Notes under the pieces: model-generated
Told to the model about the DNA's origin: nothing
Database searches by the model: none
The model's input: only the letters and a program-made list of their open reading frames with translations
Assembly (NCBI RefSeq): GCF_000379725.1
Contig: NZ_KB903664.1
Location: 186,154-250,153 of the forward strand
Direction of reading: 5' to 3'
From: Cytophaga aurantiaca DSM 3654
GTDB taxonomy: Bacteria; Bacteroidota; Bacteroidia; Cytophagales; Cytophagaceae
DNA length: 64,000 nucleotides
Program-made: the position numbers and the translations under genes
Shown: one piece after another, positions 1 through 64,000 of the stretch
Position numbering within the stretch: the stretch's first letter is position 1
Layout: each line of letters opens with the position of its first letter

Positions 1-890
1 CATCCTTTACATTGGGTAGAGATACCTTTTTTTGTAAAATTCCTGCTTCGTATCAACTTCAGGCACCAGCAAGTTTTGATTTGTATGAATGGTCCACAGG
101 TTCTCATACTTTCAGCATAGCAATACCCAATGCTGGTACGTATTGGCTAAAAGCTTCTTATGCTTGCGGAACATTGAAAGACACAATCGTTGTAACAGAA
201 TTTATAAAACCGGATTCTGTGTTGATACCTATAAACGATACTACAATTTGCAGCAATTCGAGTATTGATTTGCAGATTGCACATGTGTCTATGTATTCCA
301 ATTTTGCATGGAATGATGGCACGACTCAAAATCATTTATTGGTAAATCAGGCAAATCTATATAATGTGAAAGCATACACACCAGAAGGATGTGAGGTTAG
401 GGATACTATTCGCATCACAACTATGAAGCCTCCTGTATTGTCATTGAAGAACGATACATTGTTATGTGCAGGAACGGAATTAAGACGTGTTGTTTCTAAA
501 AAAACTACTGAGCAACTCGTATGGAACGATGGATCTATAGATTCTACCTATCGTATTAAGAGCTCAGGTATATATTGGGCTAGACTTTCAAATGTATGTT
601 TCAATACGACAGATAGTATAACAGTCAGTTTCGTAGATTGTACAGTAAACATTCCCAATCTTATTACTGTAAACGATGATGGAAAGAATGATTATTTTGT
701 TATTAAAACAGAAGTGAATCGAACGTTTGAGCTCTCCATTTATAATTCCTGGGGATCTCAAATATATCACAATACTACCTATCAGAATGATTGGAATGCG
801 AATGGATTGGATTCAGGAATTTATTTTTATTATTTGAATGATCCCTTGATGAATAAAAATTACAAAGGATGGTTGCAGGTAATAAAGTGA
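1..890 (+). CDS. Secreted protein with gliding-motility C-terminal domain (5' end missing)
   Basis: The reading frame is open from the left edge, so the start lies outside the window; the first possible TTG inside it is not a believable start. The visible part has repeated Ig/PKD-like segments with spaced cysteines and WNDGS/WNDGT motifs. The last 80 or so residues (NIPNLITVNDDGKNDYF, IYNSWGSQIY, W.NGLDSGIYFYYL) match the gliding motility-associated C-terminal domain (TIGR04131 type). In Bacteroidetes this domain sends proteins through the type IX secretion system to the cell surface, so this is probably a large surface adhesin or structural protein. Its stop is one base from the end of the convergent acyltransferase gene. 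The N-terminal function cannot be told. Confidence 0.85.
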   Translation, partial: SFTLGRDTFFCKIPASYQLQAPASFDLYEWSTGSHTFSIAIPNAGTYWLKASYACGTLKDTIVVTEFIKPDSVLIPINDTTICSNSSIDLQIAHVSMYSNFAWNDGTTQNHLLVNQANLYNVKAYTPEGCEVRDTIRITTMKPPVLSLKNDTLLCAGTELRRVVSKKTTEQLVWNDGSIDSTYRIKSSGIYWARLSNVCFNTTDSITVSFVDCTVNIPNLITVNDDGKNDYFVIKTEVNRTFELSIYNSWGSQIYHNTTYQNDWNANGLDSGIYFYYLNDPLMNKNYKGWLQVIK

Positions 891-891
891 T

Positions 892-1950
892 TTAATTGTA
901 ATATTTTTTTAGTTTCAAAAAAGGTTTTTCAATTATGTAATAAGACGCTGAGGCAACAGCAATAAGCATCAATGCATTTAGTACCCAGATTAAAATAACA
1001 GGTAATTCCTGTGTTATACGGACAGGGATATAATTCCATATGTGAGGTATTGACATATGAAATAAATAAATTCCATAACTTATTTTTCCAATATAGATCA
1101 ACGCTGAATTGTTAAATAGTAGGCTCCATTTAAATGAATTATTTTGATTTTGGTAAAGAAACACAATCAAATAAAAAGCAATGAACGTATTTTTTACACG
1201 TAAAGGCACAACATTAAAATCAGGAAATAATATACCAAATGCAATAAGTAGGATAGCTATAATTGCTCCATACATACTGATTTTTTCAACTTTTTTTAAT
1301 AGGTGTTCCTTTGATATGGCAATCCATGCTAATAAGGCTCCTGCACCAAATGCATCAAAACAACATATGGTCATGTAACGATGGTTGTAAACACTATGTA
1401 ATAGATATTGGCTAATGACTCCAACAAAAATGAATAAAATAATTACACGTAAGATTTTTGATTGTGGTACAAATAACATCAGCCAAGGCCAGATTAAATA
1501 GAACTGTTCTTCTGCAGCAAGCGACCATAAATGTCCTAAGGTCATATTTTCAGGATTGTCAAAATATTGATAATAATTGGAAGTGTATGTATAATAAAAA
1601 CCCATCTCATATTTTAATGTTCCAAAAATGTATAAGTCATATATAGATATAAGTAGTAGAAATAAATAATAGATAGGAAAAATTCGCAGGATTCTTCTGA
1701 TATAAAATCTTTGTACAAGCTGGAGCTGGCTGTTGGTAGTTTCAAATTCATTTTTTTTGAAACGTTGTTCGAGTAAAATTTTAGTTATTAAAAAGCCGCT
1801 AAGTACAAAAAAAATGTCTACACCTAATGGGCCAATCACACCATGCCAATGGTTATAATAAGAGGTTTTGTCGGGCGTGCACCAATGGCTGAATATTACC
1901 AAAGTTACTGCAATTGCTCTTAGGCTATCTAATTGCTTAATGTGAGTCAT
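892..1950 (-). CDS. Acyltransferase 3 family membrane O-acyltransferase
   Basis: This 352-residue membrane protein begins with the family signature LDSLRAIAVTLVIFSHW, and the conserved histidine of the acyltransferase-3 (OafA/YrhL) family sits in the first helix. About ten hydrophobic helices follow, with GPLGVDIFFVLSGFLIT and RILRIFPIYY motifs. The family transfers acetyl or other acyl groups onto exported surface sugars. I chose the ATG at 1950 because the homologous region starts there; an open frame upstream overlaps the flippase gene and has no family sequence. It starts four bases after the flippase stop, so wecB, flippase and acyltransferase are probably one transcript that makes and decorates a surface polysaccharide. 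Confidence 0.88.
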   Translation of the reverse strand: MTHIKQLDSLRAIAVTLVIFSHWCTPDKTSYYNHWHGVIGPLGVDIFFVLSGFLITKILLEQRFKKNEFETTNSQLQLVQRFYIRRILRIFPIYYLFLLLISIYDLYIFGTLKYEMGFYYTYTSNYYQYFDNPENMTLGHLWSLAAEEQFYLIWPWLMLFVPQSKILRVIILFIFVGVISQYLLHSVYNHRYMTICCFDAFGAGALLAWIAISKEHLLKKVEKISMYGAIIAILLIAFGILFPDFNVVPLRVKNTFIAFYLIVFLYQNQNNSFKWSLLFNNSALIYIGKISYGIYLFHMSIPHIWNYIPVRITQELPVILIWVLNALMLIAVASASYYIIEKPFLKLKKYYN

Positions 1951-1954
1951 GTTA

Positions 1955-3196
1955 CTATAATCTTGGGAACAGTCTAAATGCTGGTAACAACAAGACTTTC
2001 CAGCTGCTGTTGGTTTCTTTTTTATAATAGTACATGAGTAATGTACTGTATACAATATAACTGGCACAGCTCATTAAGGCCACACCATACACACCCAATG
2101 TTGTTATGAAAGGGATGAACGCAATGAGTGGAAGTATAAAGGAAATCAGCGTTGCTTTTGCATTGATACTGAATAAGCCCATTCCCTGAAAATAGTTCCA
2201 ATAGATCTTTGCATAGGATAAAATAAGTGTCCCTGTTGAAAGCAATAGTATAAAGGTATGCAAGCCTTTGAAATCTTTCCCGATGATAAATTCTAAAACA
2301 AATTCTGGTGTTGCCAATAAAATAATAATAGCAATGAGGCTTAACCAAAAAGAACTATAAGCATATTCATTGGTCATGTGTATGATCTTTGTTTTATCTG
2401 TTTCAGCAGTGATTGCCGGGTAGAGCGGTGTAGCCAGCGCTAGCGGTATGATCCAGATTGCTTCGGTTAGTACAGATGCTGCTGAATAGATCCCCAACTG
2501 TTCGTTGTCTTTCAGTAAGGTATAGATCAGATAAAAACTTACACGGGTATTTAAAAAGAACAGCCAGTTGCTGTATTGAGATACAATACTTTTTTTGATC
2601 AATGCAAGCCAGTGGATAGCGGCATTACTTGATTCAACCGGTTCTTTTTTCAATGCAAAAAGAAAACCTAAACCAATGATGAAACTAATCGCTAAATGTA
2701 TCTGTAAACCCATAATGTAATTCTCTACACTTGCCTGATTGTTCATCATGAGCCAGATCAACACAATTTGAAATACAGAATAGAACAAATAGAAAATATT
2801 ATAGAAGTTGAATTGCTTGTGTGCCCTTAAATGCAGACCGATCCAGTTGACCCAGGCAAACAAGATGCTATTGATAATTAAATCGACAACAAGATTTTCA
2901 GGATGCAGATGTGTAAGAAATAAAATCACCGGAACAATTAGACCCGAAAGCGTGGATAGTATAAATCCGTAGGTAATGATGTTCTTTTTATTATACTGAT
3001 GAATAAAATAAATATAACCCGAACCAAAAATAATTTCACTGAACAATTGAACAATGGTAACGTTTGCAACAAATAAACTGATGGTTCCTCTTCCTTCAGC
3101 ACCCAGATAACGCGTCGATAGAATAAATACGCCAAAGGTATTTATTGCTAAAACGAAGCGTACTAAAAATGTACTGATAAGGTTTTTTTTATTCAT
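1955..3196 (-). CDS. Polysaccharide flippase-like membrane protein (Wzx/MATE-like)
   Basis: This is a 413-residue, very hydrophobic protein with about twelve predicted membrane helices. The N-terminal STRYLGAEGRGTISLF resembles the first helices of polysaccharide biosynthesis/Wzx-type proteins of the MOP superfamily, which flip lipid-linked oligosaccharides across the inner membrane. I chose ATG 3196 (MNKKNLIST) because the 28 residues upstream in the same frame are not membrane-like and overlap the wecB end. It lies 23 bases after wecB and just before the acyltransferase, which fits export of an N-acetylmannosamine-containing glycan. The substrate cannot be read from the sequence. Confidence 0.8.
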   Translation of the reverse strand: MNKKNLISTFLVRFVLAINTFGVFILSTRYLGAEGRGTISLFVANVTIVQLFSEIIFGSGYIYFIHQYNKKNIITYGFILSTLSGLIVPVILFLTHLHPENLVVDLIINSILFAWVNWIGLHLRAHKQFNFYNIFYLFYSVFQIVLIWLMMNNQASVENYIMGLQIHLAISFIIGLGFLFALKKEPVESSNAAIHWLALIKKSIVSQYSNWLFFLNTRVSFYLIYTLLKDNEQLGIYSAASVLTEAIWIIPLALATPLYPAITAETDKTKIIHMTNEYAYSSFWLSLIAIIILLATPEFVLEFIIGKDFKGLHTFILLLSTGTLILSYAKIYWNYFQGMGLFSINAKATLISFILPLIAFIPFITTLGVYGVALMSCASYIVYSTLLMYYYKKETNSSWKVLLLPAFRLFPRL

Positions 3197-3219
3197 TCGT
3201 TCTAATGAAACGTAAATTT

Positions 3220-4308
3220 TTACACCGAATAAATTTCTTTGATCTTCTGAACAATGCGCTCCGCAGCCTGTCCATCCCACAAAGCCGGAACTTCAGATGT
3301 TTTCCATTCACCTTGTTCAACCTTTGAAATTAAATTTTTCAACGTTGGTAAATCGGTAGCCAATTCATTTGAACCAACTGAAATGGTTTCCGGTCTCTCG
3401 GTAGTTGTTCGGTATGTGATACAAGGAACTTTCATGTAGGTTGTTTCTTCCTGTATTCCACCCGAATCGGTTATGACAGCTTTAGCATTTTTCTGCAAAT
3501 AAAGAAACTCTAAATAACGCAGCGGTTCAATAAATTCTATGTTCTGTATTTCTTTATATATAGCGGTGCCACGCAGCATCTTCTCCGTACGCGGATGTAC
3601 CGGGAATACACATTTTCTGTTGCCTATGGATGCGGATACAGCACGAAGAATATCGGTTAATACATCGGCATCATCCACATTATCTGTGCGGTGCAGGGTA
3701 AGCAAATAATAATCGCCGTCCTCTAACGAATAGGTTCTGAAAATATCAGGCTTTTGTGCAAATTGAATTTTCTGAATCAAGGAATCGATCATGATGTTGC
3801 CGACAAAAAAAATGCGATCTTCTGTAATACCTTCCTTCTGCAAATTATAACCTGCATCTCTGCTGGTTGTAAAAAAATAATCCGTAATGGAATCGGTAAG
3901 AATGCGATTGATTTCTTCAGGCATTTTCCGATCAAGTGATCTGAGACCTGCTTCAATATGAATCAAATCTTTATGTAATTTTTTTGTTACAATGCTGCAT
4001 GCCATGGTAGAGTTCACATCTCCAACAACAACAACAGCTTTGGCAGCACTGTCTTTTAAAAATTCTTCAAAGCCGATAATGATCTCGCTTGTTTGTTTGT
4101 TTTGTGAACCACCCGCAATTCCTAAATGATAATTGGGCTGAGGAATGGAAAGGTCTTCAAAAAAAACATCGTTCATTAACGGATCGTAATGCTGACCTGT
4201 ATGTACCAATGTGTAGTTGATATTTTCTTCACGCAAAAGTTTGTGGATCAAAGGGGCGATCTTCACAAAGTTTGGTCGTGCACCTGCAACAATAATTATT
4301 TCTAACAT
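3220..4308 (-). CDS. wecB: UDP-N-acetylglucosamine 2-epimerase, non-hydrolysing
   Basis: The 362-residue protein has the usual length and landmarks of the WecB/MnaA family: an N-terminal AGARPNFVKIAPL, HTGQHYD near residue 40, GDVNSTMA, HIEAGLRS, LTLHRTDNVD, and the C-terminal ITDSGGIQEETTY that binds the UDP-sugar. The enzyme interconverts UDP-GlcNAc and UDP-ManNAc, supplying ManNAc for surface glycans. It is the first gene of a minus-strand group with the flippase and the acyltransferase. It is distinct from the hydrolysing epimerase at 17204, which belongs to the nonulosonic acid operon. The start is divergent from miaA, with an 80-base promoter region between them. Confidence 0.93.
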   Translation of the reverse strand: MLEIIIVAGARPNFVKIAPLIHKLLREENINYTLVHTGQHYDPLMNDVFFEDLSIPQPNYHLGIAGGSQNKQTSEIIIGFEEFLKDSAAKAVVVVGDVNSTMACSIVTKKLHKDLIHIEAGLRSLDRKMPEEINRILTDSITDYFFTTSRDAGYNLQKEGITEDRIFFVGNIMIDSLIQKIQFAQKPDIFRTYSLEDGDYYLLTLHRTDNVDDADVLTDILRAVSASIGNRKCVFPVHPRTEKMLRGTAIYKEIQNIEFIEPLRYLEFLYLQKNAKAVITDSGGIQEETTYMKVPCITYRTTTERPETISVGSNELATDLPTLKNLISKVEQGEWKTSEVPALWDGQAAERIVQKIKEIYSV

Positions 4309-4388
4309 TCTTTAACTGAATTATTCTATAAAAATAGTGAAATCCCGTATCTTCACTAAATATAACGGAAAGCAATTCCAAATATTCC

Positions 4389-5297
4389 ATGCCGCTGAAA
4401 AATAAATACCTTATTGTAATTGTTGGTCCTACTGCTGTTGGTAAAACGGCGTTATCCATTGAAGTTGCAAAGCGGTATAAGACAGCTGTATTGTCGGCAG
4501 ATTCAAGGCAGATTTTTAAAGAATTGAACATCGGCACAGCAAAAGCGAGTCTGGAAGAGCAAGACGGAGTACCTCATTATTTTGTTGATTCGTTATCCAT
4601 TGAAGAACCCTTCAATGCAGGCATGTTTGAGCGGGAAGGCTTGACTTTACTGGATTCCTTGTTTGAACAACACGATGTTGTTGTGCTGTGCGGCGGAACA
4701 GGTTTGTATGTAAAAGCCTTGCTTGAAGGAATGGATGAATTGCCTGAAACAGATCCGGAATTACGTGCAGCATTGAATGAAGAGTTCGAACAGCGCGGTC
4801 TGGAAGTAATGCAGGAAGAGTTGAAGCGCATCGATCCTATAACATACGATCAAATTGATCTGCAAAATCCACTACGTGTCTTTCGTGGAATTGAAGTATA
4901 TCGACAAACAGGTACTCCGTTATCAGCCTATAAAACAGGAGAAAAAAAGGAACGCCCGTTTACTGCGATCAAGATAGGTTTAACAATGGATCGGGAAGAG
5001 CTGTATGCGCGTATCGATAAACGCATGGATCTAATGCTCGCTGCAGGTTTGGAAGAGGAAGCTCAACGTTTCATTGCGTACAAACACGTGAATGCGCTGC
5101 AGACTGTTGGTTACAGTGAGATCTATGGCTACATGGATGGCTTGTATGATCGGGAAGAAATGATCCGTTTGTTGAAACGGAATAGCAGACGATATGCAAA
5201 AAGACAATTGACCTGGTTTACAAAAGATACAGAGATACACTGGTTTCATCCCGCTGCGGTAGGGGAGATTGAAGCGTTTATTGAAGGTAGTTTCTAG
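4389..5297 (+). CDS. miaA: tRNA dimethylallyltransferase
   Basis: The protein has 302 residues, the normal MiaA size. It carries the P-loop GPTAVGKT at residues 13-20, SADSRQIF (substrate-binding Asp), GGTGLYVKAL, and the C-terminal tRNA-binding part with SRRYAKRQLTWF. It transfers a dimethylallyl group to A37 of tRNAs that read UNN codons. The gene stands alone on the plus strand, divergent from wecB. Its TAG stop lies inside the first units of a seven-base repeat tract, so the repeat defines the last bases of the gene. Confidence 0.96.
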   Translation: MPLKNKYLIVIVGPTAVGKTALSIEVAKRYKTAVLSADSRQIFKELNIGTAKASLEEQDGVPHYFVDSLSIEEPFNAGMFEREGLTLLDSLFEQHDVVVLCGGTGLYVKALLEGMDELPETDPELRAALNEEFEQRGLEVMQEELKRIDPITYDQIDLQNPLRVFRGIEVYRQTGTPLSAYKTGEKKERPFTAIKIGLTMDREELYARIDKRMDLMLAAGLEEEAQRFIAYKHVNALQTVGYSEIYGYMDGLYDREEMIRLLKRNSRRYAKRQLTWFTKDTEIHWFHPAAVGEIEAFIEGSF

Positions 5298-5361
5298 TTG
5301 CTAGGTACTAGTTACTAGACGAGAGAAGTACTAAGTACAGAGTACAAAGTACTAAGACTAC
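5289..5361 (+). repeat. Degenerate heptad AG(N5) repeat tract 1
   Basis: Seven-base units, each starting with AG, follow one another from inside the miaA stop: AGTTTCT, AGTTGCT, AGGTACT, AGTTACT, AGACGAG, then AGTACTA, AGTACAG, AGTACAA, AGTACTA, AGACTAC after a 3-base slip. CTAG and GTAC recur strikingly. A matching tract in the opposite orientation lies at 5582-5652. Related tracts occur at five other places in the window. Confidence 0.85.
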
Positions 5362-5405
5362 GAAATAGATAACGTAGAGCTCTGCTTTAATTATTAAGAA
5401 AGAAT

Positions 5406-5450
5406 AAGGCTGAAAGCCTTTAATATACAAGCTTGGGGCATCGCCCCAAG
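5406..5450. repeat. GGCTG/GGGGC two-hairpin repeat element, copy 1
   Basis: A small hairpin, AAGGCTGAAAGCCTT (5406-5420), is followed after 11 bases by the palindrome CTTGGGGCATCGCCCCAAG (5432-5450). The same two hairpins with the same 11-base spacing recur at 52606-52650. A partial copy, TTGGCATCGCCCCAAG, lies just downstream at 5468-5483. Confidence 0.85.
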
Positions 5451-5521
5451 TGTTGATTGTTAAATCATTGGCATCGCCCCAAGAGATGCACCACAAGAAA
5501 AAATTAAGATTTACTCCAATA

Positions 5522-5556
5522 AAAAAAGGAAAGAGAATGCATCTCTTTCCTTTTTT
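5522..5556. terminator. Bidirectional terminator between miaA and pfkA
   Basis: A perfect hairpin has 15-base arms at 5522-5536 and 5542-5556 around a 5-base loop; each arm combines GGAAAGAGA with a run of six A or T. It can end transcription from either side and fits the converging miaA and pfkA genes. Confidence 0.85.
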
Positions 5557-5581
5557 AGTATTTTTGGTATGGCGTGTTTTT

Positions 5582-5652
5582 CCTTGGTCTTAGTACTAAG
5601 TACTCTATACTTTTTGTCTAGCAACTAGGAACTAGAAGCTAGTACTAGCACC
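5582..5652 (-). repeat. Degenerate heptad AG(N5) repeat tract 2
   Basis: Read on the minus strand from the pfkA end, the units are AGTACT, AGCTTCT, AGTTCCT, AGTTGCT, AGACAAAA, AGTATAG, AGTACTT, AGTACTA, ending AGACCAAGG. It faces the tract at 5289-5361. The AGACCAAGG end is shared with the tract at 50904-50943. Confidence 0.8.
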
Positions 5653-5660
5653 TGATAACG

Positions 5661-6647
5661 CTACTCTTTATATTTTCTACCGTTCAATTTTTCTGCCAAT
5701 GTAAGCAAATCTTGATTGATTGGTTTACGTTTTGTAATGGTATCGATAAATGGAGTATAAACTACTTGATGATCGATAATACCTGCCATTACATTTGCTC
5801 TTCCTTCAAGTAAACCTTCAACAGCAGCAAGACCCAAACGGCTGGCTAATACACGGTCAGCCGCTGATGGCCCACCTCCACGTTGAACGTGCCCTAATGT
5901 AGTTACTCTGCAATCCAGTTGAGGTAGAGCTTCTTTGATATCTCGTGCAATCATACTTGCACGACCTTCCTGGTGACCTTCTGCAACAATAATAATATGA
6001 GAAGCTTTGGCATCACTTGTGCCATGTTTCAAACGATTGATGACAACATTTTTGTCGTAAGGAAACTCTGGTATAATCGCCATTTCTGCTCCGCCTGAAA
6101 TAGCAGAACGAACAGCAATGTATCCTGTATCACGACCCATTACTTCAATAAAGAATACACGTTCGTGTGCGTCTGCTGTATCTCTGATCTTATCGATCGC
6201 AGCCAGACAGGTATTCACTGCAGTATCGTATCCGATCGTAAAATCTGAACCGAATAGATCGTTGTCAATTGTACCAGGCGCACCTACACATGGTATCTGA
6301 TATTCGTTGTAAAATAATTCTGCACCTGTAAATGTTCCGTTACCGCCAATGGCTACCAAACCTTCAATGCCGAATTTCTGAATTTGTTCAAACGCTTTTC
6401 TTCTTCCTTCCGGTGTTCTGAATTCTTCGCTTCTTGCAGATTTCAGAATCGTACCACCTTTTTGAATAATGTTACTAACAGCGCGATTGTCAAGCTCGAT
6501 AAAGTTCCCATTAATCATCCCGTCATACCCTCTAACGATACCGTATACCTCTAAATCATTATAATGACCTGCACGTACCGCAGCACGAATACATGCATTC
6601 ATTCCTGGCGCATCACCACCAGATGTGTAAACCGCTATTTTTTTCAT
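5661..6647 (-). CDS. pfkA: ATP-dependent 6-phosphofructokinase
   Basis: The 328-residue protein starts at ATG 6647 with MKKIAVYTSGGDAPGMN; a longer open frame upstream lacks family sequence. It has PGTIDNDLFGSDFTIGYDTA (catalytic Asp region), VMGRDTGYIA, and VTTLGHVQRGG. The enzyme commits fructose-6-phosphate to glycolysis. The ATP site reads G101-G102-N103-G104. Gly104 is the mark of ATP use rather than pyrophosphate use, but Asn replaces the usual Asp103 that helps hold magnesium-ATP in the Escherichia coli enzyme. The gene converges on miaA across the repeat-filled region. Confidence 0.95.
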   Translation of the reverse strand: MKKIAVYTSGGDAPGMNACIRAAVRAGHYNDLEVYGIVRGYDGMINGNFIELDNRAVSNIIQKGGTILKSARSEEFRTPEGRRKAFEQIQKFGIEGLVAIGGNGTFTGAELFYNEYQIPCVGAPGTIDNDLFGSDFTIGYDTAVNTCLAAIDKIRDTADAHERVFFIEVMGRDTGYIAVRSAISGGAEMAIIPEFPYDKNVVINRLKHGTSDAKASHIIIVAEGHQEGRASMIARDIKEALPQLDCRVTTLGHVQRGGGPSAADRVLASRLGLAAVEGLLEGRANVMAGIIDHQVVYTPFIDTITKRKPINQDLLTLAEKLNGRKYKE

Positions 6648-6861
6648 TATAAGTAAGTTGTCTAGACTTGTGTGAAATTGTGTGAGGAAAGTTTCAGGCC
6701 TGTTTAACCCGATAATAATTTCAACTTCCAATTTTACTAAAAAAATAATACAATAGAAATGAAATGTATGCTCTTTTATTCATTTTAAGCTTAAATATGA
6801 GAAGGATTATTTATTTTTCTTTTAAATTCGTCCCCAGCATCCTCAACGTTTAAGCGACCGT

Positions 6862-7629
6862 ATGAATTCCTCAACACCTTTTTTATCCATCATTACAGTT
6901 GTCTTTAATAATCTTGCCGGATTGAAACATACCTATCAATCCATTAAAAGTCAGACCTCTACTGATTTTGAATGGCTGGTGATTGATGGCGGATCAAGTG
7001 ATGGGACAAAGGAGTGGCTTGCCGGTTTGACGGTACCAAACATGCGTTTTGTCTCTGAAAAAGATGCCGGGCTGTACGATGCCATGAACAAGGGATTGAA
7101 ACTGGCAACAGGGAAATTTGTATGGTTCATGAATTCCGGAGACAGTATTTTTTCTTCTGATACCGTGCAGACACTGATCGATCAGTCTGCTGACAACGAT
7201 GTACTGTATGGAGAAACCATGTTGGTGGATGAGAACGATACCAGGTTGGGGATTCGTTCTGAAAAGACAACACGGGTTTTACCTGAAAAAATGACCCGCT
7301 TCTCTATGATCATGGGGATGGTTGTGTGTCATCAATCTTTTATTCCTCAGAGAAGTCTGGCACCAGCATACAACCTGAATTACCGCTTTAGTGCAGACAT
7401 TGACTGGGTGATCTCTTGTCTGGAAAATGCTTCTTCCATTCATAATTGCAAGACGATTTTGTCTAACTATCTGGTAGGAGGACTTTCAGCTCAAAATCAA
7501 AAAACAGGGTGGAAGGAACGCTGGAAGATCTACGTAGCACATTATGGTTTTTTATATACCTTTCTGGCACATATTTACATTGCTTTCAGGTATGTATGGG
7601 TCTTTAAAATTTTAAAAAGAAATTATTAA
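6862..7629 (+). CDS. Family 2 glycosyltransferase
   Basis: The 255-residue protein has a GT-A fold start (LSIITVVFNNLAGLKHTYQSI), the nucleotide-binding DGGSSDGT at residues 42-49, KDAGLYDAMNKGL, and FVWFMNSGDSIF as the probable metal-binding segment. This looks like the WcaA/colanic-acid type of GT2 enzyme that adds a sugar from a nucleotide donor to a surface glycan at the cytoplasmic membrane. The C-terminus is aromatic and hydrophobic and could sit on the membrane. It is followed 92 bases later by the YfhO-like gene. Donor and acceptor are unknown. Confidence 0.88.
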   Translation: MNSSTPFLSIITVVFNNLAGLKHTYQSIKSQTSTDFEWLVIDGGSSDGTKEWLAGLTVPNMRFVSEKDAGLYDAMNKGLKLATGKFVWFMNSGDSIFSSDTVQTLIDQSADNDVLYGETMLVDENDTRLGIRSEKTTRVLPEKMTRFSMIMGMVVCHQSFIPQRSLAPAYNLNYRFSADIDWVISCLENASSIHNCKTILSNYLVGGLSAQNQKTGWKERWKIYVAHYGFLYTFLAHIYIAFRYVWVFKILKRNY

Positions 7630-7721
7630 AAAACAGATTAAGCTGCTGTGTAAATGCAAGAAGCTTATTTAATCTTTTTATATTGCGTAATCATTGAATA
7701 ACATCATTTTAAATTAAAATA

Positions 7722-10130
7722 ATGAAATCATTATCGTTCAAATCAATCCTCCCGCATTTGCTGGTGCATGTGCTGTTCATTGGAGTTTTAGTTATTTTTT
7801 ATGCACCAATAACAAAAGGTAAAAAACTTTCTCAGAATGACGTGGTTCAATCCGGTGGTGCCTTACAGGAAGCAGCAGAATATACCAAGAAAGGGGGCGA
7901 AGAAATTCTATGGTCGAACTCCAGTTTTAGCGGTATGCCTGTGTGGCGTGGTTACAGCGCAAACTTAATCAGTTATGTACAGACATCTGTGCTTGCAGTA
8001 ATGCCGGTTCTTGTATACATGAGTTACCTGGCTTTTTTAGGATTTTATGTACTTGCATTGACCTTAGGTGCAAATGCACTCATTGCATTGCTTGTTTCAG
8101 CAGCATTTGCATTAACGTCCTTTAACATTGTCAGTATAGAAGCAGGTCACATCAACAAAGTGCTTGCAATGGCAACAATGGCTCCGATCGTTGCAGGTGT
8201 TATATTGATTTACGATAAAAAGTATTGGATAGGCTCATTTGTAACGGCTCTTTTCCTTGGTTTACATATTTACCACGCCCATTATCAGATCAGTTATTAT
8301 TTATTGATCACCCTTCTGTTTTATGTGGGATATAAGATCTATCAGGTAATCCGTGAAAAATCGTATAAAGATTTTATTATAGGATCTGCCATATTAGTTG
8401 GAGTAGCTATTATATCTATTCTTCCGAATATTTCTTCTCTTATTACCAATTACGAATACTCTAAAAGCACTACACGTGGTGGTTCAGAATTGACTACTGC
8501 TAAAAAAGAAGGTGGTGGTCTTGATAAAGAATATGCAATGAGCTGGAGTAATGGTATTACTGAAATTTTTACCATGTACATTCCATATTTTAATGGCGGA
8601 GCATCAGGCGAAGAATTGGATCAAAACTCTGCAAGTTATAAAGCACTTGTTGCCAATGTTGACAGAGCACAAGCCAAACAATTTATCAAACGTATGCCGT
8701 TGTATTGGGGCGATCAGCCGTTCACATCCGGTCCGGTTTATTTCGGTGCAATTGTGATCTTCTTATTTACACTTGCTATGTTCCTGGTTAAAGATACATC
8801 CAAATGGATCTGGTTAGCGATTGCTGTATTCGCATTTATGATGAGCTGGGGTAAAAATATTGAATGGTTTAGTGATCTGTTATTTTATCATTTCCCTTTA
8901 TACAATAAGTTCCGTTCAGTTACAATGGCTGTATCGATTGCGCAGTTTGTGTTCCCGTTGCTTGCCTGTGTTGCGCTGGTAAAAGTTGTGCAGCCTGACT
9001 TAGAAAGAGAAGATGCACAGAAAGCGCTTGTTAAAGCATTTGCTGTATGTGGTGGATTTGCATTACTTATGATTGCGACAGGTACTATGTGGTTTGATTT
9101 TACATCAGAAAACGATGGACAATCTCAATTCCCGGAGTGGTTGCTTGAAGCGATCAAAGAAGACCGTATCTCGAAGTTCAGAAGCGATGCTATACGTTCG
9201 TTATTCTTTGTGACTGCAGCAGCGGCATTGGTTTGGGCAATTATCAAACAGAAAATTGAAATTAAATATGCGCTCATCGGTTTAACGGTGTTGGTGATCA
9301 TTGACTTGTTTGTAGTAGATAAACGTTATTTGAATGAAGATGATTTTGTTAAAGCGAAAGGCAATGTGATTGCAAAAGCAATTCCTAAAACTTCGCAAGA
9401 CGAACAGATCTTAGAAGATAAAGATTACTATAGAGTATTGAATCTTACGAAGAGTCCATTCAACGATGCTACTACATCGTTCTATCATAAGTCGATTGGT
9501 GGTTACAGTGCGATTAAGTTATCACGTTATCAGGATCTGATCGAAAATCAGATCAGCAAAAACAACATCGAAGTAATGAATATGCTGAATACGCGCTACA
9601 TCATTGCAGCGCCACGTCAGGAAGGCGGAGAACCTGTTGTACAGCGTAACCCAAGTGCATACGGCAATGCATGGTTTGTGCAAGAAACGAAGATTGTTAA
9701 AAATGCTGACGAAGATATGAAGGCGCTGGATAGTATTGCACCTGCATCCGAAGCATTTATTGATGTACGTTTCGCTCCGGTTGCAAAACACTATACAGTG
9801 GATTCTTCTTCTTACATTAAATTAACAGAATATCATCCGAACCATTTAAAGTATGAAAGTAATGCTGCTACCGAACAGTTTGCAGTATTCTCTGAAGTAT
9901 ATTATCAGCCGGGCTGGAATGCATATGTTGATGGTAAGTTAACACCACATGTACGTGTAGATTATATTCTGCGCGGTATGGAGTTGCCTGCAGGTAAACA
10001 TGAGATTCTGTTTAAGTTTGAACCAGCACACTATATTCAAAGTGAAAAAATTGCCTATGTAGGATCTCTTCTTTGGATCGCTTTATTATTAGGCTCATTG
10101 GGTATGTCCATTAAAAAAGAAATGAAATAA
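7722..10130 (+). CDS. YfhO-family integral membrane protein
   Basis: This 802-residue protein has an N-terminal anchor, about a dozen hydrophobic helices (residues 10-520), large soluble loops, and a C-terminal soluble domain followed by a last helix (about 775-795). The segment VYYQPGWNAYVDGKLTPH and the LPAGKHEILFKFEP stretch are typical of the YfhO family. Members are large GT-C-like membrane proteins linked to glycosylation of teichoic acids or cell-surface polymers in other phyla; in Bacteroidetes the role is not established. It follows a GT2 gene, consistent with lipid-linked sugar transfer. A strong hairpin follows the stop. Confidence 0.8.
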   Translation: MKSLSFKSILPHLLVHVLFIGVLVIFYAPITKGKKLSQNDVVQSGGALQEAAEYTKKGGEEILWSNSSFSGMPVWRGYSANLISYVQTSVLAVMPVLVYMSYLAFLGFYVLALTLGANALIALLVSAAFALTSFNIVSIEAGHINKVLAMATMAPIVAGVILIYDKKYWIGSFVTALFLGLHIYHAHYQISYYLLITLLFYVGYKIYQVIREKSYKDFIIGSAILVGVAIISILPNISSLITNYEYSKSTTRGGSELTTAKKEGGGLDKEYAMSWSNGITEIFTMYIPYFNGGASGEELDQNSASYKALVANVDRAQAKQFIKRMPLYWGDQPFTSGPVYFGAIVIFLFTLAMFLVKDTSKWIWLAIAVFAFMMSWGKNIEWFSDLLFYHFPLYNKFRSVTMAVSIAQFVFPLLACVALVKVVQPDLEREDAQKALVKAFAVCGGFALLMIATGTMWFDFTSENDGQSQFPEWLLEAIKEDRISKFRSDAIRSLFFVTAAAALVWAIIKQKIEIKYALIGLTVLVIIDLFVVDKRYLNEDDFVKAKGNVIAKAIPKTSQDEQILEDKDYYRVLNLTKSPFNDATTSFYHKSIGGYSAIKLSRYQDLIENQISKNNIEVMNMLNTRYIIAAPRQEGGEPVVQRNPSAYGNAWFVQETKIVKNADEDMKALDSIAPASEAFIDVRFAPVAKHYTVDSSSYIKLTEYHPNHLKYESNAATEQFAVFSEVYYQPGWNAYVDGKLTPHVRVDYILRGMELPAGKHEILFKFEPAHYIQSEKIAYVGSLLWIALLLGSLGMSIKKEMK

Positions 10131-10134
10131 TTTA

Positions 10135-10181
10135 TTCAGACTTATGCAGTGGCAGGAATACAGTTACTGCATAAGTCTGAA
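10135..10181. terminator. Bidirectional terminator, 16-bp perfect stem
   Basis: Perfect inverted arms of 16 bases, 10135-10150 (TTCAGACTTATGCAGT) and 10166-10181, surround a 15-base loop and are followed by a T-rich run. It lies exactly between the converging YfhO-like and flippase genes and should end both transcripts. Confidence 0.85.
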
Positions 10182-10182
10182 T

Positions 10183-11685
10183 TTATTTTTTTAGCAATGG
10201 TATTTTTGAAAACATTTTTTGCATCGTAGCTGAAATATCATCAGATACGTTAAACTTCAATAATACAAATACAAAAAGTATTCCTATAAATAGCGATTTT
10301 AATGCAATCACCAATAGCGTTAAGAGAATTGTATCTGCTTTATAATTAAGTAAACTGAAAAGCAAACACACAAGTATTCCAAAAAGAATAATGTGAATCA
10401 TTTTTCCGGAAAAAGGCTGTACACCAATTTTATTCCAAACGACAATGGTTTTAAGAATATTCATGAGAATAATATTTAATAATAAAGCCAAGGCAGCGCC
10501 ATTGATGCTGAATATTGGTATGAATATAAAATTTGCTCCAACTGTAAGAATAGATAATGCAATTACGAAGCCTATGTTGTATCTGTAATATTTTGAGAAC
10601 TGAATGATTTCGCCATTAATGCTGGTTGCCATTTCAAATAATTTTGACAGACCAATAAACAGAATGACATATTTACCTTCCGAAAATGTTTCAGCCTTTG
10701 GAATCAATGATAATAAATCATCTACATTGATCCAGATTAATAAAAAGATTAGCATACCCGCTGCAAGCTGTATCAACGAATTTTTCTTGTACAACTCATC
10801 AATTTTAGCAACATCATTTTCCTGAGAGGCAGTAGATAGTAAGGGAATAGAAATCATGGATAAACTTTTTCTAGGAACTTCAACTACAGTGCCTATAAAA
10901 AAAGCCAGGCTGTATACCGCAACATTTGTAAGACCTTCCATAGAACCAAGCATGAGACTATCTATTTTTGAAATAATCATAGTACCTGCAACACCTGGAA
11001 TTAAATACAATACATAAATACCCATTTCTTTGACTTTGCTTTTATTAAAAAGCGTAAAATCAGGCCGAACATCCAGGAGATTTATCTTTTTCGTATACAA
11101 AACAAGGAATAGCAAAGAAGTTGCATAACTGATTACGTACAGGTAAACCATCCCATCCAGATTAATAAGATTCATGTGATATAAAATCACAACAACGGTA
11201 AAGAAAAGTCTCAAAAAAACTTCCCTTAAAAAAGAAGAAACACTTATGTTGAAATTAGCTCGAAGGTATGCTTCAAAAATAAAAATATACATCATGAAAA
11301 ATGTAAGCGGGAGTATAAAATTAAAATAGTCAATCAATATGGCTGACTTTTCCATATAGATATTTGCCCAAACACTTTTTAGGGCAATAAATCCTATAGC
11401 AAATAATATAAAGCCGATTAGAGGATAAAATAAAATCAAAAATAAGAATCCATTATTCTTGTTTCCATCTTTAAAATGAGAATAGAAACGATCTGATAAA
11501 CTTGAAGCACCAATTTGCGTGAAAAACGCCAAAAGCATTGGTATATCAATAATTAATCTCAGTAAGCCTATTTCCTCCAGATTTAAATACTTAGGAAACA
11601 GCCATAAAACATTTATTGCTCCGATACCAATTCCAATATATGTAATTATTGAGTTGTTTATACTCTGTTTTATGATGATTCCCAT
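10183..11685 (-). CDS. Polysaccharide flippase (Wzx-like, MOP superfamily)
   Basis: This 500-residue protein has some fourteen hydrophobic helices, with ISKIDSLMLGSMEGLTNVAVYSLAFFIGTVVEVPRKS in the middle, a pattern seen in polysaccharide/lipopolysaccharide export proteins of the Wzx group. It is divergent from the nonulosonic acid operon that starts 95 bases away, so it is a reasonable candidate for exporting a glycan that carries that acid. The substrate is inferred only from position. It differs in length and sequence from the flippase at 1955. Confidence 0.82.
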   Translation of the reverse strand: MGIIIKQSINNSIITYIGIGIGAINVLWLFPKYLNLEEIGLLRLIIDIPMLLAFFTQIGASSLSDRFYSHFKDGNKNNGFLFLILFYPLIGFILFAIGFIALKSVWANIYMEKSAILIDYFNFILPLTFFMMYIFIFEAYLRANFNISVSSFLREVFLRLFFTVVVILYHMNLINLDGMVYLYVISYATSLLFLVLYTKKINLLDVRPDFTLFNKSKVKEMGIYVLYLIPGVAGTMIISKIDSLMLGSMEGLTNVAVYSLAFFIGTVVEVPRKSLSMISIPLLSTASQENDVAKIDELYKKNSLIQLAAGMLIFLLIWINVDDLLSLIPKAETFSEGKYVILFIGLSKLFEMATSINGEIIQFSKYYRYNIGFVIALSILTVGANFIFIPIFSINGAALALLLNIILMNILKTIVVWNKIGVQPFSGKMIHIILFGILVCLLFSLLNYKADTILLTLLVIALKSLFIGILFVFVLLKFNVSDDISATMQKMFSKIPLLKK

Positions 11686-11741
11686 ATTGCCACTTAACTA
11701 GGTAAAGGTAATTATTTTATGATTATTTAAGTTAAAAACAC

Positions 11742-11749
11742 TAAATTTG
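11742..11749 (+). promoter_or_regulatory. Candidate -7 promoter element for the nonulosonic acid operon
   Basis: TAAATTTG matches the Bacteroidetes -7 consensus TAnnTTTG and lies about 30 bases before the first ATG of the operon. No clear TTG is seen at the expected -33 position, so the call is tentative. Confidence 0.4.
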
Positions 11750-11779
11750 CTGGATACAATTACAGATATATTTGTGTAA

Positions 11780-12796
11780 ATGAATGATTTAAATGACAAA
11801 ACGGTATTTATTACTGGCGGAACGGGTTCATTGGGAAAGAAGTATGTAACATTTTTGCTGGAGCAATTCCCTCTTATAAAAAGCGTAATTGTCTATTCAA
11901 GAGATGAGTATAAACAATACCAATTTAAAAATAGTCTTTCTGAAGATCAACGTAAAAAAGTGACATTTGTGTTGGGGGATATCCGCGATCTTCCGCATCT
12001 CACACAATCGTTAAAAGGTGTTGATTATGTATTGCACACTGCAGCCCTAAAACATGTAACTGTTGGCGAAGAAAATCCTTCCGAATTTATTAAAACAAAT
12101 ATTATTGGTTCAGAGAATTTAATTCACGCTTGTATCTCTGCCGGAGTAAAGAAAGTGGTTGCTATGTCAACCGATAAAGCAGTTGCTCCTTTAAGCCTGT
12201 ATGGATCAACAAAATTATGTGCAGATAAATTATTTATTGCTGCAGGTAATAAAAATCAGGATACTATTTTTTCAGTTGTTCGTTTTGGCAACTTACTTGG
12301 TTCCCGCGGTTCAGTCCTTTCTCATTTTATTGCCAAAGCTAAAGAAGGCGTTATTCCCGTTACAGATGAGCGCATGACGCGTTTTCATATAGACTATGTG
12401 GATTTAATTCAATTGATCATGCTTGCATTTAACAGTGCACAGGGTGGTGAGATTTATATTCCTAAGCTCGCTTCATATAAAATAACAGATTTGGCAAAAG
12501 CGGTTGATGAAGATGCTAAAATTGAATTCGTCGGAATCAGACCCGGAGAAAAAATTCATGAAGAGTTAATTCATAACGCAGATTCTTCAAATGTGTTGGA
12601 GTTGGAAAATTATTACATCGTTATGCCACCAAACAAAGGCATCAATGATATGAAACATCTGGATAAATACAAGCCGGTTAAAATACATCAGTCACTTTCT
12701 TATTCTTCAGATGTCAATACACAGTGGTTGGATTCAGAGGATTTAAGAGGAATTATTAAATCAGAAATACATCAGGTTGTTGATATAAGAAAATAG
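11780..12796 (+). CDS. pseB: UDP-N-acetylglucosamine 4,6-dehydratase (5-inverting), PseB-like
   Basis: The 338-residue SDR protein has TGGTGSLGKKYV (NAD binding), YSRDEYKQY, GDIRD, AALKHV, MSTDKAVAPLSLYGSTK with the Lys/Tyr catalytic pair, and the C-terminal ENYYIV and SYSSDVNTQWL that are characteristic of PseB. In flagellated bacteria PseB removes water from UDP-GlcNAc and inverts C5, the first step toward pseudaminic acid. It is the first gene of the operon, and legB follows after 11 bases. It is odd that both a PseB-like and a LegB-like dehydratase are present with one aminotransferase; PseB may serve a different L-sugar. Confidence 0.88.
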   Translation: MNDLNDKTVFITGGTGSLGKKYVTFLLEQFPLIKSVIVYSRDEYKQYQFKNSLSEDQRKKVTFVLGDIRDLPHLTQSLKGVDYVLHTAALKHVTVGEENPSEFIKTNIIGSENLIHACISAGVKKVVAMSTDKAVAPLSLYGSTKLCADKLFIAAGNKNQDTIFSVVRFGNLLGSRGSVLSHFIAKAKEGVIPVTDERMTRFHIDYVDLIQLIMLAFNSAQGGEIYIPKLASYKITDLAKAVDEDAKIEFVGIRPGEKIHEELIHNADSSNVLELENYYIVMPPNKGINDMKHLDKYKPVKIHQSLSYSSDVNTQWLDSEDLRGIIKSEIHQVVDIRK

Positions 12797-12807
12797 CAGA
12801 TACAATT

Positions 12808-13806
12808 GTGGAACTTAAGAATAAAAAAATATTAGTAACGGGTGCCGATGGTTTTATCGGAAGCCATCTTGTTGAAACACTCGTGAATCAGGGCTATAGC
12901 GTTAAAGCTTTTGTGCTTTATAATTCGTTTAATTCCTGGGGCTGGCTGGATACATTGCCTAAAGAAACATTAAGCAAAATCGAAATATTTACGGGCAACA
13001 TTACAGATCCGAACGGAGTGCGCACTGCTGTTAAAGGCGTGGATGTAATCTTCCATTTAGCAGCATTGATTGCTATTCCATACAGTTACTATTCTCCCGA
13101 CAGCTATGTTGATACAAATATTAAAGGTACACTGAATATACTTCAGGCAGCAAAAGAATTTGGGATAGAAAAAACATTGGTGACTTCAACATCCGAAGTT
13201 TACGGCACGGCGTTGTATGTACCGATTGATGAGAAACATCCGAAGCAGGGACAGTCACCGTATTCAGCTACAAAAATATCGGCTGACTTTTTAAGTGAAT
13301 CTTTTTACAGAAGTTTTAATCTACCCGTTACCATCGTAAGACCATTTAATACATTTGGTCCGCGCCAGTCAGCACGTGCAGTGATACCTACAATCATTAC
13401 ACAATTACTTGCGGGCAAAGAGGAAATAAAATTGGGAGCATTGCATCCTACACGCGATCTATTGTATGTAAAAGATACCGTAAACGGCTTTATTCAAATA
13501 GCTCTTTCAGATAAGACAATCGGAGAGGAAGTTAATATTGCTACCAAATCCGAAATTACAATTGGCGATTTAGCGAATGTCATCATTCAGCAAATTAATC
13601 CCAATGCAAAAATTGTTTCGGATGATGTGCGTTTGAGACCTGCGAAAAGTGAAGTGGAACGTTTGTATGGTAGCAATGATAAAATTCTTGCTCTAACAAA
13701 TTGGAAACAGCAATATACGTTTGAAACGGCTATAGCAGAAACCATTTCCTGGTTTAAACAAGATGGCAATCTAAGCCAATATAAAACAGACATCTATAAT
13801 GTTTGA
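12808..13806 (+). CDS. legB: NAD-dependent 4,6-dehydratase, LegB-like
   Basis: The 332-residue protein starts at GTG 12808. It has the Rossmann motif VTGADGFIGSHL, the segment YNSFNSWGWLDTL that is typical of LegB-type proteins, STSEVYGTA, and PYSATKISAD (Tyr-x-x-x-Lys). LegB converts GDP- or UDP-GlcNAc to the 4-keto-6-deoxy sugar in legionaminic acid synthesis, the substrate of the next enzyme, LegC. The stop overlaps the legC start by eight bases, indicating translational coupling. The weaker start codon just after pseB suggests the genes are read together. Confidence 0.88.
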   Translation: MELKNKKILVTGADGFIGSHLVETLVNQGYSVKAFVLYNSFNSWGWLDTLPKETLSKIEIFTGNITDPNGVRTAVKGVDVIFHLAALIAIPYSYYSPDSYVDTNIKGTLNILQAAKEFGIEKTLVTSTSEVYGTALYVPIDEKHPKQGQSPYSATKISADFLSESFYRSFNLPVTIVRPFNTFGPRQSARAVIPTIITQLLAGKEEIKLGALHPTRDLLYVKDTVNGFIQIALSDKTIGEEVNIATKSEITIGDLANVIIQQINPNAKIVSDDVRLRPAKSEVERLYGSNDKILALTNWKQQYTFETAIAETISWFKQDGNLSQYKTDIYNV

Positions 13807-14956
13807 TGAAGTTATATCATTTATTAAAAACATAAATCCGGAGCGTAATTTTATTCCGTTGCATGAGCCTGTTTTTAGTGGGAATGAAAAAAAATATTTA
13901 AACGAATGTATTGACAGCGGATATGTATCTTCGGTAGGTGCTTATGTAACCGCCTTTGAAGAAGCCATTGCTGCTTATACAGGAGCGAAGAGAGCTGTTG
14001 TAGTGGTGAATGGAACGCAGGCGTTGCATCTTGCCTGCGTTGTAGCAGGTGTAGGCAAAGAAGATGAAGTGATCACACAACCGTTAACATTCATTGCTAC
14101 TGCAAATGCTATTTCATATACAGGTGCAGCATGCATCTTTGTAGACGTAGATAAAGATACCATGGGCATGTCTCCTGAATCATTAAAATTGTTTCTTGAA
14201 ACAAATGCAGTAATCAGAGATGGAAAGTGTTTTAATAAGACGACCAATAAACAGATCAAAGCATGTATTCCCATGCATACCTTTGGGCATCCGCTTCGTA
14301 TCGATGAAATAGCTACTATCTGCAAACAATATCATATCACATTGATTGAAGATGCTGCTGAAAGCATTGGCTCTACTTACAAAGGAAAGGCCACAGGTCG
14401 TTTCGGGTTGATGGGAACATTAAGTTTTAACGGAAATAAAATAATTACTTCTGGTGGTGGCGGTGCAATCATAACCGACGATGATGCAGTAGCAGATCTT
14501 GCAAAGCACTTGAGCACGCAGGCTAAAATTCCACACACGTGGGAATATGCACACGATCACATCGGATATAATTACAGAATGCCCAATCTCAATGCTGCGT
14601 TGGCATTGGCACAACTGGAAAATCTAGATTCGTTTATTGAAAAGAAACGAGCGCTTGCAATAATTTATAAAACATTCTTTGAAAAAAAAGGATTCAACTT
14701 TGTATCTGAACCTGAACATGCATTCTCCAATTATTGGCTGCATGCAATTATATTGAAAGACAGAACTGAACGAGATGCGTTTTTAAATGAGTCGAATGCA
14801 AATGGAGTGATGACAAGACCTATATGGAACCTCATGAATAAAGCTCCCATGTTTGCACAATGTCAATGCACCAATCTTGATAATGCACAATGGCTTGAAG
14901 ACAGAGTTGTGAATATACCAAGCAGTGTTACATACAAAGAAAATGAAAGTAATTAA
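13799..14956 (+). CDS. legC: PLP-dependent sugar aminotransferase, LegC family
   Basis: The 385-residue DegT/DnrJ/EryC1-type aminotransferase has FIPLHEPVFSGNEKKYLNECIDSGYVSS at the N-terminus, which marks the LegC group, plus NGTQALHLA, EDAAE (184-188) and SFNGNK with Lys214 as the probable pyridoxal phosphate lysine. It puts an amino group on C4 of the keto sugar made by LegB. In the known pathway the new amine is then acetylated by LegH. No such acetyltransferase follows here; instead an ATP-grasp gene begins within the last 14 bases of this one. Confidence 0.9.
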   Translation: MFDEVISFIKNINPERNFIPLHEPVFSGNEKKYLNECIDSGYVSSVGAYVTAFEEAIAAYTGAKRAVVVVNGTQALHLACVVAGVGKEDEVITQPLTFIATANAISYTGAACIFVDVDKDTMGMSPESLKLFLETNAVIRDGKCFNKTTNKQIKACIPMHTFGHPLRIDEIATICKQYHITLIEDAAESIGSTYKGKATGRFGLMGTLSFNGNKIITSGGGGAIITDDDAVADLAKHLSTQAKIPHTWEYAHDHIGYNYRMPNLNAALALAQLENLDSFIEKKRALAIIYKTFFEKKGFNFVSEPEHAFSNYWLHAIILKDRTERDAFLNESNANGVMTRPIWNLMNKAPMFAQCQCTNLDNAQWLEDRVVNIPSSVTYKENESN

Positions 14957-15887
14957 TATACTGTTTTTAGGTGGTGCAAAGCGCGTTTCATTAGCCGAAA
15001 AGCTTATACAAGCGGGCTTGGAACGGAATTGCTCGGTTCATATTTATTCATATGAATTGGATATGTATGTGCCGATTGCTTCTGTAGGTTCGGTGATTAA
15101 AGGCTTGAAATGGAGTAGTCCGGATTTGTATGCCAATCTTTCAGAGATTATTAAGAGCAAACAGATTCATACCGTATTGCCGTTTGTAGATGCGGCGATT
15201 GCTGTAACATCAAAATTAGCTTTACTTCATCCGGAATTGTATTTTCCTGTTAGCGATTTAGAAATTGCGGATGTAATGTTTGATAAGGTTACTGCGAATA
15301 CATGGTTTATCGATCATCAACTTCCAGTGCCTCCTCAAAATGAATCATTCCCGCTCATTGCAAAGCCTCGTAAAGGTTCTGCTTCAAAAGGGATATTCGT
15401 ACTTCAGGATAAAGATGATGCTGATTATTTTGAAAAGAAAAATGACCGCAATGATTTTTTGATTCAGAAATTTATTCCGGGTATTGAGTATACAGTTGAT
15501 TGTTATATTTCACGTGAAAGCAAACTTATTTCTGTCGTGCCAAGAATGAGAGCAGAAGTAACTTCAGGTGAAGCAACCCAAACAATTACTGTTAAGGATG
15601 AGCAGATTATAACGCTTTCGGAGAAAATTTTAAGTAAAGGGAAATTTAAAGGACCTATTACGATACAATTTATCCGCGATGCGAAAACATTAGAAACATA
15701 CATTATGGAAATCAATCCGCGTTTTGGCGGAGGCGTTTTAGCGAGTATTGAAGCTGGCGCCAACAGTGCACAGGTGCTTATTGATGAACTGTTGGGATTG
15801 CCGGTGAATGTGAATACTTCATGGAAAGAAAATATTATTATGACACGGTCTTTTAGAGAAACATATTTTTATGCAGATAATCATTGA
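14943..15887 (+). CDS. ATP-grasp ligase (CarB-like) in nonulosonic acid operon
   Basis: The 314-residue protein begins at ATG 14943, overlapping legC by 14 bases. It has a Rossmann-like N-domain (INILFLGGAKR), PLIAKPRKGSASKG (140-150, ATP-binding lysines 141 and 144), and MEINPRFGGG (255-264) with the metal ligands Glu256 and Asn258 and the phosphate-binding Arg260. This is the ATP-grasp fold of carboxylate-amine ligases, which activate a carboxylate as an acyl phosphate and join it to an amine. Lying directly after the aminotransferase, it may put an amino acid or other acid on the new amine in place of LegH. That role is inferred; the family assignment is firm. Confidence 0.85.
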   Translation: MKVINILFLGGAKRVSLAEKLIQAGLERNCSVHIYSYELDMYVPIASVGSVIKGLKWSSPDLYANLSEIIKSKQIHTVLPFVDAAIAVTSKLALLHPELYFPVSDLEIADVMFDKVTANTWFIDHQLPVPPQNESFPLIAKPRKGSASKGIFVLQDKDDADYFEKKNDRNDFLIQKFIPGIEYTVDCYISRESKLISVVPRMRAEVTSGEATQTITVKDEQIITLSEKILSKGKFKGPITIQFIRDAKTLETYIMEINPRFGGGVLASIEAGANSAQVLIDELLGLPVNVNTSWKENIIMTRSFRETYFYADNH

Positions 15888-16188
15888 CATGGATGGTACC
15901 ATATGTACCGAAGAACGTATGTTTAGCAGAAGTCTTGCAAAGCCCTTGCCTGGATCTGTTGAGAATGTAAATAAATTATACAATGAAGGTCATACCATCA
16001 TTATTTATACCGCTCGTACGTGGATGGAATTTGAAATGACGACAGAGTGGCTTAAAAATAATGGCGTGCAATATCATCAGTTAATGATGGGCAAACCTGT
16101 TGGAGATTTCTGGATCGATGACAGAGCCTTGAATTTTAATAATAACTGGGAACAGATATCTGAAGTGATTAATAAGAAAAAGAAATAA
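15871..16188 (+). CDS. Minimal HAD-superfamily phosphatase-like protein
   Basis: This is only 105 residues long. It has DxD motif I (IIDMDGT, Asp6 and Asp8), motif II with Thr47 (IIYTAR), Lys75 (MMGKP) and the acidic motif IV (IDDR, 83-85), so all HAD catalytic residues are present without a cap domain. It overlaps the ATP-grasp gene by 17 bases and shares one base with legI. Similar short HAD proteins are often called capsule biosynthesis phosphatases. A paralogue lies at 29898. It could remove phosphate from a pathway intermediate, but the substrate is unknown. Confidence 0.82.
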   Translation: MQIIIDMDGTICTEERMFSRSLAKPLPGSVENVNKLYNEGHTIIIYTARTWMEFEMTTEWLKNNGVQYHQLMMGKPVGDFWIDDRALNFNNNWEQISEVINKKKK

Positions 16189-17207
16189 TGAGTAACAAAG
16201 TAATCATCATCGCTGAGGCAGGAGTAAATCATAATGGAAGCATTGAATTGGCTTACAAAATGATTGATTTGGCAAAAGAAGCCGGGGCGGATTATGTGAA
16301 ATTTCAAACAGCTATACCTAAATTAGTATATTCAGCGAATACGCCTAAGGCAGCTTATCAGATACGCAATACGGGCTCTGATGAACCTCAGATCAAGATG
16401 GCTGAGAAAATTCATTTGCCGGTTACAGATTATAAAGCATTGAATGACTATTGTAACAAAATTGGAATCAAATTTTTATCTACTCCATTCGATCATGTAT
16501 CTATTGATGTATTAGAGGAGCTTGATATGGATTATTTTAAAATCCCTTCCGGTGAAATTACAAATCTTCCTTATTTAAAAAGAATAGGCTCGATAGGCAA
16601 ACCGGTGATTATGTCTACTGGTATGGCTAAGTTGGGTGAAATTGAGGATGCGCTGGAAGTACTTCAATCATGCGGCTTGCGTAAAGATCAGCTTACAATT
16701 CTGCATTGCAATACAGAATACCCAACCCCTATGGTTGATGTAAATCTAAATGCAATGCATTCGATGGCTTTGGCATTTGGTGTGAAGGTTGGTTATTCAG
16801 ATCATACAGAAGGTATTGAAGTACCGATTGCTGCAGTAGCGCTTGGTGCAACAGTGATTGAAAAACATTTCACCTTAGATAAATCAATGGAAGGTCCGGA
16901 TCATAAGGCTTCTCTTGATCCTGTTGAATTGAAAAATATGGTTCGTGCCATTCGCAATATTGAAATTGCATTGGGTACAGGTCTGAAGTCGCCTACGGAA
17001 TCTGAAAAGAAAAATATTGTTGTTGCAAGAAGAAGCATTCATATACTTAATAACCTTGATGCCGGACATATACTTACTCCGCAGGATCTTATAATGAAAA
17101 GACCTGGAGATGGTATCAGTCCTATGAATATAGATGTAGTACTAGGTAAAAAACTACTACGCTCTATGATGGATGATGAAAAGTTAACATGGCAGGATAT
17201 TCAATGA
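16188..17207 (+). CDS. legI: Nonulosonic acid synthase (NeuB/LegI family)
   Basis: The 339-residue protein has the NeuB layout: a TIM-barrel domain (IIAEAGVNHNGSIELA, FKIPSGEITNLPYL, LHCNTEYPTP, VGYSDHTEG, EKHFTLDKSMEGPDHKASL) and a C-terminal SAF/antifreeze-like domain from about residue 283 (ARRSIHILNNLDAGHILTPQDL). It joins phosphoenolpyruvate to a six-carbon amino sugar to make the nine-carbon acid. The IPSGEITN and LNAMHSMALAF stretches recall the legionaminic acid synthase of Campylobacter rather than PseI or sialic acid synthase. The stop overlaps the next ATG by four bases. Confidence 0.92.
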   Translation: MSNKVIIIAEAGVNHNGSIELAYKMIDLAKEAGADYVKFQTAIPKLVYSANTPKAAYQIRNTGSDEPQIKMAEKIHLPVTDYKALNDYCNKIGIKFLSTPFDHVSIDVLEELDMDYFKIPSGEITNLPYLKRIGSIGKPVIMSTGMAKLGEIEDALEVLQSCGLRKDQLTILHCNTEYPTPMVDVNLNAMHSMALAFGVKVGYSDHTEGIEVPIAAVALGATVIEKHFTLDKSMEGPDHKASLDPVELKNMVRAIRNIEIALGTGLKSPTESEKKNIVVARRSIHILNNLDAGHILTPQDLIMKRPGDGISPMNIDVVLGKKLLRSMMDDEKLTWQDIQ

Positions 17208-18307
17208 AAATAGGTGTACTGACAAGTTCCAGAGCAGAGTATGGTATTTATTATCCCTTACTTCAACGATTAAAGAACGATCCGTTTTTTGAGCTGGAAA
17301 TTATTGCTTTTGGTACACATCTTTCCGTTGAACATGGCTATACAATAAATCAAATACTAGCAGACGGATTTGAAGTGCCTCATAAACTGGAAACAGTTCC
17401 TAAAGGGGATACTTCATTTGATATAAGCTCTTCAATGGGTTTAACGATTGAACGTTTTGCTGCTTTCTGGTCCAAGCATTCTTTTGATGTTGTTTTTGCG
17501 CTGGGCGATCGTTACGAAATGTTTGCAGCAGTAAGCGCGGCGTTTCCATTCAATATAAAAATTGCACATATCTCCGGTGGCGAAACCACACTTGGTGCTA
17601 TTGACAATGCATACAGACATGCTATTTCACTGATGTCTACGTATCATTTTGCTTCAACCGATGTATACAAGAACAGAGTTATTGAAATTATCGGTTCGGA
17701 TGAAAACGTATATAATGTAGGTGCGCTCAATATTGAAAATTTCATTCAGCAGAAATATTTAAGTATTGATGCATTTAAGGAACGGTTTAACATAGACTTA
17801 TCTCTGCCTTCTATTCTTATTACATTTCATCCTGAAACGATTGCACTGGATAAGAATGTAGTGTATGTAGAAGAATTAATTAAAGCATTGGAACAATGCA
17901 ATGCGTATCAATTAATCATTACCATGCCGAATGCAGATACAATGGGTAATGTTATACGCGCTAAATTGAATGAATTTATTGCTGTGCATAAAAATGCCAT
18001 TGGCGTTGAGTCCTTTGGAATGCTAGGCTATATCTCATGCATGAAGTATTGTGCATTTATGCTTGGAAATACTTCAAGCGGATTTGTTGAAGCTTCGTTC
18101 TTTCCTAAATATGTTATCAATTTAGGAGATCGTCAGAAAGGACGATTGTTAACACCGAATATCATAACGGTTCCTATTGAAAAAGAGGCTATTTTAGCTG
18201 CAGTAAAAAAGATTCAGTCTGCTCCACAGTTGAGTAATATCTTCGAATATGGAAAGGGAGATGCGTCTGAGCAGATTTGTCAAATTTTAAAATCAAAAAA
18301 TATCTAG
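17204..18307 (+). CDS. legG: Hydrolysing nucleotide-sugar 2-epimerase (NeuC/LegG family)
   Basis: The 367-residue protein starts at ATG 17204 (MKIGVLTSSRAEYGI), in an ATGA overlap with legI. It has SSRAEYG, GDRYEMFAA, HISGGETTLGAIDNAYRHA, LITFHPET and MLGNTSSGFVEA, all marks of the NeuC group of hydrolysing epimerases. It inverts C2 and releases the nucleotide, giving the free 2,4-diamino sugar that LegI condenses. Presence of this type, rather than PseG, puts the main pathway on the legionaminic side. It differs from the non-hydrolysing WecB at 3220. Confidence 0.92.
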   Translation: MKIGVLTSSRAEYGIYYPLLQRLKNDPFFELEIIAFGTHLSVEHGYTINQILADGFEVPHKLETVPKGDTSFDISSSMGLTIERFAAFWSKHSFDVVFALGDRYEMFAAVSAAFPFNIKIAHISGGETTLGAIDNAYRHAISLMSTYHFASTDVYKNRVIEIIGSDENVYNVGALNIENFIQQKYLSIDAFKERFNIDLSLPSILITFHPETIALDKNVVYVEELIKALEQCNAYQLIITMPNADTMGNVIRAKLNEFIAVHKNAIGVESFGMLGYISCMKYCAFMLGNTSSGFVEASFFPKYVINLGDRQKGRLLTPNIITVPIEKEAILAAVKKIQSAPQLSNIFEYGKGDASEQICQILKSKNI

Positions 18308-18308
18308 C

Positions 18309-19361
18309 ATGTCTCATTCAACTCAATTTGATAAATATTTAATTAATGAGTCCAGTACAATTTTTCAAGGATTAGAAAAATTGAATACGAATGAATCATT
18401 GACATTATTTGTACAAAATGAAAATGGGAAAATTGTTGGTTCGTTAACGGACGGCGATTTTCGCAGAGGCATACTGAAGGGAATATCATTGGAAGAGAAC
18501 ATAAAGAAAATTATGCATGATAATTTTCTTTATTTAAAACAAAATAAGCCGGATCTTCAATTAATAGACAAAGCCAGGAAAAGCAGCATTCGATTGCTGC
18601 CGATTTTAGATGAGAATTATTTTTTAAATCATGTTCTTGATCTGAAAAAACAAAAATCAATGTTGCCTATTGAAGCTGTATTGATGGCAGGTGGCAGGGG
18701 AGAACGCTTACGTCCACTAACAGACACTACTCCTAAACCCTTGTTGAAATTAGGAGACAAAGCAATCATTGAATACAACATCAATAACTTAACTGCATTT
18801 GGTGTAAAGCAGGTATATATTTCTGTAAAGTATTTAGCAGAAAAAATCGAATCATACTTAGGTGATGGCAGCAAGTATAATTTAACTATTAATTATTTAA
18901 AGGAAGAAAAACCACTGGGTACGTTAGGTTCTGTTTCATTGGTGAATGAATTTCATACCGATTCAGTTTTGGTAATGAATTCAGATTTGTTTACCAATTT
19001 GAATTTAGAAGAATTTTATAACCACTTTATTGAGTCTGGCGCTTCCATGGCAATCGCAACATTTCCATATGTAGTTTCTGTACCTTACGGAGTACTGGAT
19101 ACAGCGCATTCAGAAGTGGTTTCGTTTCTGGAAAAACCAACGTATACCTATCAGGCAAGTGCTGGTATATATCTTATTAAAAAAGATGTTTTAAAAGATG
19201 TTCCGACAGATACATTTTTTAATGCAACAGATTTAATGGATCTATTAATTTCGAAAAATAAAAAAATTACATATTTCCCTATTGTGGGTTATTGGATTGA
19301 TATTGGTAAGCCGGATGATTATAAAAAGGCTCAGGAATATGTAAAATATCTGAACGTATAA
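18309..19361 (+). CDS. ptmE: CBS-domain sugar-phosphate nucleotidyltransferase, PtmE-like
   Basis: The 350-residue protein has two CBS repeats in its first 115 residues (KIVGSLTDGDFRRGIL) and a nucleotidyltransferase domain from about 118 (EAVLMAGGRGERLRPLTDTTPKPLL), with LVMNSDL as the metal site. The same two-domain layout is found in PtmE of Campylobacter jejuni, which makes GDP-glucosamine for the legionaminic acid pathway. By analogy it would feed a GDP-linked precursor to LegB. The CBS pair may sense a nucleotide. It begins two bases after legG. Confidence 0.85.
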   Translation: MSHSTQFDKYLINESSTIFQGLEKLNTNESLTLFVQNENGKIVGSLTDGDFRRGILKGISLEENIKKIMHDNFLYLKQNKPDLQLIDKARKSSIRLLPILDENYFLNHVLDLKKQKSMLPIEAVLMAGGRGERLRPLTDTTPKPLLKLGDKAIIEYNINNLTAFGVKQVYISVKYLAEKIESYLGDGSKYNLTINYLKEEKPLGTLGSVSLVNEFHTDSVLVMNSDLFTNLNLEEFYNHFIESGASMAIATFPYVVSVPYGVLDTAHSEVVSFLEKPTYTYQASAGIYLIKKDVLKDVPTDTFFNATDLMDLLISKNKKITYFPIVGYWIDIGKPDDYKKAQEYVKYLNV

Positions 19362-19363
19362 AA

Positions 19364-20095
19364 ATGGCATCTCAAGCAAACATACTTATTACAATCTGTG
19401 CCAGAGGTGGCTCTAAAGGAATACCAGGGAAAAATATTAAACTTCTTGGCGGACGCACATTGATTGATTATACCATTCAGACAGCAAAGAAGTTTGCTGA
19501 AAGGCATGCTGCTGTCATTACACTTTCAACAGATTACGAAGATATTCTGCAGGCAGCTGCTGCTTCCGGACTCGTAACAGATTACCGCAGGCCTGAATAT
19601 CTGGCTACCGATGAAGCCGGTAAAATAGATGTGATCAGAGACATTGTTTTATTCGAAGAGAAGAAGGCGGGTAAAAAATTTGATTACGTATTGGATTTGG
19701 ATGTAACATCACCACTCCGTACAATAGAAGATCTTGAAAAAGCATTTTCTTTATTACTTGATAACAAAGAAGCAATAACACTTTTCTCTGTAAATGCTGC
19801 AGCGCGTAATCCATATTTTAATATGGTTGAGCAAAAAGAAAACGGATTTTATGGATTGGTGAAAAAGCTTGAACAGACGAGCCTTACACGTCAGTCGGCT
19901 CCTAAGGTCTATGATTTAAACGCTTCGTTTTATTGGTACAAACGTGTGTTCTTCGATTCAGGATTAAAAACACCCATTACTACGAATACGCTCATTTATC
20001 AGATGAATCATATCTGTTTTGATTTAGATCATGTAATTGATTTTGAATTTTTAGATTTTCTTATCACAAATCATAAACTGGATTTTGAGCTTTGA
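19364..20095 (+). CDS. legF: CMP-nonulosonic acid synthetase (NeuA/LegF family)
   Basis: The 243-residue cytidylyltransferase has ICARGGSKGIPGKNIKLLGG at the N-terminus (CTP-binding P-loop-like motif), YVLDLDVTSPLRT with the metal-binding aspartates, and R-Q-S-A-P and NASFYWY further on. It charges the nine-carbon acid with CMP, the donor used by transferases. It starts two bases after ptmE and its TGA stop overlaps the TTG start of the oxidoreductase by four bases. The legionaminic rather than sialic assignment rests on the neighbours. Confidence 0.9.
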   Translation: MASQANILITICARGGSKGIPGKNIKLLGGRTLIDYTIQTAKKFAERHAAVITLSTDYEDILQAAAASGLVTDYRRPEYLATDEAGKIDVIRDIVLFEEKKAGKKFDYVLDLDVTSPLRTIEDLEKAFSLLLDNKEAITLFSVNAAARNPYFNMVEQKENGFYGLVKKLEQTSLTRQSAPKVYDLNASFYWYKRVFFDSGLKTPITTNTLIYQMNHICFDLDHVIDFEFLDFLITNHKLDFEL

Positions 20096-21027
20096 AAGTT
20101 GTTATCATAGGATTAGGGTCTATTGCTAAAAAGCACATTGCAGCAATCCGGCAAATAAAACCGGATGCAATAATAATCGCATTGCGTTCGAATGCATCCG
20201 CCGATGAGATTCCATCTGTAGAAAATATTTATTCTATTGATGATATAAAAAGCATTCATCCTGATTTTATTATTATTAGTAATCCCACCATGTTGCATGG
20301 TGAAACAATTGAAAAACTTATACAATTTAATATTCCGTTGTTTATTGAAAAGCCTGCCTTACATGACCTGCAGCAGGAAGAACATATAAGCACACTGCTT
20401 AAAGCAAATAATATAAAAACGTACATCGCATGCAACCTTCGGTTTTTAGATTGTTTGGTGTATGTAAAAAATCATCTTGCGGAAAAGCAAGCGGCTTTAA
20501 ATGAAGTTAATGTATATTCCGGTTCTCATTTGCCGGATTGGCGCCCTGGTACAGATTTTCGCAAAGGATATAGTGCGAATAAAAATATGGGGGGCGGTGC
20601 GCATTTAGATTTGATTCATGAGTTGGATTATGTCTACTGGATATTTGGTAAGCCTTTACAGGTCTCAAGTATTTTGAGAAATAAATCGACGTTGAAAATT
20701 GATGCAATAGACTATGCAAATTATACCTGTGTGTACGAACGTTTTGTTGTTGGCATTGTTTTGAATTATTATCGCAAAGATTATAAACGAACACTTGAGC
20801 TTGTATTCAGTGATGAGACATGGTTGGTAGATCTTCCGGAGAATAAAATTACACGAGCAGACGGAACAGTTATTTTTAAAAGTGAGCAGAAAATGATACA
20901 GACGTACCTGAATCAAATGACGTATTTTTTTGATTTTCTGAATTCAGGTTCAGCAATCTCTATGAATGATTTTACACAAGGAATTGATGTACTTAAAATT
21001 TGTTTGAACAATGATATTAAAAGATAA
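20092..21027 (+). CDS. Gfo/Idh/MocA family oxidoreductase
   Basis: The 311-residue protein has an N-terminal NAD(P)-binding GLGSIAKKHIAAI, EKPALHDL with the conserved Glu-Lys-Pro, and GGGAHLDLIHELDYVYWIFG. The start is TTG 20092, overlapping the legF stop as TTGA; no ATG fits better. In the Campylobacter ptm/leg cluster an accessory oxidoreductase gene sits at a similar place (ptmF), so it may help make or modify the precursor sugar. The reaction is not settled, and I do not assign a symbol. Confidence 0.82.
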   Translation: MKVVIIGLGSIAKKHIAAIRQIKPDAIIIALRSNASADEIPSVENIYSIDDIKSIHPDFIIISNPTMLHGETIEKLIQFNIPLFIEKPALHDLQQEEHISTLLKANNIKTYIACNLRFLDCLVYVKNHLAEKQAALNEVNVYSGSHLPDWRPGTDFRKGYSANKNMGGGAHLDLIHELDYVYWIFGKPLQVSSILRNKSTLKIDAIDYANYTCVYERFVVGIVLNYYRKDYKRTLELVFSDETWLVDLPENKITRADGTVIFKSEQKMIQTYLNQMTYFFDFLNSGSAISMNDFTQGIDVLKICLNNDIKR

Positions 21028-21751
21028 AGTAATAATTGTTACAGGAGGAAGCGGATTGCTTGGAAAGGCAATTATGAACGATCTTAAAGAAAAAGGAGCG
21101 ATTGCTGTTAACGTTGATATAAAAGAAGACGTTGGATCAGGCCATCATTTTGTTCATGGTGATACAACCGATGAAAAAAGTATTGCTTTAATTTTTGAAA
21201 CGGTTCACCAAAAGTTCGGACAGATTCACGGATTGGTTAACAATGCCTATCCGCGTACAGCCGATTGGGGTAAACCATTTGAAGAAGATACCGATCTTAC
21301 TTCCTGGAGAAAAAATGTAGATTTGCAATTGAATAGTTATGTTGCTTGCTGCCAGGAATACATTAAATATGCTAAACCTTATGCACAAGGAAGCATTGTA
21401 AACATGGCATCTATATATGGTGTTGTTGGCAATGATTTTACTGTTTATAATGGTACAGAAATGAAACCGGCAGCAGCTTATTCTGCTATCAAAGGCGGCC
21501 TCATTAATTTCTCACGATATCTGGCATCTTTTTATGGAAAAAATGGCATTCGGGTAAATGTAGTTTCACCCGGAGGTATTTTCGATCATCAGAATCCTAT
21601 CTTTGTTAAAAATTACGAAGATAAGGTTCCTCTTAAAAGAATGGGCACTCCTGAAGATATTGCTCCTTCGGTAAGCTTCTTATTATCTGATGAAGCGAAA
21701 TACATAACCGGACATAATTTAATGGTAGATGGTGGCTGGACAGCCATTTAA
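21011..21751 (+). CDS. ptmA: Short-chain dehydrogenase/reductase, PtmA-like
   Basis: The 246-residue SDR has TGGSGLLGKAI (cofactor binding), VNNAYPR, MASIYGVVGNDF with the catalytic Ser, and YSAIKGGL with Tyr-x-x-x-Lys. The ending LLSDEAKYITGHNLMVDGGWTAI is a classical SDR C-terminus. The MASIYGVV and VNNAYPR features resemble PtmA of the Campylobacter legionaminic acid cluster. The start overlaps the oxidoreductase gene by 17 bases. The exact substrate is unknown; it is the last gene of the tightly overlapped part of the operon. Confidence 0.82.
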   Translation: MILKDKVIIVTGGSGLLGKAIMNDLKEKGAIAVNVDIKEDVGSGHHFVHGDTTDEKSIALIFETVHQKFGQIHGLVNNAYPRTADWGKPFEEDTDLTSWRKNVDLQLNSYVACCQEYIKYAKPYAQGSIVNMASIYGVVGNDFTVYNGTEMKPAAAYSAIKGGLINFSRYLASFYGKNGIRVNVVSPGGIFDHQNPIFVKNYEDKVPLKRMGTPEDIAPSVSFLLSDEAKYITGHNLMVDGGWTAI

Positions 21752-21779
21752 TTAATTCGAATAAAAATAGTACGCTGAT

Positions 21780-22664
21780 ATGAAATCTTTTATTAAGATA
21801 GGACTTATGGTTCAGACATTTATTTTATTGTCTGTACAGTCAGTTATATCTTGCATTAAAATTGTTTTGCTGTATAGACGTCCAACGGCGCTTCCTCTAA
21901 AAAATAACGAGACGTGTATCGTATTTGGAAATGGTCCTTCATTAAATGATACACTTCAAAACAGTATAGATGTTCTTAAATCTGCAGAGCTTATTTGTGT
22001 AAACAGTTTTGTGACTTCAAAATATTTTACGGAACTCAAACCTCAGAATTATATTTTATTAGATCCGGTGTTTTTTTCGAATGAAGGAATAAAAAAAGAA
22101 GTTGTTAAGACTGCATATGACGCGTTGATCGCGCATACAAGCTGGACAATGAACTTGTATGTTCCGATGCAGGCGAAAAAATTCAAGCACTTTCAAGACT
22201 TTCTTAAACAGAACAGCAATATCAAGCCTGTATATTTCAACTACATTATAGTGGAAGGTTTCGGCTGGTTTAAAAATTGGGCATTCAGAAATAACATAGG
22301 GATGCTTCAATCCCAAACCGTTATCATTGCAGCAATATTTGTAAGCATCAACCGTCAGTTTGATAAAATATTGCTTGTAGGAACAGATGCTTCGTGGCAC
22401 GAAGATCTTAGAATCAGCGATGATAATTTGTTGTTATTGAATGATACCAATTTCTATAACACAGAAACAAAAACTCAAAAGGAAATTCCTTTGATCAATC
22501 CTGAAAATAAAAATAAAATTACAATGGCTGTTCAATTTATGAGCATGTCTAAAATATTTAAGGGATACGAGAATTTGAATACGTACGCATTAAAGCAAAA
22601 AGTTAAGATATATAATGCCAGTGTTAAAAGCTATGTAGACGCCTATGTGCGTTTGAAGCTATAA
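21780..22664 (+). CDS. GNGPSL-motif protein, candidate nonulosonic acid transferase
   Basis: The 294-residue protein has an N-terminal hydrophobic helix (about 8-33), then CIVFGNGPSLND (GNGPSL at 50-55), ICVNSFVTSKYF, LLDPVFF and LLVGTDASWHED. A GNGPSL loop followed by Asn-Ser/Asn-Gln and a later acidic patch is shared by GT42 sialyltransferases (Cst-II type) and by the DUF115/MAF proteins that attach nonulosonic acids to flagellin. The gene starts 28 bases after the CMP-sugar pathway genes, which fits a transferase using the CMP-activated acid. This is inference from motif and position; no catalytic residue was confirmed. Confidence 0.6.
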   Translation: MKSFIKIGLMVQTFILLSVQSVISCIKIVLLYRRPTALPLKNNETCIVFGNGPSLNDTLQNSIDVLKSAELICVNSFVTSKYFTELKPQNYILLDPVFFSNEGIKKEVVKTAYDALIAHTSWTMNLYVPMQAKKFKHFQDFLKQNSNIKPVYFNYIIVEGFGWFKNWAFRNNIGMLQSQTVIIAAIFVSINRQFDKILLVGTDASWHEDLRISDDNLLLLNDTNFYNTETKTQKEIPLINPENKNKITMAVQFMSMSKIFKGYENLNTYALKQKVKIYNASVKSYVDAYVRLKL

Positions 22665-22755
22665 GCTGCTGTTGTTTATTGTCATCAATAATCTTGAAAA
22701 ATAAATGAAACGATCGTTCTTAGCTGAATGTACTTTCATATAACAATAAAATACT

Positions 22756-23775
22756 ATGATAAATAAAATTGATACCTATTCATATCCTACGTGCATTGCA
22801 TGTGGTTCAGAAGGTAAAACAAAATATTCAAATTTAAGAGATCGCCATTTTGGTGAAACAACAGGCTGGAACATCAGTGAGTGTGCAAATGTAGATTGTA
22901 AATTGTATTGGCTAAATCCAATGCCAACAAAAGAAGATATCTGGAAGGCTTATGATTCGTACTATACACATTCAGATCATAAAAAATCCATTCTTGATTT
23001 CGCGTTTTTAGAAAGGCCCTATTATGCGTTGAAGTATGGTTACTTTAAAGAACTTTCCTTCTTTAAGAAAATACCCGGTTTGCTTGTGTACCTAATGCCG
23101 TTAACAAAAACGAAATTTGATTTCAGTATTTTATATTTAGATGCAGTTAAAGACGGCAAGATATTGGATTATGGCTGTGGCAACGGTGCATTGTTAGATA
23201 AGATGATGGTAGGAGGCTGGGAGGCATACGGTCTGGATGTTGATCCTAAAGCGATTGATCATTGTCGTACAAAAGGTATCAATGCAAACGTAGGCGACAT
23301 CGATTCTCAAAATTATCCGGATAACTTTTTTGATGTGATCACGATCAATCACGTGATTGAACATGTGCATGAAGTAGATGCCTTGCTTGCAAGTTGCTTC
23401 AGAGTATTAAAAAAAGGTGGTAAGCTCGTTATTGCAACACCAAATACGGAAAGCTGGCAACACAGTGTATACAAAAAAGATTGGCTGCAATTAGATCCAC
23501 CGAGACATCTTCACATTTTCAATATTAATAATTTAGAAAAGGTAGTTAAGAGAAACGATTTTAAAATTGTGAAATCATTTTCGAGCTGCCGTATCGATGC
23601 CTGGTCTGTTATCGTCAGCAGAGGGATTGCACGTAATGGTACATTTAAAATTGGTACAGAAAAGAAAACAAAGGCGGATCTGTTAATGGGCTTGTTTCAG
23701 CAACAGATCAGTTATATACTGGGCCTGTTTAACAAAAGATCCGGCGGTGAAATTGTATTAATCGCTACAAAATAA
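22756..23775 (+). CDS. SAM-dependent methyltransferase with N-terminal cysteine motif
   Basis: The 339-residue protein opens with four cysteines (C13, C16, C43, C48) in a zinc-ribbon-like arrangement. A class I methyltransferase domain follows, with ILDYGCGNGALLDKM (136-150), FDVITINHVIEHV and LVIATPNTESW. Such CxxC-plus-methyltransferase proteins are common in O-antigen and sugar-modification clusters. It ends directly against the next gene, with no gap, and both probably act on the glycan made by the operon. The methyl acceptor is unknown. Confidence 0.85.
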   Translation: MINKIDTYSYPTCIACGSEGKTKYSNLRDRHFGETTGWNISECANVDCKLYWLNPMPTKEDIWKAYDSYYTHSDHKKSILDFAFLERPYYALKYGYFKELSFFKKIPGLLVYLMPLTKTKFDFSILYLDAVKDGKILDYGCGNGALLDKMMVGGWEAYGLDVDPKAIDHCRTKGINANVGDIDSQNYPDNFFDVITINHVIEHVHEVDALLASCFRVLKKGGKLVIATPNTESWQHSVYKKDWLQLDPPRHLHIFNINNLEKVVKRNDFKIVKSFSSCRIDAWSVIVSRGIARNGTFKIGTEKKTKADLLMGLFQQQISYILGLFNKRSGGEIVLIATK

Positions 23776-24516
23776 ATGAAGGCCAGCTGCGCAATTGTTA
23801 TACCTGTATATCGTTCCTCAATGGATTGGAATGAACGTATTGCGTTGCAGCGCTGTGTGGATGTATTTAAAGATAGAGATATTATTATTGTGCACCCTGA
23901 AGGCCTTGATCTATCAGCGTATACAGCTGTTGCAAGTAAAGCCATCTATCTGCCTTTAAAAGCTTCTTGTTTTAAAAGTATTGAAAGTTATAGTCTATTG
24001 CTTAACTCATCGTATTTCTACAAACAATTTTTAGGCTACACCTATATATTAATTCATCAGTTAGATGCTTTTGTATTTGAAGATCAATTGGAATATTGGT
24101 GCAGCAAAGGATATGATTACATTGGCGCGCCCTGGATCAATGCCACGTGGATCAAAAAGTTAAAAGAAAAAATATCCTGGATCGATAAGTGTATTTATCC
24201 GGTTGGCAACGGAGGTTTTTCTTTGAGAAGAGTTAAAAAGTTTTATTACGGAAGTATTTTTTTAGCACCCATTGTTACATTTCTTTGGAAGAAAAAATGG
24301 AACGAAGATTTTTTTTGGTCGTCTCTTGCACATCGTTTAATTCCGGGTTTTCATATTCCGCAAGTAGAGGAGGCCCGTTTGTTTGCTATCGAAGAGTATC
24401 CTTCAATTGCCTATAAGAATAATGGGAATAAGCTGCCATTTGGTTGTCACGCATGGGAAAAATTTGAACCCGAATTTTGGCGCAAGCATATAGAAGCACT
24501 TGGATATAAATGGTAA
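23776..24516 (+). CDS. DUF5672-like protein, probable glycosyltransferase
   Basis: The 246-residue protein starts AIVIPVYRSSMDWNE, like a GT-A enzyme, and contains YILIHQLDAFVFEDQLEYWCSKGYDYIGAPW followed by VGNGGFSLR. That combination is the hallmark of DUF5672, whose members occur in surface-polysaccharide clusters and look like retaining glycosyltransferases: IHQLDAFVF acts as the DxD-like site and NGGFSLR as the acceptor loop. It is the last plus-strand gene before the convergent lipoprotein, with only one base between the stops. The donor is not known. Confidence 0.75.
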   Translation: MKASCAIVIPVYRSSMDWNERIALQRCVDVFKDRDIIIVHPEGLDLSAYTAVASKAIYLPLKASCFKSIESYSLLLNSSYFYKQFLGYTYILIHQLDAFVFEDQLEYWCSKGYDYIGAPWINATWIKKLKEKISWIDKCIYPVGNGGFSLRRVKKFYYGSIFLAPIVTFLWKKKWNEDFFWSSLAHRLIPGFHIPQVEEARLFAIEEYPSIAYKNNGNKLPFGCHAWEKFEPEFWRKHIEALGYKW

Positions 24517-24517
24517 T

Positions 24518-24934
24518 TTATTTTTTTCTGTAATACGACAAACGGTAAAGAATTCCTGGAACGTATAGTTTCTTATTGCCTTTATAAGGACCAACAACAA
24601 TTAAAGAATCTGCTGATAAGGTTTCAATGATATAATATCTTTTTTTGTCTGGTTTATCCATATCGCTATAGATTTTATTTCCTTTTAACTTATATACTGA
24701 TTTGTCCCCTCGCGCTTGATGAATGAAAATATGATCCTGGCCATATACAAAAAGTGTGTTGCTTGCTGGTAAATCCTGAATCCATTCCTTTTTGTTTCCA
24801 GAGACTGAATACTTCGTTCCTGGACCTCCATACCAATCTCCCCAAAGCAATACTTCAGAAGTTGTTGAAGTTTTAGAAGTTAAGCAGGAAATTAGAAAGG
24901 CGCTAAAAATCAAAACGATAGAGAATGTTTTCAT
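24518..24934 (-). CDS. Small lipoprotein, function unknown
   Basis: The 138-residue protein begins MKTFSIVLIFSAFLISCLTS, a lipoprotein signal with the lipobox FLISC. I chose ATG 24934 over an in-frame start 12 codons upstream because the signal peptide begins there. The mature part has a WGDWYGGPGTKYSVSG segment and ends in a beta-rich stretch. I do not recognise a domain. It is divergent from ffh and convergent with the DUF5672 gene. Confidence 0.7.
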   Translation of the reverse strand: MKTFSIVLIFSAFLISCLTSKTSTTSEVLLWGDWYGGPGTKYSVSGNKKEWIQDLPASNTLFVYGQDHIFIHQARGDKSVYKLKGNKIYSDMDKPDKKRYYIIETLSADSLIVVGPYKGNKKLYVPGILYRLSYYRKK

Positions 24935-25064
24935 ATCCTGTAGAACTGTTTTTAAGATATTATAAGCCAATTTACTTAAACAATTCGGTTATACAATGAT
25001 AGCTATTAGGCTTAGAAACAGCTTTTTTGTATCTTTATAACCCTTGTTTAGATAAAGCAAAAGT

Positions 25065-26396
25065 ATGTTTGATAATTTAAGTCAGAAGCTCGATAAAGCA
25101 TTTAAAACCCTGAAAGGTCAGGGTAGAATTACTGAAATTAACGTTGCTACAACAGCTAAGGAAATTCGCAAAGCCTTAATTGATGCCGATGTTAACTATA
25201 AAGTTGCAAAGACTGTTACAGATGATATAAAAGAAATTGCCTTAGGAAGAGAAGTATTGATTTCTGTTTCTCCGGGACAATTATTAGTAAAAATTACCCA
25301 TGAAGAGCTTACAAAGCTTATGGGTGGAGAGAAGCAGGATATCAACCTGAAAGGTGATCCTGCAGTTATCTTGATTGCTGGTTTACAAGGTTCAGGTAAA
25401 ACTACTTTTTCCGGTAAACTTGCCGCATACATTAAAAAACAAAATACAAATGTTTTATTAGCTGCGTGTGATGTTTACAGACCAGCTGCGATCGAGCAGT
25501 TAAAAGTATTGGGTGAGCAGGTTGGTGTTGAAGTTTATACTGAGCCTGAAAATAAAAAACCGGTTGAGATTGCAAAAAATGCAATTGAATACGCAAAGAA
25601 AAATAATAAGAAAGTAGTCATCATAGATACAGCCGGTCGTTTAGCGATTGACGAAGATATGATGAATGAAATTGCTGCTGTTAAAAAAGCAATAAATCCT
25701 TCAGAGACTTTGTTTGTAGTAGATTCTATGACAGGTCAGGATGCGGTGAATACAGCAAAAGCATTCAACGAACGCATCAATTTTGATGGTGTTGTATTAA
25801 CCAAGTTAGATGGTGATACACGAGGTGGTGCTGCTATTTCAATTCGTTCTGTAGTTGAGAAGCCAATCAAATTTGTCAGTACAGGAGAGAAGATGGATGC
25901 ACTGGATGTATTCTATCCGGAACGTATGGCCAGCCGTATTCTTGGTATGGGTGACGTTGTATCTCTTGTAGAGCGTGCTCAGCAGGTATTTGATGAAGAA
26001 GAAACAAAGAAGTTAAATCAGAAATTAAGAAAGAATCAATTCAACTTTGAAGATTTCTTAAATCAGATTCAGCAGATCAAAAAAATGGGTAGCATCAAAG
26101 ACCTTGTCGGAATGATTCCGGGTATGGGTAAAATGATGAAAGACTTACCAATTGATGACGATGCATTTAAACCAATTGAAGCAATCATCTTTTCGATGAC
26201 ACAGGAAGAACGTGAGAATCCTGATTTATTAAGTGGCGGCAGAAGAAATAGAATTGCAAAAGGTTCCGGAACTACGATTCAGCAAGTGAACAATTTATTA
26301 AAGCAGTTTGAAGAAATGCGCAAGATGATGAAGAGCATGAACAAAATGCAAGGGAAGGGAATACCGCCGAATATGAAGAATTTAATGAAGCGATAA
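25065..26396 (+). CDS. ffh: Signal recognition particle protein
   Basis: The 443-residue GTPase has an N-terminal helical domain, G1 loop GLQGSGKTT (about 106-114), CDVYRPAA, DTAGR, TKLDGDTRGGAA and the closing G loop. A methionine-rich M domain follows (GMIPGMGKMMKDLP and the EEMRKMMKSMNKMQGKG tail) that binds signal sequences and 4.5S RNA. It delivers nascent membrane proteins to the translocon with FtsY. Length and order are normal. It stands alone with a strong terminator downstream. Confidence 0.97.
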   Translation: MFDNLSQKLDKAFKTLKGQGRITEINVATTAKEIRKALIDADVNYKVAKTVTDDIKEIALGREVLISVSPGQLLVKITHEELTKLMGGEKQDINLKGDPAVILIAGLQGSGKTTFSGKLAAYIKKQNTNVLLAACDVYRPAAIEQLKVLGEQVGVEVYTEPENKKPVEIAKNAIEYAKKNNKKVVIIDTAGRLAIDEDMMNEIAAVKKAINPSETLFVVDSMTGQDAVNTAKAFNERINFDGVVLTKLDGDTRGGAAISIRSVVEKPIKFVSTGEKMDALDVFYPERMASRILGMGDVVSLVERAQQVFDEEETKKLNQKLRKNQFNFEDFLNQIQQIKKMGSIKDLVGMIPGMGKMMKDLPIDDDAFKPIEAIIFSMTQEERENPDLLSGGRRNRIAKGSGTTIQQVNNLLKQFEEMRKMMKSMNKMQGKGIPPNMKNLMKR

Positions 26397-26417
26397 GATT
26401 TATATTCATAAATTATT

Positions 26418-26448
26418 AAAATGCCGATTATGAAATAATCGGCATTTT
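26418..26448 (+). terminator. Intrinsic terminator after ffh
   Basis: A perfect 14-base stem, 26418-26431 and 26435-26448, around a 3-base loop, carries the core ATGCCGATTAT and is followed by a run of T. It lies 21 bases after the ffh stop. Confidence 0.88.
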
Positions 26449-26544
26449 TTGTTTTAACGATCTTGATAAAATCAATAAAAGCTCAATTCTATATAAGGAT
26501 AAGTACCAAATAGAGGCATTTCTTTTAAATGACTGGGCAACGTA

Positions 26545-27594
26545 TTATTGCCTTTTTATTTTTTTTAAATAAAATTTCAATAGGCTATTATATGAAAAAA
26601 TCCACAATCGAATATAAACAGGTAAAGAATCTTTATCTCTATATTTAAAACTTAGGTATCTACTAAGTTGTATGTATTTGATTTGATTTAAAAATGAAAT
26701 TTTATTCACATTTAAATCTTCTCTCACAAACAATGTATTGAAATTTTCATTGAATGCTAGTGTATTTTCATATTGATCTTCAACGACTATTTTTTCGCCT
26801 CTCCAATATAGAGTACCATAAACATTGCTTGAAAAACATTGATAAAATTCAGCAGTTAAAAAATTACGTATTTTATTTCCTTGAAAAGAATAATTCACAT
26901 CTAAGGTATTAACAAAGTAATCTCTGGTATTTACATTCAATTCTTTAAAATAATTCAGATAAGAATGTTTAAGTGAAATTTCTAAATGAACAGAACTATT
27001 GAATTCAAAATAATTAAATGCCAGCATACTTTTTGAAACAGAACGCAAAACATCATAGCTGCCTATAAAGTAAAAATCGTTTACCAGATACTTTTGCTTG
27101 TTAATGAACGGAACAAATAATTTATGAGAAACGTCTGAACCTGATGATTTCAAAAAAGTTCTATGCTCTTCAATAAGATCATTTATATTAAAAAACTGAT
27201 CTGTTCTTACTTTTACAACATAATCACACTTAGATGCATCAAATGCTTCGACGCCTTTTAAGCAGGAATAAAACTGTTTGTATTTATTATTTATATCTGT
27301 AGGGAATTTCACCTTTTCAGAAAGAAGTATTTCCGGAGTTGGATTGTCAAGTTTTACTATCTTACATGGATACGCCGATAATTCTTCTTCAGCTAATACT
27401 TCATCTTTCCAGGTAGTAAGTACTACTTCAGAAAACAAATGGGAATAATTTTTTAGCAGTTCTTTTATGTTAGGTAAGCAATCGTAGTTTACAATTGTTT
27501 GTTCAGCAACTTTATCTTTGTATGTTTTGCCCGAGCGCCCTTTTGATAATATCGGCCCTTGAATCAGTAAACTATATTTTATCGTAGATGTCAT
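26545..27594 (-). CDS. WavE-like lipopolysaccharide synthesis protein
   Basis: The 349-residue protein starts with IKYSLLIQGPILSKGRSG, followed by VVLTTWKDE, a conserved pair seen in the WavE family (PF07507) of lipopolysaccharide or surface glycan genes; KVRTDQF further on may be a GT-A metal site. WavE-type proteins are probably glycosyltransferases. It is the last gene of a four-gene minus-strand operon and starts a few bases after the nucleotidyltransferase ends. The donor sugar is unknown. Confidence 0.7.
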   Translation of the reverse strand: MTSTIKYSLLIQGPILSKGRSGKTYKDKVAEQTIVNYDCLPNIKELLKNYSHLFSEVVLTTWKDEVLAEEELSAYPCKIVKLDNPTPEILLSEKVKFPTDINNKYKQFYSCLKGVEAFDASKCDYVVKVRTDQFFNINDLIEEHRTFLKSSGSDVSHKLFVPFINKQKYLVNDFYFIGSYDVLRSVSKSMLAFNYFEFNSSVHLEISLKHSYLNYFKELNVNTRDYFVNTLDVNYSFQGNKIRNFLTAEFYQCFSSNVYGTLYWRGEKIVVEDQYENTLAFNENFNTLFVREDLNVNKISFLNQIKYIQLSRYLSFKYRDKDSLPVYIRLWIFSYNSLLKFYLKKIKRQ

Positions 27595-27598
27595 CTTA

Positions 27599-28360
27599 TT
27601 ATTCCATTAAACGAAGTAATGAGTCATGCGTCATATTACCTTTAAAGTGAAGATATTCTTCGGGAGTACCAATAAAAAATAAATTATCTATAGATATCAA
27701 TTCAAAGGAAATATAACTACCTTTTTGTATCAGATAGTTATACATTGGCGCAACATAGTATTCATTGCGTGTCAATATGTTATTGTTCTTATAGTAGAGA
27801 AACATTTCTTCAAAAATTTCAATCGATTTGAAATAGTAAAGCCCCGAGCTGCATAAATCGGAGATTCGTTCTTTTTCTGTTGTTCTGATGACTTTAGTTA
27901 AATCCTGCGTATCAGTCTCAATGAATGACCAGTGAGAACCTTTACCCTTAAAGACCTCCACATAACCATCTGCAGTTTCAAGTGATTCAGGAAAGATATA
28001 ATCTGGTCTGAAGGTATCAATATTAAATACTACAAGTCCTTGTTTCTTATCAGAAATCAAATCGGTACCCTTCCATACGGTTTCTGCCTGTCCTTTGGTT
28101 GGTTCGGCTAAACTCACAATTTTATAATTTTTAATTCCCAGAGTAGTGATTTTATTTTTAATAAAATCTTCCACTACTGAGTCTTGATTTATTATAAAGA
28201 CAAATAAATTTTTGCTAAAATATCTTTTAAAACTGCTAACAGCTATTTCAAAAACTGAAACGCCATGTACATCAAGCATAAACTTAGGAAGCGTGTATCC
28301 TGCATCATAAAAGCGACTGCTTTTACCAGCCATAGGAATGAGTATGACGAATTCTTTCAA
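27599..28360 (-). CDS. Sugar-phosphate nucleotidyltransferase
   Basis: The 253-residue protein has the nucleotidyltransferase start ILIPMAGKSSRFYDAGYTLPKFML, with the GxxSR-type nucleotide loop and Pro-Lys, then VVFNIDTFRPD as the metal site. The start is TTG 28360, two bases after the stop of the fused kinase gene; no ATG gives the full N-terminal motif. It should activate a sugar or polyol phosphate with a nucleotide for a glycan. The substrate may be supplied by the upstream kinase domain. Confidence 0.82.
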   Translation of the reverse strand: MKEFVILIPMAGKSSRFYDAGYTLPKFMLDVHGVSVFEIAVSSFKRYFSKNLFVFIINQDSVVEDFIKNKITTLGIKNYKIVSLAEPTKGQAETVWKGTDLISDKKQGLVVFNIDTFRPDYIFPESLETADGYVEVFKGKGSHWSFIETDTQDLTKVIRTTEKERISDLCSSGLYYFKSIEIFEEMFLYYKNNNILTRNEYYVAPMYNYLIQKGSYISFELISIDNLFFIGTPEEYLHFKGNMTHDSLLRLME

Positions 28361-28362
28361 GA

Positions 28363-29901
28363 TTATTTTTTATTAAATTCAATATATAAACACAGTGCAT
28401 TTGCTAAAAAAGCTTTTTGTCTTAATGGATTGTCGTAATGTAATGGAAGCATAGACAAGAATAAATGAACCATAATAGCATAGTTGGCTTTGCTATTTAA
28501 GTGTACGCCATTAATAACATATTGCGCAAAGTGTTTTTGTAACGCTTTAATATTTTCGCTTATGTGAATATTAAATTCCAACGCATAAGTACCTGTTTCA
28601 TTCAGTTCAAAATAATTGGCAATGATCAGATCGTAATTGCCCAGTATTGAATGAGAGAGTTTCGCTATATCATAACGAACATCTCCATATATAGAATAAT
28701 TTCCGTCTTCATCCAATCCTCTTGGATCAATTACTTTAATATCCAGATTTTTAAAATCAAATAAGATATTGCTGAAACACAAATCGCCGTGTATGACTCC
28801 TATCTCATTATTAGTAGCAGGTTGAATCCACTGTGCTGTTTCAGCAATAATTTGATTCAAGCTAGGTACTGTTTGCTTGTTTACAGTCCATGTACAATTA
28901 AGATCTATTTGTGTTTGATCTGCAAAACGCTGTAATCGTTTTTGTGTTTTGGGTAAATAAAGATTATTATTTGATCTTTCTTCCGTCTGATCTGGTTTGA
29001 TTGCAGTACACGCTTCAATGAACCGGATTACCGAATCTAAAATTGGTTTCCAAAAAAAAGACGATTGATTTCCAAATACCAATAACTCATTCAGCGCGCT
29101 AAAGTTCAAATATTCCAATGCGTATCCTGATTCTAAGGTTCCAAGATACATTGGAGTGTAAACTTTAAGTGAAAAGGGTAAGTTTTGATACCAAAAAGAT
29201 TCTGCTGACATCTTTTCTTTATCTTCACTTTGTTTTGTTAAGACTCTGTTTTTGATGGTGAGCTTATTGAATACTCTTTGCGTGGTATACTTTGCTTTAG
29301 AACAATAAAAAGTATTGATGTGACCAAAATCCAACCATTCTTTTACGTGTGTTTCTTTTACGGATCTTTCCTTACTATACTTCCTTACAGCACTTATAAA
29401 ATCAAAATTAACTTCAAATAACTTATCTATTAACTTGTGAATATTTTCGAATGAAAAATATCCGCAATAGGTTAGTTTTTTATCGAGATCCTGATCGGAC
29501 TCTGCCCAGTCATAGAAGTATTCAGACTTTCCGACCGCTATAAAATCAGCATCAATAGGTACTTCCGGAATTAAGGTATCTCCATAAAGGATCCGAACGG
29601 GCTGGTTCCGTTCATGCATTTTGTTCAGGCTATAGAATATAGATAGACCTATCGACAGGTTATCTGGCACTTTAATGATTTGTACACGATGATCTGTTAA
29701 TACTTTTTTGTCAACGTCACTAATAGTGTATGAATCCGGAACTGAAAGGTAAATCGTTTCATTTTCAATTTCTTTTGAAAACTGACTCAATTGGTGTAAG
29801 TAGAGACGTTTATTGCCAATAGGCAAAAAGCTTGGAGGAATATAACCGAACTCAGATTTTAGCGAAGCTTCAATGTACGCACCAGATGTAATTAAAATCA
29901 T
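28363..29901 (-). CDS. Nucleotidyltransferase-like / APH-kinase fusion protein
   Basis: The 512-residue protein has two parts. Residues 1-200 look like a diverged nucleotidyltransferase (FLPIGNKRLYLHQL, ILYGDTL, DFGHINTF). Residues 215-512 are an aminoglycoside/choline-kinase-type phosphotransferase with IGVIHGDLCFSNILFDF (catalytic HGD at 371-373, Asn378) and IDPRG (Asp392). The N-domain lacks the classic GGxGTR loop, so it may bind rather than catalyse. Kinase, nucleotidyltransferase and HAD phosphatase side by side suggest a nucleotide-activated small molecule for surface decoration. The gene overlaps the HAD gene by four bases (ATGA). Confidence 0.75.
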   Translation of the reverse strand: MILITSGAYIEASLKSEFGYIPPSFLPIGNKRLYLHQLSQFSKEIENETIYLSVPDSYTISDVDKKVLTDHRVQIIKVPDNLSIGLSIFYSLNKMHERNQPVRILYGDTLIPEVPIDADFIAVGKSEYFYDWAESDQDLDKKLTYCGYFSFENIHKLIDKLFEVNFDFISAVRKYSKERSVKETHVKEWLDFGHINTFYCSKAKYTTQRVFNKLTIKNRVLTKQSEDKEKMSAESFWYQNLPFSLKVYTPMYLGTLESGYALEYLNFSALNELLVFGNQSSFFWKPILDSVIRFIEACTAIKPDQTEERSNNNLYLPKTQKRLQRFADQTQIDLNCTWTVNKQTVPSLNQIIAETAQWIQPATNNEIGVIHGDLCFSNILFDFKNLDIKVIDPRGLDEDGNYSIYGDVRYDIAKLSHSILGNYDLIIANYFELNETGTYALEFNIHISENIKALQKHFAQYVINGVHLNSKANYAIMVHLFLSMLPLHYDNPLRQKAFLANALCLYIEFNKK

Positions 29902-30272
29902 TGTTTTTCCTTTTCCAGTAATTGCTGTATTTCAGAATAAGAATATTTGAGAAATTCACTTGGCCGGATAGACTTATCATCGATATAAAATCCTTCAAAA
30001 CCGCACCATGGTTTGCCAACGACAACTTCATCAAACGGAACATCATGCTCTTTTAGCCAATCCAGTATAATCGGTAAGGTATGAACATTGATTTTGCCAA
30101 CATTTCCGCTAAATGTTCTCACGTTTCTACTTGTGTGAATTGTAATTTCAAATCCGGAATCTTTGTATTCCTTTAGCTTATTTATAAAAGATGTATTGGG
30201 GGCAGCATTTTTATAATCGGACTTTTCTGTATAACAAATTGTATCATCCAGATCCACTATTAGTTTTTTCAT
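29898..30272 (-). CDS. Minimal HAD-superfamily phosphatase-like protein, second copy
   Basis: The 124-residue protein begins at ATG 30272 (MKKLIVDLDDTICYTE); upstream in-frame sequence is a hydrophobic run outside the family. Motif I has Asp7 and Asp9, motif II IHTSRN carries Thr/Ser, VVGKPW supplies the lysine, and YIDDKS is motif IV. It resembles the 105-residue protein at 15871 in size, lack of a cap domain and the GKP...IDD ending. It is the first gene of the minus-strand operon with the kinase fusion, the nucleotidyltransferase and the WavE-like gene. Confidence 0.8.
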   Translation of the reverse strand: MKKLIVDLDDTICYTEKSDYKNAAPNTSFINKLKEYKDSGFEITIHTSRNVRTFSGNVGKINVHTLPIILDWLKEHDVPFDEVVVGKPWCGFEGFYIDDKSIRPSEFLKYSYSEIQQLLEKEKQ

Positions 30273-30634
30273 TTGGGGAATGTAAATAGGAAACAATATG
30301 TGAATAATTATAAAGATAAACAATAAAATGCATAGTAGAAGTCTTTCTCCATATTGGCTTTGCAGATTCCTCGCGTAATTCGTCTTTGGCTCTATGTGGT
30401 ACATATAACTAATGGTGCAGAGGAAGTTGCATTTTTTGAAAAAAATCAGAAATGGGTTCTAACAAATAAATTATTTGCATTTATACGCGAGAAATTTTAA
30501 CATAACTTTTTTGATTTCGTCAGTAAAAATGACGATATTGAATGTGGGGATTTTTTAGTATGTAGTGCAATATCTTATCGATTTATTCGTCTAGATAATG
30601 TAGCACAGTTGTTAAACCAGTAAAATTAAAAGCT
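30273..30634. other. Divergent intergenic region without genes
   Basis: These 362 bases separate the minus-strand glycan operon from the small plus-strand gene. A TATCTTTA sequence on the minus strand (30318-30311), about 40 bases before the HAD start, could be a weak -7 promoter element. No RNA gene, repeat or further credible reading frame was seen. Confidence 0.5.
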
Positions 30635-30883
30635 ATGAATTTTGAAGAAGTAACTGATGAGTTAAATAACAAAACCGTTATCACTCGATTAAAAAAAGGA
30701 AGCTTGTCGTATCTGAAATATGGTGAAGTGTTTGTTGGGAAGCTTGTTGGAAGAACAAAAGACAAAACAGGAAAGATTGGTAGTTCTATCGCATCATTAA
30801 CCGTTCTGGCAGGGAATTACATTGCGTATCAGATACCTACGCAGGATATTATGGATATCACAGAAACACTGATGAAGAGATAG
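30635..30883 (+). CDS. Small protein of unknown function
   Basis: The 82-residue protein starts MNFEEVTDELNNKTVITRLKKGSLSYLKYGEVFVGKLVGRTKDKTG and has no signal peptide or membrane helix. It has a basic middle and a hydrophobic stretch near residues 48-66. I recognise no family. It looks real because the frame is clean, codon use is like its neighbours, and a strong terminator follows 22 bases later. It stands alone between the glycan operon and pdhB. Confidence 0.55.
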   Translation: MNFEEVTDELNNKTVITRLKKGSLSYLKYGEVFVGKLVGRTKDKTGKIGSSIASLTVLAGNYIAYQIPTQDIMDITETLMKR

Positions 30884-30905
30884 ATAAGTAATAAAATCTT
30901 CTTGT

Positions 30906-30965
30906 ATATAAATAAAAAACCTCCCATCCCGATAGCTATCGGGACGGGAGGTTTTTTATTTATAT
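30906..30965. terminator. 60-base near-perfect palindromic terminator with CCCGATAGCTATCGGG core
   Basis: Arms of 30 bases (30906-30935 and 30936-30965) pair with a single mismatch and have no loop beyond the centre. The core CCCGATAGCTATCGGG is flanked by CCTCCC/GGGAGG and A/T runs. It lies between the converging small gene and pdhB and should terminate both. The same core occurs at 45367-45412. Confidence 0.88.
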
Positions 30966-30980
30966 GAGATTTGAACTCTA

Positions 30981-31961
30981 TTAGTTCTGATACATAACAG
31001 ATTTAACTGCGTCAATTGTACGTTTTACATTTGGAAGAATTTCCTGAATCAATGTAGGAGCGTATGGAAGCGGTAGATCACGGCTTGTAACACGCATAAC
31101 AGGAGCATCTAAGTGATCAAATGCATAACGCTGTACATGGTAAGAGATCTCAGAAGAGATACTTGCCAATGGCCATGTTTCTTCAACGATTACTAAACGG
31201 TTTGTTTTCTTTACAGAATTAACAACTGTTTCAAAATCGATCGGACGAACTGTACGTAAATCAATAACTTCAGCTGAAACTCCTTCTTTTGCTAAATCTT
31301 CAGCAGCCTGTAAAGCTACTTTTAAGATCTTGCCATAAGAAACGATTGTAACATCTGTACCTTCGCGTTTAACATCTGCTACACCAATTGGAATCAGGTA
31401 TTCGCCTTCAGGAACCGGTCCTTTGTCGCCATACATAACTTCAGACTCCATAAAAATAATGGGATCATTGTCTCTGATAGCAGATTTCAATAAACCTTTA
31501 GCATCATATGGATTAGCAGGAACTACTACCTTTAAACCAGGAGTATTTGCAAACCAGTTTTCAAAATTTTGAGAGTGCTGAGAACTTAATTGTCCTGCGT
31601 TACCTGTTGGTCCTCTGAATACCATCGGAGCAGTATATTGGCCGCCAGACATAGACATGATTTTTGCAGCACCATTTATGATTTGGTCAATTGCTACAAG
31701 CGAGAAATTGAATGTCATAAATTCTACAAGCGGACGAAGTCCGTTCATTGCAGCACCTACTGCAATACCAGCAAAACCTAATTCTGAAATGGGTGTATCG
31801 ATCACTCGTTTTGCACCAAATTCATCCAACATCCCCTGGCTTACTTTATATGCACCATTGTACTCTGCAACTTCTTCACCTAATAAAAATACATTAGGAT
31901 CTCTTCTCATTTCTTCGTTCATCGCTTCGCGAAGCGCTTCACGGAATTGTATTTCTCTCAT
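30981..31961 (-). CDS. pdhB: Pyruvate dehydrogenase E1 component, beta subunit
   Basis: The 326-residue protein is a typical E1 beta/transketolase C-terminal pair: REIQFREALREAMNEEMRRDPNVFLLGEEVAEYNGAYKVSQGM, then RVIDTPISELGFAGIAVGAA, EFMTFNF, SSQHSQNFENWFA, EVIDLRTVRPID and VVIVEETWP-like ends. With the alpha subunit it decarboxylates pyruvate using thiamine diphosphate. The alpha subunit is not in this window. The gene stands alone, with a good promoter 30 bases upstream and a shared palindromic terminator downstream. Related 2-oxoacid E1 beta subunits look similar, so branched-chain use is possible but less likely. Confidence 0.92.
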   Translation of the reverse strand: MREIQFREALREAMNEEMRRDPNVFLLGEEVAEYNGAYKVSQGMLDEFGAKRVIDTPISELGFAGIAVGAAMNGLRPLVEFMTFNFSLVAIDQIINGAAKIMSMSGGQYTAPMVFRGPTGNAGQLSSQHSQNFENWFANTPGLKVVVPANPYDAKGLLKSAIRDNDPIIFMESEVMYGDKGPVPEGEYLIPIGVADVKREGTDVTIVSYGKILKVALQAAEDLAKEGVSAEVIDLRTVRPIDFETVVNSVKKTNRLVIVEETWPLASISSEISYHVQRYAFDHLDAPVMRVTSRDLPLPYAPTLIQEILPNVKRTIDAVKSVMYQN

Positions 31962-31989
31962 ATCGTACGTTCAATAAATATCAAGCTGA

Positions 31990-32021
31990 CAAAAATAAAG
32001 ATAATGCCCCGCAATTACAAA
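31990..32021 (-). promoter_or_regulatory. Bacteroidetes-type promoter of pdhB
   Basis: On the minus strand TTTG (32021-32018) is followed after 20 bases by TATTTTTG (31997-31990). This matches the Bacteroidetes -33/-7 consensus TTTG-N19-TAnnTTTG with one extra spacer base, and lies about 29 bases before the pdhB ATG. Confidence 0.65.
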
Positions 32022-32065
32022 GATAAATTCAGGATTATGCGTCTGGAAACCTTCATTTTTGGGCA

Positions 32066-32101
32066 AAAAAAAACCTCTGCTTTTCAGCAGAGGTTTTTTT
32101 T
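32066..32101 (-). terminator. Terminator after the OmpA/TPR lipoprotein gene
   Basis: Arms at 32066-32080 and 32087-32101 (core CCTCTGC/GCAGAGG plus eight A or T) surround a 6-base loop. It lies 12 bases past the stop of the minus-strand lipoprotein gene and upstream of pdhB. Confidence 0.85.
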
Positions 32102-32113
32102 ATAAGGAGTATA

Positions 32114-33913
32114 TTATTTTAAAGCATTTTTGAAATTTTCAGAATTCCAGTAATCGTAGAATTCCATATCAGAAACAGCTCTTTCGCCATATTTAGCGCT
32201 TAAAGCTTTAGCTTTTTTAAGATTTGTAGTTAATGTTGCTTCATCTTTCTGACGAGCAGCAGTTACTGCAGCTAAGTAGTAACCTGCAGCATCATTTGGA
32301 GCAGCAGCAATGTAGTTAGCAAAACCAGCTTTTGCAGTATTGAAATCTTTTTTCAATAAGCTAGCTAAAGCAGAGTTAAATTTAACTTGAAGAGAGTCAT
32401 TAGATTTAGATAAATCCTGTAACGCTAATTCATATTTACCATCTTTAACATCAAGTGTTCCTAAGATACCGTTAGCACCTTTTTTAACAGCGTCAGATGC
32501 ATTAGATGCTACCGCTTTGTTTGCTTCAGTACGAGATAAATCACGAACACCAGTTAAGATATATGCAGAAGCTAAGTTTACGTGAGCTTCACCGCTATCT
32601 TGTTTCTTGATAGACATTTCTAATGTGTTGATCGCTTTGTTAACCAATTCTTTTTTCTTGTTCTGATCAACTTCAGCTTTAGCTTGTTCAACATAAGCTG
32701 CACCTAAGTTGTTGTAAGCAGCCCAATTGTCAGTTTTCTTAACTAATGCTTCGTAGATAGCAACTTTCTCAGAAAGGATCGGAGTTAAAGTACCAGCGTA
32801 AGATAATTCTTCAGCAGTTAATGTATCAGGAGATACTTTACCAGCAGCAATCTGACCAGCTAATAAAGAGATCTGTGCGTCTGTTTTCTTAGGCTTAACA
32901 GTCCAGATTTCAGTTCTAGCTGTACGTAATGTAGGATATAAATGTGCCAATACGGATTTGTTGTAGTAAGGCAATTTTTCAATTTGTTGTTGTTTAGAAG
33001 TGAAATCACCACTTCCGTTTATGATGCTCAACAACTCATCTTTATGCTCAGGAGCAAGTTTTGTATCTTTTGCGATCTCAGCTTTCAATGGCTCGAAATC
33101 TTTGATATCACCTTTTGTTACAAATTGAATAGCATTAACAATTGAATCTTGTTTGAAATGCTTCATTCTTTCTTTAACATATTTTTCAATTACTACTGAA
33201 CGCTCGTTCGCAAGGTTTGCGTTTTTAGTTTCAGTACCTTCTGGAGAGTGGTGACCGATTACACTGATTGTACGTGTAACGTTTTTAGCTGTAATGAAAG
33301 CATCTAAGAATTTAGCGTTTTCGCCTTTCATTTCAGACTTTCTCAAAACTGATTTACCTTGCTCAAAGTAGAAGTTAACAGTTGATGGGATCAATTCTTC
33401 TTTGTTGTTGTAGCCGTGATCAGCGTATGCAACATACGTGTAATCCTTTACTAAACGAGAAGTTGTAATTAAACCTTTAGCAACTGGTAATTCTTCAGTA
33501 GACTTAGATTTTGTCTTGTCCAGGTTTGAAGCTGTACCAACAACTACTAAGTCGCCATTACCGATTTCAGGTTTGTAAGCAAATGCTTGATGCTTAGTGA
33601 TTTTTGGCTGAGTTGTTTTTGCATCCGGATATTCTGTAGAGACAAAATCAAAAGAACCAAGTTCGATTTTTTCATCGCCGATTTTATAAAAACTGCTTAC
33701 AGAATAGATTTTATTCTTTTTTAGCATTTTAACAGGCAGCGAAGCAGAAATATCAAATGCTACACTGTCACCGTGAACCTCTAGAGGAGAAGGTGTTACT
33801 GTTAATTCTTGGTCTTTAGCCATTTTAACCATTTGCTTCAATGAGCAAGAGTTAAATGCTAACATACCAGCCGTCATTAATGCTACTGTTACGCTTTGTC
33901 TGTTTAATGTCAT
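32114..33913 (-). CDS. Outer-membrane lipoprotein with OmpA-like domain and TPR repeats
   Basis: The 599-residue protein has a lipoprotein signal (MLAFNSC, Cys near residue 23). A beta-rich N-terminal part (about 35-170) precedes an OmpA-like segment (about 175-255: NFYFEQGKSVLRKSE, SVIGHHSPEGTE, ANERSVVIEKYV), and the C-terminal half (about 360-580) has helical pairs like TPR repeats (AAYNNLGAAYVEQAKAE, EAHVNLASAYILTG). It probably anchors the outer membrane to peptidoglycan and holds partner proteins. Related multi-domain lipoproteins occur around T9SS and gliding machinery, but this one is not identifiable as a named part. Codon use suggests high expression. Confidence 0.8.
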   Translation of the reverse strand: MTLNRQSVTVALMTAGMLAFNSCSLKQMVKMAKDQELTVTPSPLEVHGDSVAFDISASLPVKMLKKNKIYSVSSFYKIGDEKIELGSFDFVSTEYPDAKTTQPKITKHQAFAYKPEIGNGDLVVVGTASNLDKTKSKSTEELPVAKGLITTSRLVKDYTYVAYADHGYNNKEELIPSTVNFYFEQGKSVLRKSEMKGENAKFLDAFITAKNVTRTISVIGHHSPEGTETKNANLANERSVVIEKYVKERMKHFKQDSIVNAIQFVTKGDIKDFEPLKAEIAKDTKLAPEHKDELLSIINGSGDFTSKQQQIEKLPYYNKSVLAHLYPTLRTARTEIWTVKPKKTDAQISLLAGQIAAGKVSPDTLTAEELSYAGTLTPILSEKVAIYEALVKKTDNWAAYNNLGAAYVEQAKAEVDQNKKKELVNKAINTLEMSIKKQDSGEAHVNLASAYILTGVRDLSRTEANKAVASNASDAVKKGANGILGTLDVKDGKYELALQDLSKSNDSLQVKFNSALASLLKKDFNTAKAGFANYIAAAPNDAAGYYLAAVTAARQKDEATLTTNLKKAKALSAKYGERAVSDMEFYDYWNSENFKNALK

Positions 33914-33945
33914 AATTGTATCAACAAATTAGTTTCCTTATACTG

Positions 33946-33976
33946 CGAAAATAGTGCTATGAATAATCTAAAACAA
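33946..33976 (-). promoter_or_regulatory. Candidate promoter of the OmpA/TPR lipoprotein
   Basis: On the minus strand TTG (33976-33974) and TATTTTCG (33953-33946) are separated by 20 bases, a near match to the Bacteroidetes -33/-7 pattern (TTCG instead of TTTG). It lies about 33 bases before the ATG. Confidence 0.45.
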
Positions 33977-34058
33977 CCAAATTCCATTTTAATTTTGTTA
34001 ATTATCACAAAAAAATGACTAATTTTAAGTGAAACAGCGATAAAGAATCAAATTTCAT

Positions 34059-34277
34059 ATGAATAAAGTAATTTCTTTTTTTGAAACAAGAGCATTTGGT
34101 GTTTGCACCTATTGGGGGGAGCGATTTGGAATTGCTATATCCAGTATTCGTCTTTTTTTTATATATCTTTCTTTTTTAACCTTCGGCTCACCTATTATTA
34201 TATACATGGGGTTGGCTTTCTTAATGAACATGCATAAGCATTTGAGAAATAACCGTAAACCCGTTTGGGATATATAA
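34059..34277 (+). CDS. PspC-domain small membrane protein
   Basis: The 72-residue protein has FETRAFGVCTYWGERFGIAISSIRLFFIYLSFLTFGSPIIIYMGLAFLMNM, the compact PspC domain with one or two membrane helices. PspC proteins are tied to envelope stress responses in other bacteria, where they regulate PspA or act in the inner membrane. No other psp gene is in the window. It is followed 54 bases later by an OmpA-domain gene. Confidence 0.75.
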   Translation: MNKVISFFETRAFGVCTYWGERFGIAISSIRLFFIYLSFLTFGSPIIIYMGLAFLMNMHKHLRNNRKPVWDI

Positions 34278-34331
34278 GTTACGTACAGTATTTCGTTCGG
34301 AATATATTATCATTATATACAAAGCTGGTTG

Positions 34332-35534
34332 ATGGGCATAGTTAATTATGGAAAAAGAATAATTGCTGCCGGCATCTTTGTATTCCTTTTTGCGCCTTTT
34401 TATGTTGTTTTTGCTCAAACAGCCGGGAATTGTATTCCAAATGGATCTTTTGAACTAGGCAATGTTGGGTTTGAAAGTGGATTTTCATATTCCGATCGCT
34501 CAGCACCTCCCGGATATTACTCCGTTACCGATCATGCTTCTCAATTAAATAAAGATTTTAAAGATCCGGATGGCGGCGACCACACCGAAGCCGGATATGG
34601 CATGTATATGGTTGTGAATTCGGATGGAAGGAAAATACAAGCCTGGTGCAGTAAGGTTACGGTTTTACCCAATTCAGAATACGACTTCTCTGTATTTTTC
34701 TGTAATATATATAGGTTGCTGCCACCCAAGACAAATTTTGCGTTTGAAAATGGAGACGTGAAAGGCAATGATCCGAAGATAAAAGTTACAATCGGTAATG
34801 AAGAGCTTGTAATCGAGCGCGATTTCTATCACATGTTTAAGTGGATTAAAGCATCTGCTATCTGGTATTCGGGTGAGCACAGCGGTCCATTGCGTATATG
34901 CATTGAAAATCTGAACACCAATGAACGAGGGAATGATCTTGCCTTGGATGATATCTCTCTTATTTATATTCGAACAATGCCGGAGGGCTATAAACCTCCT
35001 GAGAAAATTCCGACGGTCATGCATAGGGATTATAAAAAAACTCCTGTTGCTAGACGGAAGGTTCCTTTGTCTGAATACGGAATTGAATTTGATAACAGTG
35101 ATACATTAAATCAAGGAGTATATAAAATTCACTATAAAAAGGAAAAGCCTGTAGATCCTGAGATTGTTGAGGATACAACTCCTGCAGCTAAAATTGAACG
35201 GGTGATTTTAAAAGATATTCTGTTTGTTCAAAGTAGGGCTGAGTTGTTGCCGCAAGCTAAACTTGAACTGGATCGGATTGCTGAATGGATGAACAGAGAT
35301 ACCAATGTTCGTGTACGATTTATTGGGCATACCGATAATCAGGGTGATACTAAATTAAATGTTGCGTTGTCTGAAGCACGTGTTTCAAATGTGAAAAAAT
35401 ATCTGATCAGTAAAGGAATTGCTGCAGACCGGATAGAAACGGTAGGATATGGTGGTGCCTTTCCAATAGCTGATAATACAAAGGAAGAAACACGTAAGTT
35501 GAACCGTCGTGTAGAAATGGAAATTATTGAATAA
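34332..35534 (+). CDS. OmpA-family outer-membrane protein
   Basis: The 400-residue protein starts at ATG 34332 with a signal peptide (IIAAGIFVFLFAPFYVVFAQ). Residues 25-205 form a carbohydrate-binding-like beta domain beginning NCIPNGSFELG, as in many Bacteroidetes surface proteins. The C-terminal 110 residues are a full OmpA domain (ILFVQSRAELLPQAKLELDRIAEWM, FIGHTDNQGD, ALSEARVSNVKKYL, LNRRVEMEI) that binds peptidoglycan. A start one codon upstream (TTG) is less likely. It probably links the envelope to something outside. The partner is unknown. Confidence 0.82.
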   Translation: MGIVNYGKRIIAAGIFVFLFAPFYVVFAQTAGNCIPNGSFELGNVGFESGFSYSDRSAPPGYYSVTDHASQLNKDFKDPDGGDHTEAGYGMYMVVNSDGRKIQAWCSKVTVLPNSEYDFSVFFCNIYRLLPPKTNFAFENGDVKGNDPKIKVTIGNEELVIERDFYHMFKWIKASAIWYSGEHSGPLRICIENLNTNERGNDLALDDISLIYIRTMPEGYKPPEKIPTVMHRDYKKTPVARRKVPLSEYGIEFDNSDTLNQGVYKIHYKKEKPVDPEIVEDTTPAAKIERVILKDILFVQSRAELLPQAKLELDRIAEWMNRDTNVRVRFIGHTDNQGDTKLNVALSEARVSNVKKYLISKGIAADRIETVGYGGAFPIADNTKEETRKLNRRVEMEIIE

Positions 35535-35573
35535 AGAAAAATAAAGAATATTGTTTGAACCATTGCTGATCGA

Positions 35574-36191
35574 ATGATAAGAAAATTTTTAAAATGGGCG
35601 ACTATTTTTTCCGCATTGCTGCTTATAGGAATGTATATTTTTTTATACATCTGGTTTCACAAGAACATAGATGTAGTAATGACCAAAAATCAACAAAAAT
35701 GGTTGGTTACTGAAATTTCTAACAGCCCGAAATTTCCTGATAAAGTTTATAATACACTAGAAAAATACGATCCTGAATTTTATTCTGATAACGCATGGAA
35801 CTACAATCTTAAAAGAATATTTGGTCGCTCCAAAAGAAGGTGCCAATGCAATGAAATATATTTACCGTATATACCGGGCGATACTGTGATCACAAATACG
35901 GATAGACCATGGGTGCCTTTTAATCAAGACGACCTTCTAATCAAACTTTTTATTGAAAAGAACTTTACTCAAAAAGAGTGTTTTACTTTTAACATGAACA
36001 CGAGTGAATTTGGAGGAAACACCAATGGAATACATGAAGCTTCAAAGTATTATTTTGAAAAAAGTTTAGAAGAATTAACCGAAAGGGAAATTGTTGGCTT
36101 GTATGTTATTCAATTTGCACCTTCACAATACAACCCATTGCGCAACAGAGTAAAATACGATGAGGCAGTTGATGCAATCATGAAAAAATGA
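35574..36191 (+). CDS. GT51-like membrane protein, degenerate
   Basis: The 205-residue protein has one N-terminal helix (about 6-28). Residues 118-191 resemble the later part of peptidoglycan glycosyltransferase family 51: FIEKNFTQKECFTF, MNTSEFGGNTNGIHEASKYYFEKSLEELTEREIVGL, FAPSQYNPLRN. The first half of the domain, with the catalytic ED-x-x-F-x-x-H and the GGSTITQQ motif, is not seen. It is therefore probably not active as a glycosyltransferase and may be a degenerate or regulatory relative. It starts 39 bases after the OmpA gene and may share its transcript. Confidence 0.65.
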   Translation: MIRKFLKWATIFSALLLIGMYIFLYIWFHKNIDVVMTKNQQKWLVTEISNSPKFPDKVYNTLEKYDPEFYSDNAWNYNLKRIFGRSKRRCQCNEIYLPYIPGDTVITNTDRPWVPFNQDDLLIKLFIEKNFTQKECFTFNMNTSEFGGNTNGIHEASKYYFEKSLEELTEREIVGLYVIQFAPSQYNPLRNRVKYDEAVDAIMKK

Positions 36192-36205
36192 ATAGCTGCA
36201 ATTGA

Positions 36206-37225
36206 TCACTTAAAAAGCGATTGATATGTTTTTTTACCTTTTAGATAAAATTCAAAGATGATCGACTTTTTAACAATAAGATCACTGTTTGAATAAACAA
36301 ATGGAAGAGTAGACAGTGCGTTGCGTTTGCCTTTATTTTTTGCACTGAAATAAAATGACATGTGCGCCTTAAAAACTGCTGCAAAATGTTTTGCTTGCCC
36401 TTTGCTTAAATAATGAAATGCTGCAAGTCCATCCAGACACATACGTGTAAAAAGTATTGGCAACAATTTGTTTTTGGGCAAATGCTTTTGAAGCATCCAC
36501 AATGAATTTCTAAAATTTAAAAAAGTTTTTTTAGGATTGGATTTGCTTAAGGTGGCTCCGCCAACATGGTATATGGTGCTCGTAGGCACATACTGTATTG
36601 CATAGCCCAATCTGTGAATGGTCCAGCAGAGATCAATTTCTTCCATGTGTGCAAAGAAGTCCGCATCAAAGCCGCCGATCTTTTTGAAAACACTGTTGCG
36701 TATTGTTAAGCAGGCACCACTTGCCCAAAAAATTTCTGCTGGATTATTGTATTGATTGATATCTTTTTCAATGGTATTAAAAATACGACCTTTGCAAAAC
36801 GGAATACCGTATTTATCTATATACCCTCCTGCAGCTCCGGCGTATTCAAAGGAAGTTTTGTTGTGGTAACTAAGTATTTTGGGCTGACAAGCTGCTACTG
36901 CAGGATTGCCTGCTAACACATGAACAAGCGGTTGAAGCCAGCCTGCTGTTACTTCAATATCTGAATTTAATAATACAAGAAAATCTGCATCAACAAATTT
37001 TAATGCTTCGTTATATCCTCCGGCATAGCCATAATTTTGAGACAGCGAAATGATCCGTATATCAGGATAATGTTGCTTCACCCAATCAATAGAATTATCT
37101 GTTGATGCATTATCTGCAACGATGATTTCAGCATCTTGCGTATTCGCAACTACTGAGGGGAGAAATGTGCGCAACTGTTCTACGCCATTCCAATTAAGTA
37201 TTACAACTGCGGTTGTGTAATTCAT
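36206..37225 (-). CDS. Family 2 glycosyltransferase (rhamnosyltransferase-like)
   Basis: The 339-residue GT2 enzyme has VVILNWNGVEQL, ADNASTDNS, SQNYGYAGGYNEAL, LLNSDIEVTAGWL (metal site) and MEEIDLCWTIHRLGY (catalytic acidic pair), followed by YHVGGATL and a basic, hydrophobic tail. This arrangement matches the dTDP-rhamnosyl/dTDP-sugar transferase subfamily. It overlaps ybaB by one base (TAATG) as the last gene of the hisS operon. Donor and acceptor are not known. Confidence 0.88.
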   Translation of the reverse strand: MNYTTAVVILNWNGVEQLRTFLPSVVANTQDAEIIVADNASTDNSIDWVKQHYPDIRIISLSQNYGYAGGYNEALKFVDADFLVLLNSDIEVTAGWLQPLVHVLAGNPAVAACQPKILSYHNKTSFEYAGAAGGYIDKYGIPFCKGRIFNTIEKDINQYNNPAEIFWASGACLTIRNSVFKKIGGFDADFFAHMEEIDLCWTIHRLGYAIQYVPTSTIYHVGGATLSKSNPKKTFLNFRNSLWMLQKHLPKNKLLPILFTRMCLDGLAAFHYLSKGQAKHFAAVFKAHMSFYFSAKNKGKRNALSTLPFVYSNSDLIVKKSIIFEFYLKGKKTYQSLFK

Positions 37226-37569
37226 TACATGCCAAACATACTTCCTAAATCCATTCCTGGTATGTTAGGCAATAGTCCTTCTGTTTTTTGTTTAAGTTCT
37301 AATTGAGCTTTTTCTTCCACGTTCTGTAATGCTTTATTTACTGCAGCAACAACCAGATCCTGAAGAATTGTTTGATCGCCTTCCTTTAGCAAAGAAGGGT
37401 CGATGTCAATACGGATTATTTGTTTATTGCCATTTGCCAATGCTTTTACCAATCCTGCACCCGATTCTCCTTCAGCAGTAATGTGTACGAGATTGTCTTT
37501 TATTTCTTTCATGCGGGCCTGCATCTCTTTTACTTTTCCCATCATGCCCATCATATCAAACATGCTCAT
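37225..37569 (-). CDS. ybaB: YbaB/EbfC nucleoid-associated protein
   Basis: The 114-residue protein has the YbaB layout: MFDMMGMMGKVKEMQARMKEIKDNL (long helix) and the central beta hairpin ANGNKQIIRIDIDPSLL, then the DLVVAAVNKALQNVEEKA helix. YbaB binds DNA as a dimer. The methionine-rich ends, including GMDLGSMFGM, are common in this family. It lies in an operon with a secreted CHU_C protein and a glycosyltransferase. The start could be either of the first two methionines. Confidence 0.93.
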   Translation of the reverse strand: MSMFDMMGMMGKVKEMQARMKEIKDNLVHITAEGESGAGLVKALANGNKQIIRIDIDPSLLKEGDQTILQDLVVAAVNKALQNVEEKAQLELKQKTEGLLPNIPGMDLGSMFGM

Positions 37570-37572
37570 CTG

Positions 37573-39480
37573 TTATCGTGTTAAGGTGACTGTTCCGGTC
37601 TTAGTGAATTCTTTATTATTAATATCTGTAGCAATAATCTTATAGGTATATGCACCTTCAGGTGCATATACAAAATTATTAAATCCATTCCAGCCTGCCA
37701 ACATCTCTGTGCTACTATACACGACTTCGCCCCAGCGACTGTATATGTTAATGGAATAGGTGTTTACATATTTGCCCTTTACAATAAAATAATCATTTGT
37801 ACCATCGCCATTTGGAGTAAAAATATCCGGTACAAAAACTTCTGCTTCAAATTTGAAAAGACTGTTATTAGAGAATGAATTTGCAAATGCACTGTTGGTA
37901 GGGTAAACTTTAATGATGTAATTCACATAGGGATCATTCAGATTCACTGTTTCAGAAAATGTGGTACTTAAACCAACATTCGTTTCTAAAAGTACTATTC
38001 CATTCTGATCTATTTTTTGTACGGCATAAGATTGTACACCTGTGTTGTTGTAACCTGTATAAGCGTTCCAGTTTAATGTAATAGTTGTGCCTGAAACCGT
38101 TCCGTGTAAGATTACCGGACAGGTTGTTAAAGATTTAGGGGATGAATTGCTGCACAAATCAGCATAGTCCAGTTGGTAACAATAACTTGAGGATAAGTCT
38201 GGTAAATTGTAAGAATAGGTTGTAGCTGTTTGCTGTGTTAATTGAGTAGATGAAGTACCGCTAACCTGGTATAATTTATATGAAATACCACTACCTGCTG
38301 AAGCCCACGAAACAGTAACGTTACTGCCATTCATTGTTGAGTTAACATCTTGCACGGCTGGTGGTATTGTTGTTGATATAGCCGTGATACACGTATCAAT
38401 TGAAATAGATACCTGCGCAACACCTGAAACCGTTAACGTTGTTAATGAAGCTATATTTTGATAACAATAAGAATTACCGCATGTAATTGCATTGTCAGCA
38501 AAGCTTGTTGTACCTATGAAAGGTATCGGAGTGGAATTTTTAGTTAGTATGAAACTATTTACGGTTGGATCTGTATTCCATGTAACCGTATTCAATGCAT
38601 TGGTAGGAGTAGCCTTGATGATAATAGAGTAAATCGGATCTGAATACAGTTGCAGTCCGCAATCATCGTACGCTACAACTCTATACTGGTATACGTTTGT
38701 TTGTGTATTGAGATTTTTGTCCAAAAAAGGAGTTGCCGGGAAAGCAGAGTTATTTGCTTTGAAGCCAACTGAATCATAGGGCCCGCCATTGGTGCTGCGT
38801 TCAATTTTATAAAATTGCCCCATTTTTGAATCGTAGGTAATTTGAATTTGTCCATTCGTTGAATGCTGTGCGAGTACTTTTAATTGAGCTAAATCTGGTT
38901 TTACAAGAGTAGAGATTGCATAAGGTAGAACCGTTTTACTGCCACAGGAAGCATTGGGTGAAAATTTTCCTGTAACCGTTACGGATTGAAAGCCGTCGCT
39001 TGAGAATGTATGAGTAGTTACGCTGCCCGGTGCAACATTTTGAACAGTACTCCCATCACCCCAGTTGATATCAAAATTATCATAAGGTTGTGAAGCAGAA
39101 ATGGGATCCATTGTTAAGGTAACATTTCTTCCGGCGCATGATTTTACTGTAAACACCGGGTCTGGCGAAGCTGTTACCAATATATCTCTGTATGTTTGAC
39201 CGGTAGCGCTGCCGTCGATATATTGTACGATGCGGTATGTACCGGGAGTATTATATGTATGTGTGGTTGATAATGTAGACGTTCCGCTGTTGTCATATGT
39301 GTATTGCGGTGTTGCAACAGCAGGACTGTAAACCGCGCAACTCGGGTCTAGTGTGATCGTGAAAGGTACACAGCCTTTTAGTGCCGATGGTGTAAAGCAT
39401 GCTGTTGCCGCATTACTCTCTATTCCGATCAGTAATAAGAGTAATACAGGTAAAAAATAAGCAGCTGTTTTTTTTAACAT
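37573..39480 (-). CDS. Secreted PKD/fibronectin-like protein with gliding-motility C-terminal domain
   Basis: The 635-residue protein starts at ATG 39480, one base after the hisS stop, with a signal peptide (MLKKTAAYFLPVLLLLLIGIESNA). The mature part has a PKD-like fold (YDNFDINWGDGSTV, THTFSSDGF) and Fn3-like segments (SWASAGSGISYKLYQVSG, TLNWNAYTG). It ends with FTPNGDGTNDYFIVKG, YSINIYSRWGEVVYSS and W.GFNNFVYAPEGAYTYKI, the gliding motility-associated domain that directs T9SS export. It is probably a surface protein; the ligand is unknown. Its place between hisS and ybaB is unusual. Confidence 0.86.
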   Translation of the reverse strand: MLKKTAAYFLPVLLLLLIGIESNAATACFTPSALKGCVPFTITLDPSCAVYSPAVATPQYTYDNSGTSTLSTTHTYNTPGTYRIVQYIDGSATGQTYRDILVTASPDPVFTVKSCAGRNVTLTMDPISASQPYDNFDINWGDGSTVQNVAPGSVTTHTFSSDGFQSVTVTGKFSPNASCGSKTVLPYAISTLVKPDLAQLKVLAQHSTNGQIQITYDSKMGQFYKIERSTNGGPYDSVGFKANNSAFPATPFLDKNLNTQTNVYQYRVVAYDDCGLQLYSDPIYSIIIKATPTNALNTVTWNTDPTVNSFILTKNSTPIPFIGTTSFADNAITCGNSYCYQNIASLTTLTVSGVAQVSISIDTCITAISTTIPPAVQDVNSTMNGSNVTVSWASAGSGISYKLYQVSGTSSTQLTQQTATTYSYNLPDLSSSYCYQLDYADLCSNSSPKSLTTCPVILHGTVSGTTITLNWNAYTGYNNTGVQSYAVQKIDQNGIVLLETNVGLSTTFSETVNLNDPYVNYIIKVYPTNSAFANSFSNNSLFKFEAEVFVPDIFTPNGDGTNDYFIVKGKYVNTYSINIYSRWGEVVYSSTEMLAGWNGFNNFVYAPEGAYTYKIIATDINNKEFTKTGTVTLTR

Positions 39481-39481
39481 A

Positions 39482-40843
39482 TTAAGCAATTTTATGAATG
39501 GATTCTTCTAGCGTTACTTTATGTTGTTCACCGGTAACTAAATTCTTTAACGAATAAATACCTGATTTCATTTCATCTTCGCCGATTAATAATGCAAACG
39601 GTATTTTTTTATCGTCGGCATAACTTAACTGCTTCTTGATCTTTAGCGGCTCCGGGTATAACTCTGTATTAATACCTTTTATGCGGAACTTAGTAACCAA
39701 GGGAAGTGCGTGTTCGAATGTTGTATCATCGAATGCACAAATAAGCAATTGCGTAGCGTTCGAATCCTGGGATGGGAATAATTCCAATTCGTTCATTACA
39801 TCGTAAATACGATCAATACCGAACGAAATACCTACACCTGAAACATTCGGTAAGCCAAATACGCCTGTTAAATTATCATAACGACCGCCGCCGCATACGC
39901 TACCCATTTGCACGTTCAGTATTTTAACTTCAAATATGGCACCTGTATAATAAGATAGGCCGCGTGCTAAGGTAAGGTCGGTTTCAACCGATGCATTGGC
40001 AAGTCCTGATTTTTCAATCAGATCATATACACGTTCTAATTCTTCAATTCCTTTTAAACCTACAGAACTGTCTTTTAATAGTGCGCGAAGGGCAGGGAAG
40101 ATCTCTTTGTTATTACCTTTCAGATTGAAGACAGGCAGAAGCTTTGTTAATTGAGCTTCTGTAAAATCTTTTGTTCGCAGTTCATCTAACACAGCATCCT
40201 GACCGATCTTATCCAGTTTGTCAATTGCTACACACAGTTCTGCTTCGCTGCCTTCTTTGCCAATGGAATCCGCAATGCCGGTTAATATTTTTCTGTTATT
40301 GATCTTAATGATGAAATCTTTGATGCCAAGTGCGGCAAAGGCTTCGTGGATCATTAAAACAATTTCCGCTTCGCAAAGCAGTGAATTTGTGCCAACCACA
40401 TCGGCATCGCATTGCATAAATTCACAATAACGGCCTTTTTGCGGACGGTCTGCACGCCAAACAGGCTGGATCTGATATCTCTTAAACGGAAACGTTATTT
40501 CATTGCGGTTCATTACCACATGTCGGGCAAATGGGACCGTTAAATCATAACGAAGTGCTTTCTTAGAAATTTTGGGGAGAAGTTTTTTAGAGCCTTCCTG
40601 AAATTGTTTTTCATCAATATCTTTAATGAAATCGCCCGAATTCAGGATTTTATAAATCAACTGGTCGCCTTCATCTCCATATTTGCCTGTTAATACACTC
40701 AAATTCTCCATGGCAGGGGTTTCTATGGGTAAAAAACCATAACGGGTGAAAATAGTGCGTATTGTTTGCAGCAAATATTGCCTTTTGAGCATCTGGGCAG
40801 GGCCAAAATCCCTTGTTCCTTTCGGTAATGAAGGTTTTTCCAT
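39482..40843 (-). CDS. hisS: Histidyl-tRNA synthetase
   Basis: The 453-residue class II synthetase has KGTRDFGPAQM at the start, the motif 2 region RYDLTVPFARHV with YQIQPVWRADRPQKGRYCEFMQCDAD, the histidine loops GRGLSYYTGAIFEV and VCGGGRYDNL, and GVGISFGIDRIYDVM. It attaches histidine to its tRNA. The length is slightly longer than bacterial HisRS but normal for Bacteroidetes. It is the first gene of an operon with a secreted protein, ybaB and a glycosyltransferase, so translation control may spread through it. Confidence 0.96.
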   Translation of the reverse strand: MEKPSLPKGTRDFGPAQMLKRQYLLQTIRTIFTRYGFLPIETPAMENLSVLTGKYGDEGDQLIYKILNSGDFIKDIDEKQFQEGSKKLLPKISKKALRYDLTVPFARHVVMNRNEITFPFKRYQIQPVWRADRPQKGRYCEFMQCDADVVGTNSLLCEAEIVLMIHEAFAALGIKDFIIKINNRKILTGIADSIGKEGSEAELCVAIDKLDKIGQDAVLDELRTKDFTEAQLTKLLPVFNLKGNNKEIFPALRALLKDSSVGLKGIEELERVYDLIEKSGLANASVETDLTLARGLSYYTGAIFEVKILNVQMGSVCGGGRYDNLTGVFGLPNVSGVGISFGIDRIYDVMNELELFPSQDSNATQLLICAFDDTTFEHALPLVTKFRIKGINTELYPEPLKIKKQLSYADDKKIPFALLIGEDEMKSGIYSLKNLVTGEQHKVTLEESIHKIA

Positions 40844-40942
40844 TCGTATTGTTTCAATAAATCGATCTAAAATTACAAAAAGGACTTCGGATTGCCTATT
40901 TGATAATAAATAGAAAGTATTTTTATTATTGTAATAAAGTGC

Positions 40943-40950
40943 TATCTTTG
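40943..40950 (+). promoter_or_regulatory. Candidate -7 promoter element for the 45-residue basic protein
   Basis: TATCTTTG matches the Bacteroidetes -7 consensus TAnnTTTG exactly and lies 30 bases before the ATG at 40980. No good TTG was found at the usual -33 distance. Confidence 0.5.
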
Positions 40951-40979
40951 CATTCCTTCAGAATAAAAACATTACCGAC

Positions 40980-41117
40980 ATGGGAGTTACTAGACTTAAA
41001 AGAAAAGACAGAAGAAACAAAGCAGTTGCGAATAATAGACAGGCAGTTATCAAACAAATGACTAGTGTTCCTGTAATTCGTCGCGTGGATGTAGAAGAAT
41101 TGAAAAAACAAGCTTAA
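40980..41117 (+). CDS. Small basic protein, 45 residues, conserved-looking
   Basis: The frame is ATG to TAA and encodes a protein starting MGVTRLKRKDRRNKAVANNR, with about a third Lys or Arg in the first half, then a more acidic helix ending VDVEELKKQA. There is a -7 promoter match upstream and a strong terminator 28 bases downstream, so it is an independent transcription unit. From memory, short MGVTRLKRK proteins recur in Bacteroidetes genomes, but I do not know a function. The size and charge suggest a nucleic-acid or ribosome-binding protein; that is inference. Confidence 0.78.
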   Translation: MGVTRLKRKDRRNKAVANNRQAVIKQMTSVPVIRRVDVEELKKQA

Positions 41118-41144
41118 TTCAAATCGAATTCATTCATATCTTAT

Positions 41145-41177
41145 AAAAAAGACGTCTACAAAGTAGACGTCTTTTTT
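41145..41177. terminator. Bidirectional terminator between the 45-residue gene and the phosphodiesterase
   Basis: Perfect 15-base arms, 41145-41159 and 41163-41177, with core GACGTCTAC plus six A or T on each side, surround a 3-base loop. It overlaps the last codon of the minus-strand phosphodiesterase gene. Confidence 0.88.
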
Positions 41178-41676
41178 ATTTTCCACGCAGGCCAAGCTCA
41201 ATTACCTGCATGTTGGAGATTTTTCCGGCGTTGATCTCAAAGCGCAAAAGTGTGCGCATTCTGTGAAAACCCTCTTTGCCTGCCGCACCCGGATTTAAAT
41301 ACAACATATTGTTATATGCTGCATCACTTACTACACGAAGTATATGACTGTGTCCGCAAACAAATACATCCGGTTTATGGAGTACCATTTGTTGTTTTAC
41401 CCGTGCAGGATATTTTCCCGGACTGCCGCCTATGTGTGTAAAGTAAATCTTTAAGCCGTCACGTTCAACAATAAGGTCTTCTTTAAGGACAATACGCACG
41501 TCCTGTCCATCAATGTTACCATAGACACCAATGGTAGGCTTAAAGGCATGTAATTGGTCGTATATAGACACATTTCCAAAATCACCTGCATGCCAGATCT
41601 CGTCGCAGTCTTTAAAATAATTGAATACAGCAGGATCTAAATATGAATGGGTGTCGGAAAGTAAACCTATTTTCAT
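41176..41676 (-). CDS. YfcE/MJ0936-type metallophosphoesterase
   Basis: The 166-residue protein starts at ATG 41676 (MKIGLLSDTHSYLD). It has the metal-binding sequence of calcineurin-like phosphoesterases: SDTHS, HAGDFG, YGNIDGQ, THIGG, CGHSHI and LNPGAAG. YfcE-type enzymes cleave phosphodiesters such as bis-p-nitrophenyl phosphate in vitro; the in-cell substrate is unclear. In this phylum such genes often stand alone, as here. The upstream in-frame start adds only four residues and does not change the call. Confidence 0.9.
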   Translation of the reverse strand: MKIGLLSDTHSYLDPAVFNYFKDCDEIWHAGDFGNVSIYDQLHAFKPTIGVYGNIDGQDVRIVLKEDLIVERDGLKIYFTHIGGSPGKYPARVKQQMVLHKPDVFVCGHSHILRVVSDAAYNNMLYLNPGAAGKEGFHRMRTLLRFEINAGKISNMQVIELGLRGK

Positions 41677-41715
41677 GAAGGGTGGCAAAGCAGCGGTAGA
41701 AAAGGCGTATGCAAA

Positions 41716-42363
41716 TTATTTGATCTCTTTAAGTCTGAAAACAATTCTGTATAATTTTTGTTTGGATTCAGCCCAGACACAAATACCGTTTTGATATTTA
41801 TAGGTAGTAGTTTTTCCGTCGGGGAAGGTGACATAATAATAATCTCCGGTTTTTACAATGGGACACATGGCCATGAATTTTTCAGAAAATAACTGAGTCA
41901 GTCCAACCGGTTCTTTATAATACAAATTTGCTATTGATTGTGTGATCTTATCCGAGGTAATTACATTGTTGTTTGTGCCATCCCAGCCCATGTATCTTGA
42001 ACCATCCCAATTTACAGTCGAAAAAGATTGAGTATCCCCATTGACTTTTGTTGCATAGTTTGATTTGTATAGATCGTTGTGCTTATACGATGAGCTTAAG
42101 TTGAATTGAATGGTGTAACTGGTAACAATATTAAACACTACTTTAGAATCGATCACATAATTGGTGATCGTAGGGTCTGACGTAGATGGAGTTTTTGCAC
42201 AGGTCATCCAGCCAACGTTTTTATCCTGTACTTCTACATCATATTTGAGATAACTGAATTTTACTTCGTTGGGTTCGTTGGTTTTAAAACGTGTTGATGC
42301 TGCAACTAAAAATAAAGTGCAGCTGCAAAAGAACAAGGCCCAACCCCAAAAACGATGCTCCAT
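41716..42363 (-). CDS. Secreted protein, DUF6134-like
   Basis: The 215-residue protein has an N-terminal hydrophobic segment (FWGWALFFCSCTLFLVAAS), possibly a signal peptide or a lipobox variant around FFCSC. The mature part is beta-rich, with KYDVEVQDKNVGWMTCAKTP, which I associate with the DUF6134 family of Bacteroidetes secreted proteins, and VYRIVFRLKEIK-like end. It probably lies in the periplasm or outer membrane. No enzymatic motif is seen. It is divergent from the AsmA-like gene. Confidence 0.6.
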   Translation of the reverse strand: MEHRFWGWALFFCSCTLFLVAASTRFKTNEPNEVKFSYLKYDVEVQDKNVGWMTCAKTPSTSDPTITNYVIDSKVVFNIVTSYTIQFNLSSSYKHNDLYKSNYATKVNGDTQSFSTVNWDGSRYMGWDGTNNNVITSDKITQSIANLYYKEPVGLTQLFSEKFMAMCPIVKTGDYYYVTFPDGKTTTYKYQNGICVWAESKQKLYRIVFRLKEIK

Positions 42364-42474
42364 GAAATGAATTTAAATAATCGCAAAATGAATATATAAC
42401 AATATATTATTATTATTTTAGAATACAATGCGATCAGACAATGGAATTTATCATCATATAAACGACCTAACACA

Positions 42475-44841
42475 GTGAAATTCTTTAAAAGGGTGCTTAT
42501 TATACTAGCATCGATTCTGTTATTTTATTTTTCAGCAATTTCTTTGATTTCCATTTATTACAAGGAAGAGATAGAAAATAGGGTTGTTACTGAAATAAAC
42601 AAAAATCTGATTAAGCCTATAAAAATCGGTCATATCGGTATTTCTGCTTTTACCAATTTCCCTTATATATCTTTTAGCTTAAATGAAGTACTTCTTCCTA
42701 AGTCTGACAGTAGTAAGGTTCCATTGGTGAAACTTGGCAAACTGAAAATATTATTTTCTCCATATAGCGTTTTAGTTAAGAAATTTCAGGTTAAAGAAAT
42801 ATTAATTGAAAATGGATTTATAGATGCACGTGTGGATTCATTGGGTAACAGAGATTTTGATATCATTGTTAAAAAGGATACCACGAAAACTGAAAAGGAT
42901 TCTAAAGCGATAACAAGTTTTGATATACATAAAATTAAATTTCATAACATTCATATTGTTTATGAAAACAAGTTTAGACCGAAACGTTTGGATCTGCTCT
43001 TTTCGAATACTGAAACGGAATTATCATTGGATTCTAAAGTGCTTACGGGTGAATTGTTGGGGCAATTATATTCCAAGCAGGTAGCTTTAAAGCCCGGAAC
43101 GTTGTTTAGAGAAGCAGACTTAAAAGCAGATTTTAAATTCACCTTTAATTTTCAAACCAAAGTATTTGCTTTTACAGATTGCGTTGTAATGTCGGGAGAT
43201 AACAGCTATGTAGGAAATGGAAATATTGATTTTAAAAACAAATCATTATTAACACTGAATATAAAAACGAAGAATGCAGATATACAAAATGTATTCAGTT
43301 TGATTCCTCAACGGTGGACAAAAAAAATAAAACCGTTAAATTTAAGCGGTCAGATCAGCTCGGATGCAAACATTAAAGTAAGTTTGCTGCCCGGAAATCA
43401 ACCTGATTTTTCAATTGATTTTACTACTGATAGCCTCTCCATAAAAAATGAAAAATTGAATGCTCAAATTCATCATGTTCGTTTCAGCGGAAATTTAAAT
43501 GCAAATCATAGTACAAGCGATGAAGATTATTCCATTCGATTTGATAATTTTTCTGCTAAGATTAATAAAACAGACTCGCTTACTGCAAAGGGGATCGTGC
43601 TTCAAAATTTTAAAGATCCTGTTTTAAAAACAAATGTAAATTTAGCATTAAGTGGAAACACTTTGTTTGATTTAGTGCATTTTAAGGAATATTCAGATGT
43701 GTCCGGAAAAGTTAACGTAAATCTAACTTATGACGGCAAACTGAATTATCTGTTTGGTATACGATCTCAAACGCCCGAAATATATGGAGATATCAATCTG
43801 AATCATTTAAAACTTAAACTGAATAAACTTCATTTTGCATTTGATGATCTGGATGGAAAAATTTCTTTCAGAAGAGATACCATTCTGATGCATAAATTAG
43901 AAGTGAAGTCCGGCAAGACTGATATGGAGCTTAATGGCACTGCTTACAATTTATTCAATTCCATATTCAATGATACCACCGGCTTGAAAATGAATATCAA
44001 TTTTACATCTAATAATTTTTATTTTAATGACTTTAATAGCCATGCACTTAAGTCTAAAACTAAATCTGCATCCAATAGAAAGATCGATATTGTAAAAAAC
44101 GGAAGTTTTGTTTTACCCTATGATTTGCAGGCAAGCCTGAAAGGAAAGGTGAAAAATTTTTATTCGAATAGTTATCATGGAAATAATATTGAATTGGATA
44201 TTAATTTCACTAAAAAGAATGTAAAGATTGTTGAGTCCATGAACTCCTTTGGAGGTGTGTTATCCCTTACAAGTAATTTTGTTCCGGTGAGAAACCAAAT
44301 TCATTGCACCAGCAATATTTATATGAAAAGCTTTTATATTGATAAGGTGTTTTCAGCATTCAATAACTTCAAACAAAAAATGCTGAATTCGGATAATGTT
44401 AAAGGGGTTGTAAGCGGAAATGTACATTCGTTTTTTGTCTTAAGCTCTGGATTGGTAATGGATACAACTTCAGTAGTAGTTAATGGTAATTTTAACATTA
44501 ATAAGCTGGAATTGATCGAAGTTGAACCGTTAATGATCTTATCAAAAATAGGTTTTGACGAAAAAGATCTGAAGCATGTTACATTTGACAAAATCAATAC
44601 CTCTATTATTATTAAAAATAATGTCGTTGAAATTCCACGTACCTTATTTGTTACGAATATTTTATATTTCTATCTGGATGTAATCATTCAGCCGGATGGT
44701 GAATCGGAATATTATATCTTGCTTCCTGTAAAAAATCTGAAAAAGAAACCGAATACAAAAGGCTTGACCAATGATTCGAAAGCAGGTTTGTCTATACCGA
44801 TAAAAATAAAAGGTAAAGAAGGTAAGTTGAAATTGTTATAG
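42475..44841 (+). CDS. AsmA-family envelope protein
   Basis: The 788-residue protein starts at GTG 42475 with a signal anchor (FFKRVLIILASILLFYFSAISLI). The rest is a long series of beta strands with AsmA hallmarks: IKIGHIGISAFTNFPYISFSLNEVLL near the N-terminus, LTLNIKTKNADIQNVF, and the C-terminal LPVKNLKKKPN. AsmA-like proteins are thought to help carry phospholipids across the periplasm or assemble the outer membrane. The length is typical of the Bacteroidetes group. It is followed 19 bases later by a small secreted protein. Confidence 0.82.
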   Translation: MKFFKRVLIILASILLFYFSAISLISIYYKEEIENRVVTEINKNLIKPIKIGHIGISAFTNFPYISFSLNEVLLPKSDSSKVPLVKLGKLKILFSPYSVLVKKFQVKEILIENGFIDARVDSLGNRDFDIIVKKDTTKTEKDSKAITSFDIHKIKFHNIHIVYENKFRPKRLDLLFSNTETELSLDSKVLTGELLGQLYSKQVALKPGTLFREADLKADFKFTFNFQTKVFAFTDCVVMSGDNSYVGNGNIDFKNKSLLTLNIKTKNADIQNVFSLIPQRWTKKIKPLNLSGQISSDANIKVSLLPGNQPDFSIDFTTDSLSIKNEKLNAQIHHVRFSGNLNANHSTSDEDYSIRFDNFSAKINKTDSLTAKGIVLQNFKDPVLKTNVNLALSGNTLFDLVHFKEYSDVSGKVNVNLTYDGKLNYLFGIRSQTPEIYGDINLNHLKLKLNKLHFAFDDLDGKISFRRDTILMHKLEVKSGKTDMELNGTAYNLFNSIFNDTTGLKMNINFTSNNFYFNDFNSHALKSKTKSASNRKIDIVKNGSFVLPYDLQASLKGKVKNFYSNSYHGNNIELDINFTKKNVKIVESMNSFGGVLSLTSNFVPVRNQIHCTSNIYMKSFYIDKVFSAFNNFKQKMLNSDNVKGVVSGNVHSFFVLSSGLVMDTTSVVVNGNFNINKLELIEVEPLMILSKIGFDEKDLKHVTFDKINTSIIIKNNVVEIPRTLFVTNILYFYLDVIIQPDGESEYYILLPVKNLKKKPNTKGLTNDSKAGLSIPIKIKGKEGKLKLL

Positions 44842-44860
44842 GACTGAAAATAATTAACGA

Positions 44861-45418
44861 ATGAAAATACTAGTAGTGCTACTTATTTTAGTGTTTCATA
44901 AGGAGGTCTATGCTCAGGATGAAAATCCATTTGCTAAAATAGAGTATGATAGTATTGTGATCTATGACTTTGAAGGAAATGGAGAAGGTTCAGATCAATC
45001 GACTATTATTAATAAAAAAAATAAATTCAATAGCACGATAAAAAAACGTCAAACCTTAACTAATTCTGAAAACAAAAATCTGGTTAATATTTTAGGATTA
45101 AAATCTTCTTATGGAGAATATCCTGCAGCTTGTTTTGAACCACATCTTGGAATCGTTTTTTATAAAAAAGGCAAGCCTGTTCAGTACATAACGATATGTA
45201 TGGATTGCAATAGATTGGTTTCAAGCATTAATATACCAGGTCAGCAACAAGGGAAAGAAGTTGCTGAAGATGGAACCACATATTATCGATTGATTGGTAT
45301 GAGTGATGGTATGCGAAAGCATCTGAATCAATTGTTAAAAAAATATAAATTTTCGCACCAGAGAGTAAAAATAAAAAGAGTCCCGATAGCTATCGGGACT
45401 CTTTTTATTTTTACTTAG
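44861..45418 (+). CDS. Secreted protein of unknown function, reading through a terminator
   Basis: The 185-residue protein starts with a signal peptide (MKILVVLLILVFHKEVYAQ). Three cysteines (in AACFEPH and CMDCNR) could form a disulfide or bind metal. The last 17 or so residues (VKIKRVPIAIGTLFIFT) are encoded by the 46-base palindrome that also serves as terminator, and the stop lies beyond it, overlapping the converging gene by eight bases. The original gene end was probably replaced when the palindrome arrived or drifted. I recognise no domain. Confidence 0.6.
   Translation: MKILVVLLILVFHKEVYAQDENPFAKIEYDSIVIYDFEGNGEGSDQSTIINKKNKFNSTIKKRQTLTNSENKNLVNILGLKSSYGEYPAACFEPHLGIVFYKKGKPVQYITICMDCNRLVSSINIPGQQQGKEVAEDGTTYYRLIGMSDGMRKHLNQLLKKYKFSHQRVKIKRVPIAIGTLFIFT
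45367..45412. terminator. 46-base perfect palindromic terminator with CCCGATAGCTATCGGG core
   Basis: Arms of 23 bases (45367-45389 and 45390-45412) pair perfectly with no loop: CCCGATAG/CTATCGGG flanked by GAGT/ACTC and A/T runs. It lies inside the end of the plus-strand gene and next to the stop of the converging minus-strand gene. The same core forms the palindrome at 30906-30965. Confidence 0.85.
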
Positions 45419-45905
45419 CCAAATATTCTTTCAGCTTACCGGCTTGTTGAGCTGCCTGTAGTTTTTTGATTTCACCTTTTGCAGGGATTTCATTTTTGGG
45501 ATTGTTTGCATACTTTAAGAACAACAACACGGTATTGTATTTAACATTTTTCACATCGTCTTTTTTATCTTTATGCTCCAAAACGTATTTCGTCATGCAG
45601 ATCATGTAGGTTAAAGAAGAAACTTTATCTGCTTTACCTATTTTTTCAAATGTATCGTCAAATACAAATTGATAGTCGGGCGTACCCATAGCCCACTTAA
45701 TTGCAAGCAGCATTCCGTAGACACGGTTAGAATCTGTTTGTGCCAGCGTTTTGGATAAATACAAATTGCATGCACTTAATACATCTGCTTCAACGCTTTT
45801 GTATTCTTCAGCAGTTTTATATTCTTTTTCAGCAAGTGCTTTGTAATCTTGCGCATATAACTGTGTTGCACATGCCAAGAAAAATAGGAGAATCAGTTTT
45901 TTCAT
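45411..45905 (-). CDS. Secreted protein of unknown function
   Basis: The 164-residue protein has a signal peptide (MKKLILLFFLACATQLYAQ) and a mostly helical mature part with several YNTVLLFLKYANNPKNEIP-like segments. The A-C-A context does not make a clear lipobox, so a periplasmic location is favoured. I do not recognise a domain. It lies 50 bases downstream of pyrE on the same strand and converges on the preceding secreted protein. Confidence 0.6.
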   Translation of the reverse strand: MKKLILLFFLACATQLYAQDYKALAEKEYKTAEEYKSVEADVLSACNLYLSKTLAQTDSNRVYGMLLAIKWAMGTPDYQFVFDDTFEKIGKADKVSSLTYMICMTKYVLEHKDKKDDVKNVKYNTVLLFLKYANNPKNEIPAKGEIKKLQAAQQAGKLKEYLAK

Positions 45906-45955
45906 AGAAGTGTTATTGATTTAAATAAATATATAAAAGTTAAAAGTTGAATACA

Positions 45956-46585
45956 TTATTTTTTCCAAAGATGCGGATTCTTGCGCCATTCGCTTAGGGT
46001 AGCAAGCTGGTCTTCCTTCACATATCTGTTTGCTACTGCCTCTTTAATTAATTCGTCGTAGTTGCATAATGTATGCAATGCCACACCTGCTTCTTGAAAA
46101 TTTTGTGCAGCAATCTGAAAGCCATAAGTGAAAATACCAATCATACCTAAGATTTCAAAGCCGCCTTCTTTCAGAGCTTCTACTGCTTTTAAAGAACTGC
46201 CGCCTGTTGAGATCAGATCTTCAACCACAACAATCTTTTGACCTTTTGTGATCTTGCCTTCAATAAGGTTTTGCATACCGTGGTCCTTTGGTTTAGGGCG
46301 GACATAGATCATTGGCAAATTCATATTGTCTGCAATGATCGCACCCTGCGGGATACCTGCTGTTGCAACACCTGCAATGCATTCACAAGAAGGGTAATGT
46401 GTTTTAATTAAATCTACCAATCCGTCACGTATCAGATTTCTTGATTCGGGAAATGACAATGTTAAACGATTATCACAATATATCGGAGAGTTCCAGCCTG
46501 ATGCCCATTTGAAAGGTTCTTCAGGACGTAAGCGTACTGCTTCAATTTTTAAAAGAGATAATGCAACTTCTTTTGTGTAGTTCAT
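45956..46585 (-). CDS. pyrE: Orotate phosphoribosyltransferase
   Basis: The 209-residue protein has PFKWASGWNSPIYCDNR at the N-terminus, AGVATAGIPQGAIIAD, YVRPKPKDHG and the PRPP-binding VVVEDLISTGGSS (about 120-133). It joins orotate to PRPP in pyrimidine synthesis. The length is normal. The order DUF3822, coaD, NUDIX and pyrE around it recurs in Bacteroidetes from memory, supporting the calls. Confidence 0.95.
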   Translation of the reverse strand: MNYTKEVALSLLKIEAVRLRPEEPFKWASGWNSPIYCDNRLTLSFPESRNLIRDGLVDLIKTHYPSCECIAGVATAGIPQGAIIADNMNLPMIYVRPKPKDHGMQNLIEGKITKGQKIVVVEDLISTGGSSLKAVEALKEGGFEILGMIGIFTYGFQIAAQNFQEAGVALHTLCNYDELIKEAVANRYVKEDQLATLSEWRKNPHLWKK

Positions 46586-46730
46586 GAATAAACTTATTAT
46601 AAATACCTCCCCAATTTAACACATTTTCATATTTAATGTGCAATAGTCACTATCTGTTCATAATTCCTTGTGGCGATTCTTTTTAATTCAGCATTACTTT
46701 GATAATTTGCCCCTAATTAGCCTGAGATAG

Positions 46731-47411
46731 ATGAAACTCTTCATAAACGATAAGCCCATAAAGGTAATCCAATATGTGTCTGCACTTCCTGTGTATGAAT
46801 ACAATACGATAATAGGTGCTACCGAAGAGATTCTATCTGTAAACCTGATCGGTAAGGTCCTTATAAAGCAGGCTACACCCCGTCAGCTGGAACGTTTGAT
46901 ACGCATAATGGAACTGAAACGTTTGAAAAAACTGGTATCCATTACATTTGCGGTGGACGATTATGAATTTATGGTTGAGTTCATTAAAGACCAGTTTAAA
47001 GTGATCAAAGCCAGTGGGGGTGTGGTTCGTAAGCAGGAAAAGATCCTCTTGATTTTTAGATTAGGTAAATGGGATCTGCCAAAAGGTAAATTAAAGAAGA
47101 AAGAAGAATCCATTAAATGTGCGAAGCGCGAAGTCGAAGAAGAGTGCAGCATTAAAGTGGATGTAAAAGATAAGATATGCTCTACCTGGCATGCCTACGT
47201 GCGTAAAGGAAAACGCATTTTGAAACGTACGGATTGGTATGAGATGAATTGTCTGGATGACTCTAACATGCAGCCACAGCTGGCAGAGTTTATTGAAGAT
47301 CTGAAATGGATGAATTACAAAGACGTGATACGTTCCGTTAAAAATTCATATGCATCCATTCAGGAAGTGATAGACGAATATTACAGATTACACTCAGAGC
47401 TGGTACGGTAA
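46731..47411 (+). CDS. NUDIX hydrolase, pyrE/coaD-linked
   Basis: The 226-residue protein has an N-terminal 95-residue region of its own followed by a NUDIX domain (KASGGVVRKQEKILLIFRLGKWDLPKGKL). The NUDIX box (119-141) has the Glu residues for metal binding (KREVEEE), but Cys-Ser replaces the usual Thr-Gly at the end. The domain cleaves nucleoside diphosphates linked to another group. It overlaps the converging coaD by 18 bases. The substrate is unknown; the N-region may bind a regulator. Confidence 0.85.
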   Translation: MKLFINDKPIKVIQYVSALPVYEYNTIIGATEEILSVNLIGKVLIKQATPRQLERLIRIMELKRLKKLVSITFAVDDYEFMVEFIKDQFKVIKASGGVVRKQEKILLIFRLGKWDLPKGKLKKKEESIKCAKREVEEECSIKVDVKDKICSTWHAYVRKGKRILKRTDWYEMNCLDDSNMQPQLAEFIEDLKWMNYKDVIRSVKNSYASIQEVIDEYYRLHSELVR

Positions 47412-47846
47412 GAAACCGCTTACATCCCCATTGTATTTATGAATGTCTCTGATAAGGCTTGAACTGATGTAAGCCAGATGTGGACTCGTGATCATGAATA
47501 CCGTCTCAAGATCTTTCCACAAATATTTGTTCGCTTGCGAGATGCTGTTTTCATATTCGAAATCCGTAGTGTTACGCAATCCTCTGATTAAAAAATTTGC
47601 ATTGCATTCTTTTGCGAAGTCTGCTGTAAGGCCTGTAAATACTTTAACTTCAACTTTTTTTGTGTCTAAAAAACAATTTTCAATTTTGGGCACCATGAAG
47701 TCAATATCAAAGTATCTGTTTTTTTGAGAATTGTTTCCAATCGCAATAATAACTTTGTCGAATAAGTTTAAACTTCTGCGTACAATGTCTTCATGGCCTT
47801 TTGTGAAAGGATCGAAGGAACCCGGAAATACAGCAATTCTACTCAT
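47394..47846 (-). CDS. coaD: Phosphopantetheine adenylyltransferase
   Basis: The 150-residue protein starts at ATG 47846 (MSRIAVFPGSFDPFTKGHEDI). It has the T-x-G-H motif in GSFDPFTKGHED, LIRGLRNTTDFEYE, and the end ISSSLIRDI with the ISSTxIR-type nucleotide motif. It transfers AMP to phosphopantetheine in coenzyme A synthesis. The DUF3822 gene precedes it by 11 bases, and the two may be co-transcribed. Its last 18 bases overlap the opposite NUDIX gene. Confidence 0.96.
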   Translation of the reverse strand: MSRIAVFPGSFDPFTKGHEDIVRRSLNLFDKVIIAIGNNSQKNRYFDIDFMVPKIENCFLDTKKVEVKVFTGLTADFAKECNANFLIRGLRNTTDFEYENSISQANKYLWKDLETVFMITSPHLAYISSSLIRDIHKYNGDVSGFLPYQL

Positions 47847-47857
47847 AAGGATGATGT

Positions 47858-48760
47858 TTAGCCCTGGCACAAATGCATGTTATACAAATCGAAGTAACGG
47901 TGATCAAATACTTCATCGAATTGATATCCGAAACGAACCAGCTCCGGTTTAGAACCAAAAGAAAGCTGTCTGATATATTTGTATAATTTACTAAAAGATT
48001 CTGAATCGTGTGTGATCTCGCCGAAAACAACTACCGGGCATTTTTCAGGATTCAAACCAAGCTGATCAAAAACAAAGAGAATAAAATAAACGAAATCTTC
48101 ACTTGTATTAAACGTGAAGCTGTTACAAAACATTAATTTTTTTCCTTGTTTTACAACGATCGTTAAAAAGTATTGTTCCACCAATACAAAAACAGATTGT
48201 TCATTTTTGACCTCTTCTTTTTGAAGCATGATACCTTCAATCATAGGAGCTGTGTGATGTACAAAGCGTATTTGTTTTAACGGATACTTTGCTTTAAACC
48301 AATTTGTCAAACGGTCGTTGGTAGCAAAAACGTTTACAGCTTCAGTGTTTTTTTGTTCGAAGTAATGATAGTTTTCATCAGGCTCTTTATCCAGCGTCGT
48401 ATTCAACGAAAGATATTCTTTCAAATAATCTTTCTCAAATAACGATTCAGGAACAAGGGAGAATTGTGTATTCTTAATGCCTACAGTAATGGATTTCCAA
48501 AAGCCTGCTTTGATCAATACGTGATCTTCAAAAAGCAGATCCAATTGTTCCAATAGATCAGCTGTTGAGAAAATGTTGCTGAGGCTATAGTCTTCTAATA
48601 AAAGGCAACGGTTTGTTTCACTATCGATGACACAGATCCGGAACAACTCAAAATTGATTTGAAAAGACAAATGATATTTTGCAAGATTGTCTGTTTCAAA
48701 ACGTGTGCTGTCCTTAATTGAATTACTTAATTTATAACGTACAGTAATTTCTGAAATCAT
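47858..48760 (-). CDS. DUF3822 family protein
   Basis: The 300-residue protein starts at ATG 48760 (MISEITVRYKL) and has no signal peptide or membrane helix. It shows YHLSFQINFELFRICVIDSETNRCLLLEDYSL, GIKNTQFSLVPESLF and the ending YDVFDHRYFDLYN-like pattern, which I recognise as DUF3822, a Bacteroidetes family found next to coaD. The fold is actin/ASKHA-like according to what I recall, but no function is established. It lies 11 bases upstream of coaD. Confidence 0.8.
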   Translation of the reverse strand: MISEITVRYKLSNSIKDSTRFETDNLAKYHLSFQINFELFRICVIDSETNRCLLLEDYSLSNIFSTADLLEQLDLLFEDHVLIKAGFWKSITVGIKNTQFSLVPESLFEKDYLKEYLSLNTTLDKEPDENYHYFEQKNTEAVNVFATNDRLTNWFKAKYPLKQIRFVHHTAPMIEGIMLQKEEVKNEQSVFVLVEQYFLTIVVKQGKKLMFCNSFTFNTSEDFVYFILFVFDQLGLNPEKCPVVVFGEITHDSESFSKLYKYIRQLSFGSKPELVRFGYQFDEVFDHRYFDLYNMHLCQG

Positions 48761-48920
48761 GTTATACACCTAAGAATGTGAACAAGTCGATTGGTTAAAA
48801 TTGGATTCTAGAGCCTTTTTTTATTCTAAATTCTTTAAAATTAAGTCATTTATTGGACTATAACAATAATGTGGATAAATATGTTGATAAATCCAAATCA
48901 TTAATACGAAATAACAGCGC

Positions 48921-49406
48921 CTAGCTGAAATAGCCTGTGCGATGAAGAAGATCTGCCGGCGTTTTTATACCATGCAGCAGACTGTGAACAGCTTCGGCAG
49001 GAAGCTGATTCAATTCGTCAAAACTCAACCATTCTACCTGGGTAATAATTTGCCGGTCTTTATGTAGTTCAGGATCTACGCCTGTTTTAAGCGTTCCGTC
49101 TGTTTTTTTTACCAGAAAAAACAATTCAATAGCATGAAGCGGTGCAGCTAAATATTCATTTACGCAAAGAAATTTTTCTACTGAAATTGTTAAGCCGGTT
49201 TCTTCTATGAATTCTCTTTTCAGGGCTTCCACAGTGGTTTCCCCAAATACCATTCCACCACCGGGTGGCGCCCATAAGATTCCGCCTTTACCTAAAGAAT
49301 GGTGTTTTACCAATAGAATTTTATTATCCTCCATGCATATGCCGCATGCTCTGATACGTAGCTTGTTACCAAAACTGTGGATGATTTCATTTTTTATTTC
49401 TTCCAT
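48921..49406 (-). CDS. NUDIX hydrolase
   Basis: The 161-residue protein has a complete NUDIX box (about residues 50-72): GGGMVFGETTVEALKREFIEETGLTI. CGICMEDNKILLVKHHSLGKGGILWAPPGG precedes it. Such proteins cleave nucleotide derivatives, often acting as housekeeping enzymes for damaged nucleotides or dinucleotides. It lies head to head with the helicase gene with 35 bases between the starts. The substrate is not clear from sequence. Confidence 0.88.
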   Translation of the reverse strand: MEEIKNEIIHSFGNKLRIRACGICMEDNKILLVKHHSLGKGGILWAPPGGGMVFGETTVEALKREFIEETGLTISVEKFLCVNEYLAAPLHAIELFFLVKKTDGTLKTGVDPELHKDRQIITQVEWLSFDELNQLPAEAVHSLLHGIKTPADLLHRTGYFS

Positions 49407-49413
49407 ACTTTTG
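49406..49413 (+). promoter_or_regulatory. Candidate -7 promoter element for the RecD-like helicase
   Basis: TACTTTTG matches TAnnTTTG exactly and lies 28 bases before the GTG start; it begins on the start codon of the divergent NUDIX gene. No clear -33 TTG was found. Confidence 0.4.
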
Positions 49414-49441
49414 CAATTTAGTAAACCTTAACCAACAACAC

Positions 49442-50842
49442 GTGTCTCTATCGCATTCCATTATTGCAGGATTACCTGCAGCACCAACCAACAGCCAGGC
49501 AAAAGCGATTGAACTGATGGAGCAATTGGTTGAAAGCAAAGGTACAAACAACTTTTCGCTTTTATTAAGAGGATATGCGGGTACTGGGAAAACAACCTTG
49601 TTAAGCGCACTTGTACGTGCCATACCCAAGAATCGCTTTCAAACAATTTTATTAGCGCCAACGGGTAGAGCTGCAAAGGTGATGTCTTCGTACTCCGGAC
49701 AAACAGCAGCAACCATTCATAGACACATATACCGCAAAGAAACAGGTAGCGGGGGAGGAATATTTTTTTCCAGAAAAAGAAACATGTTTGCTAACACAAT
49801 CTTTATTGTGGATGAGGCATCGATGCTGAGTGATGACAGTGAGTTTGGGGGCAATGGTTTATTGAGTGATCTGATTTCGTATGTATTTGAACAGAAAAAT
49901 AACCGGCTTATCCTCTGCGGCGATACAGCTCAGCTACCGCCTGTAGGTAAGCAGATCAGTCCGGCATTGGATAAACGCTATCTGGAATCACATTTCTCCA
50001 TCGATCTTTCAGAGATTGAATTGACCGATGTGGTGCGACAGGCACAAACATCCGGCATCTTATACAATGCAACAAAATTGCGAAACGACATTCGCAACAG
50101 TGCTACTACCATTCAGTTTACAACCGGCTTCAAAGATTTTTATAAAATGACATCCGATCGTTTGGAAGATGGATTGCGTTATGCATACGATCATTTCGGA
50201 AGAGAAGAAACGATTGTGGTGTGTAGAAGCAATAAGTCCGCAACGGGTTACAATCGCTATATCCGGCAGGCAATCTTTTTTACAGAGAATGAACTGGATG
50301 CAGGCGATCTATTGATGTCAGTTCGGAATAATTATACCATACTGCCGCCCAATATTTCATCGGGTTTTATTGCGAATGGTGATTTTCTGGAGATTCGTAA
50401 AGTGCTGCGGTATCAGGATCAGTATGGTTTTCGGTTTGCAGACATCGAAGCGGTGTTCAGGGATTTTCCGGAGTTCGGAAATTTTCAATTAAAAATATTA
50501 TTAGACACATTGTATTCTGCAACACCAAATCTTGAAAAAGATAAGATGCAGGAATTGTATACAGAAGTTGAAAAAGAATATGCCGATATAACAAACAAAC
50601 AGGATCGGTTAGAAGCTATTCGAAAGGACCCGTTTTTAACTGCATTGCAGGTGAAGTTTGCCTATGCGCTGACGTGCCATAAGGCACAAGGCGGACAATG
50701 GGAGACGGTGTTCATTGAGCAAGGATATTTGACAGACGATAAAATAGATGTGGAGTTTTTACGTTGGTTGTATACGGCCATTACACGTGGTAAAAGTCAG
50801 GTATTTCTGGTGAATTTTCATCCGAGGTTCTTTGAGAGTTAG
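49442..50842 (+). CDS. Compact RecD-like ATP-dependent DNA helicase
   Basis: The 466-residue protein starts at GTG 49442. It has Walker A GYAGTGKTT (about 44-52), LLAPTGRAAKV (motif Ia), Walker B FIVDEASML, CGDTAQLPPVGKQ (motif III), and motif V/VI LTCHKAQGGQWETVFIEQ and WLYTAITRGKSQV. That is the SF1B RecD/Dda-like set, without the long N-terminal domains of RecD2. It should be a 5'-3' DNA helicase. The TAG stop sits in a heptad repeat tract. No partner nuclease is nearby. Confidence 0.88.
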   Translation: MSLSHSIIAGLPAAPTNSQAKAIELMEQLVESKGTNNFSLLLRGYAGTGKTTLLSALVRAIPKNRFQTILLAPTGRAAKVMSSYSGQTAATIHRHIYRKETGSGGGIFFSRKRNMFANTIFIVDEASMLSDDSEFGGNGLLSDLISYVFEQKNNRLILCGDTAQLPPVGKQISPALDKRYLESHFSIDLSEIELTDVVRQAQTSGILYNATKLRNDIRNSATTIQFTTGFKDFYKMTSDRLEDGLRYAYDHFGREETIVVCRSNKSATGYNRYIRQAIFFTENELDAGDLLMSVRNNYTILPPNISSGFIANGDFLEIRKVLRYQDQYGFRFADIEAVFRDFPEFGNFQLKILLDTLYSATPNLEKDKMQELYTEVEKEYADITNKQDRLEAIRKDPFLTALQVKFAYALTCHKAQGGQWETVFIEQGYLTDDKIDVEFLRWLYTAITRGKSQVFLVNFHPRFFES

Positions 50843-50876
50843 TTTCCAGCTACTAGTTTCTAGTCGCTAGACGAGG
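50841..50876 (+). repeat. Degenerate heptad AG(N5) repeat tract 3
   Basis: Units AGTTTCC, AGCTACT, AGTTTCT, AGTCGCT, AGACGAG follow one another from inside the helicase TAG stop. It faces the tract at 50904-50943; the bases between them (AGACGAGG... and ...CCTTGGTCT) pair too, so the pair can fold into one long imperfect hairpin. Confidence 0.82.
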
Positions 50877-50903
50877 AAAATAACCGTAGCAGAACTCCTA
50901 TTT

Positions 50904-50943
50904 CCTTGGTCTGGAAACTAGAAACTAGTACCTAGCAACTATC
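50904..50943 (-). repeat. Degenerate heptad AG(N5) repeat tract 4
   Basis: Minus-strand units are AGTTGCT, AGGTACT, AGTTTCT, AGTTTCC, AGACCAAGG. It is the facing partner of the tract at 50841-50876 and shares the AGACCAAGG end with the tract at 5582-5652. Confidence 0.82.
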
Positions 50944-50988
50944 TTGGCTCAGTTATTGTAACCACTATAAATAGATTAAATTAGATAT

Positions 50989-51384
50989 ATGAAAAAGATC
51001 ATTTTATTTACTCTGGGAATTGTTTTCTCGACCGTTGTTTTTGCTCAAACATTGGTTAAAAGTCCGGTTATGTCGTTTGAAGAAAAATCATTTGACTTTG
51101 GCGATGTAAAGCAAGGGCAGAAGGTAACACATACCTTTAAATATAAAAACACAGGTACCGATACATTAAAAATAAGTAACGTTGTCAGTTCTTGCGGCTG
51201 TACCGTTCCTAAGGATTATGAAAAGGTTGTTGCGCCGGGAGCGACTGCAACGATTACTGTACAGTTTGATTCTACAGGCAAAATGGGTGTAGTCAATAAG
51301 ACGCTTACTATTTTGTCGAATGCAGTATTACCCAATAACGAACCCGCAGAATATCTTCAGATCCGTGTGAATGTAATACCTTAA
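50989..51384 (+). CDS. DUF1573 secreted protein
   Basis: The 131-residue protein has a signal peptide (KKIILFTLGIVFSTVVFAQ) and a single Ig-like/MSP-type domain: FEEKSFDFGDVKQGQKVTHTFKYKNTGTDTLKISNVVSSCGCTVP, the signature of DUF1573 with the SCGCT cysteines, then APGATATITVQFDSTGKMG. The family is common in Bacteroidetes and its role is unknown. It lies in a repeat-rich stretch; a heptad tract begins right after the stop. Confidence 0.9.
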   Translation: MKKIILFTLGIVFSTVVFAQTLVKSPVMSFEEKSFDFGDVKQGQKVTHTFKYKNTGTDTLKISNVVSSCGCTVPKDYEKVVAPGATATITVQFDSTGKMGVVNKTLTILSNAVLPNNEPAEYLQIRVNVIP

Positions 51385-51386
51385 TT

Positions 51387-51449
51387 AGTGGTCAGTGGTC
51401 AGTTTTTAGTAAAAAGTTTCGAGTTGCTAGGTACTAGTTGCTAGACGAA
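51387..51449 (+). repeat. Degenerate heptad AG(N5) repeat tract 5, nine units in register
   Basis: Nine seven-base units run without a slip right after the DUF1573 stop: AGTGGTC twice, AGTTTTT, AGTAAAA, AGTTTCG, AGTTGCT, AGGTACT, AGTTGCT, AGACGAA. Together with the inverted tract at 51945-52005 it brackets the small gene at 51498. Confidence 0.88.
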
Positions 51450-51497
51450 CAGCAGGGATAATAGGGTTGACTATTTATTAGTATTCTGTATTATAAT

Positions 51498-51935
51498 ATG
51501 AAAAAGAATCTGTTATTTTTTATTTATTATATTTCTTGGGTAACATGCTTTTCACAGGATGAAAGAATTAAAGAATCTGATGTATTCTTAGTTGGAATTT
51601 GGATAGTGACAGATAGTAGCAATACTGAAAAGTTTCACGATATATGGCAATTAAAGGATAATGGAGAATTTAATCAATTGAAAAGTGGAAATGAGAACTA
51701 TGGACGAGATACACTTGTTGCAGATGAAAATGGACGTTGGAAGTTGAATGGTGATACTCTTACAATTACTGTAACAAATGAAATGTCAAATGGCATTAGG
51801 AAACAATATGATAAAGTTCAAATTATGAAATTTATTGTAAAGGCTGACAATTCAGTATTCTTTTTAAGAATTATTGATGATGGATTTAGAAATAAAAATA
51901 AGACAATATTAAATTTAATTCTAACAAAAAAATAA
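51498..51935 (+). CDS. Small secreted protein, lipocalin-like
   Basis: The 145-residue protein starts MKKNLLFFIYYISWVTCFSQ, a signal peptide. The mature part, DVFLVGIWIVTDSSN, WQLKDNGEFNQLKSG, GRWKLNGDTLTITVT, resembles the lipocalin-like/DUF4488-type beta-barrel seen in Bacteroidetes secreted proteins. The gene is visibly more A/T-rich than its neighbours. It is bracketed by two facing heptad tracts, as if it sat in the loop of a repeat hairpin. The function is unknown. Confidence 0.6.
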   Translation: MKKNLLFFIYYISWVTCFSQDERIKESDVFLVGIWIVTDSSNTEKFHDIWQLKDNGEFNQLKSGNENYGRDTLVADENGRWKLNGDTLTITVTNEMSNGIRKQYDKVQIMKFIVKADNSVFFLRIIDDGFRNKNKTILNLILTKK

Positions 51936-51944
51936 AATCTATTT

Positions 51945-52005
51945 CTCAGTCTAGTAGATGGTACTAGTCACTATCTAGCAACTAGTACCTAGAAACTAGT
52001 ACCTA
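51945..52005 (-). repeat. Degenerate heptad AG(N5) repeat tract 6
   Basis: Minus-strand units start at the DUF423 TAG stop: AGGTACT, AGTTTCT, AGGTACT, AGTTGCT, then a less regular stretch ending AGACTGAG. It faces the tract at 51387-51449 across the small secreted gene. Confidence 0.82.
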
Positions 52006-52380
52006 CTTCAAAAAACTCATAGCCACCAATACCCAGCCGGCAATCATGCATACGCCTCCAATCGGAGTGACAGCTCCCCACTTCGGAGTTTCTGTTAAGC
52101 ATAAGATATAAAGCGAACCGGAGAAGATCAAAATACCTGCAATGAAGCTATAACCTGCATAGGTTAAATATTTGCTATTGAATTGTGTCTGCAGAATTAA
52201 TAAGCCAACAATTAATAAGGCAAAGCTGTGATAGAACTGATACATCACTGCTTTCTCAAATGTCTCTGTTCTTCCGGTTTGAAGTAAAAAATCTTTTAAT
52301 TTATGTGCACCGAATGCACCGATCGCAACGCCTAAGCCTGCGAAAATACTGCCTGCAAGTAAGAATGTTTTATGTAACAT
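52003..52380 (-). CDS. DUF423 membrane protein
   Basis: The 125-residue protein has four hydrophobic helices with FLLAGSIFAGLGVAIGAFGAHKLKDFL, FEKAVMYQFYHSFALLIVGLL and the C-terminal GAVTPIGGVCMIAGWVLVAMSFLK, which is the DUF423 (YgdD) family. These small inner-membrane proteins are conserved but have no settled role. The TAG stop lies within a heptad repeat tract. Upstream is a 341-base repeat nest. Confidence 0.9.
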   Translation of the reverse strand: MLHKTFLLAGSIFAGLGVAIGAFGAHKLKDFLLQTGRTETFEKAVMYQFYHSFALLIVGLLILQTQFNSKYLTYAGYSFIAGILIFSGSLYILCLTETPKWGAVTPIGGVCMIAGWVLVAMSFLK

Positions 52381-52432
52381 ATTTTTGAAATTGTGAGTTA
52401 TAAATTATGAATTGTTTCTTAAAACGTACTGC

Positions 52433-52600
52433 TGTTGTTGGTATTCCCGCCAGCTCTGCCGATGGTTTAACGAACATAGGACAACGCGGGCTACCAACAA
52501 CCCGCTGCTTTTAATAGTTAATCTAACCATAGTTGTTGGTGGTCTGCGCAAACGCGCTACCAATATCATTTCATTTGTTCATGCAGAAACACCAACAACA
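52433..52600 (-). repeat. TTGTTGGT double-hairpin element, copy 1
   Basis: On the minus strand this element reads TTGTTGGTGTTTCTGC, a variable middle, GCAGACCACCAACAAC, then a second pair GTTGTTGGTAG... and ...CCAACAAC. It matches the element at 55018-55175 across its whole length in opposite orientation, so it is a dispersed repeat of about 160-170 bases. Confidence 0.85.
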
Positions 52601-52605
52601 GCTAA

Positions 52606-52650
52606 AAGGCTGTAAGCCTTTCATATCAAAACTTGGGGCATCGCCCCAAG
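52606..52650. repeat. GGCTG/GGGGC two-hairpin repeat element, copy 2
   Basis: AAGGCTGTAAGCCTT (52606-52620) is followed after 11 bases by CTTGGGGCATCGCCCCAAG (52632-52650). Spacing and both hairpins match the copy at 5406-5450; the spacer bases differ only in part. Confidence 0.85.
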
Positions 52651-52716
<66 letters not shown>

Positions 52717-52721
52717 TACAA

Positions 52722-53387
52722 CTACCTTCCACCAAATATCGCACTGCCGATCCGTACCATTGTACTGCCTTGCTCTATCGCAATCTTGTAATCGGAGGTC
52801 ATGCCCATCGAAACTTCTTTCCAGTTTATATTTTTTCTATGAACGGTTGTAGAAAGTGTTTTGAATAATTTATTCAATGATTGAAATTCGTTCTGAATAA
52901 TTGTTTCCTTGTCTGTATTGGTTGCCATTCCCATCAATCCTTCGATGCTGATATTCTCAAGTTCATTGAATTGCGGGTCTGCTAAAAGCGCTGTTAATTC
53001 TGCTATATCCAGACCGAATTTTGTTTCCTCTTTGGCAATGTATACCTGAAGCAGACACTTGATGATGCGGTTATTTTTTTTTGCTTCTTTATTAATTTCC
53101 TGAAGCAACTTAAGACTATCCACCGAATGGATCATATGTACAAACGGTGCAATGTATTTTACCTTGTTGCTTTGTAAATGACCGATCAGATGCCATTCAA
53201 TATCGCTTGGCAATACCTCAGCTTTTGCTACCAATTCCTGTACTTTATTTTCACCAAAGACGCGTAAGCCAATATTATATGCTTCCTGCAGCGTTTCAAC
53301 GGGATGCGTTTTGGTAACGGCAATAAGTTTGGTATTGTACTGCTGTAAATTATGTTTTATTTCTTCTAATACGGATTTGTTTATCAT
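52722..53387 (-). CDS. yggS: YggS-family pyridoxal phosphate homeostasis protein
   Basis: The 221-residue protein is a PLP-binding TIM-barrel: LIAVTKTHP with Lys26 as the probable PLP lysine, GENKVQELVAK, WHLIGHLQSNK, HSVDSLKLLQEIN, GLMGMAT and the closing SMGMTSDYKIAIEQGSTMVRIGSAIFG. It binds PLP and helps keep vitamin B6 and amino acid pools balanced. It has a divergent neighbour, the GH3-like gene, with a 10-base inverted repeat between the two starts. The TAG stop is followed by the tandem heptamers. Confidence 0.95.
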   Translation of the reverse strand: MINKSVLEEIKHNLQQYNTKLIAVTKTHPVETLQEAYNIGLRVFGENKVQELVAKAEVLPSDIEWHLIGHLQSNKVKYIAPFVHMIHSVDSLKLLQEINKEAKKNNRIIKCLLQVYIAKEETKFGLDIAELTALLADPQFNELENISIEGLMGMATNTDKETIIQNEFQSLNKLFKTLSTTVHRKNINWKEVSMGMTSDYKIAIEQGSTMVRIGSAIFGGR

Positions 53388-53422
53388 AATTTAACACTGG
53401 CTTGATCTATAGGTGTTAAATT
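53388..53422. promoter_or_regulatory. Inverted repeat in the yggS/GH3 divergent promoter region
   Basis: Arms AATTTAACAC (53388-53397) and GTGTTAAATT (53413-53422) pair perfectly around 15 bases. The left arm starts one base before the yggS ATG on the minus strand, and the right arm lies 24 bases before the GH3 gene. It could be an operator for a dimeric regulator of both genes; no regulator is encoded nearby. Confidence 0.4.
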
Positions 53423-53445
53423 TCAACTATTAACACGTATTATCT

Positions 53446-54987
53446 ATGGATTTATTGGGGAAGTTATTTACAAGAGCAATAAAATTAAGCACATTACCAA
53501 ATAAAAAAAAGCGCGACCCATTTAATCAACAACGGAAGGTATTAAAAAAACTCTTAAAGACCAGTGTACACACTGAATTGGGCCTATACCATGATTTTTA
53601 TGAAATTTTAGAGCAGTTTAAATCTACCGAGAAAAGGAATTTTTATAATTTTTACAAACGCAGAGTTCCTGTTTATTCCTACAATAAAATTTATTCGGAA
53701 TGGTGGCATCGTTCAAAAGCGGGAGAGCCCAATGTAACCTGGCCGGGCACCATTAAATATTTTGCATTGAGCTCCGGTACATCGGAAGCTGCAACCAAAT
53801 ACATTCCCATTACAAAAGAATTTTTAAAGGCGAATAAAAAAATCGGTATCCGTCAATTGTTATCGTTGGTGCAATATAAACTTCCGAAAGAGTTATTAGG
53901 TAAGGGCATATTGATGCTTGGCGGTAGTACACATCTGCATAAAACTGAAACGTATTACGAAGGAGATCTGAGCGGTATTCAGGCAAGCAAGATTCCATTC
54001 TGGTTTCAATATTTTTATAAACCCGGTTCAAAGATCGCACGCAATAGAGACTGGGAAAGCAAGCTGAATGAAATTGTGGAATCTGCTCCGAAGTGGGATA
54101 TCGGCTTCATTGTTGGCGTACCGGCCTGGTTGCAGATTTTGATCGAACGTATTATTGAAAAATATCAGGTTGAAACCATTCACGATATTTGGCCGAATCT
54201 ATCGGTATTTGTTCATGGTGGAGTTTCGTTTCAACCTTACAAGAAAGGCTTTGAACGCTTATTGGCAAAGCCGATTATTTATATTGAAACCTATCTGGCA
54301 TCAGAAGGCTTCATTGCATATCAGGCAGGACCGGGTAGGAAAGGGATGAAGCTGGTGTTAAACAATGGAATTTTTTTCGAATTTATACCTTATAACGAAC
54401 AGAATATAACAGCCTCAGGAGACATCGTAATCAATCCAAAAACGTTGATGATCGATGAAGTTGAAGAAGGAATTGATTATGTTATTTTATTATCAACCTG
54501 CGCCGGTACATGGCGCTATGTGATCGGAGATGTGATTCGGTTTGTAGATAAAGCCAATACAGAGATTATTATAACAGGAAGAACGAAACATTATATAAGT
54601 CTGTGTGGCGAACATCTTTCGGTTGATAATATGAACCATGCCATTCAGCTGGTTTCAGAAGAATTGAACATCACTATAAAGGAATTTACCGTAGCTGGTA
54701 TTCCGCATGGGACGCTGTTTGCACATCAATGGTATATCGGTACGGATAATGTTGTGAATACAGCTTTACTGACTAATCTATTAGATGTAAAACTGAAAGA
54801 ATTGAATGACGATTACAGAGTTGAACGCACTTCTGCTTTAAAAGAAATTTTTGTTAAGGTACTGCCCAGCACTGTATTTTACGAATGGCTTAAATATAGA
54901 GGCAAGGAGGGAGGACAAAATAAATTCCCTCGTGTATTGAATAAAAAGCTGTATGAAGATTGGTGCGTGTATATTGAACAGAAGTAG
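53446..54987 (+). CDS. GH3-family acyl-adenylating protein
   Basis: The 513-residue protein has the GH3 auxin-responsive-promoter layout: YFALSSGTSEAATKYIPIT (ATP-binding P-loop region), LMLGGSTHLHKT, GVPAWLQILIERI, FVHGGVSFQPYKKGF, YLASEGFIAYQ, LSTCAGTWRYVIGDVIRFVDK, ITGRTKHYISLCGEHLS. Plant GH3 enzymes join amino acids to hormone acids through an acyl-AMP. Bacterial members are common in Bacteroidetes with unknown substrates. It is monocistronic on the plus strand, divergent from yggS. Confidence 0.9.
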   Translation: MDLLGKLFTRAIKLSTLPNKKKRDPFNQQRKVLKKLLKTSVHTELGLYHDFYEILEQFKSTEKRNFYNFYKRRVPVYSYNKIYSEWWHRSKAGEPNVTWPGTIKYFALSSGTSEAATKYIPITKEFLKANKKIGIRQLLSLVQYKLPKELLGKGILMLGGSTHLHKTETYYEGDLSGIQASKIPFWFQYFYKPGSKIARNRDWESKLNEIVESAPKWDIGFIVGVPAWLQILIERIIEKYQVETIHDIWPNLSVFVHGGVSFQPYKKGFERLLAKPIIYIETYLASEGFIAYQAGPGRKGMKLVLNNGIFFEFIPYNEQNITASGDIVINPKTLMIDEVEEGIDYVILLSTCAGTWRYVIGDVIRFVDKANTEIIITGRTKHYISLCGEHLSVDNMNHAIQLVSEELNITIKEFTVAGIPHGTLFAHQWYIGTDNVVNTALLTNLLDVKLKELNDDYRVERTSALKEIFVKVLPSTVFYEWLKYRGKEGGQNKFPRVLNKKLYEDWCVYIEQK

Positions 54988-55017
54988 TCACATCTGATTT
55001 TAGCGCTAGGGGTGCTA

Positions 55018-55175
55018 TTGTTGGTGTTTCTGCCTGAACAAATGATACGATATTGATAGGTTATTTTTGCAGACCACCAACAATTGTGAATTATTATAGA
55101 GCAGTAGGTTGTTGTTGGTCCGCGTTGTTATTTGCTCATTATATAATCAATATATCTGGCGGAAACACCAACAAC
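55018..55175 (+). repeat. TTGTTGGT double-hairpin element, copy 2
   Basis: The first hairpin has arms TTGTTGGTGTTTCTGC (from 55020) and GCAGACCACCAACAA (55069-55083). The second has GTTGTTGGTCCGC (about 55109) and GGAAACACCAACAAC (ending 55175). The copy at 52433-52600 is its inverted relative. No gene is inside. It lies between the GH3 and TolC-like stops. Confidence 0.85.
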
Positions 55176-55200
55176 GGCATCAAATTGTACACATCAATAA

Positions 55201-56517
55201 TTAGTATTCCATCGTTCCGGAGATCTGACTTAAATTCACTTCAGCAACCTTTGCATTGTATTGCGCTGTGCTGTAACGCACGGTAGCATTGATGTAGTTT
55301 AGTTGTGCAGCTCTGAATTCAACCGTTGTAATGCTGCCAAGTTTAAATTTTTCAATCGTTATTTCAAGGTTTTCCCGTGCAATACGTTGATTGCGTTCTT
55401 CCATTTTTACAAGTACCAGACTTGTGGTGTATGTCTGATAAGCCGATGTAAGTTGTGCTAAGATCGTTTGATTTAATTGTTCGTATTGCAGCTCAGCACT
55501 ATTTACAAGTATTTTAGCGTTGTGTTCGCTGATGTTTTGAGTGAAGCCATTAAAAATAGGTACGGTTGCCGTAACTCCATACGTAAACCCTTTCCCGGAT
55601 GTTTGTGTAGCAAATCCCAAAGCCGAAGTTGAATTTGTAAAGTTGTATCCTGAATTTACATTGACTGTTGGGTATCTATATGCTTTTACAATTTTAAGAT
55701 CCAGTTCTGCAATACGTTTATTTATGATGGCTGCCTGAAGAGATGGGTTGTGTTTTAAGGTCTGGTCTGTTAATGTTTGAAGCAATAAGGTATTATCAAC
55801 CGGAATGTCATTTGTTACTCTGAAACGAATACCTGCATCTCTCGCCATCAGCTGATTTAAATAAGTTTGTGTATTGTTATACAACTCCTGCTGACGAACC
55901 AGATTAGTTGTATCTGTATTCATATCTACTTCGGCATTTAATACTTCAAGCTTTGCGGCTTTCCCTACTTCATATCTGTTTTTTGCAAACTCCAATCGTT
56001 GTTTTGAAATAAAAATAGCTGTATCATAGGCATAGAGCTGCTGCTGCTGCTGTACCAGGTTGTAGTAGGTTGAAGTTACTGCTGCAACATTTGCCATGAT
56101 TGCAACCTGTAAATTTTCTTTCCCAAATTTTTCAAGTTCCTGTAATTGATCGTAACGTGCAAACATACCAAGCCCGTCAAAAATGGTCCATGTTAAACCT
56201 ACACCATAATTCAGATTGGTATTGTGTGCACCATCTTTTGATTTTACAGTACCATCAGCCTGCACCTGTCTGCTGTCCTGAATGCTTCCGCTATTGTTCA
56301 GTGTACCGCCCAGATAAGGTAAAGCACCAGCTACACCGGGATTTACATTATTTTTAGCAACTTCAAGGTTATTAGCGATGAGTTTGATGTTGTAGTTATT
56401 TTCTAACGTCATTTGTATGGCTTCTTCCAACGTTAAGATTTGTTGTGTCTGTGCAGTTGCTAGCTGTAAAAACACAGCATAGAAAAGTACGGACAGTAAT
56501 AAGATTCGTTGATTCAT
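55201..56517 (-). CDS. TolC-like outer-membrane efflux protein
   Basis: The 438-residue protein has a signal peptide (NQRILLLSVLFYAVFLQLATAQ). It has two copies of the outer-membrane efflux repeat: LTLEEAIQMTLENNYNIKLIANNLEVAKNNV near residue 30, then QRLEFAKNRYEVGKAAKLEVLNAEVD, LDLKIVKAYRYPTVNVNSGYNF and ENLEITIEKFKLGSITTVEFRAAQLNYINA. These form the trimeric channel of a tripartite pump. It is the third gene of the adaptor-pump-channel operon, starting 10 bases after the pump gene. Confidence 0.93.
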   Translation of the reverse strand: MNQRILLLSVLFYAVFLQLATAQTQQILTLEEAIQMTLENNYNIKLIANNLEVAKNNVNPGVAGALPYLGGTLNNSGSIQDSRQVQADGTVKSKDGAHNTNLNYGVGLTWTIFDGLGMFARYDQLQELEKFGKENLQVAIMANVAAVTSTYYNLVQQQQQLYAYDTAIFISKQRLEFAKNRYEVGKAAKLEVLNAEVDMNTDTTNLVRQQELYNNTQTYLNQLMARDAGIRFRVTNDIPVDNTLLLQTLTDQTLKHNPSLQAAIINKRIAELDLKIVKAYRYPTVNVNSGYNFTNSTSALGFATQTSGKGFTYGVTATVPIFNGFTQNISEHNAKILVNSAELQYEQLNQTILAQLTSAYQTYTTSLVLVKMEERNQRIARENLEITIEKFKLGSITTVEFRAAQLNYINATVRYSTAQYNAKVAEVNLSQISGTMEY

Positions 56518-56527
56518 AATAGGTGCA

Positions 56528-59500
56528 TTATATATTCTTTTCTAAAGCAATTGCTTCTTCCAGTTCTTTGGTGTGTTTATGTTCTTTAGACCACATGGCG
56601 TAAATAGCAGGTATTACAAATAAAGTAAGTACCAGGGAGAACATTGTTCCGCCGACAATTACAACTCCCATACCGACCCGGCTTTTAGCGGCAGCTCCCA
56701 ATGCAAGTGCAATGGGTAATGCTCCTAATGCAATCGCTAAGCTGGTCATTAAGATCGGACGTAAACGGGCTTCTGCAGCTTCAAGTATGGCTTCCGCTTT
56801 TGATTTGCCTTGTTCCTTTAATTGATTGGCAAATTCAACAATCAAAATACCATTCTTCGTTACAAGACCGATCAACATAATGGTTCCGATCTGACTGAAG
56901 ATGTTCCATGTTTGTCCGAAGAGCCACAATGAGAACAATGCACCGCCAACGGCCATGGGCACCGTAAGGATAATGATGAACGGATCTATAAAACTTTCAA
57001 ATTGTGCAGCCAGTATCAAATAAATAAGAAGCAAAGCCAAACTGAATGCGAACAATGTGTTTGATCCACTCTCTACAAAGTCTCTGGATTCGCCTGCCAG
57101 ATCGGTTGTAAATGTTTCATCCAATACTTTTTCTGCAATTCTATCCATGGCATCAATTCCATCTCCGATACTTTTTCCCGGTGCTAAGCCTGCTGAAATG
57201 GTAGCCGACATATTTCTGTCTGAATGGTACAACTGTGGCGGGCTGCTGTGCTCGTTGATGGTAACCAGATTGTCTAACTGTATAAGCTGACCGCTGCTGC
57301 TTTTAACAAAAATGGAAGTTAGATCAATAGGCGCATTCCGATCAATTTTGTCGAATTGTGCAATTACTTGATATTGTTTTCCATTCATATAAAAATAAGC
57401 GAAACGTTGTCCGCTTAAAGATAATTGTAAGGTCTGTGCTACATCCAATACAGAGACTCCAAGACTTTGTGCTTTGTTTCGATCTATGGTAACATTTAAT
57501 TCCGGTTTGTTGAATTTTAAATTCACATCGCTTGTAGAGAATGTCGGGTCATCGTTTACCGCATTCATGAATTCCGGAATTTTTTCTTTTAGCTTTTCAA
57601 AATTCGGTGCTTTGATAACATATTGTATAGGTAGGCCACCTTTTTTATTTACAGCTATGGTTGGTTGTTCAGTAACAGTTGTGCGTGCTTCGGAATATTT
57701 TTTTGTAATCTTGGTTAATGCATTTGCAATTTGTGTTTGTGAACGCTTACGTTCATGGGGCTGTGTCAAAGAAAGAATCATTCGACCACTATTAACAGAA
57801 GAAGAGCCAAAACCAGGCGATGTGATTACGAGGTTTATTGTTTTTTCTGGAAAGGAATCATTAACCAATTGTGTCATTTCTTTCATAAACCGATCGGTAT
57901 AATCGTAGCTAGCTCCTTCAGGCGTGGTCACCTGTACGCGCAGCGAACTGCGGTCGTCATAAGGGGCGGTTTCTTTTTTTAACAGTGTGAAGAATAGCAT
58001 GATCAAACCAATACAAGCAATAATTATCGGGAAGCTGAGCCATTTATATTTCATGAATGTTGCCAAACGTTCTGCATAGCCTGCATTCATTTTGACAAAG
58101 AACGGTTCTGTCCAATTATAGAATTTAGACTTTTTATGTACGCCGCCTTTCATCAAGTAGGCATTTAGCATTGGTGTTAATGTCAATGAAACAAATGCAG
58201 AGATTAATACAGCCGATGCGATCACAATACCAAATTCCCGGAAGAGTTGTCCGACAAATCCCTGTAAGAAAATAACAGGAAGAAATACGGCAGCAAGTGT
58301 AATGGAAATTGAAATAACCGGAATCAATATTTCATTAGAACCTTTGATGGCAGCCTGGATAGGGGACATACCTTCTTCAACTTTTTTGTAAATATTTTCT
58401 GTTACAACAATACCATCATCTACTACAAGTCCTGTTGCCAATACAATTGCAAGTAAGGTTAGTACATTGACAGAAAATCCGCAGAGGTACATAATGAAGA
58501 ATGTGGCAATCAACGATACCGGAATATCAATCAACGGTCTAAATGCTACACCCCAATCCCGGAAGAATAAATAGATAATAATGATAACAAGTATCAGTGA
58601 GATCAAAATAGTTTCAGCAACTTCTGTAACAGATTGTTTGATGAATAAGGTATTGTCAACGGCAACGTTTAAGTCAAGATCTGGTGGAAGTTCTTTTTTT
58701 AGTTTTTCTAATTGAATATAAAATGCATTGGAAATATCTAAATAATTTGTTCCGGGCTGGGGTGTGATTGCGAGAGCTACCATGGGTGTTCCGGATTCTG
58801 TCATTTGTGTTTCAAGATTTTCAGGTCCTAAGTCTACAGTACCAATATCACTGAAGCGGACAATCTTATCTCCTTGTGTACGGATGATCAGATTTTTAAA
58901 CTGTTCGGCTGTGGCAAGATTGCCAATTGTATTTACACTCAATTCAGTATTTGCCCCCGTAATTTTTCCTGAAGGGAGCTGAACGTTCTCTTTATTCAAC
59001 GAAGCTTTAATTTCAGCAACCGTTAATCCGTAAGCGCTGAGTTTTGAAGGGTCTATCCATAAACGCATAGCGTATTTTTTCTGACCATATATTTGTATGC
59101 CGCTTACTCCTGGAATTGTTTGTAGTTTTTGTGCAATTGAGTTTTCTGCATAATCACTCAATTGTAATACATCCCTTGTTTCACTTCGTACAGTAAGGAT
59201 AATGATTGGCTGAGAATCTGCATCTGCTTTTGATACAACAGGAGGAGCATCGATATCCAGAGGAAGACTACGTGTAGCTTGTGAAACCTTGTCTCGTACA
59301 TCATTTGCTGCTTCTTCTAAATTTTTATCTAAATTAAATTCGATCGTAATATTGCTTGTTCCCTGACTGCTTGAAGAAGAAATATTACGAATGCCGTCTA
59401 TTGCATTGATTGATTTTTCAAGTGGTTCAGTAATTTGTGATTCAATAATATCTGCATTGGCACCGGAGTAACTGGTACGAACGGAAATCGTTGCAGGGTC

Positions 59501-59620
59501 GATCGATGGATATTCACGTATCCCTAAATAGGTATAACCGATCACTCCAAAAAGAATCAGAATAAGATTGATTACAATCGTAAATACCGGACGTTTAATA
59601 CTTATACTAGATAAACTCAT
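56528..59620 (-). CDS. RND-family efflux transporter (inner-membrane pump)
   Basis: The 1030-residue protein has the RND plan: an N-terminal helix, two large periplasmic loops and twelve membrane helices. Landmarks include SIKRPVFTIVINLILILFGVIGY, FRDWGVAFRPLIDIPVSLIATFFIMYLCGFSVNVLTLLAIVLATGLVVDDGIVVTENIYKKVEEGM (Asp pair in helix 4 for proton relay) and LIGLVTKNGILIVEFANQ. It most resembles the hydrophobic/amphiphilic efflux group of AcrB/MexB type. The start overlaps the adaptor stop by four bases (ATGA). The exported compounds are unknown. Confidence 0.95.
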   Translation of the reverse strand: MSLSSISIKRPVFTIVINLILILFGVIGYTYLGIREYPSIDPATISVRTSYSGANADIIESQITEPLEKSINAIDGIRNISSSSSQGTSNITIEFNLDKNLEEAANDVRDKVSQATRSLPLDIDAPPVVSKADADSQPIIILTVRSETRDVLQLSDYAENSIAQKLQTIPGVSGIQIYGQKKYAMRLWIDPSKLSAYGLTVAEIKASLNKENVQLPSGKITGANTELSVNTIGNLATAEQFKNLIIRTQGDKIVRFSDIGTVDLGPENLETQMTESGTPMVALAITPQPGTNYLDISNAFYIQLEKLKKELPPDLDLNVAVDNTLFIKQSVTEVAETILISLILVIIIIYLFFRDWGVAFRPLIDIPVSLIATFFIMYLCGFSVNVLTLLAIVLATGLVVDDGIVVTENIYKKVEEGMSPIQAAIKGSNEILIPVISISITLAAVFLPVIFLQGFVGQLFREFGIVIASAVLISAFVSLTLTPMLNAYLMKGGVHKKSKFYNWTEPFFVKMNAGYAERLATFMKYKWLSFPIIIACIGLIMLFFTLLKKETAPYDDRSSLRVQVTTPEGASYDYTDRFMKEMTQLVNDSFPEKTINLVITSPGFGSSSVNSGRMILSLTQPHERKRSQTQIANALTKITKKYSEARTTVTEQPTIAVNKKGGLPIQYVIKAPNFEKLKEKIPEFMNAVNDDPTFSTSDVNLKFNKPELNVTIDRNKAQSLGVSVLDVAQTLQLSLSGQRFAYFYMNGKQYQVIAQFDKIDRNAPIDLTSIFVKSSSGQLIQLDNLVTINEHSSPPQLYHSDRNMSATISAGLAPGKSIGDGIDAMDRIAEKVLDETFTTDLAGESRDFVESGSNTLFAFSLALLLIYLILAAQFESFIDPFIIILTVPMAVGGALFSLWLFGQTWNIFSQIGTIMLIGLVTKNGILIVEFANQLKEQGKSKAEAILEAAEARLRPILMTSLAIALGALPIALALGAAAKSRVGMGVVIVGGTMFSLVLTLFVIPAIYAMWSKEHKHTKELEEAIALEKNI

Positions 59621-60696
59621 TGCACGTGTTGGTCAGCGTTTGTAATCTTTACTTTTACAGATGTTCCCTGTTTCATAGACATGACACCGGTAGTTAATAC
59701 GGTGTCTCCTGCCTGAAGACCTGATAAAACAAGTAAGTCTTTATCTGTTCGGGAAGTTGTTTTAATAATTGCTTCTTTTGCTTTTCCGTTTTTAACAATG
59801 AAAACTTTTTTCCCATCCTGAATCGGTATTACGGCTTCTGTGGGAATAAGCAATGCGTCTTTAATGGTTGTTAAAGGTAATTCAATGTTTGCAAATGAAC
59901 CCGGTAATAATGCGCCATCGTTGTTTGATGCTTTTGCACGTAATTGTATGGTGCGTGTTACTTCGTCAATCCCTGGTTCGATTGCATAGATGATTGCGGT
60001 ATATGTTTTACCCGATCCGGCAAATGTGAAACGTACCTTTGTATTTACTTTCATGCTTGAAGCATATTTCTCAGGAACTGAAAACGTAATTTTTACCGGA
60101 TTGATGTTTACAAGATTGGCAATGACAATGTCCGTCGTTACATATTCTCCTACAGATACATTTCTCAATCCAATCGTACCATCAAACGGGGCTTTAATAA
60201 TTGTTTTTGAGATCTGCGTGCGTATGATCTGCGACTGTGCCTGCAGCGACTTTAATGCAGATAAGGTAATTTCGTATTCTTCTTTGCTGATGCCTTCTTT
60301 TTGCAAAAGAGATTTTGCACGCTGTTCATTTTCGGATGCTAGATTTTCGCGGATCAATAATTCTGAAAGCTGTGCCTGAAGTTCCGCATCGTCTATTTTA
60401 ACAAGGGATTGACCTTGCTTTACTGTACTGCCTTCATTGAAATAAATATGAGTAATAATCCCAGTAACCTGACTGCGGATTTGTACCTGTTCGTTGGCAC
60501 CAATAGAACCTGAAATCAAAATCGTATTTGAAAACTCTTGTGGTTGCAATACAATGCCATTTACACCGATGGCTTTATCGGATATTCCCTGAGATTTACC
60601 GCCATCGTTTATCTCTTTGTTTTTAACAACACGGTAATAGATGAGCGCTGCAATCCCTATAATGATAAGGGCATATACTACAAATTTTAATTTCAT
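59617..60696 (-). CDS. RND efflux periplasmic adaptor (HlyD/AcrA type)
   Basis: The 359-residue protein starts at ATG 60696 (MKLKFVVYALIIIGIAALIYY), an inner-membrane anchor; the upstream in-frame extension is not family sequence. It has the lipoyl/barrel-sandwich halves (NEQVQIRSQVTGIITHIYFNEGSTVKQGQSLVKIDD and IIKAPFDGTIGLRNVSVGEYV), a coiled-coil hairpin between them (about residues 100-165), and the beta-barrel region (LVNINPVKITFSVPEKYA). It links pump and channel. It is the first gene of the operon, and two palindromes lie in its upstream region. Confidence 0.93.
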   Translation of the reverse strand: MKLKFVVYALIIIGIAALIYYRVVKNKEINDGGKSQGISDKAIGVNGIVLQPQEFSNTILISGSIGANEQVQIRSQVTGIITHIYFNEGSTVKQGQSLVKIDDAELQAQLSELLIRENLASENEQRAKSLLQKEGISKEEYEITLSALKSLQAQSQIIRTQISKTIIKAPFDGTIGLRNVSVGEYVTTDIVIANLVNINPVKITFSVPEKYASSMKVNTKVRFTFAGSGKTYTAIIYAIEPGIDEVTRTIQLRAKASNNDGALLPGSFANIELPLTTIKDALLIPTEAVIPIQDGKKVFIVKNGKAKEAIIKTTSRTDKDLLVLSGLQAGDTVLTTGVMSMKQGTSVKVKITNADQHVQ

Positions 60697-60730
60697 ATGG
60701 ACGTGTAATGAATAACGGTTAGTTGCTAAA

Positions 60731-60762
60731 TTCGTCGGATCACAAAAAAGTGGTCTGACGAA
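60731..60762. promoter_or_regulatory. Candidate operator palindrome upstream of the efflux operon
   Basis: Arms TTCGTCGGATCAC (60731-60743) and GTGGTCTGACGAA (60750-60762) pair over 13 bases with two mismatches around AAAAAA. It lies about 35 bases before the adaptor ATG. The half-site pattern GTGGTC(T/G)GA recurs at 60798-60806 (as TCCGACCAC) and, as a weaker pair, at 60995-61020. A dimeric regulator binding here would fit an inducible pump; none is encoded nearby. A terminator for the SET gene is the other reading. Confidence 0.4.
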
Positions 60763-60994
60763 TGATGTTAAACAAGTAGTTAGATAGCTTTGTACCATCC
60801 GACCACTTATATCTTTGTTTAGTTAAATTCGTTAAATAAATTTAATAATTCGTCTTTAATTTTTATGCAGAAATAGACGAATTGAGCTATTTGTATGATA
60901 GAAGGTATGTATTAATTCGATTGTATACCTCAAATTGGAGTCTAAAATTCAATAAGCTTTAATTTGAAAAGTAATGATTCTAGTTATAAAGGCA

Positions 60995-61020
60995 TCCGAC
61001 AACTTTTTCCAGTAGTCTGA
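60995..61020. promoter_or_regulatory. Second palindrome of the same half-site type
   Basis: TCCGACAAC (60995-61003) and GTAGTCTGA (61012-61020) form an imperfect inverted pair with an 8-base spacer, close to the half-sites of the palindrome at 60731-60762. It lies 56 bases downstream of the SET gene stop on the minus strand. Confidence 0.35.
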
Positions 61021-61075
61021 CGACTGCTTAAACATATAAATTGGAGCACGAACTGTTGAACGGATTAGATAGACC

Positions 61076-61501
61076 CTAAAGATTTTGTTTCTTAAATTTC
61101 TGCCAGTATTTTTTTCCATAGCTGCAGAAAATTTCTTCACCCGGTTTTATTTTTTTTATGGCGATAAGACAAACTTCTTCCTCATCATTCAATCCGATTT
61201 CGGCATTATATGGGAATGCAGATTTTTTTAATCCTTGAGAATCGTTTGCATATTTTGCAAAGCAGGAAACATGTTTCGAATCTAAGATTGTCCCATCAAG
61301 CATGTTGATAAAATAACCGTCTTCCTTCTTCTTCGCACGTTTCGCAGCTTCTTTATCGCTCAGTGTTTCTCCTTTAAAAATAGAAATTACTTCATCTTTA
61401 AAAATATCAATTGAACTGAATAATCCATTACCGGCATTAGGTATTTGAGAGGACTGAACATATAAATATCTTGCTTCGGGTACATCAATCGTGTCTGGCA
61501 T
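61076..61501 (-). CDS. SET-domain protein
   Basis: The 141-residue protein is a compact SET domain: SSQIPNAGNGLFSSIDIFKDEVISIFKGE at the start, YFINMLDGTILD, CFAKYANDSQG and FCSYGKKYW at the end with Tyr128. The canonical Asn-His-Ser-Cys becomes Asn86-Asp87-Ser, as in some divergent SET proteins. SET enzymes methylate protein lysines using SAM; bacterial ones are uncommon and their targets mostly unknown. Pre- and post-SET parts are absent. The gene lies 17 bases after the VWA gene, at the end of the Bat-type operon. Confidence 0.85.
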   Translation of the reverse strand: MPDTIDVPEARYLYVQSSQIPNAGNGLFSSIDIFKDEVISIFKGETLSDKEAAKRAKKKEDGYFINMLDGTILDSKHVSCFAKYANDSQGLKKSAFPYNAEIGLNDEEEVCLIAIKKIKPGEEIFCSYGKKYWQKFKKQNL

Positions 61502-61518
61502 GTAAATAGGTTGAAGGG

Positions 61519-62574
61519 TTAGTCTTCTAAAAAATTATTTAAGAAGGTAATGCGTGTTGCTGTCCATAGGAGGAAAAACACTACGGCCCATTTTAGGTAA
61601 ATGGTATAAAAATCTTTTATATCTGTATAATGCAATTGAACAACTTTACCCTTTTCAAGCTGGTTGATGCTTTCTGTAATTTCCTTTAAACTTTTTGTAT
61701 TAAACGCTCTGTAAAATTCACCTTTCGTAATGGATGAAATATTTTTTAAGGTCGTTTCATCCAATTTACTTTCCACATAATGTGTGGTTCCATCTTCATC
61801 TTTAAATTGATGTGTACCATCCTTGCCTAAACCAATACAATAGATCTTGATGTTGTATTCCAGACATAATTCTGCTGCAGTTGCCGGATCCATTAAGCCG
61901 GCAGTATTTTCCCCATCGCTGATCAGGATGATAAGACGTTCAGGTGTCTTGGTATTTTTTAAACGGTTTATAGCCGTTCCAAGTGCAGAGCCAATTGCCG
62001 TTCCGGAAGGAATCGATTTGTTTTGTCTTAATTCGTCGAGCTTATCGATCAACAATGTATAGTCGTTTGTTAAAGGAGATAAGGTAACTGCCTCTCCTGA
62101 AAATATAACAATGCCAATCCGATCGGAGTTACGTTCTTTGATGATGTCGCTGCAAATCTGTTTTGCAGCATCAAATCTGCTTGGATGAATATCTGTTATT
62201 TTCATAGATTCAGATATATCCATTGCAAAGACAATATTTATTCCTTCGGTGTATTGTGTATTTGTTTCGTTACTCTTTTGAGGACGTGCAATTGCAACCA
62301 ATAGAAATGAAATTGAAATGAGTAGGAGCGAAAGAGGTATAAATCGTAAGATCTGAATCAGATTTAATGACTTGGTCTCACGTTTGTTTAACGCTACTTT
62401 ATATTTTTTTCTGAATCGATAATAGATTAACCAGCGCAGTACCAATAATAACGGTGTTCCGATGATGCCATAGAGGTATATCGGATTTTCCCATATATAA
62501 CTTCTTAATACTTCAGGTTTCAGCCAGTAGTAAAGCACATACCATTGATTAATATCGTACTGAAAATTATCCAT
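61519..62574 (-). CDS. BatA/BatB-like VWA-domain membrane protein
   Basis: The 351-residue protein has two N-terminal membrane helices (about 30-50 and 75-95), a von Willebrand A domain with MIDAS motif D119-x-S121-x-S123 (FAMDISESM), PSGTAIGSALGTAINRLK and LIILISDGENTAG, and a C-terminal helix. In Bacteroidetes such proteins lie in moxR-DUF58-bat operons, linked to aerotolerance and envelope stress in Bacteroides. It overlaps the preceding gene by eight bases. The partner MoxR ATPase would be beyond the right edge. Confidence 0.9.
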   Translation of the reverse strand: MDNFQYDINQWYVLYYWLKPEVLRSYIWENPIYLYGIIGTPLLLVLRWLIYYRFRKKYKVALNKRETKSLNLIQILRFIPLSLLLISISFLLVAIARPQKSNETNTQYTEGINIVFAMDISESMKITDIHPSRFDAAKQICSDIIKERNSDRIGIVIFSGEAVTLSPLTNDYTLLIDKLDELRQNKSIPSGTAIGSALGTAINRLKNTKTPERLIILISDGENTAGLMDPATAAELCLEYNIKIYCIGLGKDGTHQFKDEDGTTHYVESKLDETTLKNISSITKGEFYRAFNTKSLKEITESINQLEKGKVVQLHYTDIKDFYTIYLKWAVVFFLLWTATRITFLNNFLED

Positions 62575-63457
62575 TGGCTACTTCTCTTCTTCGAAGTTGA
62601 AATCTTCTGTGTGTAAAACGTTTGATTGTTTGTAAGGCGTCGTTGGTATCTTGTGTAACAACACCACCATATACGTTTCTATCAAGCGATTGAAGCGTTG
62701 ATTCCAGTTCTTCCTGGTCGTACAATAAGATCAGTTCTTTTGTTGTGAACGTATTGATCGGTTTGTTTTCGAGACGTGTCAAATAATTTTTCCAGATCGC
62801 TAATGTCTGTTCGATGATTCGCAGATCTGCGGTAGTTTTAAATCTGGTTGCCAGCGATTCGTATTCTTTGATAAATTTATTGTGTGTAGCACTTAGTATA
62901 ATAAGCTTATAGCGTTTGATAAAGATCTTGCCAAAAATCTTATACAAGATGAATAGAATAAAAGAGAGACTGATTGTCCATGCAATCAGATAAGGGTAAT
63001 TGAATTTCTTTAGGATGGGTAATAATCCGGCATCTGCTTGTACATCTTTTTCGGCTCCGGTAGCAATAAGCCGTATGATCGAAACACTATCGATTGTTGA
63101 AATCAGTTTTATTGTGTCTTTATTGATGAAAAAAGAAACGGGCAAACTCAGTCGCTGCGTTTTCATTGTTTCATAACTGGCCAGCGTATAGATGATGCTG
63201 TCGTATGCATACAACGAATCTGTTCGTGTAGGATAATAAGTTTTGCTGATGTATTCAAAAGGGAAGTAGTTGAATGCAGAATCCGGGATGATTGCAACAC
63301 GCTCTTTCGGATAAGTAATGCTTAATCGGTAATGCAGATATTGTCCCACACGAAAGCTATCTTCTTCAAAAGAAGAACTGACGTTATAATTCTCAGGTTG
63401 CTGTGCAGATACAGAGCCAATAGAAAACAAGAATAGAAAAATAAATAGGTTACGCAC
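62567..63457 (-). CDS. Bat-operon membrane protein with signal peptide
   Basis: I chose GTG 63457, giving MRNLFIFLFLFSIGSVSAQ, a clean signal peptide, and an eight-base overlap with the DUF58 stop; a TTG 12 codons upstream is less likely. The 296-residue protein has a beta-rich periplasmic part (residues 20-160), a single membrane helix (about 163-185) and a basic cytoplasmic tail. It lies between DUF58 and VWA genes, where a BatD-like or related accessory protein is normal. The family name is not certain. Confidence 0.7.
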   Translation of the reverse strand: MRNLFIFLFLFSIGSVSAQQPENYNVSSSFEEDSFRVGQYLHYRLSITYPKERVAIIPDSAFNYFPFEYISKTYYPTRTDSLYAYDSIIYTLASYETMKTQRLSLPVSFFINKDTIKLISTIDSVSIIRLIATGAEKDVQADAGLLPILKKFNYPYLIAWTISLSFILFILYKIFGKIFIKRYKLIILSATHNKFIKEYESLATRFKTTADLRIIEQTLAIWKNYLTRLENKPINTFTTKELILLYDQEELESTLQSLDRNVYGGVVTQDTNDALQTIKRFTHRRFQLRRREVANG

Positions 63458-64000
63458 TTTTTTTATGGAAATTTCGTACTCTAAATAATTCAACTAATTT
63501 GATGATGTAATCTTCATGGGTTTTGATGCAGGTATAGTTTGCTTCATTCGACTTGCTGAAGTTTTCCAGTTTTTCCTGAATCGCCTGCAAGCGTTTTTCC
63601 ATTGTTATACGAAACGTTTTAGAGGATGAATTCACCCAAATGGTTTTATTTGTTTCAGTATCTAACAGTGGAATAATTCCCATAGATGGCAAAAGCATTT
63701 CTCTGGTATCCTGAATTTGTATAAGTACCAGATCGTGTTTCTTACTCAAGCTGACTAAATTTTTATCGTAGTTCTCATCAATAAAATCAGACAACACAAT
63801 CACAATACTCTTACGTTTCAGAATGGATAGGGTGTACTGTGTTGCTTTATTGAGATCGGTTAATTTGGATTCGCTCTCTAACGAAAAGAGTTTGTTAATG
63901 AGGTAATAGGCATGTTTAACACCCTTATTCGGGGCAACATACAATTCTTTTTTATCGGAGTAACAGACAAGACCTATTTCGGAGCCTTCTTTTACAGCAG
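63450..64000 (-). CDS. DUF58 protein, C-terminal part (start beyond the right edge)
   Basis: The frame is open to the window edge, so the N-terminus is missing. The visible part, AVKEGSEIGLVCYSDKKELYVAPNKG then SIVIVLSDFIDENYDKNLVSLSKKHDLVLIQIQDTREMLLPSMGI, matches the end of DUF58 (VWA-like) proteins that follow moxR in Bat operons. It overlaps the next gene by eight bases. MoxR-linked DUF58 proteins are thought to assist chaperone-like assembly; the function here is inferred from context. Confidence 0.85.
   Translation of the reverse strand, partial: AVKEGSEIGLVCYSDKKELYVAPNKGVKHAYYLINKLFSLESESKLTDLNKATQYTLSILKRKSIVIVLSDFIDENYDKNLVSLSKKHDLVLIQIQDTREMLLPSMGIIPLLDTETNKTIWVNSSSKTFRITMEKRLQAIQEKLENFSKSNEANYTCIKTHEDYIIKLVELFRVRNFHKKSA

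Follow-up and report, generated by a model that had tools for sequence, protein, structure and literature searches.

The K4 capsule locus and kfoE

In E. coli K4, deletion of kfoE leads to the production of non-fructosylated chondroitin (PMC7925653, PMC7429809), and a role of this gene in fructosylation has been reported for K4, not for C. aurantiaca. KfoE was named a fructosyltransferase (Liu 2014, here taken from its citation in PMC7925653 and PMC10609508), and seven kfo genes, kfoA-G, have been counted (PMC10609508). K4-type capsules are industrially relevant, and kfoE deletion has been used repeatedly for strain engineering.

In L098, a locus of E. coli SCU-115, one predicted protein of 686 residues differs from the K4 chondroitin synthase (2z86) at about two positions in a 625-residue alignment, and GalE-like and nucleotide-sugar dehydrogenase genes are also present. 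Judged by these sequences, L098 is a K4-type capsule locus. It carries a block of three genes in the order HAD-FUS-NT, which encode a mini-HAD phosphatase (HAD), a two-domain fusion protein (FUS) and a stand-alone nucleotidyltransferase (NT). Published primers for kfoE deletion (PMC7429809) have 50-nt homology arms that match L098 exactly: the forward arm corresponds to positions 9220-9269 and ends one base before the FUS start codon at 9270, and the reverse arm runs from 10839 onward, directly past the last FUS base at 10838. Because the two arms delimit FUS exactly, kfoE can be equated at the sequence level with the fusion gene (9270-10838 in L098). Nine ORFs span the kfo stretch of L098, as opposed to seven named kfo genes, and for this reason the HAD and NT genes of K4 appear to have been left without names.

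The corresponding operon of Cytophaga aurantiaca

We analyzed a 64,000-nucleotide stretch of the Cytophaga aurantiaca DSM 3654 genome (contig NZ_KB903664.1, positions 186,154 to 250,153), hereafter the window. Four minus-strand ORFs lie within positions 26545-30272 and would be transcribed in the order mini-HAD, fusion, NT, WavE-like. The features of the operon are as follows.

29898-30272, minus strand: mini-HAD phosphatase of the EcbF-BcbF family (124 aa), ATG start at 30272
28363-29901, minus strand: KfoE-family fusion, FUS (512 aa), with a nucleotidyltransferase (NTase)-like domain at residues ~1-205 and an APH/choline-kinase-like kinase domain at residues ~206-512
27599-28360, minus strand: stand-alone nucleotidyltransferase, NT (253 aa), TTG start, signature intact
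26545-27594, minus strand: WavE-family protein (349 aa), a diverged member with a PF07507 match
26418-26448, no strand assigned: bidirectional terminator-like hairpin with a 14-pair stem and a T-run, at the 3' end of the operon beyond the WavE-like gene

The HAD and fusion genes overlap by 4 nt, and gaps of 2 nt and 4 nt separate fusion from NT and NT from the WavE-like gene, in agreement with the four-gene operon proposed in an initial annotation of this DNA. A longer HAD ORF could begin at 30404; homologues begin MKKxIVDLD, which favors the ATG at 30272. Promoter-like sites around the operon showed no excess over chance. The GC content of the operon is 0.318, compared with 0.362, and it is among the lowest-GC parts of the window. 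Its genomic neighborhood holds a cluster of nonulosonic-acid type rather than heptosyltransferases.

The E. coli K4 capsule locus shares the HAD-fusion-NT block with the window, at identities of 58% for HAD, 40% for the fusion (across 518 columns that cover both domains) and 41% for NT. It differs in having KfoD-like and KfoG proteins, no recognized WavE-family gene and a chondroitin backbone. The window fusion thus shows full-length, two-domain homology to KfoE, with HAD before it and NT after it, as expected of a member of the KfoE family. A pathway, which the initial annotation had been unable to name, can thus be named in part, since deletions in K4 tie KfoE to capsule fructosylation. The same annotation had taken homologues with a proven, already named pathway as grounds against it; such homologues exist in part, in the form of KfoE, but the specific role of fructosyltransferase is, as argued below, doubtful.

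With 194 bits the phosphatase clears the curated threshold of 162 for TIGR01689, the EcbF-BcbF capsule biosynthesis phosphatases, and it matches PDB 1xpj at E 4e-50; its DxDxT, K and DD motifs are 100% conserved in 92 sequences. NT matches PF00483 and, at E 1.4e-64, PDB 4evw, a Vibrio cholerae RC9 protein entered in the structure library as a nucleoside-diphosphate-sugar pyrophosphorylase. Residues G12, R16, F17, P25 and K26 of NT are each at least 98% conserved among 96 sequences (G 98%, R 98%, P 100%, K 98%), and the protein retains the GxGxxR-type loop and PK lysine that mark an active sugar nucleotidyltransferase. The expectation that a true nucleotidyltransferase and a phosphatase stand beside the fusion is therefore borne out.

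The fusion itself gives weak matches below the Pfam cut-offs for Choline_kinase and APH. An AlphaFold model built with 70 sequences has a mean pLDDT of 93.9, and its best PDB matches in Foldseek are nucleotidyltransferases (the CTP:inositol-1-phosphate transferase IPCT, 4evw, MurU and HddC) and choline kinases, with no glycosyltransferase among the top 50. In family and structure searches alike, the best matches were nucleotidyltransferases and choline kinases, and none pointed to a glycosyltransferase fold or family. In 98 fusion sequences the kinase HGD....N and DPR motifs are 100% conserved, and H371, G372, D373, N378 and D392 are invariant, which accounts for the HGDxxxxN motif and the DFG-like aspartate of a kinase. 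Motifs and predicted structure thus bear out the initial reading, in which a small-molecule kinase with HGD and IDPRG motifs is joined to a nucleotidyltransferase that has diverged; the kinase is of a small-molecule or sugar type.

Comparison with hhalign (probability 96.6%, E 6e-10) identifies the fused NTase-like domain as an NT paralogue. Across ~98 sequences it carries a SAAYV-like loop in place of GxSSRF and PP(S/A/C) in place of PK, so that the GxGxxR-type loop and the PK lysine of active nucleotidyltransferases are both missing. Because of these replacements we read the domain as probably a pseudo-nucleotidyltransferase that has lost its catalytic loop and lysine. It has conserved residues of its own, GDTL and PPxFLP; the persistence of GDTL hints that the domain still serves some purpose, structural or otherwise.

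These features bear directly on the published function. If KfoE were a true fructosyltransferase, its N-terminal GT-A-fold domain would transfer fructose, the kinase-like domain would be employed otherwise, and HAD and NT would be accessory. The name was published following deletion of kfoE (again Liu 2014, through the two papers citing it), and GT-A transferases and nucleotidyltransferases have a common fold. However, the top 50 structure matches are exclusively nucleotidyltransferases and choline kinases, the fused domain is an NT paralogue, the kinase motifs are fully conserved and, across loci, the cassette is accompanied by several different transferase families. Moreover, a mutant unable to make the donor would look the same as one lacking the transferase. 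We consider this explanation unlikely; from its sequence and model, KfoE looks like a maker of activated fructose rather than a transferase.

The resemblance of the C-terminal domain to choline/ethanolamine kinases raises a different alternative, a LicC/LicA-like route to phosphocholine or phosphoethanolamine that combines a kinase with a CTP transferase. K4 genetics tie the KfoE family to fructose, and the phosphatase would have no obvious place in such a route, which we regard as highly improbable. Among the typed ORFs neighboring the window set, we found neither a LicB-type choline transporter nor a LicD-type phosphotransferase. Choline, ethanolamine and glycerol, which had been put forward for trial as kinase substrates, are accordingly disfavored by the kfoE genetics and are not the substrates with the best support.

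Recurrence, distribution and candidate transferases

A search for the same gene set in other genomes, as the initial annotation had advised, recovered the HAD-FUS-NT block in ~90 other loci from Pseudomonadota and Bacteroidota. Gene order was HAD-FUS-NT in 81 of 98 loci, FUS-HAD-NT in 6 and NT-HAD-FUS in 2; the spacing between HAD and FUS was 20 nt or less in 80 of the 81. Recurrence of the block is far above chance, and the fusion is nearly always adjoined by an intact NT and a phosphatase. GTDB stretches yielded 537 confirmed relatives of the fusion, of which 80 were retained. Other relatives reside on plasmids, and a single IMG/VR scan revealed none in viruses.

The distribution is patchy. 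Of 5,426 complete E. coli genomes, 120 contain DNA resembling the block or some part of it, in many cases just the HAD gene. The cassette was present in 7 of the 59 genomes of a relatives search and in 3 of 296 sampled from the phylum, counting the window's own genome in both cases, as well as in 13 of 99 genomes of the genus of V. mimicus. It was absent from both other species of the window's genus that were searched. Given this absence and its low GC content, the operon was probably acquired horizontally.

The E. coli ST69 locus L095, which we take to be the K52 capsule locus, contains the cassette, and the K52 capsule contains fructose, as does the V. cholerae LPS core. All four genes are present in the E. 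coli O78 O-antigen locus, and the cassette is found in that of O20/O137. Fructose is not known to be part of the published O78 repeat unit, and none is obvious in the O20/O137 repeat, which counts against a fully general link between cassette and fructose. Fructose is readily lost under mild acid. It may have escaped detection in these two glycans for that reason, or certain lineages may use the cassette for different sugars.

The second of these options leads to a broader reading, which overlaps our own: a general activation module whose substrate depends on the subfamily, with fructose, sedoheptulose, xylulose and aldofuranoses such as ribose as candidates. In that case fructose in K4 would not predict the substrate in C. 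aurantiaca. Beyond the O78 and O20/O137 loci, it is favored by the two gene orders and diverged N-terminal domain found in other Bacteroidota, by a Legionella plasmid that encodes the kinase without a full NTase-like domain, and by an identity between the window fusion and KfoE of only 40%. Against it, the window and K4 fusions have the same kinase-domain motifs and agree at most invariant positions. A substrate that varies in this way is, in our estimate, a substantial possibility, somewhat short of an even one.

Fructose can also reach a capsule by other means. The C. jejuni HS1 capsule bears fructose branches and is specified by an 11-gene locus whose published table lists no HAD-FUS-NT set; fructose transfer was assigned there to HS1.08 by itself (PMC7901785). 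The cassette is therefore not the sole route. For the HS1/8 insertion, unknown proteins of 240, 507 and 132 aa are listed, which compared by size alone correspond to NT, the fusion and HAD, although that strain showed no sign of a second capsule.

WavE-family proteins are among the candidates for the transfer step. The window protein passes PF07507 with 31.7 bits against a cut-off of 27, over profile positions 2-121 of 305 and within its N-terminal ~140 residues, and is just 15-21% identical to other WavE proteins. Its model reaches a pLDDT of 65.5, a medium level of confidence, and Foldseek relates it to GT-A transferases and cytidylyltransferases, a fold group that would be compatible with a glycosyltransferase. 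Among the 98 cassette loci, a WavE-family gene is present anywhere in 51, a KfoD-like or DUF7796-related protein in 23, and neither in 28, in several cases because the stretch available for the locus is short. The gene directly after NT is WavE (PF07507) in 24 of the 58 loci scanned for it. WavE and the KfoD-like/DUF7796 family have short STW and RxD motifs in common; profile comparison did not support homology between them. Published work on V. cholerae connects VC0229 and VC0231 with adsorption of phage VP3 to its host (PMC10458087).

A proposed route to an activated ketose and its relation to known systems

Conservation of the catalytic residues of the kinase, HAD and NT, together with loss of the signature from the fused NTase-like domain, leads us to favor donor synthesis. 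We think it probable that HAD, the KfoE-like fusion and NT form a cassette that makes a nucleotide-activated ketose, most likely fructofuranose, and that a GT-A-fold protein transfers it. With fructose 6-phosphate as the starting compound, the APH-fold kinase domain would phosphorylate the anomeric (C2) hydroxyl, and the mini-HAD would remove the terminal (6-)phosphate before or after this step. The intermediate would be fructose 2-phosphate, possibly reached via the 2,6-bisphosphate. NT, acting as an NDP-ketose pyrophosphorylase, would then join the anomeric ketose phosphate and an NTP to give NDP-fructose. The fused pseudo-NTase domain could position or regulate the kinase, or pair with NT. 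Addition to the surface glycan might be carried out by a GT-A-fold transferase, a WavE-like protein in the window and in Vibrio LPS-core loci and a KfoD/DUF7796-like protein in several E. coli capsule loci. The substrate in C. aurantiaca, the nucleotide, the order of steps, the role of the pseudo-domain and the identity of the transferase are what we infer from these comparisons.

To our knowledge no enzyme of the cassette has been assayed, and a search of the available literature on NDP-fructose and fructose 2-phosphate returned nothing relevant and no named nucleotide-activated fructose donor for capsules or LPS. The full and most specific form of the proposal is that NDP-fructofuranose is made by a ketose anomeric kinase with a pseudo-NTase domain, a mini-HAD and a dedicated NT, that KfoE was mis-assigned, and that WavE and KfoD-like proteins are the fructosyltransferases. 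We judge it about evenly balanced between right and wrong. If true, it would change one published enzyme assignment, that of KfoE, give a function to a widespread cassette (E. coli capsules and O-antigens, the Vibrio LPS core, plasmids and Bacteroidota) and supply WavE with a candidate donor. Fructose would also become predictable in glycans whose published structures may omit it, such as O78. The initial interpretation is partly supported: a route to an activated sugar is the most likely function, with the fusion now placed in the KfoE family and an activated ketose destined for a surface glycan, probably fructose, as the most likely product of the set.

Among described systems, the operon order of the window recurs in V. 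mimicus, where HAD-fusion-NT-WavE (locus L041) lies within the LPS-core (wav) locus with genes for heptosyltransferase II, a Kdo transferase and a Kdo kinase. The solved structure 4evw, of a V. cholerae RC9 protein, belongs to the NT family. C. jejuni HS1, with beta-D-fructofuranose on its capsule but no such cassette in its locus table, represents a separate solution. Two aldose pathways offer biochemical parallels. In AmgK/MurU of peptidoglycan recycling, an APH-type kinase phosphorylates the sugar at its anomeric position and a nucleotidyltransferase acts next; this route differs from the cassette in its aldose substrate and in having neither a phosphatase nor a fused pseudo-NTase. The heptose activation routes, HddA/GmhB/HddC and HldE/GmhB, combine an anomeric kinase, a HAD phosphatase and a nucleotidyltransferase acting on a sugar phosphate; they differ in using a GHMP or PfkB kinase, a HAD-IIIA phosphatase and an aldoheptose substrate. 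By analogy, the predicted logic of the cassette parallels that of both the AmgK/MurU and the heptose routes.

Glycan synthesis genes and a hairpin in the window

A cluster for the synthesis of a nonulosonic (legionaminic-type) acid occupies the plus strand at 11780-21751 and is followed by glycan genes, DUF5672 among them, which continue to position 24516. The cluster comprises:

PseB-like dehydratase, LegB, LegC and NeuB
NeuC-like epimerase, nucleotidyltransferase, cytidylyltransferase and PtmA-like reductase

A terminator-like hairpin of 20 pairs is located at 30913-30958, between a small gene that ends at 30883 and a minus-strand gene whose 3′ end is at 30981.

Variant and plasmid-borne cassettes

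Variant cassettes of two kinds were found at loci L003-L007 and L014. In the version from other Bacteroidota, the gene order is fusion-HAD-NT and the N-terminal domain is different; in that from a Legionella plasmid, the kinase is about 320 aa long and most of the NTase-like domain is missing. The cassette is also present within capsule-type loci on E. coli and Citrobacter plasmids (L010 and L009), next to IS elements.

The O78 O-antigen locus

The E. coli O78 O-antigen locus (L097) contains HAD-fusion-NT and a WavE gene, along with three further glycosyltransferases. This gene number seems to exceed the needs of the published O78 repeat.
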